Both the position numbers and the translations under genes were made by a program. A model generated the notes under the pieces. The model searched no databases and was not told the origin of the DNA. It saw nothing but the letters and a program-made list of their open reading frames with translations. Source: Altererythrobacter sp. B11 (GTDB taxonomy: Bacteria; Pseudomonadota; Alphaproteobacteria; Sphingomonadales; Sphingomonadaceae). Taken from it: 64,000 bases of DNA. The stretch covers positions 868,001 through 932,000 of the forward strand of contig NZ_AP018498.1 in the NCBI RefSeq assembly GCF_003569745.1, read 5' to 3'. Of the stretch, positions 1 through 64,000 are shown in pieces; the stretch's first letter is position 1, and each line of letters opens with the position of its first letter.

Positions 1-1
1 T

Positions 2-568
2 CAGGAAGTGAACGATGGGCTGGCGCACGGACGCTACTTCTTCATGGATATCGCGAAGGACGGGATCGCGCTCTACCAGTGCGACGACACCGAACTGCAT
101 CAGCCAAAACCCAAGACGCCCGCGCAGGCACGGGCCATGGCGCAGGAGTATTTCGACGAGTGGTATCCGAGCTCTAACCGCTTCAAAAAAGCAGCGGAAT
201 TTCTCATTGCGGAAGGTGGGCTGAAGGAAGCTGCGTTCAATATGCACCAATCAGCAGAACGCCTGTATCACTGCCTGCTGCTGGTCTGCACTTTCTACAC
301 CCCTCATAATCACAATCTCGGCTTCCTGCGCACCCAGGCCGAGCGGATTGATCCACGTCTGACGTATGTTTGGCCGCGAGAGACCAGACGCGACCGAGCT
401 TGTTTCGAGAAGCTCAAGGAAGCCTATGTCAAGGCACGCTACTCGAAGCACTATCGGATCACGAAGGAAGAGCTTGAGTGGCTTGGCGCGCAGGTCGAAG
501 AACTCGGCCGCGTGGTGCACGAGGTGTGTTCGGAGCGTCTCGAAGCGCTACGCTGCGAGGCGCTTTAA
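2..568 (+). CDS. HEPN-domain protein, 5' end cut off by the window
   Basis: The frame is open to the left edge, so the gene starts upstream; a GTG at 8 is available but is unlikely to be the true start. The visible 188 or so residues begin with a segment of the type GRYFFMDIAKDGIALYQ, which resembles the end of a nucleotidyltransferase domain. A HEPN four-helix domain follows (FLIAEGGLKEAAFNMHQSAERLYHCLL, then a basic segment and a long C-terminal helix). Proteins with an N-terminal nucleotidyltransferase fused to HEPN are a known family, often found on accessory DNA and sometimes acting as toxin-antitoxin components. The role here is unknown. It is separated from the rest of the element by two insertion sequences. 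Confidence 0.7.
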   Translation, partial: QEVNDGLAHGRYFFMDIAKDGIALYQCDDTELHQPKPKTPAQARAMAQEYFDEWYPSSNRFKKAAEFLIAEGGLKEAAFNMHQSAERLYHCLLLVCTFYTPHNHNLGFLRTQAERIDPRLTYVWPRETRRDRACFEKLKEAYVKARYSKHYRITKEELEWLGAQVEELGRVVHEVCSERLEALRCEAL

Positions 569-625
569 TCAAAGTCAGAAAGGGCCTCATTTCGTCCACT
601 TTGCGCTCTCATTTACGGCCCCTTA

Positions 626-1518
626 GAGCCTGATCCAAAATTAAGTTGAGTGGTATCAGCGGGTTAGCTTGACGCTTGCCCAAGTCGTTGATTCAGGGGG
701 TTTTGCTACAAACTTCCGGAGCTCGACGATGTGGACCGACACCACTCGGGCGCATTATGCCCGTGCGGACCTGGCTTTGCCAAGCGATTTGACCGATGCC
801 GAATGGGCGGTTCTGGAGCCGTTCTTTCCCCCGCCTTCGCATGTAGGGCGGCCCCGCAAGTGGCCGCTGCGGCGCATCATCGAGGCGATCCTCTACCTGC
901 TGCGTGGCGGGCTGCCATGGCGGATGCTGCCGCCGTGTTTTCCGCCGGTTTCGACGGTGCGGCGCTGGTTCTACCTGTGGCGCGACAATGGGCTGTGGCT
1001 CTCGCTCAATCACGCCCTGCTGCTGATCGGGCGCGAGGCGGATGGTCGCGAAGCCTCGCCCAGTGCCGGAGTGATCGACAGCCAGAGCGTCAAGACCACG
1101 GAATCCGGCGGCCCTCGCGGTTACGACGCCGGCAAGAAGACAAAGGGGCGCAAGCGCCACATCCTCACCGACACCGATGGCAATCTCGTTCATGCCGTGA
1201 TCCACACCGCCGACATCCAGGATCGTGACGGCGCGCCACTCGTGCTAGCCGAAATCATCCATCGCTTCCCATGGCTACGGCATGTGTTCGCCGATGGCGG
1301 CTATGCTGGCGACAAGCTCCGCCAGGCGTTGCGCCGGATCGGCAAGTGGACGGTCGAGATCATCAAACGGTCCGACGCGACGAAAGGCTTCAAGGTGCTG
1401 CCCCGGCGCTGGGTCGTCGAGCGAACACTGGCTTGGCTTAACCGAAACCGTCGCCTCGCCAAGGACTTCGAGCAGACCATCGCCTCGGCAACCGCATGGC
1501 TCTTCATCGCCTCAATCC
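626..1518 (+). mobile_element. IS5-type insertion sequence, right end lost
   Basis: The element holds one IS5-family transposase gene. The left end is placed at the GAGCCTGATCC sequence starting near 626, preceded by CTTA. The right end cannot be found: the transposase frame runs directly into the terminal inverted repeat of an IS3-type element at 1519, and the sequence beyond that IS3 element (from 2815) is the tail of a restriction gene rather than IS5 sequence. So the last codons and the right terminal repeat of the IS5 element are missing. The left boundary is an estimate. Confidence 0.65.
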
Positions 1519-1640
1519 TGAGGTGGTTCCGCCTTCTTGGACAGGTCGGCGACGAAGTTAAGCTAATCCCCGATGTGATTATGCCGCCAGTCTGGTCGTC
1601 AGATCATGGGGGGCATGCCCCCCATGATCTGGTTCGCTGA
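729..1640 (+). CDS. IS5-family transposase with replaced C-terminus
   Basis: This is a DDE transposase of the IS5 family. The start at 729 gives MWTDTTRAHYARADLALP, the usual beginning; the open frame further upstream has no family match. An N-terminal DUF4096-like segment (LTDAEWAVLEPFFPP) is followed by the catalytic parts VIDSQSVKT (first Asp), VFADGGYAG (second Asp) and PRRWVVERTLAWLNRNRR (Glu). The family normally ends soon after the ASATAWLFIASI segment. Here the frame enters the IS3 terminal repeat at 1519 and continues for about 40 foreign residues to 1640. Loss of the right IS end makes the element probably immobile. Confidence 0.8.
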   Translation: MWTDTTRAHYARADLALPSDLTDAEWAVLEPFFPPPSHVGRPRKWPLRRIIEAILYLLRGGLPWRMLPPCFPPVSTVRRWFYLWRDNGLWLSLNHALLLIGREADGREASPSAGVIDSQSVKTTESGGPRGYDAGKKTKGRKRHILTDTDGNLVHAVIHTADIQDRDGAPLVLAEIIHRFPWLRHVFADGGYAGDKLRQALRRIGKWTVEIIKRSDATKGFKVLPRRWVVERTLAWLNRNRRLAKDFEQTIASATAWLFIASILRWFRLLGQVGDEVKLIPDVIMPPVWSSDHGGHAPHDLVR

Positions 1641-2469
1641 TCCGCCCGTAGGCCTCTGCCGGGGTCCGCCCGGCGAGACCCGAGTGCGGTCGCTGCGTGT
1701 TGTAATAGGTGATCCATCGCCGGAGGCCAGTGCGCAGCTCCGAGCCGGTCTCGAAGGCGTGGAGATAGACGCATTCATACTTCAGAGATCGCCACAGCCG
1801 CTCGATGAACACATTATCCATCCAACGGCCTCGACCGTCCATGCTGATCTTGACCTCTGCGTTGCGCAGCACGCTGGTGAAGGCGAAGCTGGTGAACTGG
1901 CTACCCTGATCCGTATTGAAGATCTCCGGCTTACCGAAGCGCGCCAGCGCATCTTCCAGTGCGGCGACGCAGAAGCCGGCGTCCATCGTATTCGACAGCC
2001 GCCAGGCCAGCACCTTGCGGGTCGCCCAGTCCATCACCGCGACCAGATACAAGAAGCCCCGGCGCATCGGGATATACGTCACATCGGCGCACCACACCTG
2101 GTTGGGGCGCTCGATCACCAGTTTGCGCAGAAGATACGGATAGATCCGGTGCTGCGGGTTCGGATCGCTGGTCCGAGGGCGCTGGTAAATCGGCGACAAG
2201 CCCATCTTCGCCATCAGCCGCCGCACACGTCGTCGGCCGACATCGTGGCCCTCGCGGCGCAGGTGCCGGACCATCTGGCGGCTACCATACCATGGCATGT
2301 CGAGGAACGCCGCGTCGATCATCCGCATCAGTGCCAGCGTCTCGTCGGTCTCCGGCACCGGCGCATAATAATAGGAAGACCGGCTGATCGACAGCAGCCG
2401 GCATTGCGCCGCAATCGACAGCCGGTGGTGAGCAGGTTCGATCATCGAACGCCTCCGTGCCACGCTCAT
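1579..2469 (-). CDS. IS3-family transposase OrfB (integrase core)
   Basis: This is the catalytic half of the IS3 transposase, with an rve-type integrase core. The DDE residues are seen in VWCADVTYI, FNTDQGSQFTS and FIERLWRSLKYE, and the C-terminus has the usual YNTQRPHSGLAGRTPAEAY segment. The ATG overlaps the orfA stop codon in an ATGA arrangement. The active enzyme is normally an OrfAB fusion made by -1 frameshifting, and a fitting slippery heptamer lies at 2487-2493. All catalytic residues are present, so the element could still be active. The last residues are encoded across a 32-base perfect palindrome. Confidence 0.93.
   Translation of the reverse strand: MSVARRRSMIEPAHHRLSIAAQCRLLSISRSSYYYAPVPETDETLALMRMIDAAFLDMPWYGSRQMVRHLRREGHDVGRRRVRRLMAKMGLSPIYQRPRTSDPNPQHRIYPYLLRKLVIERPNQVWCADVTYIPMRRGFLYLVAVMDWATRKVLAWRLSNTMDAGFCVAALEDALARFGKPEIFNTDQGSQFTSFAFTSVLRNAEVKISMDGRGRWMDNVFIERLWRSLKYECVYLHAFETGSELRTGLRRWITYYNTQRPHSGLAGRTPAEAYGRISEPDHGGHAPHDLTTRLAA
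1600..1631. repeat. 32-base perfect palindrome inside orfB
   Basis: Each half reads CAGATCATGGGGGGCA followed by its exact complement, with no central spacer. It lies inside the C-terminal codons of OrfB (encoding Pro-Asp-His-Gly-Gly-His-Ala-Pro-His-Asp), about 80 bases from the left IS end. No T-tract follows on either strand. Confidence 0.9.
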
Positions 2470-2750
2470 CGACCGGAGGCTTTGGCTAAAAAATCCCGCT
2501 CCACGACCAACTGGCCGATCTTGGCGTGCAGCTTCTCCACCTCGGCCTCGCTGGCTGCCTTGGCTGCATCGCCGGCTCCGGAGAACGTGCTCCCCATTCC
2601 CTCGACAGCCTGGCGCTTCCAGGCCGCGATCATCGTATGGTGGATGCCATGCTTCGCTGCCAGCTCGGCCAGGGTCAGGTCACCCCGGAGCGCCTCCAGC
2701 GCCACCTTCGCCTTGAAATCTGCGCTGTACCGCTTCCTCGTCTTCTTCAT
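2466..2750 (-). CDS. IS3-family transposase OrfA (helix-turn-helix)
   Basis: A 94-residue protein beginning MKKTRKRYSADFKAKVALEAL, the standard start of the HTH_Tnp_1 family that recognises the IS ends. The helix-turn-helix is around residues 20-50 (LTLAELAAKHGIHHTMIAAWKRQ). A leucine-zipper-like helix follows (EAEVEKLHAKIGQLVVERDFL). The stop codon overlaps the orfB start. The gene lies directly inside the right terminal repeat, which probably carries its promoter. Confidence 0.93.
   Translation of the reverse strand: MKKTRKRYSADFKAKVALEALRGDLTLAELAAKHGIHHTMIAAWKRQAVEGMGSTFSGAGDAAKAASEAEVEKLHAKIGQLVVERDFLAKASGR
2487..2493 (-). other. -1 ribosomal frameshift site of the IS3 element
   Basis: On the minus strand the orfA codons Asp-Phe-Leu read GAT TTT TTA, giving the in-frame heptamer T-TTT-TTA, a canonical X-XXY-YYZ slippery site. 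Slipping back one base continues as Ser-Gln-Ser-Leu-Arg-Ser-Met, which is exactly the orfB frame entering the orfB start methionine. This would make the OrfAB fusion transposase, as known for the IS3 family. Confidence 0.7.
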
Positions 2751-2780
2751 TTCCCGTCCATTCCTCAGGTCGGGATTAGC

Positions 2781-3848
2781 TTAGCACCCTGTCCAGATTT
2801 CCGGGACCACCTCACTCAACGTGATCAAATTATTTGGTTCGGAAGCAAACCAGGCGTAGCTGCCCCAAGCCAGGCTGCCCACGGCCTTCCGGAAGGTGGC
2901 CGAACCGCGATCGAGGAAGGCGGTCACGAACGCGACATTCTTCGAACCGAAACCGGCTTGGTCAGCGATCCGGAGCAATGCTGCCTTACGTGCTTCATTG
3001 ACCGGGCCGTCCGAATGAACAACTTCCACAAATACGAGCAGTGGGTGGGCAGGGCCCAGATCGACTAAAACAATGTCGGGCAAGCTCCTGTCAGCCGGGA
3101 TCGTCAGTCCAATTGCTCGGGCGAGTTCGTCGTCTCTGGCGACAACCTTATTGCCACTTTCGCTGAGGGTGATCACGCCGGGCTTGACGAGAAAGGTCGG
3201 GGCGAAGACCTCGATCACTGCCTTGGAGATATCCGAACTTGGCCCTGCGGACATCCGCCGCGTCTCCCCGTTCGGAAACGTGACCAACTGGTGATCCCCG
3301 CCGGCTGCAGCTCCACGCCGGACGATGGCGATACGTGCGAGCGCGCCTGCGTTCAGATGCTTTTTCTGCCAGGCAGAAATTCTGGCTTCCAGTGCTTCCG
3401 CGCTCAAGCCCGGGACGAGCAGCTCGGCAAAATCATTCTGGAGCGCATAGCGGCCCGCTGGTGACGTCGTCGCCAGTCCCGGTCGTTCGATGACCGCGCC
3501 GTTCTGTATTAGCGCGTAGCGGATCGTATCGTCGCGAATGGATTCCCGGGTGTTCACCGCGTACCAGCGTCCCGGGACATCGGCCTTGCTCGGCTTCATG
3601 GAATCTTGAGACCACTGTATGCGATCGGCATCGTCAGTGAGAGACGCCTGAGCATCAGTCATCCGGGTTACCTGATCAGGCCGGATCCATCGCTCCGTAC
3701 CTTCGACCGCACCCGCATACAGCATCACGAAAATGGTCTTGGCAGCGATTTCCCAGACGCAGTGCTCCCTGTTCGGCGAGCCACCCGGAAAAATGACAGG
3801 AAGGCGGCGGTGAATCTCATCCCAGGATGCAAGCGGCAGCAAACTCAT
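2781..3848 (-). CDS. BsuBI/PstI-family type II restriction endonuclease
   Basis: This is probably the endonuclease of a type II restriction-modification pair. The N-terminal half looks like the BsuBI/PstI helical domain. The C-terminal nuclease part contains LPDIVLVDLG followed by LLVFVEVVHSDGPVNEARK and ends with WGSYAWFASEPNNLITLSE, all typical of the family. The ATG overlaps the stop of the methylase gene (ATGA), so both genes are translated from one message. The last nine residues, VVPEIWTGC, are encoded by the terminal repeat of the IS3 element, so the IS junction cut the gene at or very near its natural end. The catalytic part is intact, and activity is plausible but not certain. Confidence 0.85.
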   Translation of the reverse strand: MSLLPLASWDEIHRRLPVIFPGGSPNREHCVWEIAAKTIFVMLYAGAVEGTERWIRPDQVTRMTDAQASLTDDADRIQWSQDSMKPSKADVPGRWYAVNTRESIRDDTIRYALIQNGAVIERPGLATTSPAGRYALQNDFAELLVPGLSAEALEARISAWQKKHLNAGALARIAIVRRGAAAGGDHQLVTFPNGETRRMSAGPSSDISKAVIEVFAPTFLVKPGVITLSESGNKVVARDDELARAIGLTIPADRSLPDIVLVDLGPAHPLLVFVEVVHSDGPVNEARKAALLRIADQAGFGSKNVAFVTAFLDRGSATFRKAVGSLAWGSYAWFASEPNNLITLSEVVPEIWTGC

Positions 3849-5719
3849 GCTTTGAGGCCGTAGCTCCGCCGCAGCGATTCTTCCAACCGTGCCCGTGATG
3901 CTCTACTGCCCACCAGCTGCTCGAATTCCGCCATTTCGGTGATCGCGGGCAGCGGAATGGCCTCGAGTTCGAATGCCGAAACGGCAACGCTGCCGCTGAT
4001 ACAGCGAAAAAGCTGGTCGACCACATCGCTGTTCAGCACTGCGGCGACTGTCGCCGGGCTGATCTTCGGTGACGGCCCGGGCCTTACCATGTTCAGGTGG
4101 TTTTCTACGATCACCCCGCCGTGCTGCTCGACAAACTCCAAGGGGAGCTCGGCAGCGATCAGCCTGCGCGCCTGTTCCTTTGCTGTCGTCCGCTGGACAA
4201 GCACTGAGGCCTCATCGACTACGAGCCAATCGTCACCCGGCTCGACCTTAAAAAAAGGAGCGTGGTTCTTCTTCAATGCGCGAAATACGAACTTGCCATT
4301 CGAAGTCACCGCTTCGGCCCAGATCAGGGGTAAGGACCCTCGGACCGCCCGTTCTCGAAGCTGCGATTTGAATCTGTTCCAGACAAGCGGACCGGTCGAA
4401 ACGCGATAGCCCCAGTCCGACAATCGCGCGGGCATTCGCTCAGCGGCCGCAATGAGTTTGACATGGGCAGGTTGTCGCGGCGCCAGCCAGGGAGCACCGA
4501 CGTCCTGCGGAAGCCCGACCTTTCCGTTCTTCGTCAGGCGCGCTTCGCGCTCATTGTCTACGTGAAGATAGTGAACCTGATACGGGCGCGGTTCTCCGCT
4601 TTTGCGGTAAAGCGCCAGCAGCGTTTCCTGCATGACATCTTCGAATACGCCGCGACGGGCGTGAACGAAGTCGATCGCTTCAGGCGGTGCTTCGGTTGCG
4701 AGCAGCCGGCGGAGTGCGCTGTAGTACTGTCCTCCCAAGACGCTCGTCGGCGTAAGGTAGGCGATTACCCCGCCGGCGTTGGTCCAGCGAAGGGCTATGT
4801 CCGTGAACACCCCGTAGAGGTTCGCATGGCCGTACAGACTGCGGGCGAAGAGACTGCGTTGCGCAGCCGAAAGTCGTACTCGCCCATAGGGCGGATTGCC
4901 AATGACGAGATCATAGGTGGGCGAAGGCGCGATTTCCAGCGTGTCGCATACCTTGATGAATTGAGGAGCGGGGCACCCGCTGGTCGCGGTTAGATCGGCC
5001 AGAAAGATTTCCAACGCCATCTGCGAAAGAGCAGCGGCATCGGAATCGATTTCCATCCCGGAAAGTCGCGCACCGAGCTGGGCTAGGATGAACGCAGGCT
5101 CGCTGCCTTCGAGCGCTTTGCGCATACGGGAGGCTGCCTCGAGCAAGAACGCACCGCCTCCGCTCGCCGGATCGAGTACTCGAGCGGTTGCCCAGTCGAT
5201 GCCCCCTTCATCGGCCAGATCGACAAGACGCTTGCTGAGTGATGCAGGCGTGTAGAATGCGCCCAGCTCGCTCCGTTCCTCAGCGGGGAGCAGGGTGGTG
5301 TAGAGGCTGGTTAGAAAATGGCATCCCTCGAGCAGCGGAAGGCAAGCCGCTTCGCATCCGATTGATTCCGCGAGACGGCATGCCGTGGCGTCCAGTGCCG
5401 TATGATTGTCCGACGGAGAACTCGAGAGAACGAGCGAGGGAGAAATCGCAGCGGCAAATGCTTCCATAGCTGTTTGCGCGAACCAGGCGGCATGGGTCGA
5501 TCGATCACTATCCTCTAGCGACTGCGCCCAGGCGCGTGCAGCCAGTCGCGCGCGTGCGAGCTCTTCGCGCTTCAATGCCAGCGCGTGCGTCGGTTCGCTA
5601 CGGGAAACGGATCCCGGTTTCAGTGCTGAATTTGATCGCAACGAACCCTCCTTATGCCTGTGGGTAGCGGTTTTGCCACCAAAGAGAACTAACTTTATAT
5701 GTTCTTGTTCTGTTCTCAA
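3845..5719 (-). CDS. N6-adenine DNA methyltransferase of the restriction-modification pair
   Basis: A 624-residue adenine methylase of the Eco57I/TaqI-like class that would protect the site cut by its partner endonuclease. Motif I is [15 protein letters not shown] (about residue 180) and the catalytic motif IV is YDLVIGNPPYGRVRLS (about residue 275). A long C-terminal target-recognition region follows. The start used is a TTG at 5719, and the first 40 residues look unconserved, so the true start may lie further in. The GAACA-rich segment before and across the start (5690-5735, minus strand) could be a control site. No separate controller gene is seen. Confidence 0.85.
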   Translation of the reverse strand: MRTEQEHIKLVLFGGKTATHRHKEGSLRSNSALKPGSVSRSEPTHALALKREELARARLAARAWAQSLEDSDRSTHAAWFAQTAMEAFAAAISPSLVLSSSPSDNHTALDATACRLAESIGCEAACLPLLEGCHFLTSLYTTLLPAEERSELGAFYTPASLSKRLVDLADEGGIDWATARVLDPASGGGAFLLEAASRMRKALEGSEPAFILAQLGARLSGMEIDSDAAALSQMALEIFLADLTATSGCPAPQFIKVCDTLEIAPSPTYDLVIGNPPYGRVRLSAAQRSLFARSLYGHANLYGVFTDIALRWTNAGGVIAYLTPTSVLGGQYYSALRRLLATEAPPEAIDFVHARRGVFEDVMQETLLALYRKSGEPRPYQVHYLHVDNEREARLTKNGKVGLPQDVGAPWLAPRQPAHVKLIAAAERMPARLSDWGYRVSTGPLVWNRFKSQLRERAVRGSLPLIWAEAVTSNGKFVFRALKKNHAPFFKVEPGDDWLVVDEASVLVQRTTAKEQARRLIAAELPLEFVEQHGGVIVENHLNMVRPGPSPKISPATVAAVLNSDVVDQLFRCISGSVAVSAFELEAIPLPAITEMAEFEQLVGSRASRARLEESLRRSYGLKA

Positions 5720-5909
5720 TGCAATCTTGTTCTAACTCATGAGGCGAAACCAAACGGTGAAAGGATCTGCACCTTGCAAGCTCAGCGGTCAGCCCTCTTG
5801 AGGTGGGGTCACCGGATGCGGCTCGCTACGCCCGGCTTACCTTTTCCGCGCTGCCGTTCGACACCTGCCAGTTCCTGTTGCGGTGCCCTGAAATCCTGTC
5901 TTCTTGATG

Positions 5910-5953
5910 TGCCTCAGAACGCGACCGGCCGTCGGTCGCGGTGTTTCGAGGCA
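5910..5953 (+). promoter_or_regulatory. nested inverted repeat over the trbB ribosome-binding region
   Basis: An inner hairpin (GCGACCG at 5921-5927 with CGGTCGC at 5933-5939) sits inside an outer pair (TGCCTC at 5910-5915 with GAGGCA at 5948-5953). The 3' arm holds the only purine-rich Shine-Dalgarno-like stretch, GAGG at 5948-5951, seven bases before the trbB ATG at 5958. In the folded RNA this stretch is paired with CCTC. It may be an operator or a translational switch for the conjugation operon. Confidence 0.5.
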
Positions 5954-5957
5954 TGGC

Positions 5958-6938
5958 ATGAGCGTAGTTCCGATCCGATCCGAAGCATCGTCGCGCGGCG
6001 CGCGCATGCTGCGTACCGCTCTGGGCGGGGAGATCGCCGCCTGGCTTGAAGATCCGTCGGTGATCGAGGTCATGCTCAATCCGGACGGGCGCCTCTGGAT
6101 CGATCGGTTGGGCGAAGGTCTCGGCGCTACCGAGCGGACGATGAGCGCTGCCGATGGTGAGCGGATCGTCCGTCTGGTGGCGCACCATGTGGGGGCCGAA
6201 GTGCATGGCGGAGCGCCGCGCGTCTCCGCCGAATTGCCAGAAGGCGGAGAGCGTTTCGAAGGTTTGCTGCCACCGGTGGTCGCGGCGCCGAGCTTTGCCA
6301 TTCGCAAGCCCGCCGTCGCCGTGTTCACGCTCGACGATTATGTTGCGGCGGGAATCATCGCTTCGCGGCAAGCCGACGCGCTCGCTGCCGCGGTTGCCGC
6401 GCGCAGGAATATCCTCGTCGCCGGCGGGACCTCGACCGGCAAGACCACACTTACCAATGCCCTGCTTGCGGAAGTCGCTTCCTCGACCGACCGCGTGGTC
6501 CTGATCGAGGACACGCGCGAGCTCCAGTGCGCCGCCCCCAATCTCGTGTCGCTGCGGACCAAGGATGGCGTGGCTTCGCTGTCCGATCTCGTCCGTTCGG
6601 CGCTGCGGCTGCGGCCCGATCGCATTCCCATCGGCGAGGTTCGCGGCGCTGAAGCGCTCGATCTGCTCAAAGCCTGGGGCACCGGCCATCCCGGCGGGAT
6701 CGGCACGATCCATGCCGGAACCGCGCTCGGCACGCTGAGACGGCTCGAGCAGCTGATCCAGGAGAGCGTGGTCACCGTGCCGCGCGCGCTCATCGCCGAG
6801 ACCATCGACGTGATCGCGGTGCTGGTGCGCGACGGTACGGGACGGCGGCTTGCCGAACTGGCCGAAGTCCGCCCACTCGATGCGCGGGACAATTATGTGC
6901 TCGCGCCCCTTTGCCCAATCCAAGGAGATTCCCTGTGA
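5958..6938 (+). CDS. trbB: P-type conjugative transfer ATPase TrbB
   Basis: This is the VirB11-like hexameric ATPase that powers the mating-pair pore at the cytoplasmic side of the inner membrane. The N-terminal domain ([23 protein letters not shown]) is followed by Walker [15 protein letters not shown] at about residue 155, an Asp box [10 protein letters not shown], and a Walker B/His-box region [22 protein letters not shown]. The length of 326 residues is usual. The start at 5958 is chosen because the family begins with the LRTALGGEI segment and nothing conserved lies upstream. It is the first gene of the trb operon and overlaps trbC (GTGA). Confidence 0.95.
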
Positions 6939-7267
6939 CCCATGCTCTGTTCCGGGCGCGCCCGCGCCTGCCTGCCTGGATTGTCTGCGGCATTGTCGCG
7001 TTGGCGGTCGCGGCTCCCGCGCACGCCGCCGGCTCGTCGATGCCCTGGGAGGCGCCGCTCCAGGCGATCCTGGAATCGATCCAGGGACCGGTCGCCAAGA
7101 TCGTCGCGGTGATCATCATCATCGCGACCGGGCTGGCGCTCGCCTTCGGCGATACCTCGGGCGGTTTCCGGCGACTGATCCAGATCGTCTTTGGCCTGTC
7201 GATCGCCTTTGCAGCCTCGTCCTTCTTCCTGTCGTTCTTTTCGTTCGGCGGCGGAGCGTTGGTCTGA
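6935..7267 (+). CDS. trbC: TrbC/VirB2-type pilin subunit
   Basis: A small pilin precursor, about 110 residues. A long signal sequence (WIVCGIVALAVAAPAHAA) is followed by a mature part with two hydrophobic segments (IVAVIIIIATGLALAF and LIQIVFGLSIAFAASSFFLSFFSF). That is the usual form of the conjugative pilus subunit. A GTG start at 6935 overlaps the trbB stop and has AAGGAGA about nine bases upstream; the open frame begins earlier but only inside trbB. Confidence 0.92.
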   Translation: MTHALFRARPRLPAWIVCGIVALAVAAPAHAAGSSMPWEAPLQAILESIQGPVAKIVAVIIIIATGLALAFGDTSGGFRRLIQIVFGLSIAFAASSFFLSFFSFGGGALV

Positions 7268-7542
7268 TGGACGACGGTGTATCCGGCCTGCCGCACGGCT
7301 TCGCCGTCCCGGTCCACCGGGCCCTGACCGAGCATATCCTGCTCGGCGGAGCGCCGCGCGGGCTCGCCATCGCCAATGCGACGCTGGCAGGCGCGATCGG
7401 GCTCGGCTTGCAGCTGTGGGTGGCGGGCGTTGCCGTCTTCGCTGCCGGGCACGTGATCGCGGTCTGGGCCGCGCGGCGCGATCCGCAGTTCGTCGACGTC
7501 GCGCGGCGGCACCTGCGCTTTCCCGCACATTTCGAGGTTTGA
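7267..7542 (+). CDS. trbD: conjugal transfer protein TrbD (VirB3-like)
   Basis: A 91-residue membrane protein. The family motif GFAVPVHRALTEHILLGGAPRGLAIANATLAGAI is followed by a second hydrophobic segment (WVAGVAVFAAGHVIAVWAA). It is an inner-membrane partner of the TrbE ATPase. The ATG overlaps the trbC stop by one base (TGATG), and trbE follows after three bases. Confidence 0.93.
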   Translation: MDDGVSGLPHGFAVPVHRALTEHILLGGAPRGLAIANATLAGAIGLGLQLWVAGVAVFAAGHVIAVWAARRDPQFVDVARRHLRFPAHFEV

Positions 7543-7545
7543 CGG

Positions 7546-10032
7546 ATGTTCTCGCTTCGCGAATATCGGACCAAGGCCGACCGGCTGAGCGACTTCCTGC
7601 CCTGGGCCGCGCTGGTGGCGCCGGGCATCGTCCTCAACAAGGACGGCAGTTTCCAGCGCACCGCACGCTTTCGCGGCTCGGACCTCGACAGTGCAACTCC
7701 TGCCGAGCTTGTGGCAACGACCGCGCGTCTCAACAGCGCGCTGCGCCGACTGGGTTCGGGCTGGGCCATTTTCGTCGAAGCGGTGCGCCGTCCAGCGCTG
7801 GGCTATCCGGTCTGCGATTTTCCCGATCCGGCATCCGCCCTCGTCGAGCGCGAGCGCGCGGCGCAGTTTGCCGAGCAAGGCGCGCATTTCGAAAGCCGCT
7901 ATTTCCTCACCTTCGTGTGGCTCCCGCCTGCCGAAGATGGCGCGCGCGCCGAAAACTGGCTCTACGAAGGCAAGGGGGAGAAGGGCGTCAATCCGCGCGA
8001 ATTGCGCGATGGATTTGCCGATCGCACCGACCGCCTGCTCCGGCTGTTCGAAGGGTTCTTCCCCGAGATCGCATGGCTCGATGACGGCGAGACGCTGACC
8101 TATCTGCACAGCTGCATCTCTACGCGCAGGCGGGGGGTGCGCGTCCCGGACACCCCGATGCATCTCGATGCGCTGCTCGCCGACGAGCCGCTCGCCGGCG
8201 GTCTCGAGCCGCGTCTTGGCAAGGCGCACCTGCGCACCGTGACCGTGGTCGGCTTCCCGAGCGCCACCTTTCCCGGCTTGCTCGATGAATTGAACGCGCA
8301 AGGGTTTGCCTATCGCTGGTCGACCCGCGCGATCATGCTCGACAAGACCGATGCGACACGCTTGCTCGGCAAGATCCGCCGCCAGTGGTTCGCCAAGCGC
8401 AAGTCGGTGGCCGCCATCCTCAAGGAAGTGATGACCAACGAGGCCTCGGTGCTGGTCGACAGCGATGCGGCCAACAAGGCCGAGGATGCCGATACGGCCT
8501 TGCAGGAACTGGGTGCCGATCATGTCGGCATGGCGCTCGTCACCGCGACGATCACGGTCTGGGACGAGGACGCGGGGCTCGCCGCCGAAAAGCTGCGCCT
8601 GGTCGAGAAGGTCGTCCAGGGCCGCGACTTCACCTGTGTCACCGAAGGCATGAACGCGATCGAGGCATGGCTCGGCTCGCTTCCCGGACACGTCTACGCG
8701 AACGTCCGGCAGCCGCCGCTCTCGACGCTCAATCTGGCGCACATGATCCCGCTGTCCGCCATCTGGGCAGGGCCGGAGCGCGACGACCACTTCGAGGCGC
8801 CGCCGCTGTTCTACGCGAGGACCGAGGGCACCACCCCGTTTCGTCTGGCGCTCCATGTCGGCGATGTCGGCCACAGCCTGGTCGTCGGACCGACAGGTGC
8901 AGGCAAGTCCGTGTTGCTCGCTTTCATGGCGATGCAGTTTCGCCGCTATGCCGGAGCGCAAATCTTCGCGTTCGATTTCGGCGGTTCGATCCGCGCCGCA
9001 GCGCTCGCCTGCGGCGGCGACTGGCGGGATCTGGGCTCCAGCCTTTCCCAAGACAGCGACAGCGACGACGGCGTAGCGCTCCAGCCGCTGGTCCGCATCG
9101 ACGAGCCCGCGGAGCTTGGCTGGGCAGCAGGATGGCTCCAGGCGATCCTTGCCTCCGAAGGCGTGTCGGTCGATCCCGCCATCAAGGAGCATCTCTGGTC
9201 GGCGCTGACGTCGCTTGGCACCGCGCCGGTCGCCGAGCGCACGCTGACCGGTCTTGCCGTGCTGCTGCAGTCGCAGCCGCTCAAGCAGGCGCTTGCGCCC
9301 TACTGCATCGACGGACCGTTCGGGCGGCTGCTCGATGCCGAATGCGAACGGCTCGGCGATGCGCGCTTCCAGGCCTTCGAGACCGAAGGTCTGACCGGCT
9401 CGGCCGCTGCGCCAGCGGTGCTCTCCTATCTCTTCCACCGCATCGAGGGACGGCTCGACGGGTCGCCGACGCTGATCATCATCGACGAGGGCTGGCTGGT
9501 GCTCGACAGTCCCGGCTTCGCCGGACAGCTGCGCGAATGGCTCAAGACCCTGCGCAAGAAGAACGCGAGCGTTGTCTTCGCGACCCAGAGCCTCGCCGAT
9601 ATCGAGAGCTCGGCGATCGCGCCGGCGATCATCGAAAGCTGTCCGACCCGCATCTTCCTGCCCAACGAGCGCGCGATCGAGCCGCAAATCCTGAGCATCT
9701 ACCGGCGCTTCGGATTGAACGACCGCCAGATCGAGATCCTCAGCCGGGCAACGCCCAAGCGCGACTATTACTGCCAGTCCGCACGCGGCAACCGCCTGTT
9801 CGAACTGGGCCTGGGCGAGGTCGCGCTCGCCTTTGCCGGAGCGTCCTCGAAGAGCGACCAGCTCGCCATCGCCCGCATTGCCCAAAGCGCTGACCGCGCC
9901 GGTTTTGCCGCCGCCTGGCTGCGGTATCGCGGACTCGACTGGGCGGCCGAGCTGCTCGGAGGCGACCACTCGCGAACCTTGCAACCCGACAACCCGAAGG
10001 AGACTTACCATGACACTGTCGAGATATCTTAG
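7546..10032 (+). CDS. trbE: conjugal transfer ATPase TrbE (VirB4-like)
   Basis: This is the large ATPase of the type IV secretion pore, 828 residues, the expected length. The N-terminal CagE/TrbE/VirB domain covers roughly residues 1-420. The ATPase part has Walker A VVGPTGAGKSVLLAF at about 448 and Walker B LIIIDEGWLVLD at about 640, then the ATQS motif (VVFATQSLADIESS). It is needed for pilus assembly and substrate transfer. It overlaps trbJ by 23 bases, so the trbJ ribosome-binding site lies inside trbE. Confidence 0.96.
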   Translation: MFSLREYRTKADRLSDFLPWAALVAPGIVLNKDGSFQRTARFRGSDLDSATPAELVATTARLNSALRRLGSGWAIFVEAVRRPALGYPVCDFPDPASALVERERAAQFAEQGAHFESRYFLTFVWLPPAEDGARAENWLYEGKGEKGVNPRELRDGFADRTDRLLRLFEGFFPEIAWLDDGETLTYLHSCISTRRRGVRVPDTPMHLDALLADEPLAGGLEPRLGKAHLRTVTVVGFPSATFPGLLDELNAQGFAYRWSTRAIMLDKTDATRLLGKIRRQWFAKRKSVAAILKEVMTNEASVLVDSDAANKAEDADTALQELGADHVGMALVTATITVWDEDAGLAAEKLRLVEKVVQGRDFTCVTEGMNAIEAWLGSLPGHVYANVRQPPLSTLNLAHMIPLSAIWAGPERDDHFEAPPLFYARTEGTTPFRLALHVGDVGHSLVVGPTGAGKSVLLAFMAMQFRRYAGAQIFAFDFGGSIRAAALACGGDWRDLGSSLSQDSDSDDGVALQPLVRIDEPAELGWAAGWLQAILASEGVSVDPAIKEHLWSALTSLGTAPVAERTLTGLAVLLQSQPLKQALAPYCIDGPFGRLLDAECERLGDARFQAFETEGLTGSAAAPAVLSYLFHRIEGRLDGSPTLIIIDEGWLVLDSPGFAGQLREWLKTLRKKNASVVFATQSLADIESSAIAPAIIESCPTRIFLPNERAIEPQILSIYRRFGLNDRQIEILSRATPKRDYYCQSARGNRLFELGLGEVALAFAGASSKSDQLAIARIAQSADRAGFAAAWLRYRGLDWAAELLGGDHSRTLQPDNPKETYHDTVEIS

Positions 10033-10756
10033 GGCCCTTGCCGCGAGTACGGCGCTCGCCGCCGCCGGTGGCGTGGCTGTCATATCGACGCCGGCCCAGG
10101 CGCAGTTCGGCGGGATCGTCTACGATCCGTCCAACTACGCCCAGAACGTGCTGACCGCGGCGCGGACGCTCGAGCAGATCAACAACCAGATCCGCATGCT
10201 GCAGAATCAGGCAGCTTCGCTCATCAACCAGGCGAAGAACCTCGAGCGCCTGCCGACGAGCATCCTTCAGCCCTTGCAGGACCAGATCCGGCAGACACAG
10301 CAACTGCTGAGCCAGGCCCAACGCATCGCCTACGATGTGCGCGAGATCGAGACGGCCTTCGCGGCCCAGTACCGGAACGTTCCGCTCGGCGCCTCGCAGC
10401 AGGCCATGGTCGAAGGCGCCGAAGCACGCTGGCAGAACAGCATTGCCGGCTTCGAGGACGCGCTGAAAGTCCAGGCGGGCGCGGTCGCCAACATCGAAGG
10501 CTCGCGCGCGGCGATTGGCAGCCTGGTCGGCGCGAGCCAGTCCGCCACAGGGGCGCTGCAGGCGGCCCAGGCCGGCAATCAGCTGCTCGCGCTGCAAGCG
10601 CGCCAGCTCGCCGATCTGACGGCAACGCTGGCGGCCTCGAGCCGCGCGCAGGCGCTCCACGCGGCCGACCGCGCGGCGGCCAAGCGCCAGGCGCACGAAC
10701 AACTCCGGCGTTTTCTCGCCGATCGGCCCCGCTACGTGCCCGGCGGATCGGACTGA
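10010..10756 (+). CDS. trbJ: P-type conjugative transfer protein TrbJ
   Basis: This is a VirB5-like minor pilus or pilus-tip protein, about 248 residues. A signal sequence ends at STPAQA near residue 34. Long Gln-rich helices follow (TLEQINNQIRMLQNQ, LQDQIRQTQQLLSQAQ), typical of the family. The start at 10010 is chosen because it gives a good signal peptide and has AAGGAGA upstream at 9996-10002; the longer frame lies inside trbE. Confidence 0.93.
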   Translation: MTLSRYLRALAASTALAAAGGVAVISTPAQAQFGGIVYDPSNYAQNVLTAARTLEQINNQIRMLQNQAASLINQAKNLERLPTSILQPLQDQIRQTQQLLSQAQRIAYDVREIETAFAAQYRNVPLGASQQAMVEGAEARWQNSIAGFEDALKVQAGAVANIEGSRAAIGSLVGASQSATGALQAAQAGNQLLALQARQLADLTATLAASSRAQALHAADRAAAKRQAHEQLRRFLADRPRYVPGGSD

Positions 10757-10762
10757 TCCGTC

Positions 10763-11098
10763 ATGGACGGAAAGCTCATCGCGCGGATTGGTGCGGCCGT
10801 TTTTGTCGGCCTCGCGCTCGCCATGACGCTCGTGCAGTTGCGCGAGGAGCCCGGGCCACGCGTCGAGCCGGCCGCTACCGTCCGGGTGCCCGATGGCGAT
10901 CCGCTGCCCGCCCGTCTCGGAGCGTGTTCGGATATGGGAGAGCTCGCGCTGTCTTCGCCCGATTGCCGGGCGGCCTGGGCCGAGAAGCGGCGACGATTCT
11001 TCGGCGTCGAGCATCCCGATGCCTATTCCGGGCTGAATAAGGAGTCGGCTTTGTCCGATCCGGTCCTTCGCTCGTCGCCAACGCGCGAGGAGCGCTGA
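10763..11098 (+). CDS. entry-exclusion-type protein TrbK-alt
   Basis: A 111-residue protein with one N-terminal membrane segment (IARIGAAVFVGLALAMTLVQL) and a periplasmic part holding two Cys (LGACSDMGELALSSPDCRAAW). The pattern CxxM(G)-x-DCxxAWxxxRRRFFG and the place between trbJ and trbL fit the alternative TrbK family. This family is annotated as putative entry exclusion or pore accessory proteins. Its function has not been firmly shown, so the role is by analogy. Confidence 0.8.
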   Translation: MDGKLIARIGAAVFVGLALAMTLVQLREEPGPRVEPAATVRVPDGDPLPARLGACSDMGELALSSPDCRAAWAEKRRRFFGVEHPDAYSGLNKESALSDPVLRSSPTREER

Positions 11099-11099
11099 C

Positions 11100-12422
11100 A
11101 TGGGCGGGACCGGCGTCGTCGATCGCTTCCTGGCGGTATTTTCGCGGTACATCGACAGCGGCTTCGGGCTGCTTTCGGGCGAGGTCGCCTTCATCGCGAC
11201 CACGCTGATCGTGATCGATGTGACGCTGGCTGCCCTGTTCTGGAGCTGGGGCGAGCAGGACGACATCATCGCCCGCCTCGTCAAGAAAACGCTCTTTGTC
11301 GGCATCTTCGCCTACATCATCGGCAACTGGAGCGCGCTCGCGAACATCGTCTTCAACAGCTTTGCCGGGCTCGGCCTCAAGGCCAGCGGCTCCGGGCTCG
11401 GGGCTGCCGACCTCCTGCAGCCGGGCCGGGTCGCGCAGGTCGGCATCGATGCCGCCTGGCCACTGCTCGAATCCATGGAAGACCTGCTCGGCTATGTGAG
11501 CTTCTTCGAGAACTTCCTGCAGATCGTCATCCTGCTCGTCGCATGGGCGGTGGTCATCATCGCCTTCTTCATCCTCGCGATCCAGCTGTTCGTCACCCTG
11601 ATCGAGTTCAAGCTGACGACGCTTGCGGGTTTCGTGCTCATTCCTTTCGGCCTGTTCGGCAAGACAGCCTTCATGGCCGAGCGCGTGCTCGGCAATGTGG
11701 TCTCCTCGGGGATCAAGGTGCTGGTGCTCGCCGTGATCATCGGCATCGGCTCGACCCTCTTCGCCGAGTTCACCGGCGCCATTCCGGGCGAGCCGACGAT
11801 CGAGGATGTCCTGGCCATCGTGCTCGCCAGCCTGACGCTGCTCGGCCTCGGCATTTTCGGCCCCGGCATCGCCAACGGGATCGTCGCGGGCGGGCCGCAA
11901 CTGGGTGCCGGCGCGGCAGCCGGGACTGCCCTTCTCGCAGGTGGTGCGGCGGTTGGCGGCGTCGCCGGGGCCAAACTGGCCGGCGGTGCGGTTGCCAGCG
12001 CCGCCTCTTCGGTCGCGCGCGGCACCTCGCGCGCCGCCGGCGGTGCGACCATGGCCTATGCCACGGGTTCGGCGGGCAGGAGCGGCGGAGCAGCTGTGGC
12101 GGGCGGTATGGCCGGTGTCGGGCGCGCCGCGGGCGGCGCGGCGATGTCTCCGCTGCGCGCCGCAACCGACAGTGCCCGAGGCAATTTCCGGGAGGGTGCG
12201 CGCTCGGCGGTCGGTCACATGGGAGGGCGTATCGTGCCTGCCCCAGGTTCCCCGCCGTCCGATAGCGGACAGGCAGCGAGCAGCGACGGCCCGCCATCCT
12301 GGGCCAGATCCATGAAGCAGCGCCAGAGCCTCGGCCACTCCGCATCGCTCGCCGCGCACACCGTGCGCGCCGGCGACGGCCATGGCGCAGGCGCCTCGAT
12401 CGACACACGAGAAAAGGACTGA
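11100..12422 (+). CDS. trbL: P-type conjugative transfer protein TrbL
   Basis: A VirB6-like polytopic inner-membrane protein of 440 residues. The first 270 residues hold about six membrane segments (for example FLQIVILLVAWAVVIIAFFILAI), and the conserved FVLIPFGLFGKTAFMAERVLG segment is present. The last 160 residues are an Ala/Gly-rich, low-complexity tail, common in TrbL. It starts one base after the trbK-type stop. Confidence 0.95.
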   Translation: MGGTGVVDRFLAVFSRYIDSGFGLLSGEVAFIATTLIVIDVTLAALFWSWGEQDDIIARLVKKTLFVGIFAYIIGNWSALANIVFNSFAGLGLKASGSGLGAADLLQPGRVAQVGIDAAWPLLESMEDLLGYVSFFENFLQIVILLVAWAVVIIAFFILAIQLFVTLIEFKLTTLAGFVLIPFGLFGKTAFMAERVLGNVVSSGIKVLVLAVIIGIGSTLFAEFTGAIPGEPTIEDVLAIVLASLTLLGLGIFGPGIANGIVAGGPQLGAGAAAGTALLAGGAAVGGVAGAKLAGGAVASAASSVARGTSRAAGGATMAYATGSAGRSGGAAVAGGMAGVGRAAGGAAMSPLRAATDSARGNFREGARSAVGHMGGRIVPAPGSPPSDSGQAASSDGPPSWARSMKQRQSLGHSASLAAHTVRAGDGHGAGASIDTREKD

Positions 12423-12428
12423 CGGCAA

Positions 12429-13109
12429 ATGTTCAAACGCCCTTCGATCCGGTACGGCAAGACCCCGCAGGCAGAGACGCCATACCAGCGCGCGGCGCAG
12501 GTCTGGGATGACCGCATCGGTTCGGCGCGCGTCCAGGCGAAAAGCTGGCGCTTCGCGTTCTTCGGGGCACTTGGTCTCTCGGCCATCCTGACCGGCGGTC
12601 TCATGTGGCAGAATGCGCGCGGAACGATCGTCCCCTGGGTCGTCGAGGTCGACAAGCTGGGCGAAGCGCGCAGCGTTGCCCCCGCCGACGCCGGCTTTAC
12701 GCCCGGCGATACCCAGATCGCCTTCCATCTCGCGCGCTTCATCGAGAACGTCCGGTCCATTCCCGACGACGCGATCGTCGTGCGCGAGAACTGGCTGCGG
12801 GCCTACGACTTTGCGAGCGATCGCGGCGCGCTCGCGCTCAACGAGTATGCGCGCGCCAACGATCCGTTCGCTGTGGTCGGCCACGAACAGGTGGCGATCG
12901 AGGTCACCAGCGTGATCCGCGCTTCGCCGAAGAGTTTCCGCGTCGCCTGGGTCGAGCGGCGCTACCGCGACGGCGCGCTTGCCGAGACGAGCCGCTGGAC
13001 CGCGATCCTGGGGATCGCGGTCCAGCCACCGCGCGATCCAGATGCGCTGACGCGCAATCCGCTGGGAATTTTCGTCACCTCTATCAACTGGTCAAAGGAG
13101 CTCGGCTGA
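12429..13109 (+). CDS. trbF: conjugal transfer protein TrbF (VirB8-like)
   Basis: A 226-residue bitopic inner-membrane protein. A cytoplasmic N-terminus (YQRAAQVWDDRIGSARVQAKSWR) precedes one membrane helix at about residues 40-58 and a periplasmic VirB8 fold (ARFIENVRSIPDDAIVVRENWLRAYDF). It nucleates pore assembly. The stop overlaps the trbG ATG by one base (TGATG). Confidence 0.95.
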   Translation: MFKRPSIRYGKTPQAETPYQRAAQVWDDRIGSARVQAKSWRFAFFGALGLSAILTGGLMWQNARGTIVPWVVEVDKLGEARSVAPADAGFTPGDTQIAFHLARFIENVRSIPDDAIVVRENWLRAYDFASDRGALALNEYARANDPFAVVGHEQVAIEVTSVIRASPKSFRVAWVERRYRDGALAETSRWTAILGIAVQPPRDPDALTRNPLGIFVTSINWSKELG

Positions 13110-14107
13110 TGTCCCGCCCGCAAACCTTCATTCGTTCCAGCCTCGTCGGCGTTCTCTCGCTTGCAGCCGCCGCGCCCGCGTCGGCGACGCCTGCCCCCCA
13201 GTCGCAGGCCGCTGCGGCGGCGTTGAGCGCCATCGTTCGATTACCGCCGAACGCAGGCCATCGTGTCGCTGGCGCACGCCTCCTTCTTTCGCGGCAGTCC
13301 TCCCCCGCTGCCGCGCGCCGCTCCCCTGCCTCCGATCCCGCCCCCGATCCTCAGGAGCAGGTTGGAGCGGCGAACGATTCCGCCCGGGTCCAGCCCGACA
13401 ATGCCGGATTCCAGAATGCCATCCAGCGTTATGCCTATAACGAAGGCGCCCTGTTCCAGGTCTACACCAAGCCGGGGCAGGTGACCGACATCGCTTTGCA
13501 GGAGGGTGAGACACTGGTCGGACCCGGGCCGGTTGCCGCAGGCGATACGGTGCGCTGGATGATTGGCGACACGATCAGCGGTAGCGGTGCGACTGCCAGG
13601 GTGCATATTCTCGTCAAGCCGACCCGGCCCGATATCGCGACCAATCTCGTGATCAATACCGACCGGCGCACCTATCATGTCGAGTTGCGCGCCAACCCGC
13701 GCATCTACATGGCCTCGGTCAGCTGGATCTATCCGCAAGACGAGTTGATCGCGCTGCGCAAGGCGGAAACCGAAGCCACACGGACCGCTCCGGTCGCCGA
13801 AGGATTTGCGCTCCAAGACCTGAATTTCGCCTATCGCTTGTCCGGCGACCGTCCGGACTGGCGACCGGTCCGCGTCTTCGACGACGGACGGCGCACGCTG
13901 ATCGAGTTTCCGCCCGACATCGCGCAGGGCGAGATGCCACCTTTCTTCATTATCGGCGAAGACGACGGGGCCGAGCTCGCCAACTACCGGGTATCGGGCC
14001 GCTACATCATCGTCGATCGCCTGTTCGACAAGGCCGAACTGCGCCTGGGCGCCGGCCGCGGGCAGGTGCGCGTCAGGATCACCAACCGTGCGCGCGGGTC
14101 GTCATGA
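13109..14107 (+). CDS. trbG: conjugal transfer protein TrbG (VirB9-like)
   Basis: An outer-membrane core component of the pore, 332 residues. The start at 13109 gives a signal peptide (SLVGVLSLAAAAPASATPAPQ). A Pro/Ala-rich linker and the conserved VirB9/CagX domain follow (VYTKPGQVTDIALQEGE, RRTYHVELRANPRIYMASVSWIYP, PDWRPVRVFDDGRRTLIEFP). The linker is longer than in most TrbG proteins. It overlaps trbI by four bases. Confidence 0.94.
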   Translation: MSRPQTFIRSSLVGVLSLAAAAPASATPAPQSQAAAAALSAIVRLPPNAGHRVAGARLLLSRQSSPAAARRSPASDPAPDPQEQVGAANDSARVQPDNAGFQNAIQRYAYNEGALFQVYTKPGQVTDIALQEGETLVGPGPVAAGDTVRWMIGDTISGSGATARVHILVKPTRPDIATNLVINTDRRTYHVELRANPRIYMASVSWIYPQDELIALRKAETEATRTAPVAEGFALQDLNFAYRLSGDRPDWRPVRVFDDGRRTLIEFPPDIAQGEMPPFFIIGEDDGAELANYRVSGRYIIVDRLFDKAELRLGAGRGQVRVRITNRARGSS

Positions 14108-15276
14108 GCGAGGAGCCTCTCGACCGCCAACCGGACAATGCGGAGTCGATCGTGAGACTGCGCGGGGAAGGGCCGCGCGTGGTCCGGTTGTCGCGCAAGG
14201 CCATTGGCATCACCAGCGCCGCCGGTCTGGCCCTGGTCGGCGGCGCCTTGCTGTTCGCGCTCCGGCCGGCGTCGCACGAGCAGGGCGAGGAATTGGTGAA
14301 TACCGAAAGCACTGCTGTCGCGGACGGCCTCGCGTCGGCGCCCCGGGACTATACGCAGGTGCCCAGGCTCGGGCCGCCCTTGCCCGGCGACCTCGGCAAG
14401 CCGATTCTCGATGCGCAGGATCGCGGCGCTGTCGCCGCGCTTCCGCCCGTGGGCGCTCGGCCGGCTTCGCAATCGCCAGCGATCGCCGCGCGGGAGGCCG
14501 CGCGTCAGCGCATCGCGCAGGAGAGCGAAGCTGCGAGAGCCAGCCGCCTGTTCTTTGGCGGCGGGGCTCAGCCCGCCAGTCTCGTGCAAACGGATGTCGC
14601 TAGCGGGCTCGGGTCAGCCCCGGGTATCGGTGCTGACGCGCCACCGGCCGCGCGCGCATTCCTCGACCGGCCGGCCGAACGCAGGACGGCTTCGATGCAG
14701 CAACTTGAGGCGGCGCCGACTGCAGCCGTCCTGCAATCGGGTTCGATCATTCCCGCGGCGCTCATTACCGGGATCCGGTCCGACCAGCCCGGGCTGGTGA
14801 CCGCGCAGGTGACCCAGAACGTCTATGACAGCGTGACGGGACAACGCTTGCTGATCGGGCAGGGCGCGCGGTTGATCGGTGATTACCAGTCCGATGTCGG
14901 CTTTGGCCATCGCCGCGTGCTGCTGGCCTGGAACCGCCTGATCCTCCCCGATGGTCGTTCGATCGTGCTCGAGCGCCAGCCTGCCGCCGATCCCGCCGGA
15001 TATGCGGGGCTCGAAGACCGGGTGGATTACCACTGGGGCGGGGTGCTGAAAGCCGCGCTGGTCTCGACGATACTCGGCATCGGCGGCGAACTCGGGGCAG
15101 GTGGGGACAGCGAACTGGTCCGCGCGCTGCGCCGCGGCAGCCAGGACAGCATCGGCCGGGCTGGTGAGCAGGTCGTTTCCCGCGAGCTCGATGTTCGCCC
15201 GACGCTCACCATCCGGCCCGGCTACCCGGTGCGCGTGCTGGTTACGCGCGACATTGTGCTGGAGAGTGGGTCATGA
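14104..15276 (+). CDS. trbI: conjugal transfer protein TrbI (VirB10-like)
   Basis: A 390-residue envelope-spanning protein. A membrane helix at about residues 37-57 (AIGITSAAGLALVGGALLFAL) and a Pro/Ala-rich spacer precede the VirB10 beta-barrel domain (SIIPAALITGIRSDQPGLVTAQVTQNVYDS, LLIGQGARLIGDY, VLLAWNRLILPDGRSI). The C-terminus ends as usual (IRPGYPVRVLVTRDIVL). It closes the trb pore set and overlaps the next gene by four bases. Confidence 0.95.
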   Translation: MSEEPLDRQPDNAESIVRLRGEGPRVVRLSRKAIGITSAAGLALVGGALLFALRPASHEQGEELVNTESTAVADGLASAPRDYTQVPRLGPPLPGDLGKPILDAQDRGAVAALPPVGARPASQSPAIAAREAARQRIAQESEAARASRLFFGGGAQPASLVQTDVASGLGSAPGIGADAPPAARAFLDRPAERRTASMQQLEAAPTAAVLQSGSIIPAALITGIRSDQPGLVTAQVTQNVYDSVTGQRLLIGQGARLIGDYQSDVGFGHRRVLLAWNRLILPDGRSIVLERQPAADPAGYAGLEDRVDYHWGGVLKAALVSTILGIGGELGAGGDSELVRALRRGSQDSIGRAGEQVVSRELDVRPTLTIRPGYPVRVLVTRDIVLESGS

Positions 15277-15509
15277 CCCGTTTGAAGATGTCCGATATCA
15301 CCGATGAAAAGCCGGTCCGGCTGTCGGTCGAGATCCCTGCACGCCTGCATCGCCAGCTGGTCGATTACGGCACCATCCTTAATGGCGGAGCGGTCAAGGA
15401 CGCGCCGCAACCAGCCGCGCTGATCGGGCCGATGCTCGAACGCTTCATCGCCAGCGATCGTGAATTCGCGAAGGCCCGGCGCCGCGCTGCTGGGCGCGAG
15501 AAAGAATAG
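15273..15509 (+). CDS. DUF2274 protein at the end of the trb operon
   Basis: A 78-residue protein with the DUF2274 pattern (VRLSVEIPARLHRQLVDYGTILN, then LIGPMLERFIASDREFAKARR). Such small proteins commonly follow trbI in alphaproteobacterial ICEs. The first part resembles ribbon-helix-helix DNA-binding proteins, so it may be a regulator or relaxosome accessory; no function is established. It is translationally coupled to trbI. Confidence 0.85.
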   Translation: MTRLKMSDITDEKPVRLSVEIPARLHRQLVDYGTILNGGAVKDAPQPAALIGPMLERFIASDREFAKARRRAAGREKE

Positions 15510-15826
15510 AAGGTCCGCCAGCAATGAATTGCCTATCTCTCGATACTGCGCGTAAAGGTCTTACGAACAAGTTCTTTGCTTCGGCGGTGTTTCCGTCATA
15601 TATTTAGGCCGGGAACTCAAATTCCCTGCGACCGGGCATCGATACGCATGTCCAAGCCGCAAGCCAAAGGTATCGAGGTACTTGCCAACGAGTGCTTCCA
15701 TTGCCCGGTCGCACCCTTTGGGCCGGGTGCCGATTATAATTACATTATAAATTGGAATGATCGTCTTTGTCGAACCAGTCTTGGTTGGCGGCATTTGGAG
15801 TCGCGATTTTGACAAGGAGAAGATCA
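15510..15826 (+). other. intergenic leader before the lasso peptide operon
   Basis: These 317 bases separate the trb operon from the lasso precursor. They hold a GC-rich hairpin (GCACCC at about 15709 pairing with GGGTGC at about 15725) and an AT-rich palindrome at 15734-15750. A clear AAGGAGA ribosome-binding site lies at 15813-15819. No convincing gene was seen; an open frame from the ATG at 15649 has no ribosome-binding site or family signs. The promoter of the lasso operon is probably here. Confidence 0.6.
15734..15750. promoter_or_regulatory. AT-rich palindrome upstream of the lasso precursor
   Basis: TTATAAT and ATTATAA form exact 7-base arms around TAC. It lies 77 bases upstream of the precursor start in an otherwise GC-rich leader. 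It could be an operator, or its TATAAT could serve as a -10 box. No assigned binding protein. Confidence 0.45.
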
Positions 15827-15964
15827 ATGAAAGAACTGCAAGCAATCGAAGGGCCGGTGGTGGAACTCGGACAGGCGTCCGTCGAAACCAAGGGCAATGC
15901 AATCTTCGATGTCGATCTGAGCACCGGTCCCTCCCGTTACGCGATGGGAATGGCCGACGACTGA
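15827..15964 (+). CDS. lasso peptide precursor
   Basis: A 45-residue precursor. The start at 15827 has AAGGAGA eight bases upstream. The leader of 22 residues ends in ASVETK, with Thr at the penultimate position as required in lasso precursors. The core then starts with Gly. The predicted macrolactam ring is GNAIFDVD, closed between the Gly1 amine and the Asp8 side chain (8 residues). The tail is LSTGPSRYAMGMADD, so the core is 23 residues. Asp6 would give a ring too small for the class. Identification rests on this pattern plus adjacent B and C genes and an isopeptidase. Tail plugs may be Arg, Tyr or Met residues, which cannot be told from sequence. Confidence 0.9.
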   Translation: MKELQAIEGPVVELGQASVETKGNAIFDVDLSTGPSRYAMGMADD

Positions 15965-16011
15965 GCCGGTCGGGCGCGCGCGCCTGCGCGGTGCGCGCGC
16001 CACCCGCCGTC

Positions 16012-16632
16012 ATGGTGCCTCCGGACCCTGATCGCGACGCTTTGGCGTGGCGTGAGATCGATGGACAGCTGATCTTCCTCGACCTGGCCGCGGACCGGTA
16101 TTTTCGACTTGGCCGAGACCAGAACCATACATTTCTCGACATGGTCGCACGAAGCGGACGCGAGCGCTGGCGCCAGCCGCCGGATTTCCCGCGGCCTTTG
16201 AACTGGGCACCGCCGACCCGGACATCGCAGGCTATCGAGTTCGGCGCATTCAGCCTGTCCGAGATTGCCCACTCGCTCTGGACGCAGCGGCGTGTCGAAC
16301 GGCGAATTGCGACTTCGGGATTCCATTCCGTTCTCAGCGAGACCCGGCAGCTTCTTGCGCGCCGGGATCGCCCCCGCAGCGATTCTGCGATTGCGGACCG
16401 TATCGTCCGTTCCTTCGAACATGCCCGCATCTTGCGCACTGCCGCGAACCGGTGCCTGCCGCGATCCATTGCGCTGGCCGTTCGGCTCGCGGCCCGTGGC
16501 GCCCCTGTGAACGTCGTCATCGCCGTAAAGCTCGCGCCGTTTGCGGCCCATTGCTGGGCGCAGGCGGACGATGTGGTGCTCAACGACAGCGTCGAGGAGG
16601 TGCAGCGCTATACCCCGCTGCTGGTGCTGTGA
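16012..16632 (+). CDS. lasso peptide B protein (RRE plus leader peptidase fusion)
   Basis: The enzyme that binds and cuts off the leader. The N-terminal part (LAWREIDGQLIFLDLAADRYFRLG) is a PqqD-like leader-recognition domain (B1). The C-terminal part is the transglutaminase-like cysteine protease (B2), with Cys in RTAANRCLPRSIALA, His in PFAAHCWAQ and Asp in DVVLND. The two parts are fused, as usual in proteobacteria. An ATG start at 16012 is used; a GTG at 15991 is an equally possible start, and neither has a strong ribosome-binding site. The stop overlaps the C gene (GTGA). Confidence 0.9.
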   Translation: MVPPDPDRDALAWREIDGQLIFLDLAADRYFRLGRDQNHTFLDMVARSGRERWRQPPDFPRPLNWAPPTRTSQAIEFGAFSLSEIAHSLWTQRRVERRIATSGFHSVLSETRQLLARRDRPRSDSAIADRIVRSFEHARILRTAANRCLPRSIALAVRLAARGAPVNVVIAVKLAPFAAHCWAQADDVVLNDSVEEVQRYTPLLVL

Positions 16633-18365
16633 GCAGCCCTGGATTCGCACTGGCAGTTCCGCTCACCAACAGTGCGCTACTTTCCGCTCGCCCACGGCTG
16701 CATTCCGATCTCGGGACGCTTCGCGCAGATGAGCCGCGGGTTTGGCTTGGCGGCGGCATGCCAGTGATCGACATGGGCTCCCGGGGGATCGTGATCGGTA
16801 CGCTTTTTTCCCGTCCCGACGGGGCGGCCTGCCGTTCGATCGTGTCCGACCGGGAAGTGGACGAAGACGCACAGAGCATGGCTCGTCGTCTGCTCGATCG
16901 GTGTTGGGGTGCCTACATCGCTGTATTGACTGACCCTGACGAGCGCGGGACCTCCGTTCTCGTCGATCCTTCTGGACTGCTGCCGGTGTATTCGGTCACC
17001 ACCGAGAACCACGTGGTGATATCCTCTAACGTTCGGGTGCTCGAACGATGCACGCATGTGCACCTGCGGGTCGACTGGAAGGACGTCCATGCGTTTCTTT
17101 GCCGACCCGAGCTGCGCTCGCGCGCCACCTGTCTGAAAGGCGTGCGAGAGGTACCGCCCGGCAGCCTGACCACCATCTTCGGACGCTCGATATCGGAAAA
17201 GCTCCTCTGGCGACCCGATGCCTTCATGCCTGTCGCCCCCCATCCCTCGTTCGGCGATGCGGCCAACCAGCTGCGCGAGACGGCGATTGCCGTGATAGGC
17301 GCCTGGGAAAGATCGCTGGGGCCAGTCACCGTGGCCGCATCGGGGGGCGTCGATTCCTCGTTCATCTGTGGCGCACTCCATTGTGGCGGTGCGGCGTTTT
17401 CATGCGTCACGGCCGCCACCGCCGATCCCAGCGGCGACGAGCGACCAGCCGTCCGGCGTCTGGCCGAACACCTCGATGTCCCTCTCGCGGAAGGCATCTA
17501 CGACCCTGCGCTGTTCGACCCTCTCGAAAGTGCCTCGGGCGCCTTGCCTCGCCCTTCGCGCAAGTCCTTTCTCAACGGCGTCGATCGGTTGTTCGCCAAG
17601 GCTGCCGATGATCTCGGCGCGGTTACGATCATGGACGGCAACGGCGGTGACAATCTGTTCTGCTATCTACACTCGGCAGCACCGATTGACGATCGACTGC
17701 GAGCCGAATTCACACTTTCGGGCTGGGCCTCGACTTTCCTCGACAGCTGTCGCGTAACCGGCTGCGATGTTCCCGAAATGGCGACAGCGATCTGGCGCAG
17801 GATGACGAGGCCCGCTGGTTTCCCGCCATGGCCTGCTGACGAGCGTCTGCTGTCACGTCCCGCGCCGGACTTCGAAAGTGCCGAACCGGTAGCGCCCTGG
17901 ACCAGGGTTCCCGTCGGGCCGCACGGCGGCAAGCATGATCACCTGGCGCTGATCATGCGATGCCAGAACCATCTTCACGGACTGATATCGCCAATGTCTC
18001 GCTTTTCGCCCTTGATGAGCCAGCCGCTCATGGAACTGTGCCTCGCTATTCCGACCTGGTTATGGTGCGAGGGCGGATTGAATCGCTCTGTGGCGCGGCG
18101 CGCTTTTGCGGACGCATTGCCACCCTCGATCCTCACGCGCACAGCCAAGGCCGGCCCCGATAGCTATATCCGCGCGATTTTCGATCGGAACCGGCAGGCT
18201 GTCAGGCACTCCCTGATGGACGGCCTTCTCGCACGCCAGGGCCTGCTCGACCTGCCGGCCGTCGAACAGGCCCTGGGGATCGACGCTTACACCGGAGATT
18301 CGATTATCTACCGGTTGCTCGACCTTGCCGAAGCCGAACACTGGGCTCGGGCGTGGCAGGATTAG
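16629..18365 (+). CDS. lasso cyclase (asparagine synthetase-like C protein)
   Basis: A 578-residue homologue of class B asparagine synthetase that adenylates the ring Asp side chain and closes the macrolactam. The C-terminal synthetase domain has the ATP pyrophosphatase loop AASGGVDSSFICGAL at about residues 235-250 and the later segment TIMDGNGGDNLF. The N-terminal glutaminase-like domain lacks the catalytic Cys2, as expected for lasso cyclases. A GTG start at 16629 overlaps the B stop. The 3' end overlaps the isopeptidase gene on the other strand by four bases. Confidence 0.92.
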   Translation: MSSPGFALAVPLTNSALLSARPRLHSDLGTLRADEPRVWLGGGMPVIDMGSRGIVIGTLFSRPDGAACRSIVSDREVDEDAQSMARRLLDRCWGAYIAVLTDPDERGTSVLVDPSGLLPVYSVTTENHVVISSNVRVLERCTHVHLRVDWKDVHAFLCRPELRSRATCLKGVREVPPGSLTTIFGRSISEKLLWRPDAFMPVAPHPSFGDAANQLRETAIAVIGAWERSLGPVTVAASGGVDSSFICGALHCGGAAFSCVTAATADPSGDERPAVRRLAEHLDVPLAEGIYDPALFDPLESASGALPRPSRKSFLNGVDRLFAKAADDLGAVTIMDGNGGDNLFCYLHSAAPIDDRLRAEFTLSGWASTFLDSCRVTGCDVPEMATAIWRRMTRPAGFPPWPADERLLSRPAPDFESAEPVAPWTRVPVGPHGGKHDHLALIMRCQNHLHGLISPMSRFSPLMSQPLMELCLAIPTWLWCEGGLNRSVARRAFADALPPSILTRTAKAGPDSYIRAIFDRNRQAVRHSLMDGLLARQGLLDLPAVEQALGIDAYTGDSIIYRLLDLAEAEHWARAWQD

Positions 18366-20488
18366 GACCCGGGCGAGCAGGTCAACTCGGCCCGTGTTGG
18401 AGCGCCTTCCATCGTCAGCCACCGGTCGTATTGCCGGTCGCGCTCGGAGACACAGTTTCTGCGCTTCATGAGCCAGAACTCGAGCCATTCGGTGGTCCGT
18501 TCGTAGACCGCATTGCGATGGGCAGGCTGCCATTTGTAGTGCGTCTCATCCTCGAACACGTGAAGCTCGATCGGCTTGCCCTTGTGGCGGTAGACCTCGA
18601 CCACATCGAGGCCGCCCTCATATTCGCTGTCGGCATTCTGGATGAGGATCGGGACATCGACGCGGCCCACGTTGAGGATCAGCGACATCGGGCGCCAGAA
18701 TTCCTCCGCGCCGTCCTCGAGGAACCGGTAGCCGATGCTCCGGGTGAATGCACTGTAGGCGGGCCCGGCGGACAGCACGTAGCTGTACATGTCCTCGCAG
18801 CACGATCCGAGGCTGGCGACCTTGTATCGAGGCGAATTGATCAAGGCGAACTGGGCCGACGAGACCCCATCGCTCCAGCCGGTGAGGCCTATGCGACTGG
18901 CATCGACAGTGCCGGTCCCGATCGCGTGATCGAGCGCGATATCGAGCGAGGACTGGACATTGCGCCGGTCGAGCCAGTCGACCCTGTTGGCGCTCAGCAG
19001 TTCGGTCGCGGTTTGCGCTTGTGCGACAGCGGGGACGAGGTCGGGCTTGGCGAAACTCAGAACGGCAAAACCGCGAGCAGCCAGTGGCTGTACGGGGACT
19101 TCGTCCCCCGAGCCTCCGCGCAGGAACCCGTGGCTGATATATTGGACGACGACCAGCGGATGGCGTTGACCCGGCTGATGATCGGGAGGCAGCACGAGAT
19201 CGGCATAGCTTTCCACACCATAGGCATTGCTGAACCGGAAACGCTGGACCGAACCAAGGTCGAGCGAAGAAACCAGAGGATTGGGATCGTGAATCAGTCG
19301 CGCCTCGCCATTGTCGAGGCCGATCCCCACCAGCCGTCGCGGCATTGTTGCGCCTTCGCGCGCGCAGATGATCTCGTCTGCGGCCAGGGCGCATCCGATC
19401 AGCATGTCGTCGCTGACCATCAGGCGGCGCGGTACACTGGCACCGATATCCCAGCGCAGGATTCCCATGCTGCTCTGCCCCCAGCCTGTCTTCTGGACGG
19501 CGAAGAGCGCGCGTTCGGAAGGCGACCACCACATCCGCATGATGCCTTCGCACAGCTTTGCAGGGCAGCTGATCCGGGTGTCCGTCGGATCGGACAGAAC
19601 CAGCCGCGTCGGAGAGATATAGCGGTCGGGAAACTTGGGCTCGAGCCACGCGGCCCATCCTTCGGGACCGGCGACGTAGCCACGCGCCCGCTCGGGGAGA
19701 CCTTGCGGTCCTTCCGGAGACAGCACGGCTATCTCTTCTGGCGTGGAGCTTCGGGATTCCCCTGTCGCGAGATCGATGGTGGTGTATTCCGTCGCGATTG
19801 CTTCCCGCGGGATCGGGCGGGACGTGAATTGCGGCGAAATGCTCTCGTCGTAGAGGAAGCCCCGGCGCGCCTGCTGCGCGATTCCCAGCGCCGCCCGTCT
19901 TATTCCGGGCCTCGTGGCGACGACGAGCGCTTCGCCGCCGCCGAGCCAGGCGAACGCATCGACATCGTCGGGGAGGGTGGTGACTTGCCGCGCGTCCGTT
20001 CCTCCCGCGCTGTCCGCCAGCCAGACCTGGTTCGACCCTTCGATCCGTTTGAGATAGGCGATCGATTGTCCGTCTGGCGACCAGCGCGGCGTGTTGACCT
20101 TGGCCCAGCCCGCGGTGACCGACGGAAATTCGCGCAGCCGAAAATCGTCACGGAGATATTCACCGCCCCGATCGAGCTCCCGCGGTGCCTGGCTCCTGTC
20201 GAGCGGCATGACCACCAGCCGCTGGCAATAGCCGTTGGTCTCGGCATTGCCGCGCCGCACGGCGAATGCAATCTGCTTCATATCTGGCGAGAGACCGAAG
20301 GCGCTTGGCGTTTCGTTGGGATCCGCTCGCCCGATATCGGCAAGTTGCACCAGGTCTTCCGCCGTCATGCCGCGCTTGCCTCGAAGCCCCGGGCTGCTTT
20401 CGAAAGCCTCGCAGGGGTCGGCAAGCGACCGGGGCGGCTCGGCGACGGGAATGATCGAGAAGGACAGGGCAGCAGCCAGGAAACCCAT
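18362..20488 (-). CDS. lasso peptide isopeptidase (S9-like)
   Basis: A prolyl-oligopeptidase-type serine hydrolase of 708 residues that opens the isopeptide bond of the lasso ring. An N-terminal signal peptide implies export to the periplasm. A beta-propeller follows (for example WSPDGQSIAYLKRIEGSNQVWLADS), then the alpha/beta hydrolase domain with nucleophile motif GLTGWSDGVSS near residue 530 and a late His (HYKWQPAHRNAV). Position beside a lasso cluster and the Cys-rich propeller segments fit the AtxE family. The start overlaps the TonB receptor stop (TGATG), so receptor and isopeptidase are co-translated, suggesting uptake and linearisation of the peptide. A GTG three bases earlier is an alternative start. 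Confidence 0.9.
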   Translation of the reverse strand: MGFLAAALSFSIIPVAEPPRSLADPCEAFESSPGLRGKRGMTAEDLVQLADIGRADPNETPSAFGLSPDMKQIAFAVRRGNAETNGYCQRLVVMPLDRSQAPRELDRGGEYLRDDFRLREFPSVTAGWAKVNTPRWSPDGQSIAYLKRIEGSNQVWLADSAGGTDARQVTTLPDDVDAFAWLGGGEALVVATRPGIRRAALGIAQQARRGFLYDESISPQFTSRPIPREAIATEYTTIDLATGESRSSTPEEIAVLSPEGPQGLPERARGYVAGPEGWAAWLEPKFPDRYISPTRLVLSDPTDTRISCPAKLCEGIMRMWWSPSERALFAVQKTGWGQSSMGILRWDIGASVPRRLMVSDDMLIGCALAADEIICAREGATMPRRLVGIGLDNGEARLIHDPNPLVSSLDLGSVQRFRFSNAYGVESYADLVLPPDHQPGQRHPLVVVQYISHGFLRGGSGDEVPVQPLAARGFAVLSFAKPDLVPAVAQAQTATELLSANRVDWLDRRNVQSSLDIALDHAIGTGTVDASRIGLTGWSDGVSSAQFALINSPRYKVASLGSCCEDMYSYVLSAGPAYSAFTRSIGYRFLEDGAEEFWRPMSLILNVGRVDVPILIQNADSEYEGGLDVVEVYRHKGKPIELHVFEDETHYKWQPAHRNAVYERTTEWLEFWLMKRRNCVSERDRQYDRWLTMEGAPTRAELTCSPGS

Positions 20489-22836
20489 CACCAGTGCCTC
20501 CTGATACCGAAGGCGATGAAGCGGCCGATTGGCGAATAATTGGTCGAATCATACGGTGTGTCGTTCGGCCCGGTAATGGCGATGACCTCGGGCTCGTCAT
20601 CGAAGACGTTCTGGATGGTAAGCGAAACCTCCAGGCCCGGATCCCTGTCCGCGCCTTCGATAATCTCGTAACTGAATCCGAGATCGAGAGTTGCGCTCGG
20701 TGCAATCCGGCTTTCTTCGGCAAATCGTCGATCTCTCAAGGCTCCGGTGTAGTTGAGCGCGGCATTCGCCTTGAACGCGCCCGTTTCGTAGCGGGCGGTC
20801 CCCCGGGCGCGGATGCGAGGAGGATTGAACACTGTTCCCGAAAGCTGCACCTTGGGGAGCGCGGCGGTCAGCTGCTGGTCGCTGTCGAGCCAGCTGCCGG
20901 CGAGCTCGAGCGACATGGAATCGTCGCCGCGCAGCCTGCGGGTCCAGGAGATGCGCGCATCGATGCCTTCGATCTGCTGGACCGCTACGTTGATGTTACG
21001 ATTGTCGACCAGGGCGACCACATTGGCCGCATCGTAGGGCGAGCCGGAAAAGTTCTGCAGGCCCAGCTGGGCTCCGGAGATGAGTCCTGCCAGCAGATCG
21101 GCCTGCGGCGAGAAATCGATCAAGCTCGCGAAACCCGGATCGCGGAAGGCAGCGGCAATCGATCCGGCAATCGGCTGCACGACCCTGTCGCTGTAGCGAA
21201 TATCGTACCATGTTGCCGAAACGAGCAGGCCGGGGACGCCGGCAGGCTCAAGCTCGACCCCGGCGGTCCAGCTGCGCGCACGCTCGGACTGGATATCCGG
21301 ATTGCCGCCGCTGGTGAACAGGACGGTGTCCGGACCGGAACCCGCGCCAAACGCGGCAGCAGGGAGCAGGAATGCCTGATAGGGCGTAAACTGCTGAAAC
21401 AGTGTCGGGGCCTTGAAGGATCGCGACCAGCTTCCCCGGAACGTCAGGCCGGCGACCGGGGAATAAATCGCACCGAGGCGCGGCGTGGCAAGCTGGTCGA
21501 GGTCCGGGTAGTCCTCGTAGCGCATCGCGGCCGAGAGACTGAGCCGTTCGATGCCGGCAATGCCGTTTCTACCCGAAACGACAGGCAGGTAGAGTTCGCC
21601 ATAAGCGAACCGGCTGCGCCGGGTGATATCGAAAGCTACCGAGGGACTGGCATTGATCTCTCGCGAGAAATCGAGACGATTGTTGCGAAACCCCGCACCG
21701 ACCGCGAGCCTGGCGGCCCCGCCGGGAAGCGTGAACAACGGACCCTCGGCACCGATCTCTCCGGACGCGATGGCGTTGCAGAAACAGCCTGTCGTGACCG
21801 TTTCCGCGCCATTTTGCGTGGAATTTGTCTGGAAATGCGTTCGATCGCGCCCGAGCACGCCAAGCGCCGTCGCCATCCAACCCGAGCCGAGCTCGATCTC
21901 GAGCGAAGGGGCGAAAGTGATCGATTCGACATCCGGCTCGGACACGAACCGCGCCGCCGGCGTGCCGCTGACGATTCTTGAGCTGCGCGTGGAATAGAGC
22001 GCATCGAGGCGTGCGGTCACACCGGATGCGACCATCTCGTGCCCGGAAAAGACTGCCGCGTGGCGACGCTGCGAAGGATACAGCGAGGTCTCGGGATCGA
22101 GCGATGCCGCATAGGAGCGCTGGCGCGCCGCGATCCTGGAGTTGTTGGAAAAGTCGTAGGCGAGCAGGAAACCGCCACTGCTCCAGCGCGTGCCTCCGAC
22201 GATGTCCGCCTGCTGGCGGAAGTAGCCCCCATCCGTGCTCGCTCCAATCTGCCCTGACGTGGTGACGCCTTCGAAGTCTCGCCGCAGAACGACATTGACG
22301 ACCCCTCCCACGGCGTCCGAGCCATAGATAGCCGATGCGCCGTCCGGTACGATTTCGATCCGGTCCACCGCAGGCAGGGGTATGGCGGAGATATCGACAC
22401 CCTGGAGCGCCGAATCGTATGGCAGGCGGTGACCATTGAGGAGGGTCAGCGTGGCGTCGGGGCCAAGGCCCCGCAAATTGGCGCTCGACGCCGAGTTGAC
22501 ATTGCTGTTCGCATTGCCCGCACCGAAGCCGATCCCCGGGTTTTGACCCCCGGAGAAATTCTGCGGCAGCGAGCGGATCGCTTCCCCGAGATCGACTTGC
22601 CCTGCTTCCACGATGGCCTCTCCATCAAGCGAAATGACCTCGCCGACCACCCGCGCGCCGCGAATGCGGGTACCCGTGACGACTATGGTGTTTCCTTCAT
22701 TCTCGCCCTGCGAGGCTTCCGTGTCGTCGGGTGCGGGGCCGGGCTGTTCGCCCGCCTGTGCACGAAGCGGTGTGGCAAATACGACGAGAGCCGTGCCCGC
22801 GAGGAGGGCTGGCAGCCCCCTTGATTTCAGCATCAT
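20488..22836 (-). CDS. TonB-dependent receptor of the lasso cluster
   Basis: An outer-membrane beta-barrel of 782 residues, probably taking up the lasso peptide or a related siderophore-like molecule. A signal peptide (LPALLAGTALVVFATPLRAQA) and an acidic linker precede the TonB-box-like NTIVVTGTRIRG. The plug follows (SLDGEAIVEAGQVDLGEAIRSLPQNF, IEIVPDGASAIYGSDAVGGVVNVVLRRDF), then the barrel. The protein ends in Trp, with a C-terminal segment FGIRRHW. No N-terminal STN signalling domain is present, so it cannot pass a signal to an anti-sigma factor in the Fec manner. The start at 22836 gives the signal peptide; the frame extends upstream without one. Confidence 0.92.
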   Translation of the reverse strand: MMLKSRGLPALLAGTALVVFATPLRAQAGEQPGPAPDDTEASQGENEGNTIVVTGTRIRGARVVGEVISLDGEAIVEAGQVDLGEAIRSLPQNFSGGQNPGIGFGAGNANSNVNSASSANLRGLGPDATLTLLNGHRLPYDSALQGVDISAIPLPAVDRIEIVPDGASAIYGSDAVGGVVNVVLRRDFEGVTTSGQIGASTDGGYFRQQADIVGGTRWSSGGFLLAYDFSNNSRIAARQRSYAASLDPETSLYPSQRRHAAVFSGHEMVASGVTARLDALYSTRSSRIVSGTPAARFVSEPDVESITFAPSLEIELGSGWMATALGVLGRDRTHFQTNSTQNGAETVTTGCFCNAIASGEIGAEGPLFTLPGGAARLAVGAGFRNNRLDFSREINASPSVAFDITRRSRFAYGELYLPVVSGRNGIAGIERLSLSAAMRYEDYPDLDQLATPRLGAIYSPVAGLTFRGSWSRSFKAPTLFQQFTPYQAFLLPAAAFGAGSGPDTVLFTSGGNPDIQSERARSWTAGVELEPAGVPGLLVSATWYDIRYSDRVVQPIAGSIAAAFRDPGFASLIDFSPQADLLAGLISGAQLGLQNFSGSPYDAANVVALVDNRNINVAVQQIEGIDARISWTRRLRGDDSMSLELAGSWLDSDQQLTAALPKVQLSGTVFNPPRIRARGTARYETGAFKANAALNYTGALRDRRFAEESRIAPSATLDLGFSYEIIEGADRDPGLEVSLTIQNVFDDEPEVIAITGPNDTPYDSTNYSPIGRFIAFGIRRHW

Positions 22837-22946
22837 CCTGATCTCCCTGTTCAATCGCGACATGCCGTTCTGGCTTCGCCGTTGCAGGGGTTGACGCATG
22901 GATGGGCTCGCACCCTAGTTGCATATGAAATTAAATTGAGCGGGAC

Positions 22947-23531
22947 TCAGACGTCCTCGGCGGCCAGCTCGCGCCGCAGGTGAGCGAGAGCTCTCGTCAT
23001 GTGGTATTCGACCGTCGACAACCCGACACCGAGTTCGAGATGAATTTCCCTGTAGGATTTCTTCTCGAAGCGGCTCATCGCGAACACCCGTGCGGTCTTC
23101 GCCGGGAGTTCGGCCAATGCTTCCTCGAGAAGCTGTTTGGTCTCCGCCGCGTGTAACCGGTCTTCCTGGCAAGGTAGACTGGTGCCATCGCCATTTTCGG
23201 TGAGCGACAGGGTCACGATCCGGCACCGACTCCTCCGGGCGAAGTCGATTGCCAGGTTTCTCGCGATACAATGCAGGAAACCGCCCGGATTGCGCAGTTC
23301 ATTCAGTTGCGCGCTCCCAGCGGCACGCAGGAAGACCTCCTGCGCAAGATCGCTGGCGTGCTCGTGACCGACCTTGCGCTTCAGGTAAGCCAGCACTCCG
23401 GCACGCTCATCCCGGTAGAGAGCTTCGAGCAGGCGGCTGCGCGGAAGCGATGCCCGTGTGGTTTGCGGTGACGAGGGCGAGGAAAGCGATTGTGTAGCGT
23501 GGTGCCGGGATCCGGCAGCGAAATCGGTCAT
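22947..23531 (-). CDS. ECF RNA polymerase sigma factor (FecI-like)
   Basis: A 194-residue sigma-70 factor of the extracytoplasmic group. Region 2 is at about residues 40-110 (LYRDERAGVLAYLKRKVGHEHASDLAQEVFLRA, ARNLAIDFARR) and region 4 at about 130-185 (LEEALAELPAKTARVFAMSRFEKKSYREIHLELGVGLSTVEYHMTRALAHLRREL). It lies upstream of the receptor and isopeptidase genes on the same strand and probably drives them. A FecR anti-sigma gene, usual next to FecI, is absent, and the receptor has no STN domain. Confidence 0.9.
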   Translation of the reverse strand: MTDFAAGSRHHATQSLSSPSSPQTTRASLPRSRLLEALYRDERAGVLAYLKRKVGHEHASDLAQEVFLRAAGSAQLNELRNPGGFLHCIARNLAIDFARRSRCRIVTLSLTENGDGTSLPCQEDRLHAAETKQLLEEALAELPAKTARVFAMSRFEKKSYREIHLELGVGLSTVEYHMTRALAHLRRELAAEDV

Positions 23532-23923
23532 GCTCAGCGGGAGCAGGCGACCGCACTCGTCGGCTCGTCAGCATGAGCCGGATGCGGAGTCCAGGTCTTT
23601 GCCGCCGTTCGGGACGCCGCGACGTCCCTTGACCGGATCGGCCGCCGGGCCTTGGCCGGACCGGCGTGCATGATGTCTGGCGGAACTGTCCACGCGTCCG
23701 TTGCCAGCAATTCGGTGCGCGCCAACCAATCGTGCCCAAACGCGATTGATCATGCAAGGCGCTACTACTCCATACCGGAGGTGTCCGCAGGCAAGCTCTG
23801 CGCGTCCGACCTTCTTCGAAACGTCGTGCCCGCATCACCATTTCTGGGGAGGCGGCTGCCCGGATAGGAGAATGCCGGGCGCAAAACCGTTGCGGTAGCA
23901 GGACCATCGAAAGGAGGGGCTCC
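23532..23923. other. gene-free stretch between the sigma factor and the DUF2285 locus
   Basis: These 392 bases hold only short open frames on both strands without family signs or good ribosome-binding sites. They must carry the promoter of the sigma-factor operon (leftward). At the right end is the strong AAAGGAGGGG ribosome-binding site of the next gene (23910-23919). Confidence 0.5.
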
Positions 23924-24746
23924 ATGGTCCGCATCCCCGAATGGCAAAGGCGCTTCGACGGTTTCGATTTTTCGGACTTCGCGCAGGAATTCCTGCGGCG
24001 CAATCCGGACTATCGTGCCCAGTTCGCCCGCTTCCGCCGTGCGGGTGACGGCAAAACGCAAGCTCTCGCCAGCCGGCGAAGCGCGCGTTCATGGGGCCTC
24101 GAATTTCCTCGTGGATCCCGCATCGGGAGCCGATGTCTGTCCGGCATTATGGCGCCCCGAAGACAATCCGAGCGTCGTTGTGGTCGCATCTTCAGCCATG
24201 TGTCGGAAGGAGCTTGCGTCCGCGTTTCACATGCGATCGCTGCTGGTTGAAGCGGAAGCCGGCGCAGATCGGCACCTGGTGCTGGCGGGAAAACACGCGC
24301 GCCACCGTCTCGTGGTGACGCCGCCGGCCGCTCGCAATGGCTATATCGTCCCGCCCGATCACTTGATGTCCGTCCGACTGGCGGCGCTCAGCGCGTTTCA
24401 TGAGCATCCGCGCAGTCGGCAGGCCATTGCAGCTCGCGCTGCGCTGACACCCTCACCCTATCTCAGACATCGGCTGGTTCTCCTGCTCGCAATTCTCGAC
24501 AGGCTCGACCCAGCATCAGGTGAACCCGCAACGGTTCGGCAGATCGCGCGCGATCTGACCTTTCCCGGTCAGGATTACGATCGCGCGATTGAATGGAAGT
24601 CATCTTCCAACCGGCGCCAGACCCAGCGTCTTGTCGCAGAAGCGCGCCGCATGACAACGACCGGCTATCGTGATCTCCTGAGCGGCTCCACGCGGCTGTC
24701 CTCGCCCACTGAGCGCTGCGACGGAAGCGATGAGGGCCGCGATTAG
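23924..24746 (+). pseudogene. DUF6499/DUF2285 protein, split by a +1 frameshift
   Basis: Alphaproteobacterial ICEs commonly encode a protein with an N-terminal DUF6499 segment and a C-terminal DUF2285 DNA-binding-like domain. Here the first frame gives MVRIPEWQRRFDGFDFSDFAQEFLRRNPDYRAQFARF and continues to SWGLEF. The expected continuation, LVDPASGADVCPALWRPEDNP, lies in the next frame from 24108. One extra base around 24104-24108 (in TTTCC) separates them. The rest, to AARAALTPSPYLRHRLVLLLAILDRLDP and a basic C-terminus, is intact to 24746. It may be a broken gene, a sequencing error or a shifted reading. Function in the family is not established; regulation of the element has been proposed. 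Confidence 0.75.
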
Positions 24747-24988
24747 CAATCGACCGGCCGCCCTTTCGAAGGGCACGGGCATTCCCGCTACTTTCCAATC
24801 TTACTGTTTAAGCTATCGTTTTTGCGGTGCCGGGTCTTGTGTTCGGTATCGCCACAAACCGAACCTCCAGAGGGGCGCGCAACAGCAACTGCCGGTGCCG
24901 ATGGCATGGAACCATTGGTGAGGCATACAGCAGGCGATCGAGCGGCGGTGTGTTGGATTGCACCCTCGTCGGTCGAACAGGCCGGACT

Positions 24989-25741
24989 ATGTATGCCTAC
25001 TTCGCAGAGGAGTTCGCTACTGAACTCATAAATGTACAATCGGACACCGAACTGAGTGGGGCTCTTGCCGAGGTATCGCGGCGCCTCGGTTTCGACCATT
25101 TTGCCCTTAGTCTCGAGTTGCGCTCGGGATCGCGCGAAGCGCCGGGCTTGCTTCTGCACGATTATCCCGATGAGTGGGCAAAGGTCTATGTGGCGTTTGA
25201 TCTGGCGGGCCAGGATCCCGTCCGGCGCGCTTGCGACAAGAGTTTTATCGGCTTTGCATGGGATATGCTGGAGGAGATGATTCCGCTTACCCGCGGGGAC
25301 CGGCAGATGCTCGCCGTCGGGAAGGAATGCGGAATCGGCGACGGCTATACAGTGCCACGACACCTGCCCGGGCTCGCGCGCGGAACGTGCACCTTTGCCG
25401 TGTGTCCGGACAGGGATCTGCCCCGTTGTCGCCTGGCCCTTGCCGAGATCGTCGGCACGCTCGCGCTCAGTTGCGCCCTTGCCCTTGGTCCCTCTCGTAG
25501 CACGGAAACCGTTCCCGTGCTTAGCGATCGCCAGCGCGAGTGTCTGTTGTGGACCGCGCGCGGCAAGACCGCCGCCGAGACCGCGATCATACTGGGTATC
25601 GGCACCGAAACCGTCATCCAGCATCTCAAAATGGCCCGCGAACGCTATCAGGTTCATTGCAAGCAGTCGCTCGTGGTCGCAGCTCTTTTCGATGGGCTGA
25701 TCGGATTTGCCGACATTATCCGGTGGCGAGACACGGGCTGA
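24989..25741 (+). CDS. luxR: LuxR-family quorum-sensing regulator
   Basis: A 250-residue regulator with an N-terminal autoinducer-binding domain (about residues 10-160, including GFDHFALSLEL, the DEWAKVYVAFDLAGQDPVRRAC segment and GIGDGYTVPRHLPG) and a C-terminal LuxR helix-turn-helix (LSDRQRECLLWTARGKTAAETAIILGIGTETVIQHLKMARERY). It would bind the acyl-homoserine lactone made by the neighbouring LuxI. The start at 24989 is chosen because the conserved domain begins there; no good ribosome-binding site is visible. The 240 bases before it hold no gene and no lux-box-like repeat was seen there. Confidence 0.92.
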   Translation: MYAYFAEEFATELINVQSDTELSGALAEVSRRLGFDHFALSLELRSGSREAPGLLLHDYPDEWAKVYVAFDLAGQDPVRRACDKSFIGFAWDMLEEMIPLTRGDRQMLAVGKECGIGDGYTVPRHLPGLARGTCTFAVCPDRDLPRCRLALAEIVGTLALSCALALGPSRSTETVPVLSDRQRECLLWTARGKTAAETAIILGIGTETVIQHLKMARERYQVHCKQSLVVAALFDGLIGFADIIRWRDTG

Positions 25742-25830
25742 ATTCCGCCCATGCAGTTGGGACGCTTCGCAATTCCGCGGAAGCTTACATCCCCTGTTCT
25801 TGGTATGTCGAAGCGGAACCAGATCGATCA

Positions 25831-25864
25831 GTTGCTACCTGTCTTTTCAATCACAGGCAGCAAC
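25831..25864 (+). promoter_or_regulatory. lux-box-like inverted repeat abutting the luxI start codon
   Basis: GTTGCTACCTGT at 25831-25842 and ACAGGCAGCAAC at 25853-25864 are complementary in 11 of 12 positions around a 10-base spacer. The inner part, CCTGT-N10-ACAGG, has the spacing of a LuxR-type box. The right arm ends one base before the luxI ATG and holds the only Shine-Dalgarno-like bases (CAGG/AGGCAG). It can therefore act as a LuxR site at an unusual position, as a repressor site, or as an mRNA hairpin masking the start. Confidence 0.65.
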
Positions 25865-25865
25865 A

Positions 25866-26477
25866 ATGCAGAACCATACCAGTCCCGCCGATCCGGTGCT
25901 CCGGACCATGTTCGCGGCCCGTAAGCGGGTCTTCGTCGATCTCCTCAAATGGGATGTCCCCGTGCTCGAAGGAGTCTACGAAATCGACCAGTTCGATACG
26001 AGCGAAGCGTCCTATGTCATTCTCACCGATGACAAGGACAGTCACCGCGCATCTGCGCGGCTGCTCAAGACCGACAGGGCGCATATTCTCGGCGAGCTGT
26101 TTCCGTCTCTTTGCGATGGCCCCGTCCCGGTGCGCGAGGACTTTCGCGAGATCACCCGCTTCTGCATCGAGCCGACACTCCCGCGTCTGGAACGCCGGGC
26201 CGCGCGGGACGAACTTGTAACCGCGCTCGCGGATCACGCGCTGATCGCCGGGATAGGCGCGTATACCGCGGTCGCTACGCCGAACTGGTTCCGCCAGATT
26301 GCGAAATTTGGCTGGCGATGCCGTGCGCTCGGACCCGGCAGCCGGATCGGCGATGAAAACCTCATCGCGCTCCAGATCGATATCGATGCGGGCACGTCTG
26401 CGGATCTCGCCTGCGGTGGTGTCTACCGCCAGGCATCCTATCGCGTGGTCGACTACGAGCTGGAGATCGCGGCATGA
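25866..26477 (+). CDS. luxI: acyl-homoserine-lactone synthase (LuxI family)
   Basis: A 203-residue autoinducer synthase that joins an acyl chain to S-adenosylmethionine to give an acyl-homoserine lactone. Conserved parts are FAARKRVFVDLLKWDVP (Arg, Phe, Trp), YEIDQFD (Asp), ASARLLKTD (Arg) and FREITRFCIEP (Glu, Arg). The start at 25866 is placed directly after an inverted repeat. The stop overlaps the next gene in ATGA form, so synthase and oxygenase are made together. Confidence 0.94.
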   Translation: MQNHTSPADPVLRTMFAARKRVFVDLLKWDVPVLEGVYEIDQFDTSEASYVILTDDKDSHRASARLLKTDRAHILGELFPSLCDGPVPVREDFREITRFCIEPTLPRLERRAARDELVTALADHALIAGIGAYTAVATPNWFRQIAKFGWRCRALGPGSRIGDENLIALQIDIDAGTSADLACGGVYRQASYRVVDYELEIAA

Positions 26478-27340
26478 CTGGGGCAGCGCATTCGCCCTGG
26501 CTCGACCAGATCAGAAAGCAGGGTTATTGCATCATCCCCAACGCTCTGCCGAGTGCAATCCTCGCAGCGCTCGATACGGACCTCCAGCAGACCTACGCAA
26601 AGACGCCTTTCGGTGATGGCGAGTTCTATGGCTACAAGACGAAGCGGTTTGGGAGTTTGCTGCGCCGCTCGCGCTGGGCGGGAGACCTGGTCCTTCAACC
26701 ACTCATCCTCGCGCTTGCCCGTGAAATTCTGGGCAAAGCCTGCGAACGCATCCAGCTAAATGTCGCGCAGGCGATTGCAGTCCATCCCGGCGAGATCGAG
26801 CAGTTCCCGCATTGCGACCACGACATGTGGGCAGGGGAGAAGGGCACGCATGAATATCTGCTCAATGTCATGTGGCCCCTGACCGAATTTACGGCGTCCA
26901 ACGGCGCGACGCGAATATATCCCGGCACCCACAGGCAGAAAATTGAATCGCTAGACCAGCTCGGCACGCCAATCGCGGCCGAGTGTCAGCCTGGCGATGC
27001 CATTTGCTTTCTCGGATCGACGGTGCACGGAGCGGGACCTAATCTGACCAGGCACGTGCGCCGTGCGGTGGTGATCGGTTACAGTCTTGGCTGGCTCAAG
27101 CCCTACGAGAATCTTTGGCTCGCCTATCCGCCAGAAGTCGCGCGGGAATTTCCCGCAGAACTTGCCGAGCTTGCGGGCTATTGTCAGCACCGGCCCAATC
27201 TTGGCAATTACGAAGGCCAGTGCCCATCTATCTTGCTGCGCGACGATATTGCCGAGTTTCCGCGGGCGACCGATGCGCTTCGCGACGACCAGAAAGCCGC
27301 GGTGCGCGAATTTGCCGAGGCGCAGCGCGGCGAAAAGTGA
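26474..27340 (+). CDS. phytanoyl-CoA dioxygenase-family oxygenase next to luxI
   Basis: A 288-residue Fe(II)/2-oxoglutarate oxygenase of the PhyH family. The metal motif HxD is in IEQFPHCDHDMW (about residues 110-121). A later His and 2-oxoglutarate-binding Arg are probably in STVHGAGPNLTRHVRRAV. The family hydroxylates acyl-CoAs and many small molecules. Overlap of four bases with both luxI and the gntR gene suggests a role in making or altering the signal molecule, for example hydroxylating its acyl chain. PhyH-like genes next to luxI have been noted in sphingomonads; the substrate is unknown to me. Confidence 0.88.
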   Translation: MTGAAHSPWLDQIRKQGYCIIPNALPSAILAALDTDLQQTYAKTPFGDGEFYGYKTKRFGSLLRRSRWAGDLVLQPLILALAREILGKACERIQLNVAQAIAVHPGEIEQFPHCDHDMWAGEKGTHEYLLNVMWPLTEFTASNGATRIYPGTHRQKIESLDQLGTPIAAECQPGDAICFLGSTVHGAGPNLTRHVRRAVVIGYSLGWLKPYENLWLAYPPEVAREFPAELAELAGYCQHRPNLGNYEGQCPSILLRDDIAEFPRATDALRDDQKAAVREFAEAQRGEK

Positions 27341-27930
27341 GCCCTGCCCACGTCCTTGAGCCCACCTATCAACGCCTCAAGCGTGCGCTGATGGAGGGAA
27401 CCTGGGCCAATGGGGCCAAGCTCGAGGCAATGCGGCTTGCCGACGATTTCGGCGTCAGCATGACACCGGTGAGGGACAGCCTGAACCAGCTGGTTGGCGA
27501 GGGGCTGGTCGACCTCACCCCTGGCGACGGCTTTCGGGTGCCGGTCCTGACCGAACAGGGTTTGCGGGATGTCCTCCGCGTAAATGCGGTTTTGCTTGAA
27601 ACAGCGAGCGATGAAGCTTGGCGAATCCCGAACGTGCGCGATCTCGACGACTGGCCTGACGATTATGCTGGCCGCATGGCAGCGGTGTTTTTGGTACTTG
27701 CAACCGGGTCGGGCAACCGGTGCCTGGCGGTCCTGATCGATCGGATCAGTGATCGGCTGCACCGGGTTCGGATCCATGAACCCGACGTATTGCCCGACGC
27801 TGCAGAAATCCTCGCTGAAATCGAGGCGAGTCTGCGAGGCTCGCGTAACGAACGGCTGCGCGCCTTGCGGCGTTACCATCGCAGATGCGAGGAGCGGGTT
27901 CCGCAATTGGTCAGTCGCCTGTCGGGATAG
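27337..27930 (+). CDS. GntR-family transcriptional regulator
   Basis: A 197-residue regulator. The N-terminal winged helix-turn-helix (TYQRLKRALMEGTWANGAKLEAMRLADDFGVSMTPVRDSLNQLVGEGLVDLTPGDGFRVP) is typical GntR. The C-terminal half is helical, as in the FCD ligand domain, but lacks an obvious set of metal-binding His residues. The GTG start overlaps the oxygenase stop (GTGA), making it the third gene of the luxI operon. It may sense the product of LuxI and the oxygenase, or repress the element; target unknown. Confidence 0.85.
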   Translation: MSPAHVLEPTYQRLKRALMEGTWANGAKLEAMRLADDFGVSMTPVRDSLNQLVGEGLVDLTPGDGFRVPVLTEQGLRDVLRVNAVLLETASDEAWRIPNVRDLDDWPDDYAGRMAAVFLVLATGSGNRCLAVLIDRISDRLHRVRIHEPDVLPDAAEILAEIEASLRGSRNERLRALRRYHRRCEERVPQLVSRLSG

Positions 27931-28105
27931 TTTTCCGAAACTCAATTCTGTGCCGCTTTCAACGCGCCCATCGAACCGAATGCACCGCCGCCACGAGATC
28001 GTTCGTCAGAACCGAGCCATTGTAGGTTCGTCCGCATTCGAGGATGGGAGGATAGCGCGCAAGCAGGCTGGGCTCGGCCATAGCTTCGACTACTCCTGCA
28101 GGGCT

Positions 28106-28521
28106 TTATGACTGGGATTCCATCGAGCGAAAGATCAGCATTCCGGCCAGCATAGCCATCACGAAGACTGCTGCCTTTGCAGGCTCGATGACGAGCGCTG
28201 CAAAGCCCGGCCCGGGACACAGGCCTGCAATCCCCCAACCGGTGCCGAACAGCGCCGCGCCGCCGATCAGGCGGGGGGTCAGGTCGGTCCGGTCGGGAAG
28301 AGCGAATGTCGTGCCAATCAAAGGCTGCGCCATGCGCGCCTGAATCCGCCAGGCGATCGCCATCACGATAACCGCGCCGCCCATCACAAACGCGAGGGTG
28401 GGGTCCCAGTCCCCGAATATGTCGAGAAAGCCGCGCACCCGCGCTGGGTCGACCATGCCGCCCAGTGCCAGCCCGGCACCGAACAGGCTGCCTGACAGGA
28501 GAGCCACTAGCCACGAGCGGG

Positions 28522-28525
<4 letters not shown>
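28106..28525 (-). CDS. DUF6691 membrane protein (second half of YeeE-type transporter)
   Basis: A 139-residue membrane protein with four hydrophobic segments and the conserved parts GAGLALGGMVDPARVRGFLDIFGDWDPTLAFVMGGA and GWGIAGLCPGPGFAAL. With its upstream partner it forms the split version of a YeeE/YedE-type transporter for reduced sulfur compounds. The ATG at 28525 overlaps the stop of the partner gene. It is the last gene of the sulfur operon. Confidence 0.9.
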
Positions 28526-28967
<442 letters not shown>

Positions 28968-28971
<4 letters not shown>

Positions 28972-29897
28972 AGCTTGTTGACCGGCATCTTGAGGTAAGA
29001 CGTGCCGTCGCTTTCGGGCGGCGGCAGATGGCCGCCGCGCATATTCACCTGGATGGCGGGCAGGATCAGGCGCGGCATTTCCAATGTCGCATCGCGCTGG
29101 GTGCGCATCTCGACGAACTGGTCCTCATCCACATCTTCGTGAAGATGCACATTGGCTGTGCGCTGCGCGAGCATGGTGGTCTCCCATACGAATTCCGTGC
29201 GATTGGGCGCCTTGTAATCATGGCACAGGAACACCCGCGTCTTGTCCGGCAGGCGCATCAGCCGGCGGACCGAGCGGTACAGCTTGCGCGCATTGCCGCC
29301 CGGAAAATCGGCCCGGGCGGAGCCATAATCGGGCATGAACATCGTATCGCCGATAAAGGCCGCATCGCCGATGATATAGGCCATGTCCGCTGGGGTATGG
29401 CCGGGCACGTGAAGAGCGATCAGCGGAATATCGCCGATCATCAACGCGTCGCCATCTTCCATCAGCCGGTCGAATTGCGATCCGTCACGCTCGAAATCGG
29501 TGCCTTCGTTGAACACCTTGCCGAACACGCCCTGCACGGTCACAATTTCGCGGCCGATGGCCAGTTCGCCGCCCAGCTTTTCCTGCAGATAGGGCGCGGC
29601 GGAAAGGTGATCGGCATGGGCGTGAGTTTCCAGGACCCAGTCGACGGTCAGACCTGCATCGCGCGCATAGTCGATAATTTCGTCCGCCGCTTCCAGGCTG
29701 GTGCGGCCCGAAGGCTGATCGAAATCCCAGACGCTGTCGATAATGGCCGCGCGCTTGGTCTGATCGTCGCTGACCACATAGGTCGCGGTAAAGGTCGGCT
29801 CGTGGAAGAAAGCCTTGACGTGCGGTGCTCGCAGATCGCCCGCAAGCACATCGTTCACCTGTTCGATGGCCTTTTCGATATTCGTGTCGTCGCTCAT
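28968..29897 (-). CDS. blh: MBL-fold persulfide dioxygenase-like hydrolase
   Basis: A 309-residue metallo-beta-lactamase-fold protein. The metal motif is LETHAHADHLSAAPYL, with further ligands in HVPGHTPADM, FIGDTMF and VFLCHDYK. This matches the ETHE1/Blh group that oxidises glutathione or other persulfides to sulfite. The start at 29897 has GGAGA upstream; the frame continues upstream only as a shadow of the repressor gene. Its ATG overlaps the bigR stop, so it is controlled with bigR. Confidence 0.9.
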
Positions 29898-30253
29898 AGT
29901 GTTTCTCCGGCGTCGCCGCTCGGCTGGGGGGATTGGCCAAGCTCGGGGCAAAAGATGTCGTGCAGCAATTCGAGAACCCGCTGCGCATTCGGGTCGCACA
30001 CACGGTAGAACACCGATTGGGCATCCTTGCGTGTCGCGACGAGATCGTCTTCGCGCAATTTTGCGAGGTGTTGCGACAGGGCGGACTGGCTCAGCCCGAC
30101 GCTCTGCGCCAGATCGCCGACGGACAGCTCGCCAGCCTCTGCAAGGAAGCAAAGAACGAGCAGGCGCGACTCGTTGGCCATCAATTTCAGCAGGCGGCTG
30201 GCCTCGCCGGCCTGCCGCGTGAAATCCGTATCTGGAGACCCATTGTGGCTCAT
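29894..30253 (-). CDS. bigR: ArsR-family sulfide/persulfide repressor (BigR-like)
   Basis: A 119-residue winged-helix repressor. The HTH is ELSVGDLAQSVGLSQSALSQHLAKLREDDLV. Two Cys, in LLVLCFLAEAGE and LHDIFCPE, occupy the places of the two redox Cys in BigR, SqrR and YgaV, which form a disulfide or polysulfide link when persulfide is present. It is the first gene of the bigR-blh-yeeE operon and probably represses it through the twin palindromes just upstream. Confidence 0.92.
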   Translation of the reverse strand: MSHNGSPDTDFTRQAGEASRLLKLMANESRLLVLCFLAEAGELSVGDLAQSVGLSQSALSQHLAKLREDDLVATRKDAQSVFYRVCDPNAQRVLELLHDIFCPELGQSPQPSGDAGETL

Positions 30254-30264
30254 GATTTGCTCCG

Positions 30265-30293
30265 TTAGTATTCACTAATTTAGAATAATCTAA
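30265..30293. promoter_or_regulatory. twin palindromic operators upstream of bigR
   Basis: Two 14-base palindromes lie almost end to end: TTAGT-ATTC-ACTAA (30265-30278) and TTAGA-ATAA-TCTAA (30280-30293). Both have perfect 5-base arms and a 4-base spacer, and their centres are 15 bases apart. They are 12-40 bases upstream of the bigR start and are AT-rich in a GC-rich genome, so they are the likely BigR sites. Confidence 0.65.
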
Positions 30294-30457
30294 TGTATTT
30301 TCAAGAGGGAGGGGTATCCGCCTCGCTTCGGTAGGGAAGTCATTTTCTGCAACCGACCATCTGTGTTCACGGGGGCGCTTCGTGCGACACGATTTTTCGA
30401 TGGCGGCGTCGGAACCCGTAGCCACTCCAGCTTCATTGACCGGGCAGGAGAATCGAT

Positions 30458-31798
30458 ATGAACTACGATTTGATGGTAATCGGTACGGGGACGGCAGCCA
30501 TGGTTTGCGCCCTGCGCGTTGCGAAGGCGGGTTGGAAAGTCGCGGTTATCGACGAGAAGCCATTCGGTGGCACCTGCGCGCTACGCGGCTGCGATCCCAA
30601 GAAAATGCTGGTGGCCGACGCAGAAGTGATCGACGCGAAACAGCGCATGACAGGTCACGGGGTGAAGGGGGATCTGCGCATCGATTGGCCCGACCTTATC
30701 CGGTTCAAACGCAGCTTTACCGACCCTGTGCCTGAAAAGCACGAGCGGCGGTATGAAGAGGCCGGCATCGTGACCTTGCATGGTACGGCAAAATTCACCG
30801 GGCCAAATCATCTCTCCGTAGGCGACCATGAAATCGAATACCGCAAAATCCTGATCGCGTCGGGAGCCAGACCGATACCTCTAGCCATCCCAGGCGAAGA
30901 GCACCTGATCGACAATGAGGGCTTTCTCGAACTGCCTTCGCTGCCGAAGCGCATCGTTCTGGTCGGGGGCGGATATATCGCTGCCGAGTTTTCCCATATC
31001 GCTGCCCGTGCGGGAGCCGAGGTCACGATCCTTCAGCGGGGACCGCGCATGTTGACGCAGTTCGAACCCGAACTTGTGAACTGGCTCATGGATGCGTTCG
31101 ACCGGATCGGTGTGCGAGTGATTACCGATACGGCGGTCGATGCCATTCGAAGATCGGGCGGAAAATATGTGGTTCATGCGAATGGCAAGGGCGGCCCGAT
31201 CGAAGTCGTCGCCGATCTTGTCGTTCATGCGGCAGGACGGGCTCCCGCCATCGAGCGGCTCGATCTCGAAAAGGCCGGGATCGCAGCCGAACATGGAAAG
31301 CCGAAGCTGAACAAATTTCTGCAGAGCGTAAGCAATCCGGCCGTCTACGCTGCCGGAGATGCTGCCTCGAACGGGCCGCCACTCACCCCCGTTTCCAGCC
31401 ATGATGCAAAAGTTGTCGCGGCCAATCTAGTCGAAGGCAATCACCGCGAACCCGATTACAAAGGGGTGCCGAGCGTGGCCTTCACTCTTCCGCCTATCGC
31501 CCGCGTTGGCCTCACCGAGGCAGAGGCGAATGAGGCGGGGCTGAGATTCCGGACAAAGTACGAGCGGACCTCTCAATGGTTCACCGCCAGGCGGGTCGCC
31601 GAACCTGTCTACGGACACAAGACACTAATCGAAGAGGAGACAGGGACAATACTGGGCGCGCACCTCGTCGGACCCGGCGCAGACCAGGCCATCAATATTT
31701 TCGGACTGGCGATCCGCCATGGGCTCACCGCGGACGATCTGAAGACTACAATGTTCGCCTATCCAACCGGCGCGTCTGACATCGGATACATGGTCTAG
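30458..31798 (+). CDS. FAD-dependent pyridine nucleotide-disulfide oxidoreductase
   Basis: A 446-residue flavoprotein of the glutathione reductase/mercuric reductase class. The FAD site is MVIGTGTAAMVCALRVAKAG, the redox-active disulfide is FGGTCALRGCDPKKM (CxxxxC), the NAD(P) site is IVLVGGGYIAAEFSHIAARAG, and the second FAD motif is PAVYAAGDAA. The C-terminus has FAYPTGASD instead of the His-Glu dyad of glutathione reductase and lacks the C-terminal Cys pair of MerA, so substrate is uncertain. It has GCAGGAG upstream and ends four bases inside merR on the other strand. Place in the mercury module suggests a redox role there. Confidence 0.85.
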   Translation: MNYDLMVIGTGTAAMVCALRVAKAGWKVAVIDEKPFGGTCALRGCDPKKMLVADAEVIDAKQRMTGHGVKGDLRIDWPDLIRFKRSFTDPVPEKHERRYEEAGIVTLHGTAKFTGPNHLSVGDHEIEYRKILIASGARPIPLAIPGEEHLIDNEGFLELPSLPKRIVLVGGGYIAAEFSHIAARAGAEVTILQRGPRMLTQFEPELVNWLMDAFDRIGVRVITDTAVDAIRRSGGKYVVHANGKGGPIEVVADLVVHAAGRAPAIERLDLEKAGIAAEHGKPKLNKFLQSVSNPAVYAAGDAASNGPPLTPVSSHDAKVVAANLVEGNHREPDYKGVPSVAFTLPPIARVGLTEAEANEAGLRFRTKYERTSQWFTARRVAEPVYGHKTLIEEETGTILGAHLVGPGADQAINIFGLAIRHGLTADDLKTTMFAYPTGASDIGYMV

Positions 31799-32199
31799 GG
31801 CCGAGCGGTCTCCAGCATGTCGATGACTGCACAGTCGGGCACATGACCGCCCGAACACTGCTCGACGGTAGCGGTAAGATGCCGTTCCAGGCGAGTGAGA
31901 TCGTCGATCTTGCGCCGTACTTCTTCGAGGTGATGAATTGCAATCTCGCGCACTTCGTCGCAGCATGCTTCGGCAGGACCGCCCAAGTCCAGAAGTGTCC
32001 GCACCTCCTTCGGCGCAAAGCCTAGCTCGCGCGCCCGCTTGATGAATTTGAGCGTGCGGAGGTGCCCATCGTCGAAAACCCGGTGTCCGCCTGCTGTACG
32101 AGCCGGCGCACCGAGCATTCCGATCTTCTCGAAATACCGGATCGTCTCGATATGGACGCCCGTCTTGCGCGCCAATTCACCTATCGACAGGCGGCCCAC
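31795..32199 (-). CDS. merR: MerR-family mercury-responsive regulator
   Basis: A 134-residue MerR. The N-terminal HTH (LSIGELARKTGVHIETIRYFEKIGML) is followed by the dimer helix and the metal loop. Cys residues in GPAEACCDEV, VEQCSGGHVPDC are at the places of the three Hg(II) ligands of MerR. It is divergent from merT, whose promoter has the 19-base spacer that MerR proteins twist. Confidence 0.9.
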   Translation of the reverse strand: MGRLSIGELARKTGVHIETIRYFEKIGMLGAPARTAGGHRVFDDGHLRTLKFIKRARELGFAPKEVRTLLDLGGPAEACCDEVREIAIHHLEEVRRKIDDLTRLERHLTATVEQCSGGHVPDCAVIDMLETARP

Positions 32200-32210
32200 G
32201 CCGAATCTCC

Positions 32211-32241
32211 TTGAACCTATATCTACTACAGGACGTACATA
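32211..32241 (+). promoter_or_regulatory. MerR-type promoter of merT
   Basis: TTGAAC (32211-32216) and TACATA (32236-32241) are separated by exactly 19 bases, the overlong spacer typical of MerR-activated promoters. A weak dyad (CTATAT with ACATAG) covers the spacer. It lies between divergent merR and merT. Confidence 0.7.
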
Positions 32242-32266
32242 GAGTTCGAATCGAGCGGAGGCAAAG

Positions 32267-32662
32267 ATGACCGACCAGGCTGTCCAATACGGCGAGGCGA
32301 AAAGCGCAAGCGATCGCGGGGTTGCTGGCGTTGGAATGCTGGCGAGTGCAGGGGCGCTTCTCTCTGCGGCTGCTTGCTGCGTCCTGCCGTTGGTCCTCGT
32401 TGCAGTCGGGCTCGGTGCTGGCGGGCTCGCATGGTTTGTTCCTTACCACTTGCCGCTCACAATCGCAGCCTTCCTAATCGTGGCCTTTGGGTGGTTCCTT
32501 CACGTGCGCCAACTGCGCATCTGCAGTGCTGATGGCTGTGAGAAACCTGCTCGCAGCAGCGTTGCGCGACTGACATTGCTGATTGCCACCGCGATGATCG
32601 TCCTGTCTGCGCTATGGGGCTTTATTGAACAACCGCTGATGCGTGCGCTTGGAGGAGCCTGA
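32267..32662 (+). CDS. merT: MerT-like mercuric ion transporter
   Basis: A 131-residue inner-membrane protein with three hydrophobic segments. The first carries the vicinal Cys pair (LLSAAACCVLPLVLVAVGLGAGGLAWF) that passes Hg(II) across the membrane. A second Cys pair is in the loop (LRICSADGCEKPA). The GGAGG ribosome-binding site lies at 32256-32260. The stop overlaps the next start by one base. Confidence 0.9.
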   Translation: MTDQAVQYGEAKSASDRGVAGVGMLASAGALLSAAACCVLPLVLVAVGLGAGGLAWFVPYHLPLTIAAFLIVAFGWFLHVRQLRICSADGCEKPARSSVARLTLLIATAMIVLSALWGFIEQPLMRALGGA

Positions 32663-32889
32663 TGCAGACTGTTTCGACGATCACGTGCCCCCATTGCCAA
32701 GCGGCCACCACCGAAACCATGCCGACCAACGCATGCTGGTTCTTTTATGAATGCCAGCATTGCCGGAAAAGACTGCAGCCATTGGCAGGAGACTGTTGTG
32801 TATTCTGCTCTTATGGCGATGCCCCATGCCCCCCGATTCAGGATGCGCGGGAAGATGGTGACGGTGCTACCTGCTGTCTACCGCAGTAG
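32662..32889 (+). CDS. GDCCVxC-domain small Cys-rich protein
   Basis: A 75-residue protein with 12 Cys. CPHCQAATTETMPTNACWFFYECQHC looks like a zinc ribbon. It is followed by GDCCVFCSYGDAPCPPIQ, the signature of the GDCCVxC family, some members of which are selenoproteins. Such genes are common in mercury operons, and a role in metal binding is likely but not shown. The 3' end overlaps the integrase gene on the other strand by 23 bases. Confidence 0.88.
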   Translation: MQTVSTITCPHCQAATTETMPTNACWFFYECQHCRKRLQPLAGDCCVFCSYGDAPCPPIQDAREDGDGATCCLPQ

Positions 32890-34096
32890 TGGTGGTTGCA
32901 TCACGCAAGACACACACGAGATGTTTGTTCCAGGCATTAAGGGCATTGCGTTTTTCGTCTTTCCAATCGTGGCGCTGGTAAACTCCCGCCACGCCCGCAC
33001 GTGAACCGCTTACATGGTTCAATACCGCCTCGGTAACCTCGAACCTTACACCTAAGCGCTGGAAATTCGTTGCGAGCGTCCGCCGCAAGTCATGAAGGCG
33101 CCAGGGAGGCAAAGGTTCGCCTTCGGCTTCCTCGATGGCGCTATCCAGCTTCATCTTGCCTTTATGGTAGCCGGTGAAGCCCGCTCCACTTGCAGTCGCA
33201 AACACTCTGCCCTTGCGCGGCCATTTCCCTCCACCTGCCAACCGATCGAGCTCGATCATGGCGAGTTCGTTCAATGGAATGGTGTTGAACTCTCTGTTTT
33301 TCGTGCGCCGGCCGGGCAGGGTCCATAGTCTTTCTGCTCTGTCGAGCTCCTGCCAGTGCATCCCGCAAACCTCTTCGCGGCGCTGTCCGGTCAAAATCAA
33401 TAAGCGGACAATCGGCCCGAAACAGGGATGGCATTCGGGCGTGGCATGCCAGATCATGCGCAGCTCCTTGTCAGAAAGCCAGCGATCCCGCGGCCTTACC
33501 GGCGGCGGCGTCTCCATGCCCTCCATCGGACTGCGATCGAGATCGCCGCGACTGATAGCCCAGCGGAACAGACGGCGCATCACTGCAAATACGTTCCGGC
33601 GATTGGCGACCTGCTCTTCCGGCATCTGGTCGAGAACGGATACGATATCTGCCCTGGTGATCGAAGGCAGCGGCTTCTTGCGTAGAACCGGCTCAAGATG
33701 AAGCCTGACCACTCGTTCGACCAGACGTCTCCATCCCTCGCCTTGGCAGGAATGGGTGAAATGCCGCGCGTAATTGTCGAAGGCGAGATCGACGGCCTCA
33801 CGGCGCCTCTGCTTTTCAGCCTCCACTGGATCGACGCCTTGGCCGACGAGCAGGAGAAGGCGTTCGGCTTCCGAGCGGGCGGTCGTAGGTGTCCACGGAG
33901 ACCCATGTGCGCCGATCGTATAACGCCGTGCGATTGTCTCGCGCCCGCCCATCCTGAATTGAAGGACGTAAGAGATATTTCCTGAAGGCGTAATCTTGGC
34001 GCCAAAACCTTTGAGATCAGTGTCCCAAACGAATTGGCTCGAGCTGCTAGCCTCGAGCGCATCTATCGATTTTTTCGTGATTTTTCCTGTTGCCAT
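32867..34096 (-). CDS. int: tyrosine-type integrase (P4-like, DUF4102)
   Basis: A 409-residue site-specific recombinase. The N-terminal DUF4102 arm-binding domain (KITKKSIDALEASSSSQFVWDTDLKGFGAKITPSG) is followed by the SAM-like core-binding domain and the catalytic domain. The catalytic residues are in TGQRREEV (Arg), HDLRRTLAT (His, Arg) and HVSGSRAGVAGVYQRH (His, Tyr). It is the last accessory gene before trmB, reading inward, as for ICE integrases placed at the attachment site. No excisionase gene was recognised. Confidence 0.93.
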   Translation of the reverse strand: MATGKITKKSIDALEASSSSQFVWDTDLKGFGAKITPSGNISYVLQFRMGGRETIARRYTIGAHGSPWTPTTARSEAERLLLLVGQGVDPVEAEKQRRREAVDLAFDNYARHFTHSCQGEGWRRLVERVVRLHLEPVLRKKPLPSITRADIVSVLDQMPEEQVANRRNVFAVMRRLFRWAISRGDLDRSPMEGMETPPPVRPRDRWLSDKELRMIWHATPECHPCFGPIVRLLILTGQRREEVCGMHWQELDRAERLWTLPGRRTKNREFNTIPLNELAMIELDRLAGGGKWPRKGRVFATASGAGFTGYHKGKMKLDSAIEEAEGEPLPPWRLHDLRRTLATNFQRLGVRFEVTEAVLNHVSGSRAGVAGVYQRHDWKDEKRNALNAWNKHLVCVLRDATTTTAVDSR

Positions 34097-34223
34097 CCGG
34101 AACCTCGTGTCCTTCTTCTGGCAATCACCGGGTAATCACGCAAGCGGAAAAAGGAGCGAAATGGAGGCAATTCTAGCGTAGGAGGATTCAGCTAAGTACA
34201 TTGTTTTACAAGGATTTCGCACT

Positions 34224-34250
34224 TTAGCGTCGTCTAAATCTAAAGTACCA
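34224..34250. other. candidate attachment site at the trmB 3' end
   Basis: The last codons of trmB use AGA and CGA and are AT-rich (TGG TAC TTT AGA TTT AGA), unlike the CGC/CGG usage of the rest of the gene. This is what is expected when an integrating element replaces the 3' end of its target gene with its own copy. The other attachment copy would be left of the window, so this is inference only. Confidence 0.35.
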
Positions 34251-34922
34251 GACCTCGTGCCCCAGCTGGCGGGCCTTCGCCTCGTAGCGGGTTTCGCTCC
34301 ACCCGCCGGGGCGGCGCTGCCAGCTGGCGGGGCCTTCCACCAGCCAGTCGAACTGGTGCGCGTGGCGGCGCATCACCATCAGCGCGTGGCGCAGATAGAC
34401 GGGATGGTCCGTGCCGAAGCGGAACTCGCCGCCGGGCTTCAGCTTGGCGGCGATCATGTCCACCGGGCCGTCGTTCATCATGCGCCGCTTGGCATGGCGC
34501 GCCTTGGGCCAGGGATCAGGGTGGAGCAGATAGACGAAGCTCAGCGCGCCATCCGGCACCCGCGCCAGCGCCTGCAGCGCGTCGCCATGATGCAGGCGGA
34601 TGTTGGCGAGGTGCTGCTCGCGAATGTGGACCAGCGCGGCCGCGACGCCGTTGAGGAACGGCTCCGCGCCGATGAAGGCGTGATTGGGCAGCATCTCTGC
34701 CCGTGCGGCCATGTGCTCCCCGCCACCGAAGCCGATCTCGAAATGAAGTGGGGCCTCCTCGCCGAACAGCCGCTCGGCCGTGACCGGCCCCTCTTCCGGC
34801 ACTGCGATCTGCGGTAGCAACCGCTCCACCAGATCCTGCTGCCCCTTGCGCAGCGGGCGGCCCTGGCTGCGGCCATAAAGCCGGTTTAGGGTAGTGGGAT
34901 CGCCTTCCTTGTAAGCACTCAT
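34224..34922 (-). CDS. trmB: tRNA (guanine-N7-)-methyltransferase TrmB
   Basis: A 232-residue class I methyltransferase that forms m7G46 in tRNA from S-adenosylmethionine. The SAM motif is LHFEIGFGGGEHMAARAEM. The family parts FIGAEPFLNGVAAAL, VYLLHPDPWPKARHAKRRM and FRFGTDHPVYLRHALMVM follow. The C-terminus is VWYFRFRRR, encoded by atypical codons next to the integrated element. The protein is otherwise complete. Confidence 0.95.
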   Translation of the reverse strand: MSAYKEGDPTTLNRLYGRSQGRPLRKGQQDLVERLLPQIAVPEEGPVTAERLFGEEAPLHFEIGFGGGEHMAARAEMLPNHAFIGAEPFLNGVAAALVHIREQHLANIRLHHGDALQALARVPDGALSFVYLLHPDPWPKARHAKRRMMNDGPVDMIAAKLKPGGEFRFGTDHPVYLRHALMVMRRHAHQFDWLVEGPASWQRRPGGWSETRYEAKARQLGHEVWYFRFRRR

Positions 34923-34964
34923 GCGCGGCCGCTTAGCAGGAAATTGGCGCTCGCAAAGAGGAAC

Positions 34965-34995
34965 GAAAAAAGCCCCGGGCGCGCGGCCCGGGGCT
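34965..34995 (-). terminator. intrinsic terminator after ctrA
   Basis: On the minus strand AGCCCCGGGC and GCCCGGGGCT form a perfect 10-base stem around a 5-base loop, followed by six T. It lies 30 bases past the ctrA stop codon. Confidence 0.9.
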
Positions 34996-35024
34996 GATTT
35001 TACGTTCGGGTAGGCTTCGAGAGA

Positions 35025-35720
35025 TCAGGCTGCTTCGGCTTCTTCGCCCGGATCGCGCAGCACATAGCCGCGGCCCCAGACGGTTTCGATGTAGTTTTCC
35101 CCGCCGCAGGCGCTCGAAAGCTTCTTGCGCAGCTTGCAGATGAACACATCGATGATCTTGAGTTCCGGCTCGTCCATCCCGCCATAGAGATGGTTGAGGA
35201 ACATTTCCTTGGTCAGGGTGGTGCCCTTGCGGAGCGAAAGCAGCTCCAGCATCGCGTATTCCTTGCCGGTCAGGTGGACGCGGGCACCATCTACTTCGAC
35301 CGTCTTGGCATCGAGATTGACCGCCAGCTTGCCGGTGCGGATGACGGACTGGCTATGCCCCTTGGACCGGCGCACGACCGCATGGATGCGCGCGATCAGC
35401 TCGTCACGATGGAAAGGCTTGGTCACATAGTCATCAGCGCCGAAGCCGAAGCTGCGGATCTTGCTGTCCATTTCCGAAATTCCGGACAGGATCAGAACCG
35501 GCGTTTGCACCTTTGCCACGCGCAGCTTCTTCAGCACGTCGTAGCCGTGCATGTCCGGCAGGTTCAGGTCCAGCAGGATGATGTCGTAATCATAGAGCTT
35601 GCCGAGATCGAGGCCCTCTTCGCCAAGATCCGTCGAATAGACGTTGAAGCCCTCTGTAGTCAGCATGAGCTCGATCGCCTTGGCGGTTGTCGGCTCGTCT
35701 TCGATCAGCAGAACGCGCAT
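35025..35720 (-). CDS. ctrA: cell-cycle response regulator CtrA
   Basis: A 231-residue OmpR-type regulator. The receiver domain has the phosphorylated Asp in [16 protein letters not shown] (Asp51) and the Lys in [11 protein letters not shown]. The winged-helix DNA-binding domain ([52 protein letters not shown]) is nearly invariant in alphaproteobacterial CtrA. It controls cell division, flagella and replication genes, and gene-transfer agents in some orders. It is monocistronic, with a strong terminator, and has TTAACC half-sites upstream. Confidence 0.97.
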
Positions 35721-35777
35721 TCGAGTGCCCCTTAGGTATCTGCGGCGACCCTTACCGCCAAGAGGTGTTCACCTGAG

Positions 35778-35810
35778 TTAACCAAGCCATGTCTCAATGA
35801 AAAAGGTTAA
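35778..35810 (-). promoter_or_regulatory. CtrA-type half-sites upstream of ctrA
   Basis: TTAACCA at 35778-35784 (plus strand) and TTAACC at 35805-35810 on the minus strand (GGTTAA on plus) match the core of the CtrA site. They lie 58-90 bases upstream of the ctrA start, in the place expected for autoregulation. The half-sites face each other rather than forming the standard TTAA-N7-TTAA. Confidence 0.45.
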
Positions 35811-35888
35811 TTTCTCGTAAAGCTTCATGGCAGAAAGATCAGGTAGGGTAAAAACCGGGGAACGCGCTTATCCGTTCCGAAAGACTGG

Positions 35889-37355
35889 TCATGCGACACG
35901 GGCCAGCTTCTTCTGGCGCCGCCGCTGGACGGAAGAGCCGATCCCGATCGCCTCGCGATATTTCGCTACGGTGCGGCGGGCGAGGTCGAAACCGCGTTCC
36001 CGTAGCAGTTCCACCAGCTTGTCATCGGAAAGGATGTCCCTCGGGCTTTCCGCGTCCACGAGGGCCCGGATCTGTGCCTTCACCGCTTCGGCGGACACGG
36101 AGCCTTCGCCGTCCGAAGCGGCGACGCCGCTGGTAAAGAAATATTTGAGCTCGAACGTGCCGCGCTCGCAATGCAGATATTTGTTGGAGGTTACGCGGCT
36201 GACTGTGCTTTCATGCATGTCGATCGCTTCGGCCACGGCGCGCAGCGTCAACGGCTTCAGTTCCGCCACGCCGCGATGAAAGAAGCCATCCTGGCGTCTC
36301 ACCACTTCGGCCGCCACTTTCAGGATCGTCTTCTGGCGCTGGTCCAGCGCCTTCAGCAGCCAGTTGGCATCGGCCAGCTTCTCCCCCAGCCAGCCCCGCG
36401 CGGCCTTGTCGGTGCAGCCACCGCGCAGCTCCAGATAGTAGCTGCGGTTGACCACCAGCCGGGGCAGGGTGGCTTGATTGAGCGCGATGTCCCAGCCGCC
36501 CTTGGCGCCGCGCGTCACAAGGATGTCGGGAACCACCGGGGCACGCTCCGCCCCGCCATAACGTAGCCCTGGCTTGGGGTCATAGCCACGCAGCTCCGCC
36601 AGCATGTCGGCCAGATCTTCATCATCCACGCTGCACAGGCGCCGCAACCGGGGGAAATCGCCGCGGGCGACCAGATCGAGGTTGTCGATCAGCCGAGCCA
36701 TGCAGGGATCGTAACGATCGGCGTCGCGCGCCTGTAGCGCCAGGCATTCCGCCAGCGAGCGCGCACCCACGCCCGTGGGATCGAGCGACTGGATCAGCCG
36801 CAACGCCGCCTCCGCCTCATCCTGCGAGACGCCGAGATTATGCGCCACTTCGCGGAGAGGAGTGGTGAGATAACCCGCCTCGTCGATATGGCCAACCAGG
36901 TGCCCCGCAATGAAGGCGCACCGCGGATCACGCGTGGCGGCGCCGATCTGCGCTTCAAGGTGTTCGGCCAGCGTCGGCTCCTCACCGCCACGTTCTTCGA
37001 TCCCCGGCAGATCCTCTGCTACGGCCTGCCCGCGCTGGGCAGACCAGTCCCCGGTGTCGCGATCCCGATCCAGAGCCGTGGCGTCGATATCGAGGGGTGC
37101 ATCCGCTTCGCCCTCGCCGCGCAGCATCAACTCATCGGAGGTGGGATCTTCCGCCGCACGCTCGGCCGGTGCCTCTTCCCCCTGCTCGCGCGAGAGATCC
37201 CCGGCGTCGAGCAGCGGATTGGTGTCGAGCGCATCGGCGATGAAGGTTTCGATTTCGAGGTTGGACAGCGCCAGCAGCTTGATCGCCTGCTGCAGCTGCG
37301 GCGTCATTACCAGCGACTGCGACTGGCGCAGATCCAGCCTGGGGCCAAGCGCCAT
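35889..37355 (-). CDS. rpoN: RNA polymerase sigma-54 factor RpoN
   Basis: A 488-residue sigma-54. Region I (RLDLRQSQSLVMTPQLQQAIKLLALSNLEIETFI) is followed by an acidic region II, the core-binding domain, the helix-turn-helix (LKPLTLRAVAEAIDMHESTVSRVTSNKYL) and the RpoN box (ARRTVAKYREAIGIGSSVQRRR). It directs nitrogen, motility and other genes with enhancer-dependent promoters. It follows lptB by 26 bases, the usual alphaproteobacterial order. Confidence 0.97.
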   Translation of the reverse strand: MALGPRLDLRQSQSLVMTPQLQQAIKLLALSNLEIETFIADALDTNPLLDAGDLSREQGEEAPAERAAEDPTSDELMLRGEGEADAPLDIDATALDRDRDTGDWSAQRGQAVAEDLPGIEERGGEEPTLAEHLEAQIGAATRDPRCAFIAGHLVGHIDEAGYLTTPLREVAHNLGVSQDEAEAALRLIQSLDPTGVGARSLAECLALQARDADRYDPCMARLIDNLDLVARGDFPRLRRLCSVDDEDLADMLAELRGYDPKPGLRYGGAERAPVVPDILVTRGAKGGWDIALNQATLPRLVVNRSYYLELRGGCTDKAARGWLGEKLADANWLLKALDQRQKTILKVAAEVVRRQDGFFHRGVAELKPLTLRAVAEAIDMHESTVSRVTSNKYLHCERGTFELKYFFTSGVAASDGEGSVSAEAVKAQIRALVDAESPRDILSDDKLVELLRERGFDLARRTVAKYREAIGIGSSVQRRRQKKLARVA

Positions 37356-37381
37356 CGGTCAAACGCCCCCCGCGCCCACCA

Positions 37382-38194
37382 TCACAATGTAAAGCTCTCG
37401 CCCAGATAGAGCCGCCGCACATTCTCGTCCGCCACAAGCTCGGCCGGGCTGCCCGCGAACAGCACCTGGCCGCCATAGATGATGCAGGCACGATCCACGA
37501 TATCGAGCGTTTCCCGCACGTTATGGTCCGTGATCAGCACACCGATGCCGCGGCTCTTCAGCTGGATCACCAGATCGCGAATGTCGCTGATGGACAGCGG
37601 ATCGATGCCGGCAAAGGGCTCGTCCAGCAGCATGATCGAAGGCTTGGCAGCCAGCGCGCGGGCGATCTCGCAGCGCCGGCGCTCACCGCCGGAAAGGGCC
37701 ATGGCCGGGCTGGCACGCAGGCGGGTGATATGGAATTCTTCCAGCAGCCGCTCCAGCTCCTGCTGGCGCACGTCCTTGTCGGGTTCCACCATTTCCAGCA
37801 CGGCGGAAATGTTCTGTTCCACCGTCAGGCCGCGAAAGATGCTCGTTTCCTGGGGCAGATAGCCAAGGCCCAGGATGGCGCGGCGATACATGGGCAGCTT
37901 GGTGACATCGACGCCGTCCATCAGGATGCGCCCGCTGTCCGGGCGCACCAGCCCCATGATGGAATAGAAGCAGGTGGTCTTGCCGGCCCCATTGGGGCCA
38001 AGCAGGCCGAGCACCTCCCCCTTGCCGACGGTCAGCGAAATGTCGGTAAGCACCGCTCGCTTATCGTAGCTCTTCGCGATCGACACCACTTCCAGCCCGC
38101 CCTGCGGAATCGGGGGGGCCGCATTGGAAGGCAATTCCGCCATGGCGCCGGCCAGCGCCTCCCGGTCGATCAGCGGATCTTCAAATGTGCTCAT
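37382..38194 (-). CDS. lptB: LPS export ABC transporter ATPase LptB
   Basis: A 270-residue ABC ATPase that powers lipopolysaccharide export. Walker A is LGLLGPNGAGKTTCFYSIMG, the signature ALSGGERRRCEIARAL, and Walker B IMLLDEPFAGIDPLS. The start at 38194 is used because the family domain starts soon after; the frame runs upstream without homology. Its N-terminal extension of about 30 residues is common in alphaproteobacteria. It is followed by rpoN. Confidence 0.95.
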   Translation of the reverse strand: MSTFEDPLIDREALAGAMAELPSNAAPPIPQGGLEVVSIAKSYDKRAVLTDISLTVGKGEVLGLLGPNGAGKTTCFYSIMGLVRPDSGRILMDGVDVTKLPMYRRAILGLGYLPQETSIFRGLTVEQNISAVLEMVEPDKDVRQQELERLLEEFHITRLRASPAMALSGGERRRCEIARALAAKPSIMLLDEPFAGIDPLSISDIRDLVIQLKSRGIGVLITDHNVRETLDIVDRACIIYGGQVLFAGSPAELVADENVRRLYLGESFTL

Positions 38195-38357
38195 GGGCGC
38201 GAATCTAGCAAGTCTGGCGCTGCTTTGAAGCCCGGCTGGCAAGATTAGTGCATGCCGTGGCAAATTGGCCGCGCGGAGCCAATGGCGCACCGGGCTTGCA
38301 AGACGCCCTTGCAAATGAAATAGTCCGAGTCAGGAGTAGAGAAAAGGAGAAGGGCGC

Positions 38358-38735
38358 TTGGATGATACCATGCAGCAAACCGCTCCGGTAAAGCCGCGGA
38401 GAGGGCGCACCATCGATTGGCGGCGCAGGATGAGCGACAACGTCGCCTATGCGCTGCTGACCTATACCGGCCTGCAGATATTCGTGACCATGCACGCGAT
38501 CAGACATGGCAGCGGATCGATACTTCCCTATTTCGCGCTGGTCGTTCTGGTGGCCGCCATCATCCCGGCATGCCGCCTGTTTGAGCGCCGGTGGGACTCG
38601 ATCGGCGACCTCGCCGCCGGTGATCCGGAACTTGCCGGGGCCTTCCGCCGGGACCGGATCATGCTCTGGGCCTGTGCCATCGGCCTGCCCTTCCTGCTCA
38701 CGGGAATTTTCAAGGCGCTTGCGGCGCTGATCTGA
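38358..38735 (+). CDS. conserved small membrane protein
   Basis: A 125-residue protein of unknown function with three hydrophobic segments (AYALLTYTGLQIFVTMHAI, LPYFALVVLVAAIIPAC, LWACAIGLPFLLTGIFKALAAL) and a basic N-terminus. A TTG start is chosen because AAAAGGAGAAGG ends six bases upstream of it; the ATG at 38370 is too far from that site. It overlaps the following channel gene, suggesting translation coupling. Confidence 0.7.
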   Translation: MDDTMQQTAPVKPRRGRTIDWRRRMSDNVAYALLTYTGLQIFVTMHAIRHGSGSILPYFALVVLVAAIIPACRLFERRWDSIGDLAAGDPELAGAFRRDRIMLWACAIGLPFLLTGIFKALAALI

Positions 38736-40111
38736 TCGTTTCGCGTACCCGCCCTTTCACCGCCGCTGCTGCGCTGCTTTTTGCATGGCTGGCGGTGCCC
38801 GCCGCGGCCATGCTCCCGGCCGCTCCGGCACCCGAACCCGCGGTGGAGGCCACTGCTGCGCCTGCCATTGAGGCGGATCTCGCTGATGGACAGGATGACC
38901 GGATCCGCGAACGGATCAACGGCATCTTCACCGAAGTGCCAAGCCTCGCCCATGTCACCGCCTCCGTCCAGCAGGGCGTCGTCACGCTTGGCGGAACGGT
39001 GGCCGATTCGCAGGCCCGGCAGCGGGCGGAGGCGATCGCATCGCGCGTGCAGGGCGTCGTCACCGTGGAGAACGGCATAGAGCGGGATGTGTCCGTTGAC
39101 GGCGGGCTTGGGCTGCAGGCGGTGGCGGCGAAATTCCAAGGCTTCCTGAAGCTTTTGCCGCTGCTGGGTGCGGCGGTTGCCGTAGCACTGCTGATCGCGG
39201 CGATTGGCTATGTGCTGGCGGGTCTTGGCGCGCTGTGGCGCCGGGCGACTCCCAATGCCTTCCTTGCCGAGCTGATTGCCAGCGCCATTCGCTTCGTCTT
39301 TGTCGTGGGCGGGGTTGTGATCGCGCTCGACATGATCGGTGCCAGCGCGCTGCTGGGCGCCGTGCTCGGCGGGGCGGGGGTGGTGGGCATCGCACTTGGT
39401 TTCGCAATGCGGGACACGATCGAGAACTACGTCGCCTCGCTCATGCTAAGCCTGCGCCAGCCCTTCCGCCCCAATGATCACGTGGTGATCGACGGACAGG
39501 AGGGGCGGGTGATACGCCTCACAAGTCGCGCAACGATCCTGATGACGCTGGACGGCAACCACCTGCGCGTGCCCAATTCGCAGGTCTTCAAGGCGGTTAT
39601 CCTCAACTACACCCGCAATCCGCAGCGGCGCTTCGATTTTGAATTGGGGATCGACGCGGATGACGATCCCACCGCCGCGCGCCATCTGGGCATAGAGGTG
39701 CTGAAGGGGCTGGACTTCGTGCTGGCCCAGCCGGATCCGCAAGCGCTGGTGGTGGATGTGGGCGATTCCAACATCGTCATCAGCTTCCTCGCCTGGATCG
39801 ACCAGCGGGAAACCGATTGGGCAAAGGCGCGCAGCCGCGCCATTCCCGCCGTCAAGCAGGCGCTGGAGCAGGCGGGCTTCGCCCTGCCGGAGCCGATCTA
39901 TCGCCTGCGCTTCGATAATCCCCCGGCCGGTCTCAATCCCGCGGGCGGCTCACCGGCACCGGCTCAGCCCGCGCGGGAGCGACCGCCTGCTGCGGTGCGC
40001 GAGACGCTGGCCGACACCTCGCCCGAAAGCGAGATCGCGCGGATGGTGGAGGAGGAAAGGGCCACCACCGGGGAGAAGGATCTGCTCGATCCCACTCGCC
40101 CGGTGGAATAG
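38732..40111 (+). CDS. BON-domain mechanosensitive channel (MscS family)
   Basis: An inner-membrane channel with an added periplasmic domain. Read from 38732 the first residues form a classic signal peptide (FTAAAALLFAWLAVPAAA). A BON domain follows (RIRERINGIFTEVPSLAHVTASVQQGVVTLGGTV), then membrane helices, the MscS pore helix region (ALLGAVLGGAGVVGIALGFAMRDTIENYVASLML) and the MscS beta domain (FRPNDHVVIDGQEGRVIRLTSRATIL). The C-terminal tail is acidic. No ATG, GTG or TTG precedes the signal peptide: only CTG at 38732, overlapping the previous stop as CTGA. A GTG at 38795 exists but would remove the signal peptide. Confidence 0.8.
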   Translation: MIVSRTRPFTAAAALLFAWLAVPAAAMLPAAPAPEPAVEATAAPAIEADLADGQDDRIRERINGIFTEVPSLAHVTASVQQGVVTLGGTVADSQARQRAEAIASRVQGVVTVENGIERDVSVDGGLGLQAVAAKFQGFLKLLPLLGAAVAVALLIAAIGYVLAGLGALWRRATPNAFLAELIASAIRFVFVVGGVVIALDMIGASALLGAVLGGAGVVGIALGFAMRDTIENYVASLMLSLRQPFRPNDHVVIDGQEGRVIRLTSRATILMTLDGNHLRVPNSQVFKAVILNYTRNPQRRFDFELGIDADDDPTAARHLGIEVLKGLDFVLAQPDPQALVVDVGDSNIVISFLAWIDQRETDWAKARSRAIPAVKQALEQAGFALPEPIYRLRFDNPPAGLNPAGGSPAPAQPARERPPAAVRETLADTSPESEIARMVEEERATTGEKDLLDPTRPVE

Positions 40112-40115
40112 CGGG

Positions 40116-40139
40116 CGCGCGAGCCGCCCGGCTCGCGCG
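40116..40139. terminator. strong hairpin between convergent genes
   Basis: CGCGCGAGCCG and CGGCTCGCGCG form a perfect 11-base stem around CC, between the ends of the channel and ppa genes. No T-tract follows on either strand, so termination by it alone is uncertain. Confidence 0.5.
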
Positions 40140-40146
40140 GCAGACC

Positions 40147-40692
40147 TCAAGCCTTGTTGAGCTTGTCCGCCTCGTAACGCTCGATAGCTTCGCGGACGAC
40201 CACATGCGCTTCGGCCGTGCTGCCCCAGGTGCCGAGGCGCACCCACTTTTCGGCTTCCAGATCCTTGTAGTGGGTGAAGAAGTGTTCGATCTGCTTGAAC
40301 ACGATCTGCGGCAGGTCGTCCTTTTCCTTCACATCGGTGTAGTAGGGGAAGGTCGAATCCACCGGCACGCACACCAGCTTCTCGTCGCCGCCATGTTCGT
40401 CCTCGAGATTGAGCACGGCGATGGGGCGCGCGCGCACGACCGAGCCCGGGATGAAGGGCGAACGGGCGACGACCAACGCATCCAGCGGATCGCCATCGGG
40501 CGACAGCGTATGTGGCACGAAGCCGTAATTGGCGGGATAGCGCATCGGCGTGTGCAGGATGCGGTCCACGAACAGGGCGCCCGACGCCTTGTCGAATTCA
40601 TATTTCACCGGTTCACCACCGGTCGGAACCTCGATGATGACATTGAGACTTTCAGGCGGATTGTCGCCGACGGGGATCATTTCAATGCGCAT
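40147..40692 (-). CDS. ppa: inorganic pyrophosphatase (family I)
   Basis: A 181-residue soluble enzyme that hydrolyses pyrophosphate. The metal-binding signature is DGDPLDALVV, with further active-site parts GEPVKYEFDKASGALFVDRIL and YPANYGFVPHTL. The length is usual. The start has GGAGATAAT upstream. It is single, convergent with the channel gene. Confidence 0.97.
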   Translation of the reverse strand: MRIEMIPVGDNPPESLNVIIEVPTGGEPVKYEFDKASGALFVDRILHTPMRYPANYGFVPHTLSPDGDPLDALVVARSPFIPGSVVRARPIAVLNLEDEHGGDEKLVCVPVDSTFPYYTDVKEKDDLPQIVFKQIEHFFTHYKDLEAEKWVRLGTWGSTAEAHVVVREAIERYEADKLNKA

Positions 40693-40840
40693 ATTATCTC
40701 CGGTTAATGCTGCGATTACTGCGGCATCCGTGGGGTCTCCCGGCGCGGGCGGTTACCCCAGCCGGCCCGCTTTGGCGAGCCCGATTTGCCGAATCGTCGC
40801 CGTCGCGCCATTCTCGGACATACCCTCAATAGGCACTCCG

Positions 40841-40861
40841 CCGGTCGGCGTCGCCGACCGG
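40841..40861 (-). terminator. hairpin after the M61 peptidase gene
   Basis: CCGGTCGGC and GCCGACCGG form a perfect 9-base stem with a 3-base loop, 53 bases past the end of the M61 gene and about 150 bases before ppa. No T-tract follows. The rest of the 221-base gap between the two genes holds no gene. Confidence 0.4.
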
Positions 40862-40913
40862 GGTTGCTGTGGATACTATGCCATGGAGGCGGCGGAATAG
40901 CCCGCCGCCCCGA

Positions 40914-42854
40914 CTATTTGCCTGTGCGGGGCACGAGCAGCCGGTCGAGCGGCTGTTCGCCCTTGGCGCCGGGCTCGAGCCAGGGGTAGCGTAAGCCCCC
41001 GTGGTAATCGACCGGCACGGTAAGGAACCGGTCGCCCCGCTTCACCAGCAGTTCGATCGGCGCGGTGCCCGTCTTGGCATCCGTCACCGCCTTGGTAATC
41101 GCGTCCTTGCTGTATTCCGTGCCGTTCACCGCCAGGATGCGCGTGCCGTCGATGACGCCCGCATCGAAGGCGGGGCTGTCCCACATGGTGGAGGTCACCG
41201 TACCATCCGCAGAGAGATTGATCCCCAGCGAGTAGGTGAGGTTGACGTAATTGTTCGCGTTGATCCGCCCCGCCTCATAGGGGTTCGGCTCCTCCTTCCA
41301 CACCAGCTGATAGCCGGCCATCTGGATGCCCTTTACGGGTGCGGGTTGCCCGGGCTTCTGCAGCCGCGTGTTGAGGAAGGTCGCCCAGTCATAGGAATAG
41401 ACCTGGTCGAGCGCGGCCACGATATCGCCGAACTCATAGGTCAACTGGCCCCAGTCGCCATCCTTCATGCCGAAGAAAACCTTGGCGAAATCGTCGAGCC
41501 CCTTCTTGCCCCTGGTTCCCTGTCGGATGATCTGGTCGGCCTCCAGCCACACCAGCATGCCCTCGCTGTAATAATCCTCGCTGCGGCTCAGCGAGGAGAA
41601 GGGCAGCGGACGGCGCGAATTGATGATCGGGTCATGCGTGGTGTCCTCCACCGATCGCCACACCCGTCCGGGCTGTTCGGAATAATAGCCCGCGGAATTG
41701 GCCAGCGATCCCAGCACCACATCCTTGGGCTGCAGGCCCGACCGGGCAGCGAGGATCCAGCCCCAGAACTGGGTTTGTCCTTCGTACATCCACAGCAAGT
41801 TATCCTGCATCGGCTGGCGATAGTCCGGCGTCCAGAGCTTTGCCGGGCGGCGGTACTTGCCGTTCCAGCTATGGACCAGTTCGTGGCTGGTGACGTTGCG
41901 ATCATGCGCCATCGTGTCCCAATCGACAAAATCGTTGGGCTGATACTGGTTCTCGCTCGATCGCTGGTGCTCCAGCCCGATGCCGCCCATCCGGTCCGTC
42001 AGCGCCAGCAGCCAGTTGTAATGGTCATAATGGCGCGCGCCGAACAGGGCGATGGCCTCATCCGTCAGCTTGTTGAAGGTGGCGAGATGTTCGGGCGCGA
42101 TCTTCAGTTGCTCGGCCTTATCCGCCACCACATCCAGCGTGATTCCGTTCCCAACATCCCAGCTCTTCGCGAACTTGCCCGCGAACACGGGGGAGTCGAC
42201 CAGCGTTTCATAATTCACCGTGTCCCAAGTGACCGTGTTGCCGCTCGCGTTCTGCCCGTCGAGCGCGGTGAACACCGTCCAGTCCTGAGGGAAGGTGACG
42301 GTGGGCTTCACCGGGATCTGCCGCACGTAATAGCCGGCGGGATAAAGGCTCATCTTCTCCCACTGCAGGTTCAGCATCTCCTGCGTCATGGTGATCCGCC
42401 CTTCGCTCGGTTCGACGGGGGAGGTGTGGAGGAAGCGCGCCGTCACCGCAGTGGTGCCGGCCGGCAGCTTGATATGGAAGGCGTAGACCTCCAGCGGATC
42501 GCGGGTCCACTCCAGTTCCTGCCCGTTGGCTTCGAAATGAACGTCGGCCAGCAGGTTGATCGGGCCCCGCGGGGCGTGATTGCCCGGCAGCCACTCTGGC
42601 AGTTGCAGGATCAGGCTGGTGGCACCCTGCGGCACCGGCACCGTTTCCGTCACGCGATAGACGCGGCGGTCCAGATCGGTCGCATCGATATTGAGGCCGA
42701 TCGTGCCGGGATAGGGAATATCCTGCGCAGCGGGCACCGCCACCACGATCGGAACCGCTTCCGGCATGCTTTTGGGCACCGCGGCGAAGACCGGGCCTGT
42801 GCTGGCGAGGAAAAGGGCGGAAAAGAGCGGGGCAACCGCGCGTGCTGTGGTCAT
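40914..42854 (-). CDS. M61-family glycyl aminopeptidase-like metallopeptidase
   Basis: A 646-residue exported peptidase. A signal peptide ([18 protein letters not shown]) precedes the N-terminal beta domain. The zinc site [14 protein letters not shown] (HExxH) lies near residue 320, with the downstream Glu in [14 protein letters not shown]-terminal PDZ domain ([31 protein letters not shown]) follows. The start at 42854 gives the signal peptide; the frame continues upstream through hisS as a shadow. It is probably periplasmic; substrate unknown. Confidence 0.93.
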
Positions 42855-42971
42855 GGGGCAGGATACATGCCGCCTCGCGCCTTCGGCCGCAATACATGTA
42901 TCCTGCGAAACCACCCGCCTCCATCGGCCACCTTTGCGAATGGGCACAATCGGGCTAAGCGCGCGGCACTT

Positions 42972-44207
42972 ATGAGCAGGATCGAAACCCCCCGCCCCAT
43001 TCGCGGCACGCAGGACATTTTCGGCGCGGAAGCCGAAGCCTTCGCCTTCGTGGTCGAAACCTTCGAGCGCGTGCGCAAGCTCTACCGCTTCCGCCGCGTG
43101 GAGATGCCGGTGTTCGAACGGACCGAGGTATTCTCCCGCTCGCTGGGCGAGACGACCGATGTCGTTTCGAAGGAGATGTATTCCTTCGAAGACCGCGGCG
43201 GCGAATCGCTGACCCTGCGGCCCGAGTTCACCGCCGGCATCGCGCGCGCCTATCTGACCGACGGGTGGCAGCAATATGCGCCGCTCAAGGTGGCGACCCA
43301 TGGGCCGCTGTTCCGCTATGAACGACCGCAGAAGGGCCGCTATCGCCAGTTCCACCAGATCGACGCCGAGATCATCGGTGCGGGCGAGCCGCAGGCTGAT
43401 GTCGAACTGCTGGCAATGGCAGACCAGCTGCTGAAGGAACTGGGCATTGCCGAGGGCGTGACGCTGCAGCTCAATACGCTGGGCGATGCCGAGAGCCGGG
43501 AGGCGTGGCGCGGTGCGCTGGTGGAGTATTTCCGCGCCCACGCCGCGGAGCTTTCGGAAGACAGTCAGGAGCGGCTGGAAAAGAACCCGCTGCGCATCCT
43601 CGATTCCAAGGATCCCCAGGACAAGGCGTTCGTGGCCGATGCGCCGCGGATCGACGATTTCCTGACCGGTGAGGCGCAGGATTTCTTCGGCGCGGTCACC
43701 TCCGGGCTTGATGCCGCCGACGTGGCTTGGACGCGCAACCGCGCGCTGGTGCGCGGGCTCGACTATTATCGCCACACAGCCTTCGAATTCGTCACCGATC
43801 GGCTGGGCGCACAGGGCACTGTGCTGGGCGGTGGGCGCTACGACGGACTGATGGAGAGCCTGGGCGGCGCGGCTACCCCGGCCGTCGGCTGGGCCGCCGG
43901 GATCGAGCGGCTGGCGATGCTGGTCGGGGAGCGGGCAGAGGTTCCGCTGGAGATCGTCATCGCGGTCGAGGATGATGGCGCGCGCGACTTCGCCATCCGG
44001 AAGCTGGCGGAGCTGCGACGGGCGGGAGTGACGGCCGAGGTAATTGCCAGCGGCTCTCCGAAGAAGCGCTTCGACAAGGCGGGTAAGACCGGCGCGCTGC
44101 GCATTGCCTCGCTTCGACTGCAGGATGGAGAGCCTGCGGTCCACATTCGCGGTGAGAGCAGCGACGAAGATCGTGACAGTCTCATCCATGCCACGCTGGC
44201 GCCATGA
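42972..44207 (+). CDS. hisS: histidyl-tRNA synthetase
   Basis: A 411-residue class II synthetase. Motif 1 is around [31 protein letters not shown], motif 2 around [21 protein letters not shown], the His-binding motif is [13 protein letters not shown], and motif 3 is [13 protein letters not shown]. The C-terminal anticodon domain follows. The start at 42972 fits the family beginning ([12 protein letters not shown]). It overlaps prfA by four bases (ATGA). Confidence 0.97.
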
Positions 44208-45271
44208 AGATCCCCGAAGAACGCCTTTCCCAGATCACCCATCGCTTCGCGGAACTGGAGGCGCGGCTTGCCTCCGGCACGCTGGAGGGCGAGGATTTCG
44301 TCGCCGCGAGCCGGGACTATGCCGAACTGGAGCCGGTGGCAAAGGCCGCGGCCGAGGTGCGCGAGATGCGCGGCGAGATCGCCGAGCTGTGCGCACTGAC
44401 CCAGGATCCCGAGATGCAGGCCATCGCCGAGGAAGAGCTGGGCGAACTGCGTGCCAAGCTGCCGGATGCCGAGCACCGGCTGGCCATCGCGCTGCTGCCG
44501 AAAGATGCGGCCGACGATCGCCCCGCGATGCTTGAAATCCGCGCCGGCACGGGCGGCGATGAAGCGGCCCTTTTCGCCGGCGATCTGTTCCGTATGTATG
44601 AACGCTATGCTGCGGAGCGGGGCTGGCGCGTGGAGCCGGTGAGCATGAATGCTTCGGATGCCGGCGGTTTCAAGGAGATCGTCGCCAACATCTCCGGCAG
44701 CGGTGTGTTCGCCAAGCTGAAGTTCGAAAGCGGGGTTCACCGCGTACAGCGGGTGCCCGTCACCGAAAGCGGTGGGCGTATCCATACTTCCGCCGCCACC
44801 GTTGCCGTCCTGCCCGAGCCGACCGAGGTGGATGTGCAGATCGATGACAAGGATCTGAAGATCGACATCTACCGCGCTTCCGGCGCGGGGGGGCAGCACG
44901 TCAACACCACGGACAGCGCGGTGCGTATCACCCACTTGCCCACCGGCCTTGTGGTCATCCAGCAGGACGAGCGCAGCCAGCACAAGAACCGTGCAAAGGC
45001 CATGCAAGTGCTGCGCGCGCGGCTCTATGAGAAGATGCGCGAGGAGGCGCACGGCGTAGAGGCGGAAGCGCGCAAGGCCATGGTCGGCAGCGGGGACCGG
45101 TCTGAGCGCATCCGCACGTACAATTTCCCGCAAGGCCGGGTGACGGATCACCGGATCGGCCTGACGCTGCACAAGCTGGCCGAGGTGCTGGAAGGGCCGG
45201 GACTGGGCGAGCTCATCGATGCGCTGACGGCAGAAGACCAGGCCAAGCGCCTCGCTGCGCTGGGCGAATGA
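44204..45271 (+). CDS. prfA: peptide chain release factor 1
   Basis: A 355-residue release factor for UAG and UAA. The codon-recognition Pro-Val-Thr is in [26 protein letters not shown], and the catalytic GGQ in [25 protein letters not shown]. It is translated with hisS and followed by its modifying enzyme prmC, which methylates the GGQ glutamine. Confidence 0.97.
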
Positions 45272-45278
45272 GCAGCCC

Positions 45279-46127
45279 TTGCCATCCGAGGTGAACGTTG
45301 CCGAAGCCTTGCGCGAGGCTGCGCAGCGGCTGGCCACCAGCTCGGATACGGCGCGGCTCGATGCGGAGCTGCTGATGGCCGAGGCGCTCGGTGTCTCGCG
45401 CTCCGACCTGTTGTTGCGCCACATGAGCTCCGCAGCGCCTGCCGCCTTTGGCGCGCTGGTTGCGCGGCGCGCGCGGCACGAGCCGGTGGCGTATATCCTC
45501 GGCCGGCAGGAATTCTATGGGCGCAGCTTCGCCGTCGGCCCCGGCGTGCTGATCCCGCGCGGCGACAGCGAGACGATCGTGGAAGCGGCACTGGCGCTCT
45601 CGCCCGCGCCGCGGCGGGTGCTCGATTGCGGCGTGGGCTCGGGCGCCCTGCTGCTGACCGTGCTGGCGGAGCGGCCCTCGGCCGAAGGCGTGGGCATTGA
45701 TCGGTCGCCGGACGCCTTGCAGATCGCCGCGGCCAATGCCGCCGCCTTGCTGCCGGGCGCCTCTGTGGAAATGCTCAGGCGCGACTGGCACGATCCTGAC
45801 TGGGCCGTCGGGCTCGGCCGGTTCGATCTGATCCTCGCCAACCCCCCCTATGTGGAGGAGGATGCTGAACTGGATCCTGACGTGCGCGGCTGGGAGCCGC
45901 GCGGCGCGCTGTTCGCCGGCGCCGACGGCCTGGACGACTATCGTGTGCTGATCCCGCAGCTGCCGGCGTTGCTGGCGGAGGGCGGGGCGGCTGTGCTGGA
46001 GATCGGGGCTGTTCAGGCAGAGGCGGTGGGCGCCCTCGCCGCCGCCGCGGGCTTCGACCACACTCTGCGGCACGACCTTGCAGGAAGGCCCCGTGCGATC
46101 CTTCTGAGATTAACTCTTGGCAAATAG
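45279..46127 (+). CDS. prmC: release factor glutamine methyltransferase PrmC
   Basis: A 282-residue SAM-dependent methylase for the GGQ glutamine of release factors. The N-terminal helical domain (DAELLMAEALGVSRSDLLL) is followed by the REF(Y)GR segment, motif I RVLDCGVGSGALLLTVL and the catalytic NPPY (LILANPPYVEE). The start is a TTG at 45279 or a GTG at 45291; the ribosome-binding sites do not decide. It is third in the hisS-prfA-prmC operon. Confidence 0.93.
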   Translation: MPSEVNVAEALREAAQRLATSSDTARLDAELLMAEALGVSRSDLLLRHMSSAAPAAFGALVARRARHEPVAYILGRQEFYGRSFAVGPGVLIPRGDSETIVEAALALSPAPRRVLDCGVGSGALLLTVLAERPSAEGVGIDRSPDALQIAAANAAALLPGASVEMLRRDWHDPDWAVGLGRFDLILANPPYVEEDAELDPDVRGWEPRGALFAGADGLDDYRVLIPQLPALLAEGGAAVLEIGAVQAEAVGALAAAAGFDHTLRHDLAGRPRAILLRLTLGK

Positions 46128-46328
46128 TTCGCGAGTAGCTACCTCAGGGTTGGGCGAGCGGTGAAGCGGCATAGCCGGCACCGCGCCATACTCCATCATT
46201 TGCCTCGTTGAACGGCGTGGGACGTGTGCCGTTCATGCAGATGGGGAACCACGCAGCGCCGTTGGGCGACGTGGCGGGGGTCATGCGGCTGGCGTTAGCC
46301 GGTCACAATTGAGGAAAGCGTATTTCCC

Positions 46329-47021
46329 TTGAACAATAATCGCAGCAATAATCGTCGGCGCGGCCGTGGCAATAATCGCGGCTCGGGCGGCGGACATCAG
46401 GCTAACCGGATTGACAGCCGGGCGCGCGGCAATGCGCCCCAGCTGCTCGAAAAGTACAAGAAGCTGGCGCATGACGCCTCGCTCAACGGCGACCGGGTGC
46501 AGACCGAATACTATTTGCAGTTTGCCGATCACTATTTTCGCGTGATCGCTGACAGCAAAGCCCAGAAGGACGACGGACGCGGACGCCGTGATGCCGAGCG
46601 TGATCAGTCCATCGATGGCGAGGACGATTACGAGGACGAGGACCGGCAGGATACGCGCAGCCAGCAGGATTCGCGCGGCAGCCGTCGCTCTCGTGACGAG
46701 GACAATGCGCCCGAAGAAGGGCATCGCGGCAGCGAAGGCGATAATGATGGCGAGGAGGACGAGAACGTCTTCGCGCGCGAAACTCGTCCCCGCAGCCAGC
46801 GGCCGGCGCGGCGCCGCGGCAAGCCTGCGGCCGAAAGTTCCGGCGATGGCGAGCAAGGCGAATTCGACGCCAGCATCCTCCCACCCTCCATTCCCCGCGA
46901 CGAGCGCGAGGGGCAGGACGACGAGGAAAAGCCGGCTGCCAAGCCCAAGGCAACCCGTCGGCGCACCCGCAAGAAGGCGGACGAAAGCGGGGATGACGAG
47001 ACGCTCGAAGCGGTCAACTGA
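46329..47021 (+). CDS. DUF4167 protein
   Basis: A 230-residue highly charged protein. The N-terminus is Asn/Arg/Gly-rich (NNNRSNNRRRGRGNNRG), then the DUF4167 core (SRARGNAPQLLEKYKKLAHDASLNGDRVQTEYYLQFADHYFRVIAD). A long acidic and basic low-complexity tail ending in an RRRTRKK stretch follows. A TTG start is chosen because AGGAAAG lies ten bases upstream and the family begins with this segment. Placement after prmC is usual in alphaproteobacteria. Function is unknown; RNA binding is a guess. The 201 bases before it hold no gene. Confidence 0.85.
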   Translation: MNNNRSNNRRRGRGNNRGSGGGHQANRIDSRARGNAPQLLEKYKKLAHDASLNGDRVQTEYYLQFADHYFRVIADSKAQKDDGRGRRDAERDQSIDGEDDYEDEDRQDTRSQQDSRGSRRSRDEDNAPEEGHRGSEGDNDGEEDENVFARETRPRSQRPARRRGKPAAESSGDGEQGEFDASILPPSIPRDEREGQDDEEKPAAKPKATRRRTRKKADESGDDETLEAVN

Positions 47022-47066
47022 CCGCCTGAGCTTGTTTCCACAGAACGGGCGAGCCACGGATACCCC

Positions 47067-48662
47067 ATGTCGCGCGTCGTTCAGACCTGGCAATTCCTAA
47101 GCCGTTATCCGCGGCTTGTCTCCTGCGCTCTCGGGGTCGTTGCCGCCACGGGATTCCAGCCCCTCGGGCTCTGGCCGCTCGCGCTGGCGGCCATGGCGGT
47201 CTTTGCCGCGCTTCTCGCGCAGGCCCAAGGTCCAGGCCGGGCGGCTTTGCTCGGCTGGTTGTTCGGCATGGGCTATTTCACTCTCGGCAACAGCTGGATC
47301 GCGACTGCCTTCACCTATCAGGCGCAAATGCCGGCCATCCTCGGATGGTTCGCCGTTCCGCTGCTCTCGATCTACCTGGCTCTCCATCCGGCGGGTGCCG
47401 CCCTCGGCGCATGGGCGCTGGCGCTAACCGGGAAGGATCGCCCCAGGGTGGTCGGCTGGCCCTTTGCTCTCGCTCTCGGCGGCTTCTGGACGCTCTCTGA
47501 AGTCCTGCGCGCCACCGCCTTCACGGGCTATGCGTGGAACCCCTTCGCAATGATCTTGCTGGGTCCGTTCGATCGGCCCGGCATGGCCGCGCTGGCGCCG
47601 TGGTTCGGCACCTATGCGCTGTCAGGCGTCGCCGTGTTCCTTGCCGCCGCGTTGGCGGTGCTGGTGCGCGAACGCCGCCTCTTTCCGCTGGGCATCGTCT
47701 GCGCACTCATCGCCATCGGCATGTATCTGCCCGCCCGTCCGGCGCAGGAGGGCACGTTGCGCTTTACGTTGGTCCAGCCGGACCTGCGGCAGGACGTGCT
47801 GAACGATCCTGAGCATTACGAGGCGAACTTCCAGCGATTGGCGCGCCTGTCCCGTCCGCTGCAGCCTGGCCAGCCGCGGATTGTCCTATGGCCGGAGAGC
47901 GGCCTCGCCGATTACCTCCAGCCCGGGTACCCGCAGCGGTTCTACGATCGGATGACGGTTCTGGGCAGCCCCGAGTTCGCGCTTGCCCGGATTGCGCGCG
48001 TGATCGGGCCGGGAAGCTTGCTGATGACCGGAGCGGTCGACCTCGAGATCCAACAGGGTCGGGCGGTCGGCGCCTATAATTCAGTGACCGCAATCAATGA
48101 TCGCGGCGAGATCGTCGGCAGTTACGCGAAGGCGCATCTGGTCCCCTATGGCGAATATCTGCCGGTCCGCGAGGTGCTTGAGCCGCTCGGCCTCAGCCGC
48201 CTTGTGCCGGGTGCGATCGACTTCCTTCCAGGGCCGGGGCCGCGAGGCTTCAATCTGGGGCCAGCGCATGGCCACCCGGGGCTGCAGATCTGCTATGAGA
48301 TCATCTTCTCCGGCCAGGTTGTCGACCCGCATCATCGCCCCGATTATATCTTCAACCCGTCGAACGACGGCTGGTTCGGCGCTTTCGGCCCGCCCCAGCA
48401 TCTCGCCCAGGCGCGAATGCGTGCGATCGAGGAAGGCCTGCCGATCCTGCGGTCCACGACCACCGGCATCAGCGCGGTGATCGATGCGCGCGGCGTGGTG
48501 CGCGATCATCTCGCCAGCCATGTCGCGGGCCGGATGGACGGGTTTGTTCCCCCCGCCGCGCCGGCAACTCTGTTCGCCCGGCTGGGCAATATACTCGCGC
48601 TGTGCTGGGCAGTGTTTTTCGTTCTCCTGGCCGGCGTTGCCTTGCGCAGGCGGCGCGTATAG
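47067..48662 (+). CDS. lnt: apolipoprotein N-acyltransferase Lnt
   Basis: A 531-residue inner-membrane enzyme that adds the third acyl chain to lipoproteins. About six N-terminal membrane segments are followed by a nitrilase-like domain. The Glu-Lys-Cys triad is visible in IVLWPESGLADY, SYAKAHLVPYGEYLPV and LQICYEIIFSG. One membrane helix closes the protein. Confidence 0.96.
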   Translation: MSRVVQTWQFLSRYPRLVSCALGVVAATGFQPLGLWPLALAAMAVFAALLAQAQGPGRAALLGWLFGMGYFTLGNSWIATAFTYQAQMPAILGWFAVPLLSIYLALHPAGAALGAWALALTGKDRPRVVGWPFALALGGFWTLSEVLRATAFTGYAWNPFAMILLGPFDRPGMAALAPWFGTYALSGVAVFLAAALAVLVRERRLFPLGIVCALIAIGMYLPARPAQEGTLRFTLVQPDLRQDVLNDPEHYEANFQRLARLSRPLQPGQPRIVLWPESGLADYLQPGYPQRFYDRMTVLGSPEFALARIARVIGPGSLLMTGAVDLEIQQGRAVGAYNSVTAINDRGEIVGSYAKAHLVPYGEYLPVREVLEPLGLSRLVPGAIDFLPGPGPRGFNLGPAHGHPGLQICYEIIFSGQVVDPHHRPDYIFNPSNDGWFGAFGPPQHLAQARMRAIEEGLPILRSTTTGISAVIDARGVVRDHLASHVAGRMDGFVPPAAPATLFARLGNILALCWAVFFVLLAGVALRRRRV

Positions 48663-48709
48663 GAGGCGTGATCCTTGGGCGGATGGTCGCGGTGAGAGGG
48701 ATGATTTGA

Positions 48710-49927
48710 ATGCGCCAGAGCTACCTGTTCACGTCTGAAAGTGTTTCCGAAGGCCATCCCGACAAGGTTTCCGACCAGATTTCCGACGCGATTGTGGATC
48801 TTTTCCTGTCAAAGGATCCTGAAGCGCGCGTCGCCTGCGAAACGATGACGACGACGCAGCGCGTGGTGTTGGCCGGCGAAATCCGCTGCAAGGGCGTGTA
48901 CGAGAACGGCGAATGGACGCCGGGTGCGCTGGAAGAGATCGAACAGGTTGTGCGCGGAACCGTGCGCGATATCGGCTATGAGCAGGAAGGGTTCCATTGG
49001 GAGACCCTGAGCTTCGAGAACTTCCTCCACGGCCAGTCGGCGCATATCGCGCAGGGCGTGGACGCCGGGGAGGCAGGATCCAACAAGGACGAGGGCGCTG
49101 GCGACCAGGGCATCATGTTCGGCTACGCCTGCAACGAAACGCCGGACCTGATGCCGGCGACGCTCGATTACAGCCACAAGATCCTGCAGCGTATGGCGGA
49201 CGACCGGCATTCGGGCGCGGCGCCGTTCCTCGAGCCCGACGCAAAGAGCCAGGTCACGCTGCGCTTCGAGAATGGCAAGCCCGCTGCCTGCACCGCGATC
49301 GTGGTCTCCACCCAGCACGCTCCGGGCTACGACCAGGGCGACAAGGGTGCCGAGCTCAAGGCCTATGTAAAGCGCGTGGTGGCGGAGCTCCTTCCGGCCG
49401 AGCTGCTTTCCGACGCCACCGTCTATCACATCAATCCCACCGGCAGCTTTGAGATCGGTGGGCCTGATGGCGATGCTGGCCTTACCGGGCGCAAGATCAT
49501 CGTCGATACCTATGGCGGCGCCGCCCCGCATGGCGGCGGGGCTTTCAGCGGCAAGGACCCCACGAAGGTGGACCGCTCTGCAGCTTACATCACTCGCTAT
49601 CTGGCCAAGAACATCGTTGCGGCGGGTTTTGCCACGCGCTGCACAATCCAGCTGGCCTATGCGATCGGCGTGTCGGAGCCGCTTTCGCTCTATGTCGACA
49701 CCCATGGCACGGGCACCGTGCCGGATGACCGGATCGAAGACGCGATCCGCTCGATCGGCAAGCTCCGCGGCCTCACTCCGCGCGGCATCCGGCTGCATCT
49801 GGGCCTGAACAAGCCGATCTATCGCCGCACCGCGGCCTACGGCCATTTCGGGCGCAAGGCGGATGGCGACTTCTTCCCGTGGGAGCGCACGGATCTGGTG
49901 GACGATCTGAAGGCCGCGCTGGCCTGA
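48710..49927 (+). CDS. metK: S-adenosylmethionine synthase
   Basis: A 405-residue enzyme that makes SAM from methionine and ATP. The substrate motifs are [17 protein letters not shown] near the N-terminus, [12 protein letters not shown], and the glycine-rich loop [16 protein letters not shown]. It is complete. The short 47-base gap before it was checked for a SAM riboswitch; none was recognised. Confidence 0.98.
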
Positions 49928-49946
49928 GACCGCATCGGGGGGCGGC

Positions 49947-51206
49947 ATGAACGGCTCCCCCGCCGAAGTGCCTCTCACCGGCGCGCCCGGCGCCGGGCGC
50001 ATCGTGCCGCTCGACGCTTTGCGCGGCCTTGCGGTGATGGGCATTGTGGCGATGAATGTCTTCGCCTTCGCCATGCCGGGCGCGGCCTATTACAATCCCG
50101 CAGCGTACAACCCCGGCGGCCGGGCAAGCCCCGTGGAACTGGTGCTGTGGGCGGCCAGCTATCTGCTGATCGAGGACAAGTTCCGCACGCTGTTCGCGAT
50201 GATGTTCGGCGCCGGTGTCGCCATCCTGCTGGAGAAGCCCGGCCCAAGCCGATTGAGAGCCCATTACGGGCGCATGGCGGTGCTGTTCGCAATCGGCTTT
50301 CTGCACGCGCTCCTGCTGTTCAGCGGCGATGTGCTGCGGCTTTATGCACTGGCAGGCGTGGTGCTGCCGTTGTGCGCGCGCTGGCGCGCCCGCAGCCTGT
50401 GGATCGCCTGCGTCGCGCTGATGTTGCTCTACATGGCGGCCGGGTCGTGGATCGGCGGCCCGTGGATGGAATATTGGTGGCGCGTGGCCACGGTGCCCGG
50501 CACCGACCCTTCGCCTTTGGCGCCCGCCGAATATGCCTTCGGGGCCGATCCCGCCGCCATCGAACGGGGTTTGGCGCTGGGACGCGAGACCTTGAAAGAA
50601 CACCTCGCCCGGCGGCTCTCCGCACCCCTCTCCGCGCTTTACGCTGCGGCGCTGGTGCTGCCGACCACCCTGGCAGGGATGCTGGCCGGCATGGCCTGCT
50701 GGCGCAACGGCCTGCTGGCGGGGCAGTGGAGCCCCGGCCGGTCCTTCAGGCTCGCGGCCAAGCTGGCGGTCGTGTCCATCCCGCCGCTTGGCCTGCTGAT
50801 TACCGTGATCTTCTGGTCGGGCTTTGACGGGGCGGTGGTGGGTACCAGCGCGCTGGTGTGGAGCGCACCCTTCGACCTCTTACTAGGTATCGGCTGGGCG
50901 GCGCTGGCCATGGGGCTGTTCGTTCGCGCCGGTGCAGCCGCGTGGGTCTCGCGGCTCGCGGCCGTGGGGCGGATGGCGCTCACGAACTATCTGCTGACCA
51001 GCGTCATCCTCAGCGCAGTGTTCGCCAGCTGGGGCCTGGGCCTTTTCGGCGAGGTTTCGCGGCTTGCCACCTATGGCATCGCGTTGATCCCGCCCGTGCT
51101 GATGCTGCTGTGGTCGCCGGCATGGCTGCGCCACTTCCGCCAGGGGCCTGCCGAATGGCTCTGGCGCGGCCTTGCACAGGCGCGCTTCCTGCCCTTCAGG
51201 CGCTGA
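49947..51206 (+). CDS. DUF418 membrane protein
   Basis: A 419-residue polytopic protein with about ten hydrophobic segments. The N-terminus has the RIVPLDALRGLAVMGIVAMNVFAF signature and the C-terminal DUF418 domain includes LAAVGRMALTNYLLTSVI and GPAEWLWRGL. The family is related to acyltransferase-3-type membrane proteins, and no function is known. It begins 19 bases after metK and its end overlaps the MFS gene on the other strand by 11 bases. Confidence 0.88.
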   Translation: MNGSPAEVPLTGAPGAGRIVPLDALRGLAVMGIVAMNVFAFAMPGAAYYNPAAYNPGGRASPVELVLWAASYLLIEDKFRTLFAMMFGAGVAILLEKPGPSRLRAHYGRMAVLFAIGFLHALLLFSGDVLRLYALAGVVLPLCARWRARSLWIACVALMLLYMAAGSWIGGPWMEYWWRVATVPGTDPSPLAPAEYAFGADPAAIERGLALGRETLKEHLARRLSAPLSALYAAALVLPTTLAGMLAGMACWRNGLLAGQWSPGRSFRLAAKLAVVSIPPLGLLITVIFWSGFDGAVVGTSALVWSAPFDLLLGIGWAALAMGLFVRAGAAAWVSRLAAVGRMALTNYLLTSVILSAVFASWGLGLFGEVSRLATYGIALIPPVLMLLWSPAWLRHFRQGPAEWLWRGLAQARFLPFRR

Positions 51207-52521
51207 GCGGCGCCGCGCGCGTGGTTGCGAGATCGGCCCCGAGGTGCCGTGCCGCGAGGAGGTAGTGAGCACCCGCCCAAAGATAGAGCAGGGCCGAGAG
51301 CGCCATGGCGACAGCCAGCGCCTGCCCGCCGTCATAACCCCCCGCACGCATCAGTCCGTCGCTCAGCATGCCCAGCGCCAGCGGCCCCAGCCCCTGGCCG
51401 ATCAGCCCGTAAATGGCGCCCAGCACCGCGCCGCCGGTGGCGCGCATGCGTGGGTGGAACAGGTTCTGGAACGTGCCGTAGGTCACGCCGAGATAGGTAT
51501 ATTGGAACAGGGCCGCCAGCGTGATCGCAGGCAGCAGCAGGGCAATGTTTTCACGCGTGATGGCGAAGATGTAGAGCGGCGCTGCGACCAGCAGGCATAT
51601 GCCGGGTACCAGCGCATAGGCCGCTGGGCGGCTGCGTCCGAGCCAGTCGGCCAGCCGCCCGCCAGCAAGCACGGAGATTGCGCTGGGAAAGCTCGCCAGC
51701 AGGCCGGACACGAGGCCCGCCTGCACCAGCGTGAAGCCGAATTTGCGCACCAGCAGCAGCGCGACGAAGCTGTTCAGCGCGAAGCCCACCATTGCGGCGA
51801 GGGTCGATCCCGCCAGCAGTTGGCGCGCGCTGCGCAGGCGGAAGATGCGTGCGAGCACCGCGCCCATGCTGGGCACGTCATCCCCGGCGCCCGGATCATG
51901 GCGGCCGCGCGGCGGCTCCGCGATCAGCAAATAGGCCAGGATGGCGAGGATGAAGCCCGGGGCCGCGGCAACATAGAACGCGGTGCGCCAGCCGTAGGTC
52001 TGGCCCACCCACGCACCCCCGGCCGCGCCGATCAGCGCGCCTACCGGGGCCGCCAGCATGAGCACGGACATGGCCGTTGCCCGGCGTTCGGGAGGGAAAT
52101 AATCAGAGACGACCGACTGCGTCGCGGGCAGCCCGACCGCTTCGCCCACGCCCACGCCGATACGGGCGAACAGGAGGTGGACCCAATTGCCCACCATGCC
52201 GCACAGCGCCGTGGCGATCGACCACAGCAGCGTGCCAAGCGCGATCAGCGAGAGGCGGCGTTTGCGCTCCGCCAGCCGCGCGACGAAAATGCCGAGGCCG
52301 ACGTTGAGCACGGCGAAGGCGAGGCCGGTGAGCAATCCCACCTGCGTATCGCTCAGCCCGAATTCCTGCTGGATCGGCACGGCCAGCACGTTGAGCACGA
52401 TGCGATCGACAAAGCCGACCGTGCTGATCGCCATTAGCAAGATCAGCGCCAGCCATGGCGCATCCCGGCGTGTGCCGCTTTCCCCCAAACTACCTCTCCC
52501 GGCCCCCTGATCGGGGCTCAT
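51196..52521 (-). CDS. MFS transporter (spinster-like)
   Basis: A 441-residue major facilitator with about 12 membrane segments. The family parts are VGFVDRIVLNVLAVPIQQEFGLSDTQVGLLTGLAFAV and RLAERKRRLSLIALGTLLWSIATALCGM in the N-terminal half, and the GVGEAVGLPATQSVVSDYFPPERRATAM loop. Substrate is unknown. It starts two bases after scoB and is the last gene of that operon, which suggests transport of an acid handled by the CoA-transferase. Confidence 0.9.
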   Translation of the reverse strand: MSPDQGAGRGSLGESGTRRDAPWLALILLMAISTVGFVDRIVLNVLAVPIQQEFGLSDTQVGLLTGLAFAVLNVGLGIFVARLAERKRRLSLIALGTLLWSIATALCGMVGNWVHLLFARIGVGVGEAVGLPATQSVVSDYFPPERRATAMSVLMLAAPVGALIGAAGGAWVGQTYGWRTAFYVAAAPGFILAILAYLLIAEPPRGRHDPGAGDDVPSMGAVLARIFRLRSARQLLAGSTLAAMVGFALNSFVALLLVRKFGFTLVQAGLVSGLLASFPSAISVLAGGRLADWLGRSRPAAYALVPGICLLVAAPLYIFAITRENIALLLPAITLAALFQYTYLGVTYGTFQNLFHPRMRATGGAVLGAIYGLIGQGLGPLALGMLSDGLMRAGGYDGGQALAVAMALSALLYLWAGAHYLLAARHLGADLATTRAAPLSA

Positions 52522-52523
52522 CG

Positions 52524-53180
52524 TCAGGAGACGTAGCTCGCCGTGGTCTTCTGCGCCACCTCTTCCGCGCTCACGTCAGGTGCCAGTTCGACGAGCCGGA
52601 AAGGGCTGGCGTGATCGGGACGTTTGAACACGGCCAAATCGGTGATGATCATATCCACCACGTTCTGGCCCGTCAGCGGCAGGGTGCATTGCGGGATGAA
52701 TTTCGGCTCGCCCGTCTTGGAGACATGCTCCATCACGACGATGATCTTCTTCACCCCGGCGACAAGATCCATGGCCCCGCCCATGCCTTTCACCATCTTG
52801 CCGGGGATCATCCAGTTGGCGATGTCGCCGCCTTCGGACACCTCCATCGCGCCCAGGACGGTCAGGTCGATATGGCCCCCGCGGATCATGCCGAAGCTGG
52901 TGGCGCTGTCGAAATATGCCGACTGGGGCAGCTCGCTGATCGTCTGCTTGCCGGCATTGATCAGATCAGCATCCACCTCGTCCGGATAGGGGAAAGGGCC
53001 GATCCCGAGCATGCCATTCTCGCTCTGCAAGGTGACCTCCATCCCTTCGGGGATGTGGTTGGCTACCAGCGTCGGGATACCGATGCCCAGGTTCACGTAG
53101 AAACCGTCCTCCAACTCCTGCGCTGCGCGGGCGGCCATCTCGTCGCGGGTCCAGCCATGTCGGGTTGCCGTGTCGTTCAT
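52524..53180 (-). CDS. scoB: 3-oxoacid CoA-transferase subunit B
   Basis: A 218-residue subunit of a class I CoA-transferase that moves CoA between succinyl-CoA and a 3-oxoacid such as acetoacetate. The catalytic Glu is in [16 protein letters not shown], and the family parts [19 protein letters not shown] and [20 protein letters not shown] are present. The ATG at 53180 is chosen because AAGGCGAG is well spaced from it; a GTG at 53186 is possible. Its partner subunit is separated from it by a phosphatase gene. Confidence 0.93.
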
Positions 53181-53182
53181 GC

Positions 53183-54100
53183 TCACTCGCCTTCTGTCGG
53201 ATTGGACCTGCCCGGCACCCAGCGCGCGTCGGGCGGAAAGACTTCATCGACGCTGCCCCGGATGGAGGCGCCGTAAACGGGATTGGGAAGGACGAACCAG
53301 CCGTTGCCCCACAGCGCAGCGAGGGTGCCGCGTGCGGCGAGATCGCGCCGTTCGCGCACCGTGCGGCCGCGATCATTGAGGACGTCGGCGAAGTCGCCCA
53401 GATTGTCGCCCCCCAGCGCGAGCACGCAATATTTCGCGGCGATTGTCGCCCGCCGGCCGTCCTTGGCGGAGCCCATGGCGTCGTCCCCCTTGAGGAACAG
53501 CGTCTCGCCATGGACGGCATCGCCCAGACCGCTTGCGGTGAGCGCGTCGATCGTACCGGCGGCATTGGCGGTTTCGCGATTAGTATTGAACACCACGGTC
53601 ACGCCGGCTTCTCTCAGACGGCGGAGGCCAGTTACTGCGCCGGGAACGGGGGCTGTGTGCATTGCGCCGTCCCGCTCCCACTCGGCCCAGGCCTCGGCAT
53701 TCCATGGCTCGCCGGTGGCGGCCTGCCAATATTCGTAGCCGAGATTGAGCAGCACCGTCTCGTCCACATCGAACACGGCAGCATAGGGCTTGGTGCTGCC
53801 ATCGGCTGCCATGCAGGAGGTGTCGGCGATGCCGCCGGTCGCCTCGGGCAGGCCCATCGGCACCGAACGTTCCGGCGCAGCGGCGGCGCGGGCAACGACG
53901 AAATCCGCCAGGGAACGCCAGCTTTGAATGGAGGCGGCAGCGGCTTCGCCCGAGCCGAATAGCCAGCGCATGGAATCGGGCGCCGGGCGGGCTCCGTCCG
54001 GCTCCGAAACCGCGATAGCCGCGGGCGCTGACGCCACGCCGGAAGGTGCCGCGCATCCGGCCAGCGCCAGCACTGCAAGGCAGGCGAAAGAGCCCCGCAT
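53183..54100 (-). CDS. HAD-family lipoprotein acid phosphatase (e(P4)-like)
   Basis: A 305-residue outer-membrane or periplasmic lipoprotein phosphatase. The lipobox is in [13 protein letters not shown], and the catalytic DxD motif is [15 protein letters not shown]. Further family parts are [20 protein letters not shown] and [14 protein letters not shown]. Members remove phosphate from nucleotides or NAD precursors. It overlaps scoA by one base and lies directly between scoA and scoB, an unusual interposition. Confidence 0.9.
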
Positions 54101-54807
54101 CAGGCGGCGGCGCGTTCGCGCGTGGTCACGAATTCGATCTTCTTGTCGTAGGGCGCGCCCACGACCATCCGCTGCACATACACGCCGGGAAGATGGATGC
54201 AGTCGGGATTGAGGCTGCCGGTCGGCACAATTTCCTCCACCTCGACCACGCACACCTTACCGCAGGTCGCGGCGGGCAGGTTGAAGTTGCGCGCCGTTTT
54301 GCGGAACACGAGATTGCCGGTCTCGTCGGCCTTCCACGCCTTCACGATGGCGAGATCAGCGAAGATGCCGCGTTCGAGGATATATTCCTCCCCGTCGAAG
54401 ACCTTCACTTCCTTGCCTTCGGCCACCTGCGTGCCGACGCCGGTCTTGGTGTAGAAGCCCGGGATGCCGGCGCCACCTGCGCGCATGCGTTCTGCCAGCG
54501 TGCCCTGCGGGCAGAATTCCACTTCGAGTTCGCCGGACAGAAACTGGCGCTCGAACTCCTTGTTCTCCCCGACATAGGAGGAGATCATCTTCTTCACCTG
54601 CTTGGTGCGCAGCAGCTTGCCGATACCTTCATTGTCGATGCCCGCATTGTTGCTGGCGAAGGTAAGATTGCCCACGCCGCTGGCCTGGATTGCGCCGAGC
54701 AGCCGTTCGGGAATGCCGCAAAGGCCGAAGCCGCCAGCAGCGATCAGCATGCCGTCATGCAACAGGCCGTCGAGCGCGGCGGCGGCATCGGGGAAGATTT
54801 TCTGCAT
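54100..54807 (-). CDS. scoA: 3-oxoacid CoA-transferase subunit A
   Basis: A 235-residue subunit with the family parts DGMLIAAGGFGLCGIPERLLGAI, NLTFASNNAGIDNEGIGKLL and GKEVKVFDGEEYILERGIFADLAIVKAW. The start at 54807 is the normal family beginning (MQKIFPDAAAAL); the frame extends upstream without homology. It heads the operon scoA-phosphatase-scoB-MFS. Confidence 0.93.
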   Translation of the reverse strand: MQKIFPDAAAALDGLLHDGMLIAAGGFGLCGIPERLLGAIQASGVGNLTFASNNAGIDNEGIGKLLRTKQVKKMISSYVGENKEFERQFLSGELEVEFCPQGTLAERMRAGGAGIPGFYTKTGVGTQVAEGKEVKVFDGEEYILERGIFADLAIVKAWKADETGNLVFRKTARNFNLPAATCGKVCVVEVEEIVPTGSLNPDCIHLPGVYVQRMVVGAPYDKKIEFVTTRERAAA

Positions 54808-55006
54808 CCGATAGGCTCCGTGGTGGCAGCGTGCCGCAGCGCAATAGGCAATGGCGCTGCATCTGTCACCTCTGAGGGGAGATGCAGCGCAGTGCTGCGC
54901 CGCACCAAAACGTTGCATCGCAATATGTCCGTTGGAGCAAACCGCCGAGACCTATTATAAATGTACTCAAAACAGATGTTTATCTATTAGTTGCAGTTTT
55001 TGCATC

Positions 55007-55121
55007 GCGCCTTGCGCTTTTCGCACTTGCGAAGAGGGAGAGTCTGGCGGATACGGGACAGGCCTTTCAGGCATCCTCTCCCAAAACTTTCAGGCCCGGC
55101 CGGCAACGGTCGGGCTTTTTT
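55007..55121 (+). ncRNA. candidate structured non-coding RNA or leader
   Basis: Four hairpins follow one another: GCGC-CTT-GCGC (55007-55017), TTCGC-ACTT-GCGAA (55020-55033), a GGGAGAG/CTCTCCC stem (55036-55042 with 55076-55082) enclosing GCCT-TTC-AGGC (55062-55072), and a terminator hairpin (55094-55115) with a T-tract. CTTTCAGGC occurs twice (55064, 55087). The AT-rich stretch just before could hold its promoter. It may be a free small RNA or an attenuator leader of the downstream ATPase. No known riboswitch class was matched. Confidence 0.45.
55094..55121 (+). terminator. intrinsic terminator upstream of the AAA ATPase gene
   Basis: GCCCGGCC and GGTCGGGC pair in 7 of 8 positions (one G-U-type mismatch place) around a 6-base loop, followed directly by six T (55116-55121). 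It ends the structured RNA candidate. Confidence 0.8.
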
Positions 55122-55256
55122 CTTGCCGGCGCTGCGGGTCGCTTGTGCGCGTTCGCCCGGCATCATTCCGGCACATTCCTTGGCCTAGCCGGTTTGCAAT
55201 CGGGCGGAGGCGATCCTAGCTGATGCCGACAAATCGCGAAGGGAGTGACAGAGCCG

Positions 55257-57581
55257 ATGGCCGATGCCGATACCGCTGAAGTGGAAGAAGGCACCATTCG
55301 CCTCCAGGTGGCAGCTGCACGGCAGGAGGAAAGCGGCCGCGGCGTTGCGCGCATGCCGCGCTCCGCCTTCCAGACGCTGGGAATCACCGAAGGCGACATG
55401 GTGGAGATCGAGGGCAAGCGTGCCACGGCCGCTGTGGCGCTGCTCGCCGCCAGCGAAGATGATGCCCTTTCGGTCATTCGCCTCGATGGTCTGCAGCGCG
55501 CCAATGCCGGCACCTCCAGCGGTGAGCATGTGACCATCCGCCGCGCCGAATCGCGCCCTGCCACGCGGGTGGTGTTCGCCCCTGCGCAGCGCGAAATGCG
55601 GCTGCAGGGGCCGACCGAGGCCCTGAAGCGGGTGTTCTTCCAGCGGCCGATCGTCGCCGGCGATCTGGTGGCCACGCACGGCCAGCAGCCGGTGCAGAAC
55701 GTGCCGCCCGAGGTGCGCCGCATGTTCAACGCACCGGCCTATGCGCTCACGCAGATCCGCCTGCAGGTGATCTCCACCCAGCCCAAGGGCATCGTCCATA
55801 TCGACGAGAACACCGAGGTGGAGCTGCGCGCGGAGTTTGAAGAGCCGCGCGACGGCCGCGGCGTGATCAATTACGACGACGTGGGCGGGATGGAAGACAC
55901 CATCAAGCAATTGCGCGAGATGGTGGAGCTGCCCCTGCGCTATCCCGAGTTGTTCACTCGCCTGGGTGTCGATCCGCCCAAGGGCGTGTTGCTGCACGGC
56001 CCGCCCGGGACCGGGAAGACGCGCCTGGCACAGGCAGTGGCCAATGAAAGCGACGCGGAATTCTTCACCATCAACGGGCCGGAGATCATGGGCTCTGCCT
56101 ATGGCGAGAGCGAGAAGCGGCTGCGCGAAGTGTTCGAAGAAGCGGAGCGCGCGCAACCGGCCATCGTCTTCATCGACGAGATCGATTCGATCGCGCCCAA
56201 GCGCCAGAATGTGACGGGCGAGGCTGAAAAGCGGCTCGTGGCGCAGTTGCTCACGCTGATGGACGGGTTGCAGTCGCGCACCAATCTGGTGGTGATCGCC
56301 GCCACGAACCGGCCTGATGCCATCGATGAGGCGCTGCGTCGCCCCGGCCGCTTCGATCGCGAGATCATCATCGGCGTGCCGGACGAGAACGGCCGGCGCG
56401 AGATCCTTGCCATCCACACGCGCGGCATGCCGCTGGGCGAAGGGGTGGACCTGACCGAACTCGCCCGGAGTACGCATGGCTTCGTGGGGGCGGACCTTGC
56501 GGCCCTGGCACGCGAAGCGGCGATCGAGGCAGTCCGGCGGATCATGCCGCGGCTCGATCTCGATGCCCGCGAGATTCCTCCGCAGGTCCTGGAGGAACTG
56601 CAGGTCGAAAAGAACGACTTCCGCGAGGCGCTCAAGCGCGTGCAGCCCAGCGCCATGCGCGAAGTGATGGTGCAGGCGCCGACCGTGGGCTGGGCCGACA
56701 TCGGCGGGCTGGACGAGGCGGAAGAGAAGCTGCGCGAAGGCGTGGAACTGCCGCTGAAAAACCCGCAGGCTTTCGACAGGCTGGGCATCCGCCCGGCCAA
56801 GGGCTTCCTGCTCTACGGCCCACCCGGCACGGGCAAGACGCTGCTGGCAAAGGCCGTGGCCAAGGAGGCCGAAGCGAACTTCATCTCGATGAAGAGCTCC
56901 GACCTGCTGTCCAAGTGGTATGGCGAGAGCGAGCAGCAGATCAGCCGCATGTTCGCCCGCGCGCGGCAGGTCGCGCCCTGCGTCGTCTTCATCGACGAGA
57001 TCGACAGCCTCGTGCCCGCCCGGGGCTCGGGCGGCGGCACGGAACCGCAGGTGACGGCGCGCGTGGTCAACACGATTCTGGCCGAGATGGACGGGATGGA
57101 GGAGCTGAACTCGATCGTGGTGATCGGGGCGACCAACCGGCCGACGCTGGTCGATCCGGCGCTGCTGCGGCCGGGCCGGTTTGACGAGCTGGTCTATGTC
57201 GGCCCGCCGAACGAAGCGGGGCGCGAGTTGATCCTCAAGATCCACACCCGCAACATGCCGCTGGCCAAGGACGTCGATCTTGCCGCCCTCGCCCGCAAGA
57301 CGCCGCGCTACACCGGCGCCGATCTGGAAGACGTGGTCCGCCGCGCCGGCCTGGTCGCGATCCGGCGCGACGGCATGAATGCGAACGAGGTAACCGCGGC
57401 GGATTTCGCCGAGGCGCTGGAAGACAGCCGACCGACGGTGACGGAGCAGATGGAAGAGGAATACGGCAAGATGAAGGGCGAGCTGAAGCGGCGCGCCATG
57501 GAAGTCCGCCCGATCGGCTTCATCCACGAAGGCATGCTGGAATCCACGCGCGAGCAGAAGCACGCGCCGGACGCCACCTGA
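55257..57581 (+). CDS. Cdc48/VAT-like AAA ATPase
   Basis: A 774-residue ATPase with the same layout as archaeal VAT and eukaryotic Cdc48/p97: an N-terminal double-psi barrel ([42 protein letters not shown]), then two AAA modules. D1 has Walker [16 protein letters not shown] near residue 247 and Walker [16 protein letters not shown]2 has [15 protein letters not shown] near 520 and [17 protein letters not shown]. Both modules keep Arg-finger segments. The role in bacteria is probably protein unfolding or quality control. The start at 55257 is preferred; a GTG at 55245 is too close to the ribosome-binding site. Confidence 0.93.
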
Positions 57582-57626
57582 TCACGGGCGGCCGGGCTTC
57601 GGCCGGGCCGCTCCGCCGAACTGTTG

Positions 57627-58757
57627 CTAATCGTTCGAGGTCGCGTCCGGCTTCGGCAGGGGCACCGCCTTCTCGCTGCGCTCTATCATCAGCGAACCCG
57701 TCGGTTCGATCCGACGCCGGGCGATGGCCTCCGGCATTTCGCGGCGCAGCCAGTCCATCATCTGTTCGCGCACGTAGCAGCGCAGGTCGAAGGCCTGCCC
57801 GGCATCCCGCGCGCTCATCAGCAGGCGCACCTCCATGGTATCTGCCTTCGTGTCCGTGACCTGCACCCCTTGCGCACGCCCATCCCACAGATCGGCCGAG
57901 TGGATCAGCCGCTCGTATTCCGCGCGGATCGGCGCGATCTCCGTCGCGGGGTCGAGATAGAGGAACACCGTGCCGAGCAGCTGGGATTCGCTGCGCGTCC
58001 AGTTCTGGAAGGTCTCGTCGATGAACTTGCTCATCGGCACCACCAGCCGCCGCTCGTCCCAGATCTTCACCACCACATAGGTGGTGCGAATATCCTCGAT
58101 CCGTCCCCACTCGCCATCCACGATCACTACGTCGTCGATCCGGATCGGCTCGGTCAACGCCATCTGCAGGCCGCCGATCAGCGATTTGAGCGCGGGCTGG
58201 GCGGCGGCGCCCACTGCCAGGCCGGCGAGGCCCGCCGATGCCATCAGCGTCACCCCGACGTTGCGGACGCCGGGGATCGAAAACAGCATCATGCCCACGG
58301 TCACGAAGATGATGATGAACGTGCCGATGCGCGAGAAGATGGCGAGGCGTGTGCGGCGGCGGCGCGCCTGCAGATTGTCTGCCGTGGTGATGTCGTTGCG
58401 CAGCTCGGCGGCGTGGACGAAGGCGCGCATGATGGCGAGCGCAATCCAGCCGATCAATGCCGGCAGGACGAATCCGGCCACCTGCTCCCATACGCTGGTC
58501 AGCACCGGCGCCACGCGACCTGCGAGCACGAGCCCGAGCGCAATCAGCGCCCAGCGCATCGGCCGGGCGAGCTGGCGCACGACCACATTGTCCGCATGGC
58601 TGTCGCTCGCCTTCGCGAAGCGCAGGAGGATGCCGTAGAAGATGCGGTGGGCGAGCAGGCCAGCAAGGATGCCGAGGATGGCGGCGGCGATAGCGAGGCC
58701 GGAGTTCCAGACCCAGAAGGGCATATCGGCGCGAAGGCCGGTCAAGAAATCGGGCAT
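57627..58757 (-). CDS. mechanosensitive ion channel (MscS family)
   Basis: A 376-residue inner-membrane channel with five or so membrane helices. The pore helix region is VGVTLMASAGLAGLAVGAAAQPALKSLIGGLQMAL and the beta domain is PIRIDDVVIVDGEWGRIEDIRTTYVVVKIWDERRLVVPMSKFID. It is a second MscS homologue, without the BON domain of the first. A G/C-rich repeat between it and the ATPase gene (57587-57613) may stop transcription. Confidence 0.92.
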   Translation of the reverse strand: MPDFLTGLRADMPFWVWNSGLAIAAAILGILAGLLAHRIFYGILLRFAKASDSHADNVVVRQLARPMRWALIALGLVLAGRVAPVLTSVWEQVAGFVLPALIGWIALAIMRAFVHAAELRNDITTADNLQARRRRTRLAIFSRIGTFIIIFVTVGMMLFSIPGVRNVGVTLMASAGLAGLAVGAAAQPALKSLIGGLQMALTEPIRIDDVVIVDGEWGRIEDIRTTYVVVKIWDERRLVVPMSKFIDETFQNWTRSESQLLGTVFLYLDPATEIAPIRAEYERLIHSADLWDGRAQGVQVTDTKADTMEVRLLMSARDAGQAFDLRCYVREQMMDWLRREMPEAIARRRIEPTGSLMIERSEKAVPLPKPDATSND

Positions 58758-58787
58758 GGGTTAACCTGTGTTGCTTGATCCACCCTT

Positions 58788-61643
58788 CTAATGGGCAGCA
58801 TCCCAGCTCGTTCCGAAGCCGATTTCCACCGCCAGCGGCACATCCAGCGTGACTGCGGGCAGGGCGGCTTCACCCATCACGCGGCGGATCACTGCGGAAG
58901 CGGCCTCCACCTGCTGTTCGGGCAGTTCGAAAACCAGCTCGTCATGCACCTGCAGCAGCATGCGCACCTGCGGCAGGCCGGCGGCTTCGAGGGCCGGCAG
59001 CATGCGCACCATGGCGCGCTTGATGATGTCGGCGCTGGTGCCCTGGATCGGGGCATTGATGGCGGCGCGTTCGCTTCCCTGCCGCTCTGCCTGATTGCGC
59101 GAATCGATGCGCGGGAACCACGTCTTGCGGCCGAACAGGGTCTGTGAATAGCCCCGCTCGCGCACGCTCTCCAGCGTCGCGACGATATAGCGCTGAATGC
59201 CGGGGAAGCGCTCGAAATAGCGGTCGATCATCGCCTGCGCCTCGTCCGGACTGGTGCCGAGGCGCGTGGCGAGCCCCCAGCGGCTGATGCCGTAGAGAAT
59301 GGCGAAATTGATCGTCTTGGCCCGCGCGCGGGTGTCGCGATCCACCTGGCCGAACAGTTCCTCCGCCGTGCGGGAGTGGATGTCCTCGCCTTGGGCGAAA
59401 GCCTCCTTCAGCGGCGGAACATCGGCCATATGCGCGGCCAGCCGCAGCTCGATCTGCGAATAGTCGGCGGCCAGCAGTACATTGCCTTCCTCCGGCACGA
59501 AGGCTTCGCGGATGCGGCGGCCGATGGCGGTGCGGATGGGGATGTTCTGCAGATTGGGGTCGGTAGAAGAAAGGCGGCCGGTCTGCGCGCCAACCAGGCT
59601 GTAGCAGGTATGGACGCGGCCGGTGGCGGGATTAATCGCAGTTTGCAGCGCATCGGTGTAGGTGCTCTTCAGCTTGGCCAGCTGGCGCCATTCCAGCACC
59701 TTCTGCGCAATCGGCGCGCCCTCCGCCGCGAGCCGTTCCAGCACTGCCTGGTCGGTCGAATACTGGCCGCTCTTGCCCTTGCGCCCCCCTCTGAGGCCCA
59801 TCTTGTCGAACAGGATGTCGCCCAGCTGCTTGGGGCTGCCGATGGTGAAGCTCTCGCCCGCCAGCGCGTGGGTTTCCCCTTCGATCCGGCCGATCTCGCG
59901 CGCGAACTCTTCTGAAAGGCGGGCAAGTGCGGCGCGGTCCACCTTGATGCCTTCGCGCTCCATCCGGGCGACCACGGGGATCAGCGGACGGTCGACCCGT
60001 TCATAGATCCGCGTCCCGGCCTCCAGCGCCAGCCGCGGGTGCAGCACCTTGTGCAGCCGCCAGGTGATGTCGGCATCCTCGCCTGCATATTCAGTCGCGC
60101 GGTCGAGCGGCACTTCGCCGAAGGCGATGGCCTTCTTGCCGGTGCCGCACACGTCCTTGAACGGGATGGGGGTGTGGGCGAGGTGGCGCTGGCACAGCTC
60201 ATCCATGCCATGGCCGCCGCCGATGCCTTCGAGCAGGCGCCCCGCGTCCAGCGCGAAGCTGACGATCATCGTATCGTCCACCGGCGCCAGTTGGATGCCG
60301 TGGCGCGCAAGCACATTGAGATCGAACTTCACATTGTGCCCGATCTTCAGCACCGCATCGCTTTCCAGAAGCGGCTTCAGCGCGGCGAGCGCTTCGTCGC
60401 GGCCGATCTGCTCCGGCTTTTCGGCAAACATATCGCTGCCGCCATGGCCCAGCGGGATGTAGCACGCGTCATTCGGCCCCAGCGCCAGGCTGATCCCGGT
60501 GAGGCTGGCAGCGACCGCATCGAGCGAATTGGTCTCGGTGTCCACCGCCACGCGGTGCGCCGTGAAGGCGCGGTCAATCCAATGGAGGAGCCGCTCCATC
60601 GTCTGGACACATTCGTAGGAGGCGCGGTCGACCGCCGGCATGTCCGGCAGATCCTGCCGGTTGCCCGCCGGCGTGGCCGGCGCGCCGGCCTGTGGCGGCC
60701 GGGGCGGGTTGAGATCGGTGGCGCGCGCGGGCGACCCGTTGCCGCCGTCCAGCCGCTTGAGCAGGCTGGTGAAGCCATGCTGGGAGAGGAAGGCGGCGAG
60801 CGGCTCGCGCGGCACCGCATCGAGGCGGAAATCGTCCAGCGGCATGGGCAGCGGGCAATCGTCGCGCAGCTGCACCAGCACGCGGCTGAGTTCCGCCATT
60901 TCGCGACCTTCGACCAGCCGTTCCTGCAGCTTGGACTTCTTCATCCCCGGTGCCGCATCCAGCGCGGCCTGCAGGCTGCCATGCTCCTGGATCAGCTTGC
61001 TCGCCGTCTTCGGGCCGATGCCGAAGATGCCAGGGACGTTGTCCACCGAATCCCCCATCAGGGCCAGCACATCGCCCACCAGCGCGGGGGGAACACCGAA
61101 TTTCTCGATCACTTCGGGAATGCCGATGCGCTGGTTCTTCATCGTATCCAGCATGTCCACCTGGCCGGGCGGTATGCCGTCGTCGGGCTCCACCTCTTCG
61201 CCCACCAGCTGCATCAGATCCTTGTCGCTGGACACAATCGTCACATCCCAGCCGCGCCGGGCGGCGGCGCGCGCGTAGGAGGCGATCAGATCGTCCGCCT
61301 CAAGGCCTTCTTCCTCGATGCAGGGGAGGCTGAAGGCGCGGGTCGCGTCGCGGATCAGCGGGAACTGGGGTTTCAAATCCTCCGGCGGCTCCGGCCGGTT
61401 CGCCTTGTACTGATCGTAGATCTCATTGCGGAAGGACACGCCGGAGGCGTCGAGGATCACCGCCAGATGGGTGGGGCCATCGGCCTTGTGCAGATCCTCC
61501 GCCAGCTTCCACAGCATCGTGGTGTAGCCATAGACCGCGCCTACGGGCGTCCCCTGCGGATTGGTGAGGGGGGGAAGCCGGTGATAGGCCCGGAAAATGT
61601 ACGACGAACCGTCGACGAGATAGAGATGCTGCTTGTCCGCCAT
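58788..61643 (-). CDS. polA: DNA polymerase I
   Basis: A 951-residue three-domain repair polymerase. The 5'-3' exonuclease covers about residues 1-300 (LYLVDGSSYIFRAYH, LEADDLIASYAR, GDSVDNVPGIFGIGPKTA). The 3'-5' exonuclease keeps its acidic residues (AVDTETNSLDAVAASL), so proofreading is probably active. The polymerase has motif A LLAADYSQIELRL, motif B RAKTINFAILYGISRWGL and motif C LLQVHDELVFELPE. The ATG at 61643 is used rather than the TTG two codons earlier. Confidence 0.97.
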   Translation of the reverse strand: MADKQHLYLVDGSSYIFRAYHRLPPLTNPQGTPVGAVYGYTTMLWKLAEDLHKADGPTHLAVILDASGVSFRNEIYDQYKANRPEPPEDLKPQFPLIRDATRAFSLPCIEEEGLEADDLIASYARAAARRGWDVTIVSSDKDLMQLVGEEVEPDDGIPPGQVDMLDTMKNQRIGIPEVIEKFGVPPALVGDVLALMGDSVDNVPGIFGIGPKTASKLIQEHGSLQAALDAAPGMKKSKLQERLVEGREMAELSRVLVQLRDDCPLPMPLDDFRLDAVPREPLAAFLSQHGFTSLLKRLDGGNGSPARATDLNPPRPPQAGAPATPAGNRQDLPDMPAVDRASYECVQTMERLLHWIDRAFTAHRVAVDTETNSLDAVAASLTGISLALGPNDACYIPLGHGGSDMFAEKPEQIGRDEALAALKPLLESDAVLKIGHNVKFDLNVLARHGIQLAPVDDTMIVSFALDAGRLLEGIGGGHGMDELCQRHLAHTPIPFKDVCGTGKKAIAFGEVPLDRATEYAGEDADITWRLHKVLHPRLALEAGTRIYERVDRPLIPVVARMEREGIKVDRAALARLSEEFAREIGRIEGETHALAGESFTIGSPKQLGDILFDKMGLRGGRKGKSGQYSTDQAVLERLAAEGAPIAQKVLEWRQLAKLKSTYTDALQTAINPATGRVHTCYSLVGAQTGRLSSTDPNLQNIPIRTAIGRRIREAFVPEEGNVLLAADYSQIELRLAAHMADVPPLKEAFAQGEDIHSRTAEELFGQVDRDTRARAKTINFAILYGISRWGLATRLGTSPDEAQAMIDRYFERFPGIQRYIVATLESVRERGYSQTLFGRKTWFPRIDSRNQAERQGSERAAINAPIQGTSADIIKRAMVRMLPALEAAGLPQVRMLLQVHDELVFELPEQQVEAASAVIRRVMGEAALPAVTLDVPLAVEIGFGTSWDAAH

Positions 61644-61859
61644 TCGCAAGCTGCTAGCAGCGCGGCGCCGTCAGGTCAGCCGCTTTCCGCGCGCCGGCAG
61701 GGCGGATGGTCGCGGCGTCGCTGCCCTGATCTCGCCACAATTGTGCTTGCGCTGCCTTAAAGTTGCCACTATTGCCGGCCGCGAAATTGGCCCTTTCGGC
61801 GGATTTCACGCGAGCCCCAAGGGCCGCGTAATGTTATCGCTGTTTAAGGATAGACAAAC

Positions 61860-62132
61860 ATGCGCAAGATCGTTCTCGCCGCTGCCGTTGCCGGCGCTGC
61901 TCTCTCGCTGGCCGCCTGCTCGAACGAGACCACGGACGCTGCTGGCGACACCGCCGATTCGGCGATGGCTGACAGCCAGGCGAACATGGAAGCCGCTGCC
62001 GACACGGCGAGCGACGCTGCCACCGAAGCTGCTGACGCTGCTTCCGACGCCGCCGATGCCGCAACTGACGCTGCTGACGCCGCTGCCGATGCCGCGACCG
62101 ACGCTGCGACCGAGACCCCGGCTGCTGAATAA
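61860..62132 (+). CDS. small Ala/Asp-rich lipoprotein
   Basis: A 90-residue protein. A lipoprotein signal (VLAAAVAGAALSLAACSNE) is followed by a mature part made almost only of Ala, Asp, Thr and Ser in DAA-type repeats (AADAASDAADAATDAADAA). The regular spacing suggests a long amphipathic helix or coiled coil, perhaps a spacer between membrane and cell wall. No family was recognised. AAGGATAG lies just upstream and a terminator directly downstream, so it is a single gene. Confidence 0.8.
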   Translation: MRKIVLAAAVAGAALSLAACSNETTDAAGDTADSAMADSQANMEAAADTASDAATEAADAASDAADAATDAADAAADAATDAATETPAAE

Positions 62133-62157
62133 GCCTGGTCTTACCGGATAAAGGAAA

Positions 62158-62186
62158 GGGCGTGGCCGCAAGGCCGCGCCCTTTTT
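62158..62186 (+). terminator. intrinsic terminator after the lipoprotein gene
   Basis: GGGCGTGGCC and GGCCGCGCCC form a 10-base stem (one G-U pair) around the stable loop GCAA, followed by five T. It is 25 bases past the lipoprotein stop codon. Confidence 0.92.
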
Positions 62187-62231
62187 CTTTGTGCCGTCCG
62201 CAGTTCGCTCACCAAAGAGCGAAAGCGGCCG

Positions 62232-63257
62232 CTATTGCTTGGTGGAACCGTATTCGGCCTTCACCCACTGACGGCTGGTGTTGGTCGGCGCGGTGTAGCC
62301 ATCATAGAGCGCGCGGGCGATTTCCGCGATCTTCGCCTCGCGGTTCAGGCGCGAGCCCTGGCCGGTCACATAGATCGCCACGGCGATGGAGCGACCATCC
62401 GGCGCGGTCAGAATGCCGATGTCGCTGGAGGTGTTGTTCAGCGAACCCGTCTTGTGCGCGACGGTGACGTCCCCCGGCATCTGGGCCGGAATGCGACGGG
62501 TACCCGTGCGGCACTGCTCCATCGTGCCGATCAGGAAATCGCGGCTTTCAGGGCGCAGCCAGCGGCCCTGATACAGGCCGGTCAGCAGCTGAACCATGGC
62601 GCGGGGCGTCGCACTGTCCCGAATGTCGATCTGCACGGCGGGGTCGATTTCCCCGTCGTCGCGCACCAGCGTGGCGATATCGCGGGTGAGGTTATATTCC
62701 TTCACGCCGGCCCGCCGGGCCCAGTCATTGACTGCGGACGGGCCGCCCACCGCTGCCAGCAGCGCATCGGTGGCAGAATTGGAGCTGCGCGTCAGCATCA
62801 GCTGAATCAGTTCGCGCGCCTGCAGATACTGGCCCTTGCGCACCGGCGCGATCGCACTGGAAAAGGGCTTGGAGCTCAACGGCAGCAGCAGCGGATATTC
62901 GCTCGTCAGGCTCAGCCGGCCCTGATCCACACCTTCCAGGAAGGTCGCGGCGATCGCGATCTTGCTGGTGCTGGCCATCGGGAAACGCTGATCGCCGAGC
63001 ACGCCGACCTGCTGGCCGGTGGCAAGATCGATGGCGGCCACGCCGATGCGGCCGCGCGATCCGTCAGCAAGGCTGGCGATCTGCCGCTCCAGCGCGCTGT
63101 CGAACGCCGGCGCGAAATCGCGCGGCTGGCGCAGATCCGTGCCGAATGCGCCGTCAAACGCCGCTTCGATCGTGTCATTTCCGGCGCGCGCAGGCGCCAC
63201 GCTGGCGAGGGCGAGGCCAAAGATGGCCGCCATCCGAGTGAAATTTCCGAATCCCAT
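62232..63257 (-). CDS. serine hydrolase with class A beta-lactamase fold
   Basis: A 341-residue exported protein. A signal peptide (MAAIFGLALASVAPARA) precedes the beta-lactamase2 domain. The nucleophile motif is MASTSKIAIAATFLEG (SxxK), the KTG box is TVAHKTGSLNN. The middle motif reads SSN (LTRSSNSATDALL) in place of the usual SDN, and no clear Glu166 loop is seen. It may be a weak or atypical beta-lactamase or a peptidoglycan-related hydrolase. The start is uncertain: ATG at 63257 or 63284. Confidence 0.8.
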   Translation of the reverse strand: MGFGNFTRMAAIFGLALASVAPARAGNDTIEAAFDGAFGTDLRQPRDFAPAFDSALERQIASLADGSRGRIGVAAIDLATGQQVGVLGDQRFPMASTSKIAIAATFLEGVDQGRLSLTSEYPLLLPLSSKPFSSAIAPVRKGQYLQARELIQLMLTRSSNSATDALLAAVGGPSAVNDWARRAGVKEYNLTRDIATLVRDDGEIDPAVQIDIRDSATPRAMVQLLTGLYQGRWLRPESRDFLIGTMEQCRTGTRRIPAQMPGDVTVAHKTGSLNNTSSDIGILTAPDGRSIAVAIYVTGQGSRLNREAKIAEIARALYDGYTAPTNTSRQWVKAEYGSTKQ

Positions 63258-63404
63258 AGCTCTGCGAGTATTGCCCGTCCTCATTGTTAAATGATTAACC
63301 AACTGAGCCTCCACGGCAATTGCAGGCGCGATGAAGCGTTATCCACAGGCGACCGGCCGGGGTCAAGCCGGGAACAAACCCCTGAAATTGCCGTGACGGG
63401 TGTA

Positions 63405-64000
63405 TTACGCCGGCTTGCGCAGGCGCAGGGCGAATTGATCAGTCTTTCCGCGTATTGTCGGATCGAACACATTTGCATCGCGCGGATCGGTCGGGCGGGA
63501 GTAGAGATCACTCTCCTCTTCCAGCACGAAGCCCGCCGCGGTCAGCGCATCCACTGCCGCCTTTTTGTCGATGCGGTGAAGCTTGTCGGTGTCGGCCGTG
63601 CCGCTGCCGTCTTTCGCGCTGTGATCCACCACCACCAGCGTGCCGCCAGGCTTCAGCGCATCGTACAGCGCCTTGATCGCCTTGTCGGCCGTCCCAGCCG
63701 GATTGTTGGCGGTGTAGAGGTCGTGGAGGTTCTGCACGGTGATGATCGTGTCCAGCGGCTCGGGGAAGCCCGGCGCGGTAATCGGCCCGCGCAGCGGCAC
63801 CACCCGCTCGGGATAAGGGGCCACGGCATCATCCTGCTCGGTCGCATATTCCGGGCGGAAGGCGATGAATTCCTTCGGCTGGAAGGCATAGACCTTGCCG
63901 TTCTGCCCTACGGCCATGGCCAGCAGGCGCGTGACGTAGCCGCCGCCCATGATGTAGTCGCCCACCTTCTCGCCCTTGTCGATCTGCGCGAAGGCCAGCA
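63405..64000 (-). CDS. SAM-dependent methyltransferase-like protein, 5' end cut off
   Basis: The frame is open to the right edge, so the start lies beyond the window. The visible part has a degenerate SAM site (GDYIMGGGYVTRLLAMAVGQNGKVYAFQP), then the post-I and motif IV-like segment LDTIITVQNLHDLY and ALKPGGTLVVVDHSAKDGSG. It ends TDQFALRLRKPA. This pattern fits a group of periplasmic class I methyltransferase-like proteins common in sphingomonads, which usually carry a signal peptide. Substrate unknown. Confidence 0.8.
   Translation of the reverse strand, partial: LAFAQIDKGEKVGDYIMGGGYVTRLLAMAVGQNGKVYAFQPKEFIAFRPEYATEQDDAVAPYPERVVPLRGPITAPGFPEPLDTIITVQNLHDLYTANNPAGTADKAIKALYDALKPGGTLVVVDHSAKDGSGTADTDKLHRIDKKAAVDALTAAGFVLEEESDLYSRPTDPRDANVFDPTIRGKTDQFALRLRKPA

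Follow-up and report, generated by a model that had tools for sequence, protein, structure and literature searches.

A LuxI-linked oxygenase gene in the putative quorum-sensing switch of an integrative conjugative element of Altererythrobacter sp. B11

Results

The stretch of DNA analysed here (the window; 64,000 nucleotides, positions 868,001 to 932,000 of contig NZ_AP018498.1) belongs to the genome of Altererythrobacter sp. B11, which is a single contig of 3.84 Mb. Four genes lie together on its plus strand: luxR (24989-25741), encoding a regulator that binds acyl-homoserine lactones (AHLs; PF03472, Autoind_bind, 8.3e-28; PF00196, GerE, 6e-8), luxI (25866-26477), encoding an AHL synthase (PF00765, Autoind_synth, 2.8e-20), phyH (26474-27340), encoding an Fe(II)/2-oxoglutarate (2OG) oxygenase (PF05721, 1e-25), and gntR (27337-27930; PF00392, 1.1e-16). 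The adjacent AHL synthase and AHL-binding regulator domains, assigned by Pfam, are those of a LuxI/LuxR quorum-sensing pair. As the first-pass annotation had reported, luxR stands just upstream of luxI and both following junctions are four-base overlaps: direct reading of the open reading frames (ORFs) and DNA gave ATGA (26474-26477) between luxI and phyH, and GTGA (27337-27340) between phyH and gntR. Across 121 loci, the window included, luxI lies upstream of phyH on the same strand in 119, with a possible 4-nt overlap in 100 of these; gntR lies downstream of phyH in 92, a share inflated because 80 of the 121 loci were chosen for likeness to the window PhyH, with a possible 4-nt overlap in 80 of the 92. 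Because the order and the overlaps recur across these loci, the luxI-phyH-gntR arrangement is not due to chance.

The operon had also been placed on a conjugative element, and the gene content bears this out. Trb-type conjugation genes (trbB, C, E, K, L, F, G and I, recognised by Pfam) occupy 5904-15276 on the plus strand, and genes for a relaxase (DUF3363) and a coupling protein lie just left of the window (G000:C1:861975-867039 of the source genome). A tyrosine integrase gene (32867-34096, minus strand; PF00589, 6.3e-13) marks the right end. Between it and trmB is one copy (34116-34139) of an exact 24-bp direct repeat, TTCTGGCAATCACCGGGTAATCAC, the other copy of which (G000:C1:787118-787141) is 115 kb away. 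Because of these repeats, the integrase, the relaxase, the coupling protein and the Trb genes of a type IV secretion system, luxR-luxI-phyH-gntR is, judged by anatomy, carried by a 115-kb integrative conjugative element (ICE) with the 24-bp repeats as its borders. An S26 peptidase gene and an HTH_17 excisionase-like gene, the latter adjoining a replication initiator gene, are also inside the element. To the right of gntR follow sulfur-transport-like genes (DUF6691, Sulf_transp), ArsR and MerR genes and a pyridine-nucleotide-disulfide oxidoreductase gene, then the integrase. A left match near 834 kb was discarded as a border, the true left end, with the repeat, being at 787 kb. The sibling genome G008 resembles this one as far as 786943, beyond which the two differ by about 5.5 kb before trmB, and an empty site is not cleanly visible in it. 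Further left in the window, a BsuBI/PstI-type restriction enzyme gene and an adenine methylase-like gene (2781-5719) lie beside the Trb genes, preceded by a HEPN-domain gene (8-568) and by IS4/5-type and rve-type transposase genes (669-2750).

A split gene of the fseA type immediately precedes luxR. Its first ORF (23924-24250, plus strand), identified by reading the frame, encodes an AWEFLRRN-like DUF6499 motif (AQEFLRRN ... SWGLEF) that recurs, as does the frame offset, in relatives; the second ORF (24015-24746, plus strand), offset by +1, encodes a DUF2285 domain (PF10074, 2.6e-20; 73.4 bits against a cut-off of 26.4). The first frame closes 53 codons past the WGL site, and the +1 frame is open for 213 codons from a TTT. 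These are the sequence features of FseA, the AHL-controlled activator of ICEMlSymR7A excision, for which excerpts of PMC10359603 describe a split layout with a +1 frame offset. The window shares with 21 other loci, several of them near-copies, a TTT-pyrimidine five codons into the SWGLEF stretch and a +1 frame open for 193-217 codons from the TTT. A DUF2285 match was present in 36 rows (window included), 26 of which have the DUF6499 motif in the offset frame; the motif was absent from that frame in 10, which for the most part are weak matches, L018 and L026 being exceptions. Such a DUF2285/DUF6499-like gene follows phyH by 32-263 bp on the same strand in five loci, and lies upstream on the other strand in six. 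Elsewhere on the chromosome (G000:C1:461843-470730), a second DUF2285 gene lies near a second coupling protein gene, perhaps in another conjugative element.

Two lux-box-like sites were found on the plus strand. The palindrome ATCCCCTGTTCTTGGTAT (25789-25806), 60 bp before luxI, scored 28.5 with a position weight matrix made from 54 different luxI sites, and a second site (23834-23851), before the split fseA and between it and a divergent ECF sigma factor gene (22947-23531, minus strand; PF08281, PF04542), scored 19.0; the best score among 10 Markov sequences of window length was 16.0. An 18-bp palindrome about 60 bp before luxI is conserved among relatives. When genes were scored over 400 bp upstream, the motif reached at least 15.5 before 94 and at least 12 before 98 of 121 luxI genes, counts that are partly circular because the matrix was built from luxI sites. 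It reached at least 12 before 20 of the 22 DUF2285 genes scored, which were those with at least 180 bits and enough upstream DNA; of the 14 DUF2285 kinds scored once sequences had been thinned at 80% identity, 12 reached 12 and 8 reached 15.5. Sites of at least 12 also preceded 13 of 63 ECF genes, where the 10 that reach at least 15.5 all fall within the region shared with fseA, and 2 of 118 luxR genes. At the same threshold and distance, none preceded any of 124 phyH, 92 gntR, 30 lasB, 50 lasC, 80 TonB, 46 isopeptidase, 46 FecR or 25 integrase genes; gntR itself follows phyH in the operon. This distribution is consistent with predicted LuxR-AHL control that would drive luxI-phyH-gntR and fseA together; counting against such a switch, 14 of the 125 motif sites of at least 15.5 precede none of the scored genes. 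Another lux-box motif, RCCTGT-N10-ACAGGY, had matched with 0 mismatches at 25837, just before luxI. It was dropped in favour of the conserved ATCCC...GGKAT site: with up to 2 mismatches allowed it matched the window 11 times, where chance gives 5 on average, and just 2 scanned upstream regions had perfect arms.

In 149 genomes of the family we found 61 LuxI places (PF00765), 46 with phyH alongside and 15 without. A profile scan found no PhyH in the 15 phyH-negative loci (L151-L165), some of which are on short contigs, and the PhyH list, thresholded at E 1e-30, is incomplete. A coupling protein is encoded within 60 kb of 28 of the 46 LuxI with phyH versus none of the 15 without (p 1.5e-5), and DUF2285 within 6 kb of 20 of the 46 versus none of the 15 (p 0.001), p-values that are rough because the loci are related. 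Conversely, DUF2285 is missing from the 6 kb around 26 of the 46 luxI-phyH loci, and a coupling protein from the 60 kb around 18, both counts of presence being lowered by several short contigs; coupling-protein matches below about 72 bits and DUF2285 matches below the cut-off were left out, and the distance limits (1.5, 6, 25 and 60 kb) were our own choice. By these family counts, and those for gntR below, phyH goes with luxI, luxI-phyH with conjugation, and gntR with lasso-peptide genes.

In a LuxI tree of 73 of the 165 rows, 53 of the 58 phyH-linked rows fall in one clade (99/88), and the phyH label needs 4 changes versus 13.9 in shuffles. In a PhyH tree of 63 selected rows, the bootstrap of which was not fully settled, 30 of the 31 luxI-linked rows, counting L130 (luxR only) and L201 (cut luxI), form one clade (100/99), which includes the window PhyH, and the 32 rows without luxI lie outside it. 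Members of this clade include rows from plasmids of Methylocystis and Variovorax and from a single chromosome that belongs to another family (G400), the source of the best PhyH match outside the family (435 bits, the next being 240) in a class search that scored up to six candidates per genome. The exception among the luxI-linked rows, L174, has a long branch of its own and could be independent. A luxR-luxI-phyH trio with a long PhyH branch, perhaps independent, was noted in another alphaproteobacterial family (L174 / L217). By eye, no conjugation genes were recognised within 17.5-19 kb around the G400 and L174 pairs. Among more distant PhyH, 27 of 29 class-level loci (L172-L200) have no luxI within about 1.5 kb.

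The surroundings of the luxI-phyH clade vary (lasso, virB, fseA, other). Plasmid Lpl of PP1Y (L204) reads traG-luxR-luxI-phyH-gntR-lasso-trbI, with the lasso cluster adjoining trbI; plasmid p2 of ES2-1 has a luxI-phyH locus with gntR and lasso genes, plasmid pRSMS1 of RSMS reads luxR-luxR-luxI-phyH-virB, and the Variovorax plasmid luxR-luxI-phyH-DUF2285. On the Methylocystis plasmid, an IS21 element interrupts luxI, behind which phyH is retained. In L130, phyH stands directly behind luxR with no luxI between them; a lasso cluster is nearby, and the genome encodes two other LuxI. This arrangement is compatible with PhyH acting on a signal of other origin, or having no part in signalling, and speaks against a function confined to producing its own signal. 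A lux-box-like palindrome was seen by eye between luxR and phyH of this locus (L130:17730-19400). Two loci appear damaged: L136 is a decaying copy, in which phyH, TonB receptor, isopeptidase and lasso C each matched as several separate pieces, and in L143 phyH is interrupted, its two pieces far apart, with an IS3 transposase annotated at the matching plasmid hit (H16).

A predicted lasso-peptide cluster (15827-23531) lies inside the ICE, between trbI and fseA. It comprises a precursor A gene (15827-15964, plus strand; read from its frame and leader motif, with a putative start codon and cleavage point between leader ...GQASVETK, Thr at -2, and core GNAIFDVD...), an ORF with protease B (15757-16632, plus strand; PF13471, 4.5e-20; profile match from 15982, true start probably near 15980), cyclase C of the asparagine synthase family (16452-18365, plus strand; PF00733, 6.3e-21), an isopeptidase-like S9 peptidase (18362-20491, minus strand; PF00326), relatives of which are annotated as Atxe2 family lasso peptide isopeptidase, a TonB-dependent receptor (20488-22899, minus strand; PF00593, PF07715) and the ECF sigma factor gene. 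A second lasso B-like gene (G000:C1:2477528-2477863; PF13471) lies far from any LuxI found.

The presence of lasso genes correlates with gntR rather than with phyH as such. Of the 46 luxI-phyH loci, 18 have gntR and 28 do not, and a lasso cluster is present in 16 of the former versus 1 of the latter (p 2.5e-9); in L111-L113, L117, L118, L120, L133, L137, L141 and L150, lasso B and C come after gntR and share its strand. The modelled GntR (pLDDT 95.0) has a FadR-like fold resembling the FCD regulators PmiR, McbR and TM0439 (Foldseek), and its FCD domain, at 14.5 bits against a Pfam cut-off of 24.3, falls short of assignment to the FadR subfamily. From these gene associations, we think that GntR probably acts locally, as a regulator of the lasso genes. 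The first-pass annotation had tentatively cast it as a second reader of the signal, an idea that finds no support in the 28 phyH loci without gntR and in the link of gntR to lasso genes. It had also proposed surveying gene order and joint loss, with an unconserved order as refutation. No such refutation resulted: relatives keep luxI-phyH, gntR is conserved only in part, and loss of gntR does not go along with loss of phyH.

The PhyH protein has the marks of an Fe(II)/2OG oxygenase (PF05721), with an HxD...H triad, a 2OG arginine and a matching fold (model pLDDT 95.5). The HxD motif remarked on at first reading is H113 and D115; neither these two residues nor H185 and Arg196/Arg197 vary in an alignment (A1) of 78 relatives (78 of 94 thinned PhyH, 5 distant and 11 other sequences being left out), and we take them to be the iron and 2OG ligands of the PhyH family. 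A second alignment (A2) comprised 55 of 69 rows. Between the window and L005, phyH is under purifying selection (dN 0.086, dS 0.94). The best profile and fold matches are the fungal oxygenases AndA, PrhA, SptF and AsqJ, plus DhiD (PDB), at 20-27% identity among the structure matches listed. In profile comparison AndA matched at E 2.4e-30, whereas human PhyH matched weakly (E 0.0011), so that human-type phytanoyl-CoA chemistry is not the favoured reading: among solved structures, natural-product oxygenases are closer than human phytanoyl-CoA hydroxylase. The ligands named in the AndA, PrhA, SptF, AsqJ and DhiD entries are of meroterpenoid or alkaloid type, not AHLs, and no AHL-degrading enzyme is among the best 50 structure matches. 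Two other leads on PhyH were abandoned. A published Leptospirillum PhyH is the ectoine enzyme EctD, without a link to luxI; and mirror-tree distances (Pearson r 0.70-0.83; 55 of 87 loci after thinning), tried as a test of PhyH action on the LuxI product, are uninformative on the PhyH substrate, because correlation is seen for every one of the six pairings among the four proteins.

The AHLs of relatives bear on what PhyH might do. Cloned alone, luxI of N. subterraneum (in A. tumefaciens) and luxI of Rr2-17 (in E. coli) jointly gave hydroxy-AHLs matching 3-OH standards from C8 to C14. N. subterraneum, which has three novI-phyH loci, shows six AHL spots, corroborated according to the authors by LC-MS/MS of cloned luxI genes; hence no identified AHL requires phyH. 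Since luxI alone gives 3-OH-AHLs, the linked PhyH is not needed for the 3-hydroxyl (the hosts' own PhyH left aside), which weakens both 3-OH-AHL as the PhyH product and the earlier example of a hydroxylated chain. Rr2-17 overexpressing novI made two TraR-active signals, "potentially uncharacterised" according to the authors. In the cited sphingomonad luxI-phyH papers we found no mass-spectrometry comparison of signals with and without phyH.

Discussion

We consider it very probable that luxR-luxI-phyH-gntR is the quorum trigger of the ICE. LuxI would make an AHL, and LuxR-AHL would bind the two lux-box-like sites, raising luxI-phyH-gntR in positive feedback together with the split fseA; FseA, which would be made via +1 ribosome slippage, would in turn activate excision and transfer, on the model of ICEMlSymR7A. 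PhyH may be a dedicated third component, translation-coupled to LuxI and most likely oxidising the AHL or its acyl precursor, which would make the signal private to these elements, and GntR would serve the lasso cluster. This whole explanation, PhyH tailoring included, we hold tentatively and rate as slightly short of probable.

Two described systems come close. According to the parts of PMC10359603 used here, the TraR-FseA-RdfS system of ICEMlSymR7A shares with the window an AHL regulator, a split DUF6499/DUF2285 activator with a +1 offset and an ICE; in the window, by contrast, luxI is followed by phyH and gntR, and the only candidate counterpart of RdfS is the HTH_17 gene. In the Mesorhizobium R1-I1-crotonase "three-component" circuit (PMC10470506, in excerpt), a third enzyme gene beside luxI is likewise presumed to be co-transcribed. 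That gene, however, is of the crotonase family and its role in signalling was shown by mutation, whereas in the window a 2OG oxygenase, known from sequence alone, takes its place, and the comparison is one of working principle only.

That the oxygenase acts on the signal, as first proposed, is made plausible by association, luxI being the usual partner of phyH (46 of 61 LuxI places; 30 of 31 rows in the clade). The luxI-phyH pairs found without lasso genes count for action on the signal, and the extra TraR-active signals of Rr2-17 for tailoring of it; L130 and the 15 LuxI without phyH count against tailoring. The same ICE switch would also work if PhyH destroyed or blunted the AHL, as an off-switch shortening the transfer burst or as a block on foreign AHLs. 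Such turnover would suit the shared operon and overlap with luxI, and also L130, where phyH is kept behind luxR in a genome with two other LuxI; we nevertheless regard it as unlikely, for no AHL-degrading enzyme is among the best 50 structure matches, and Rr2-17 accumulates much 3-OH-C8-HSL (PMC11674143, in excerpt), with the reservation that phyH beside its novI is only likely, four of five novI pairs having phyH in the part of PMC3704786 used here.

PhyH might instead be a quorum-regulated output that acts on a lipid, a fatty acid or a small metabolite rather than on the signal; the overlap would then do no more than set its dose. The solved relatives act on many kinds of small molecules, distant PhyH without luxI nearby are common, L130 has phyH without luxI, and Hao et al. 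2010, as represented in citing papers, proposed only quorum regulation of phyH. We think this reading rather unlikely, because the luxI-linked clade keeps luxI despite its differing surroundings. Hydroxylation of the neighbouring lasso peptide appears highly improbable: in the window the cluster lies at a distance of 10 kb, and 17 of 46 luxI-phyH loci have lasso B within 25 kb, versus 0 of 15 LuxI without phyH, but 29 of the 46 lack it within that distance; of the 78 lasso B places, no more than 18 are accompanied by phyH at up to 25 kb (60 are not), and lasso genes are tracked by gntR. Within the preferred explanation, tailoring of the signal by PhyH, the more specific idea that the luxI-linked clade is an AHL-specific 2OG oxygenase making a new oxidised AHL (for example hydroxylated off C3, or on the lactone), as a private mating signal for sphingomonad conjugative elements, is possible but on balance doubtful.

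The luxR-luxI-phyH order in sphingomonads, once with gntR, is already in print. In the portions of PMC3704786, PMC4288048 and PMC5012321 used here, the novR-novI-phyH loci of Sphingomonadaceae have the gene order of the window, and at novI_Nsub3 of N. subterraneum a GntR gene is reported directly downstream of phyH, as in the window; in the literature as excerpted, attention was drawn to phyH next to luxI in 2013 or earlier, and PMC5012321 calls for work on the PhyH reaction. The term "lasso peptide" occurs 0 times in these three papers, and FseA and DUF2285 0 times in PMC3704786 and PMC4288048. Among the matches listed, judged by titles, abstracts and term counts with thin coverage of subscription journals, no publication joins luxI-phyH with lasso clusters or FseA. 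As far as our searches reached, the 115-kb ICE with its 24-bp repeats, the FseA-type gene with the shared lux-box-like palindrome, and the ties of the phyH clade to luxI and of gntR to lasso genes are new.

Placing phyH in the putative trigger of an ICE gives the question of its substrate a readout, excision and transfer, and a list of targets, the luxI and fseA promoters. As the gntR-linked lasso cluster shows, a peptide natural product is a further cargo of many such elements. Should PhyH act on the AHL, this would represent new signal chemistry and would help to explain how signals are kept separate among elements in one community.
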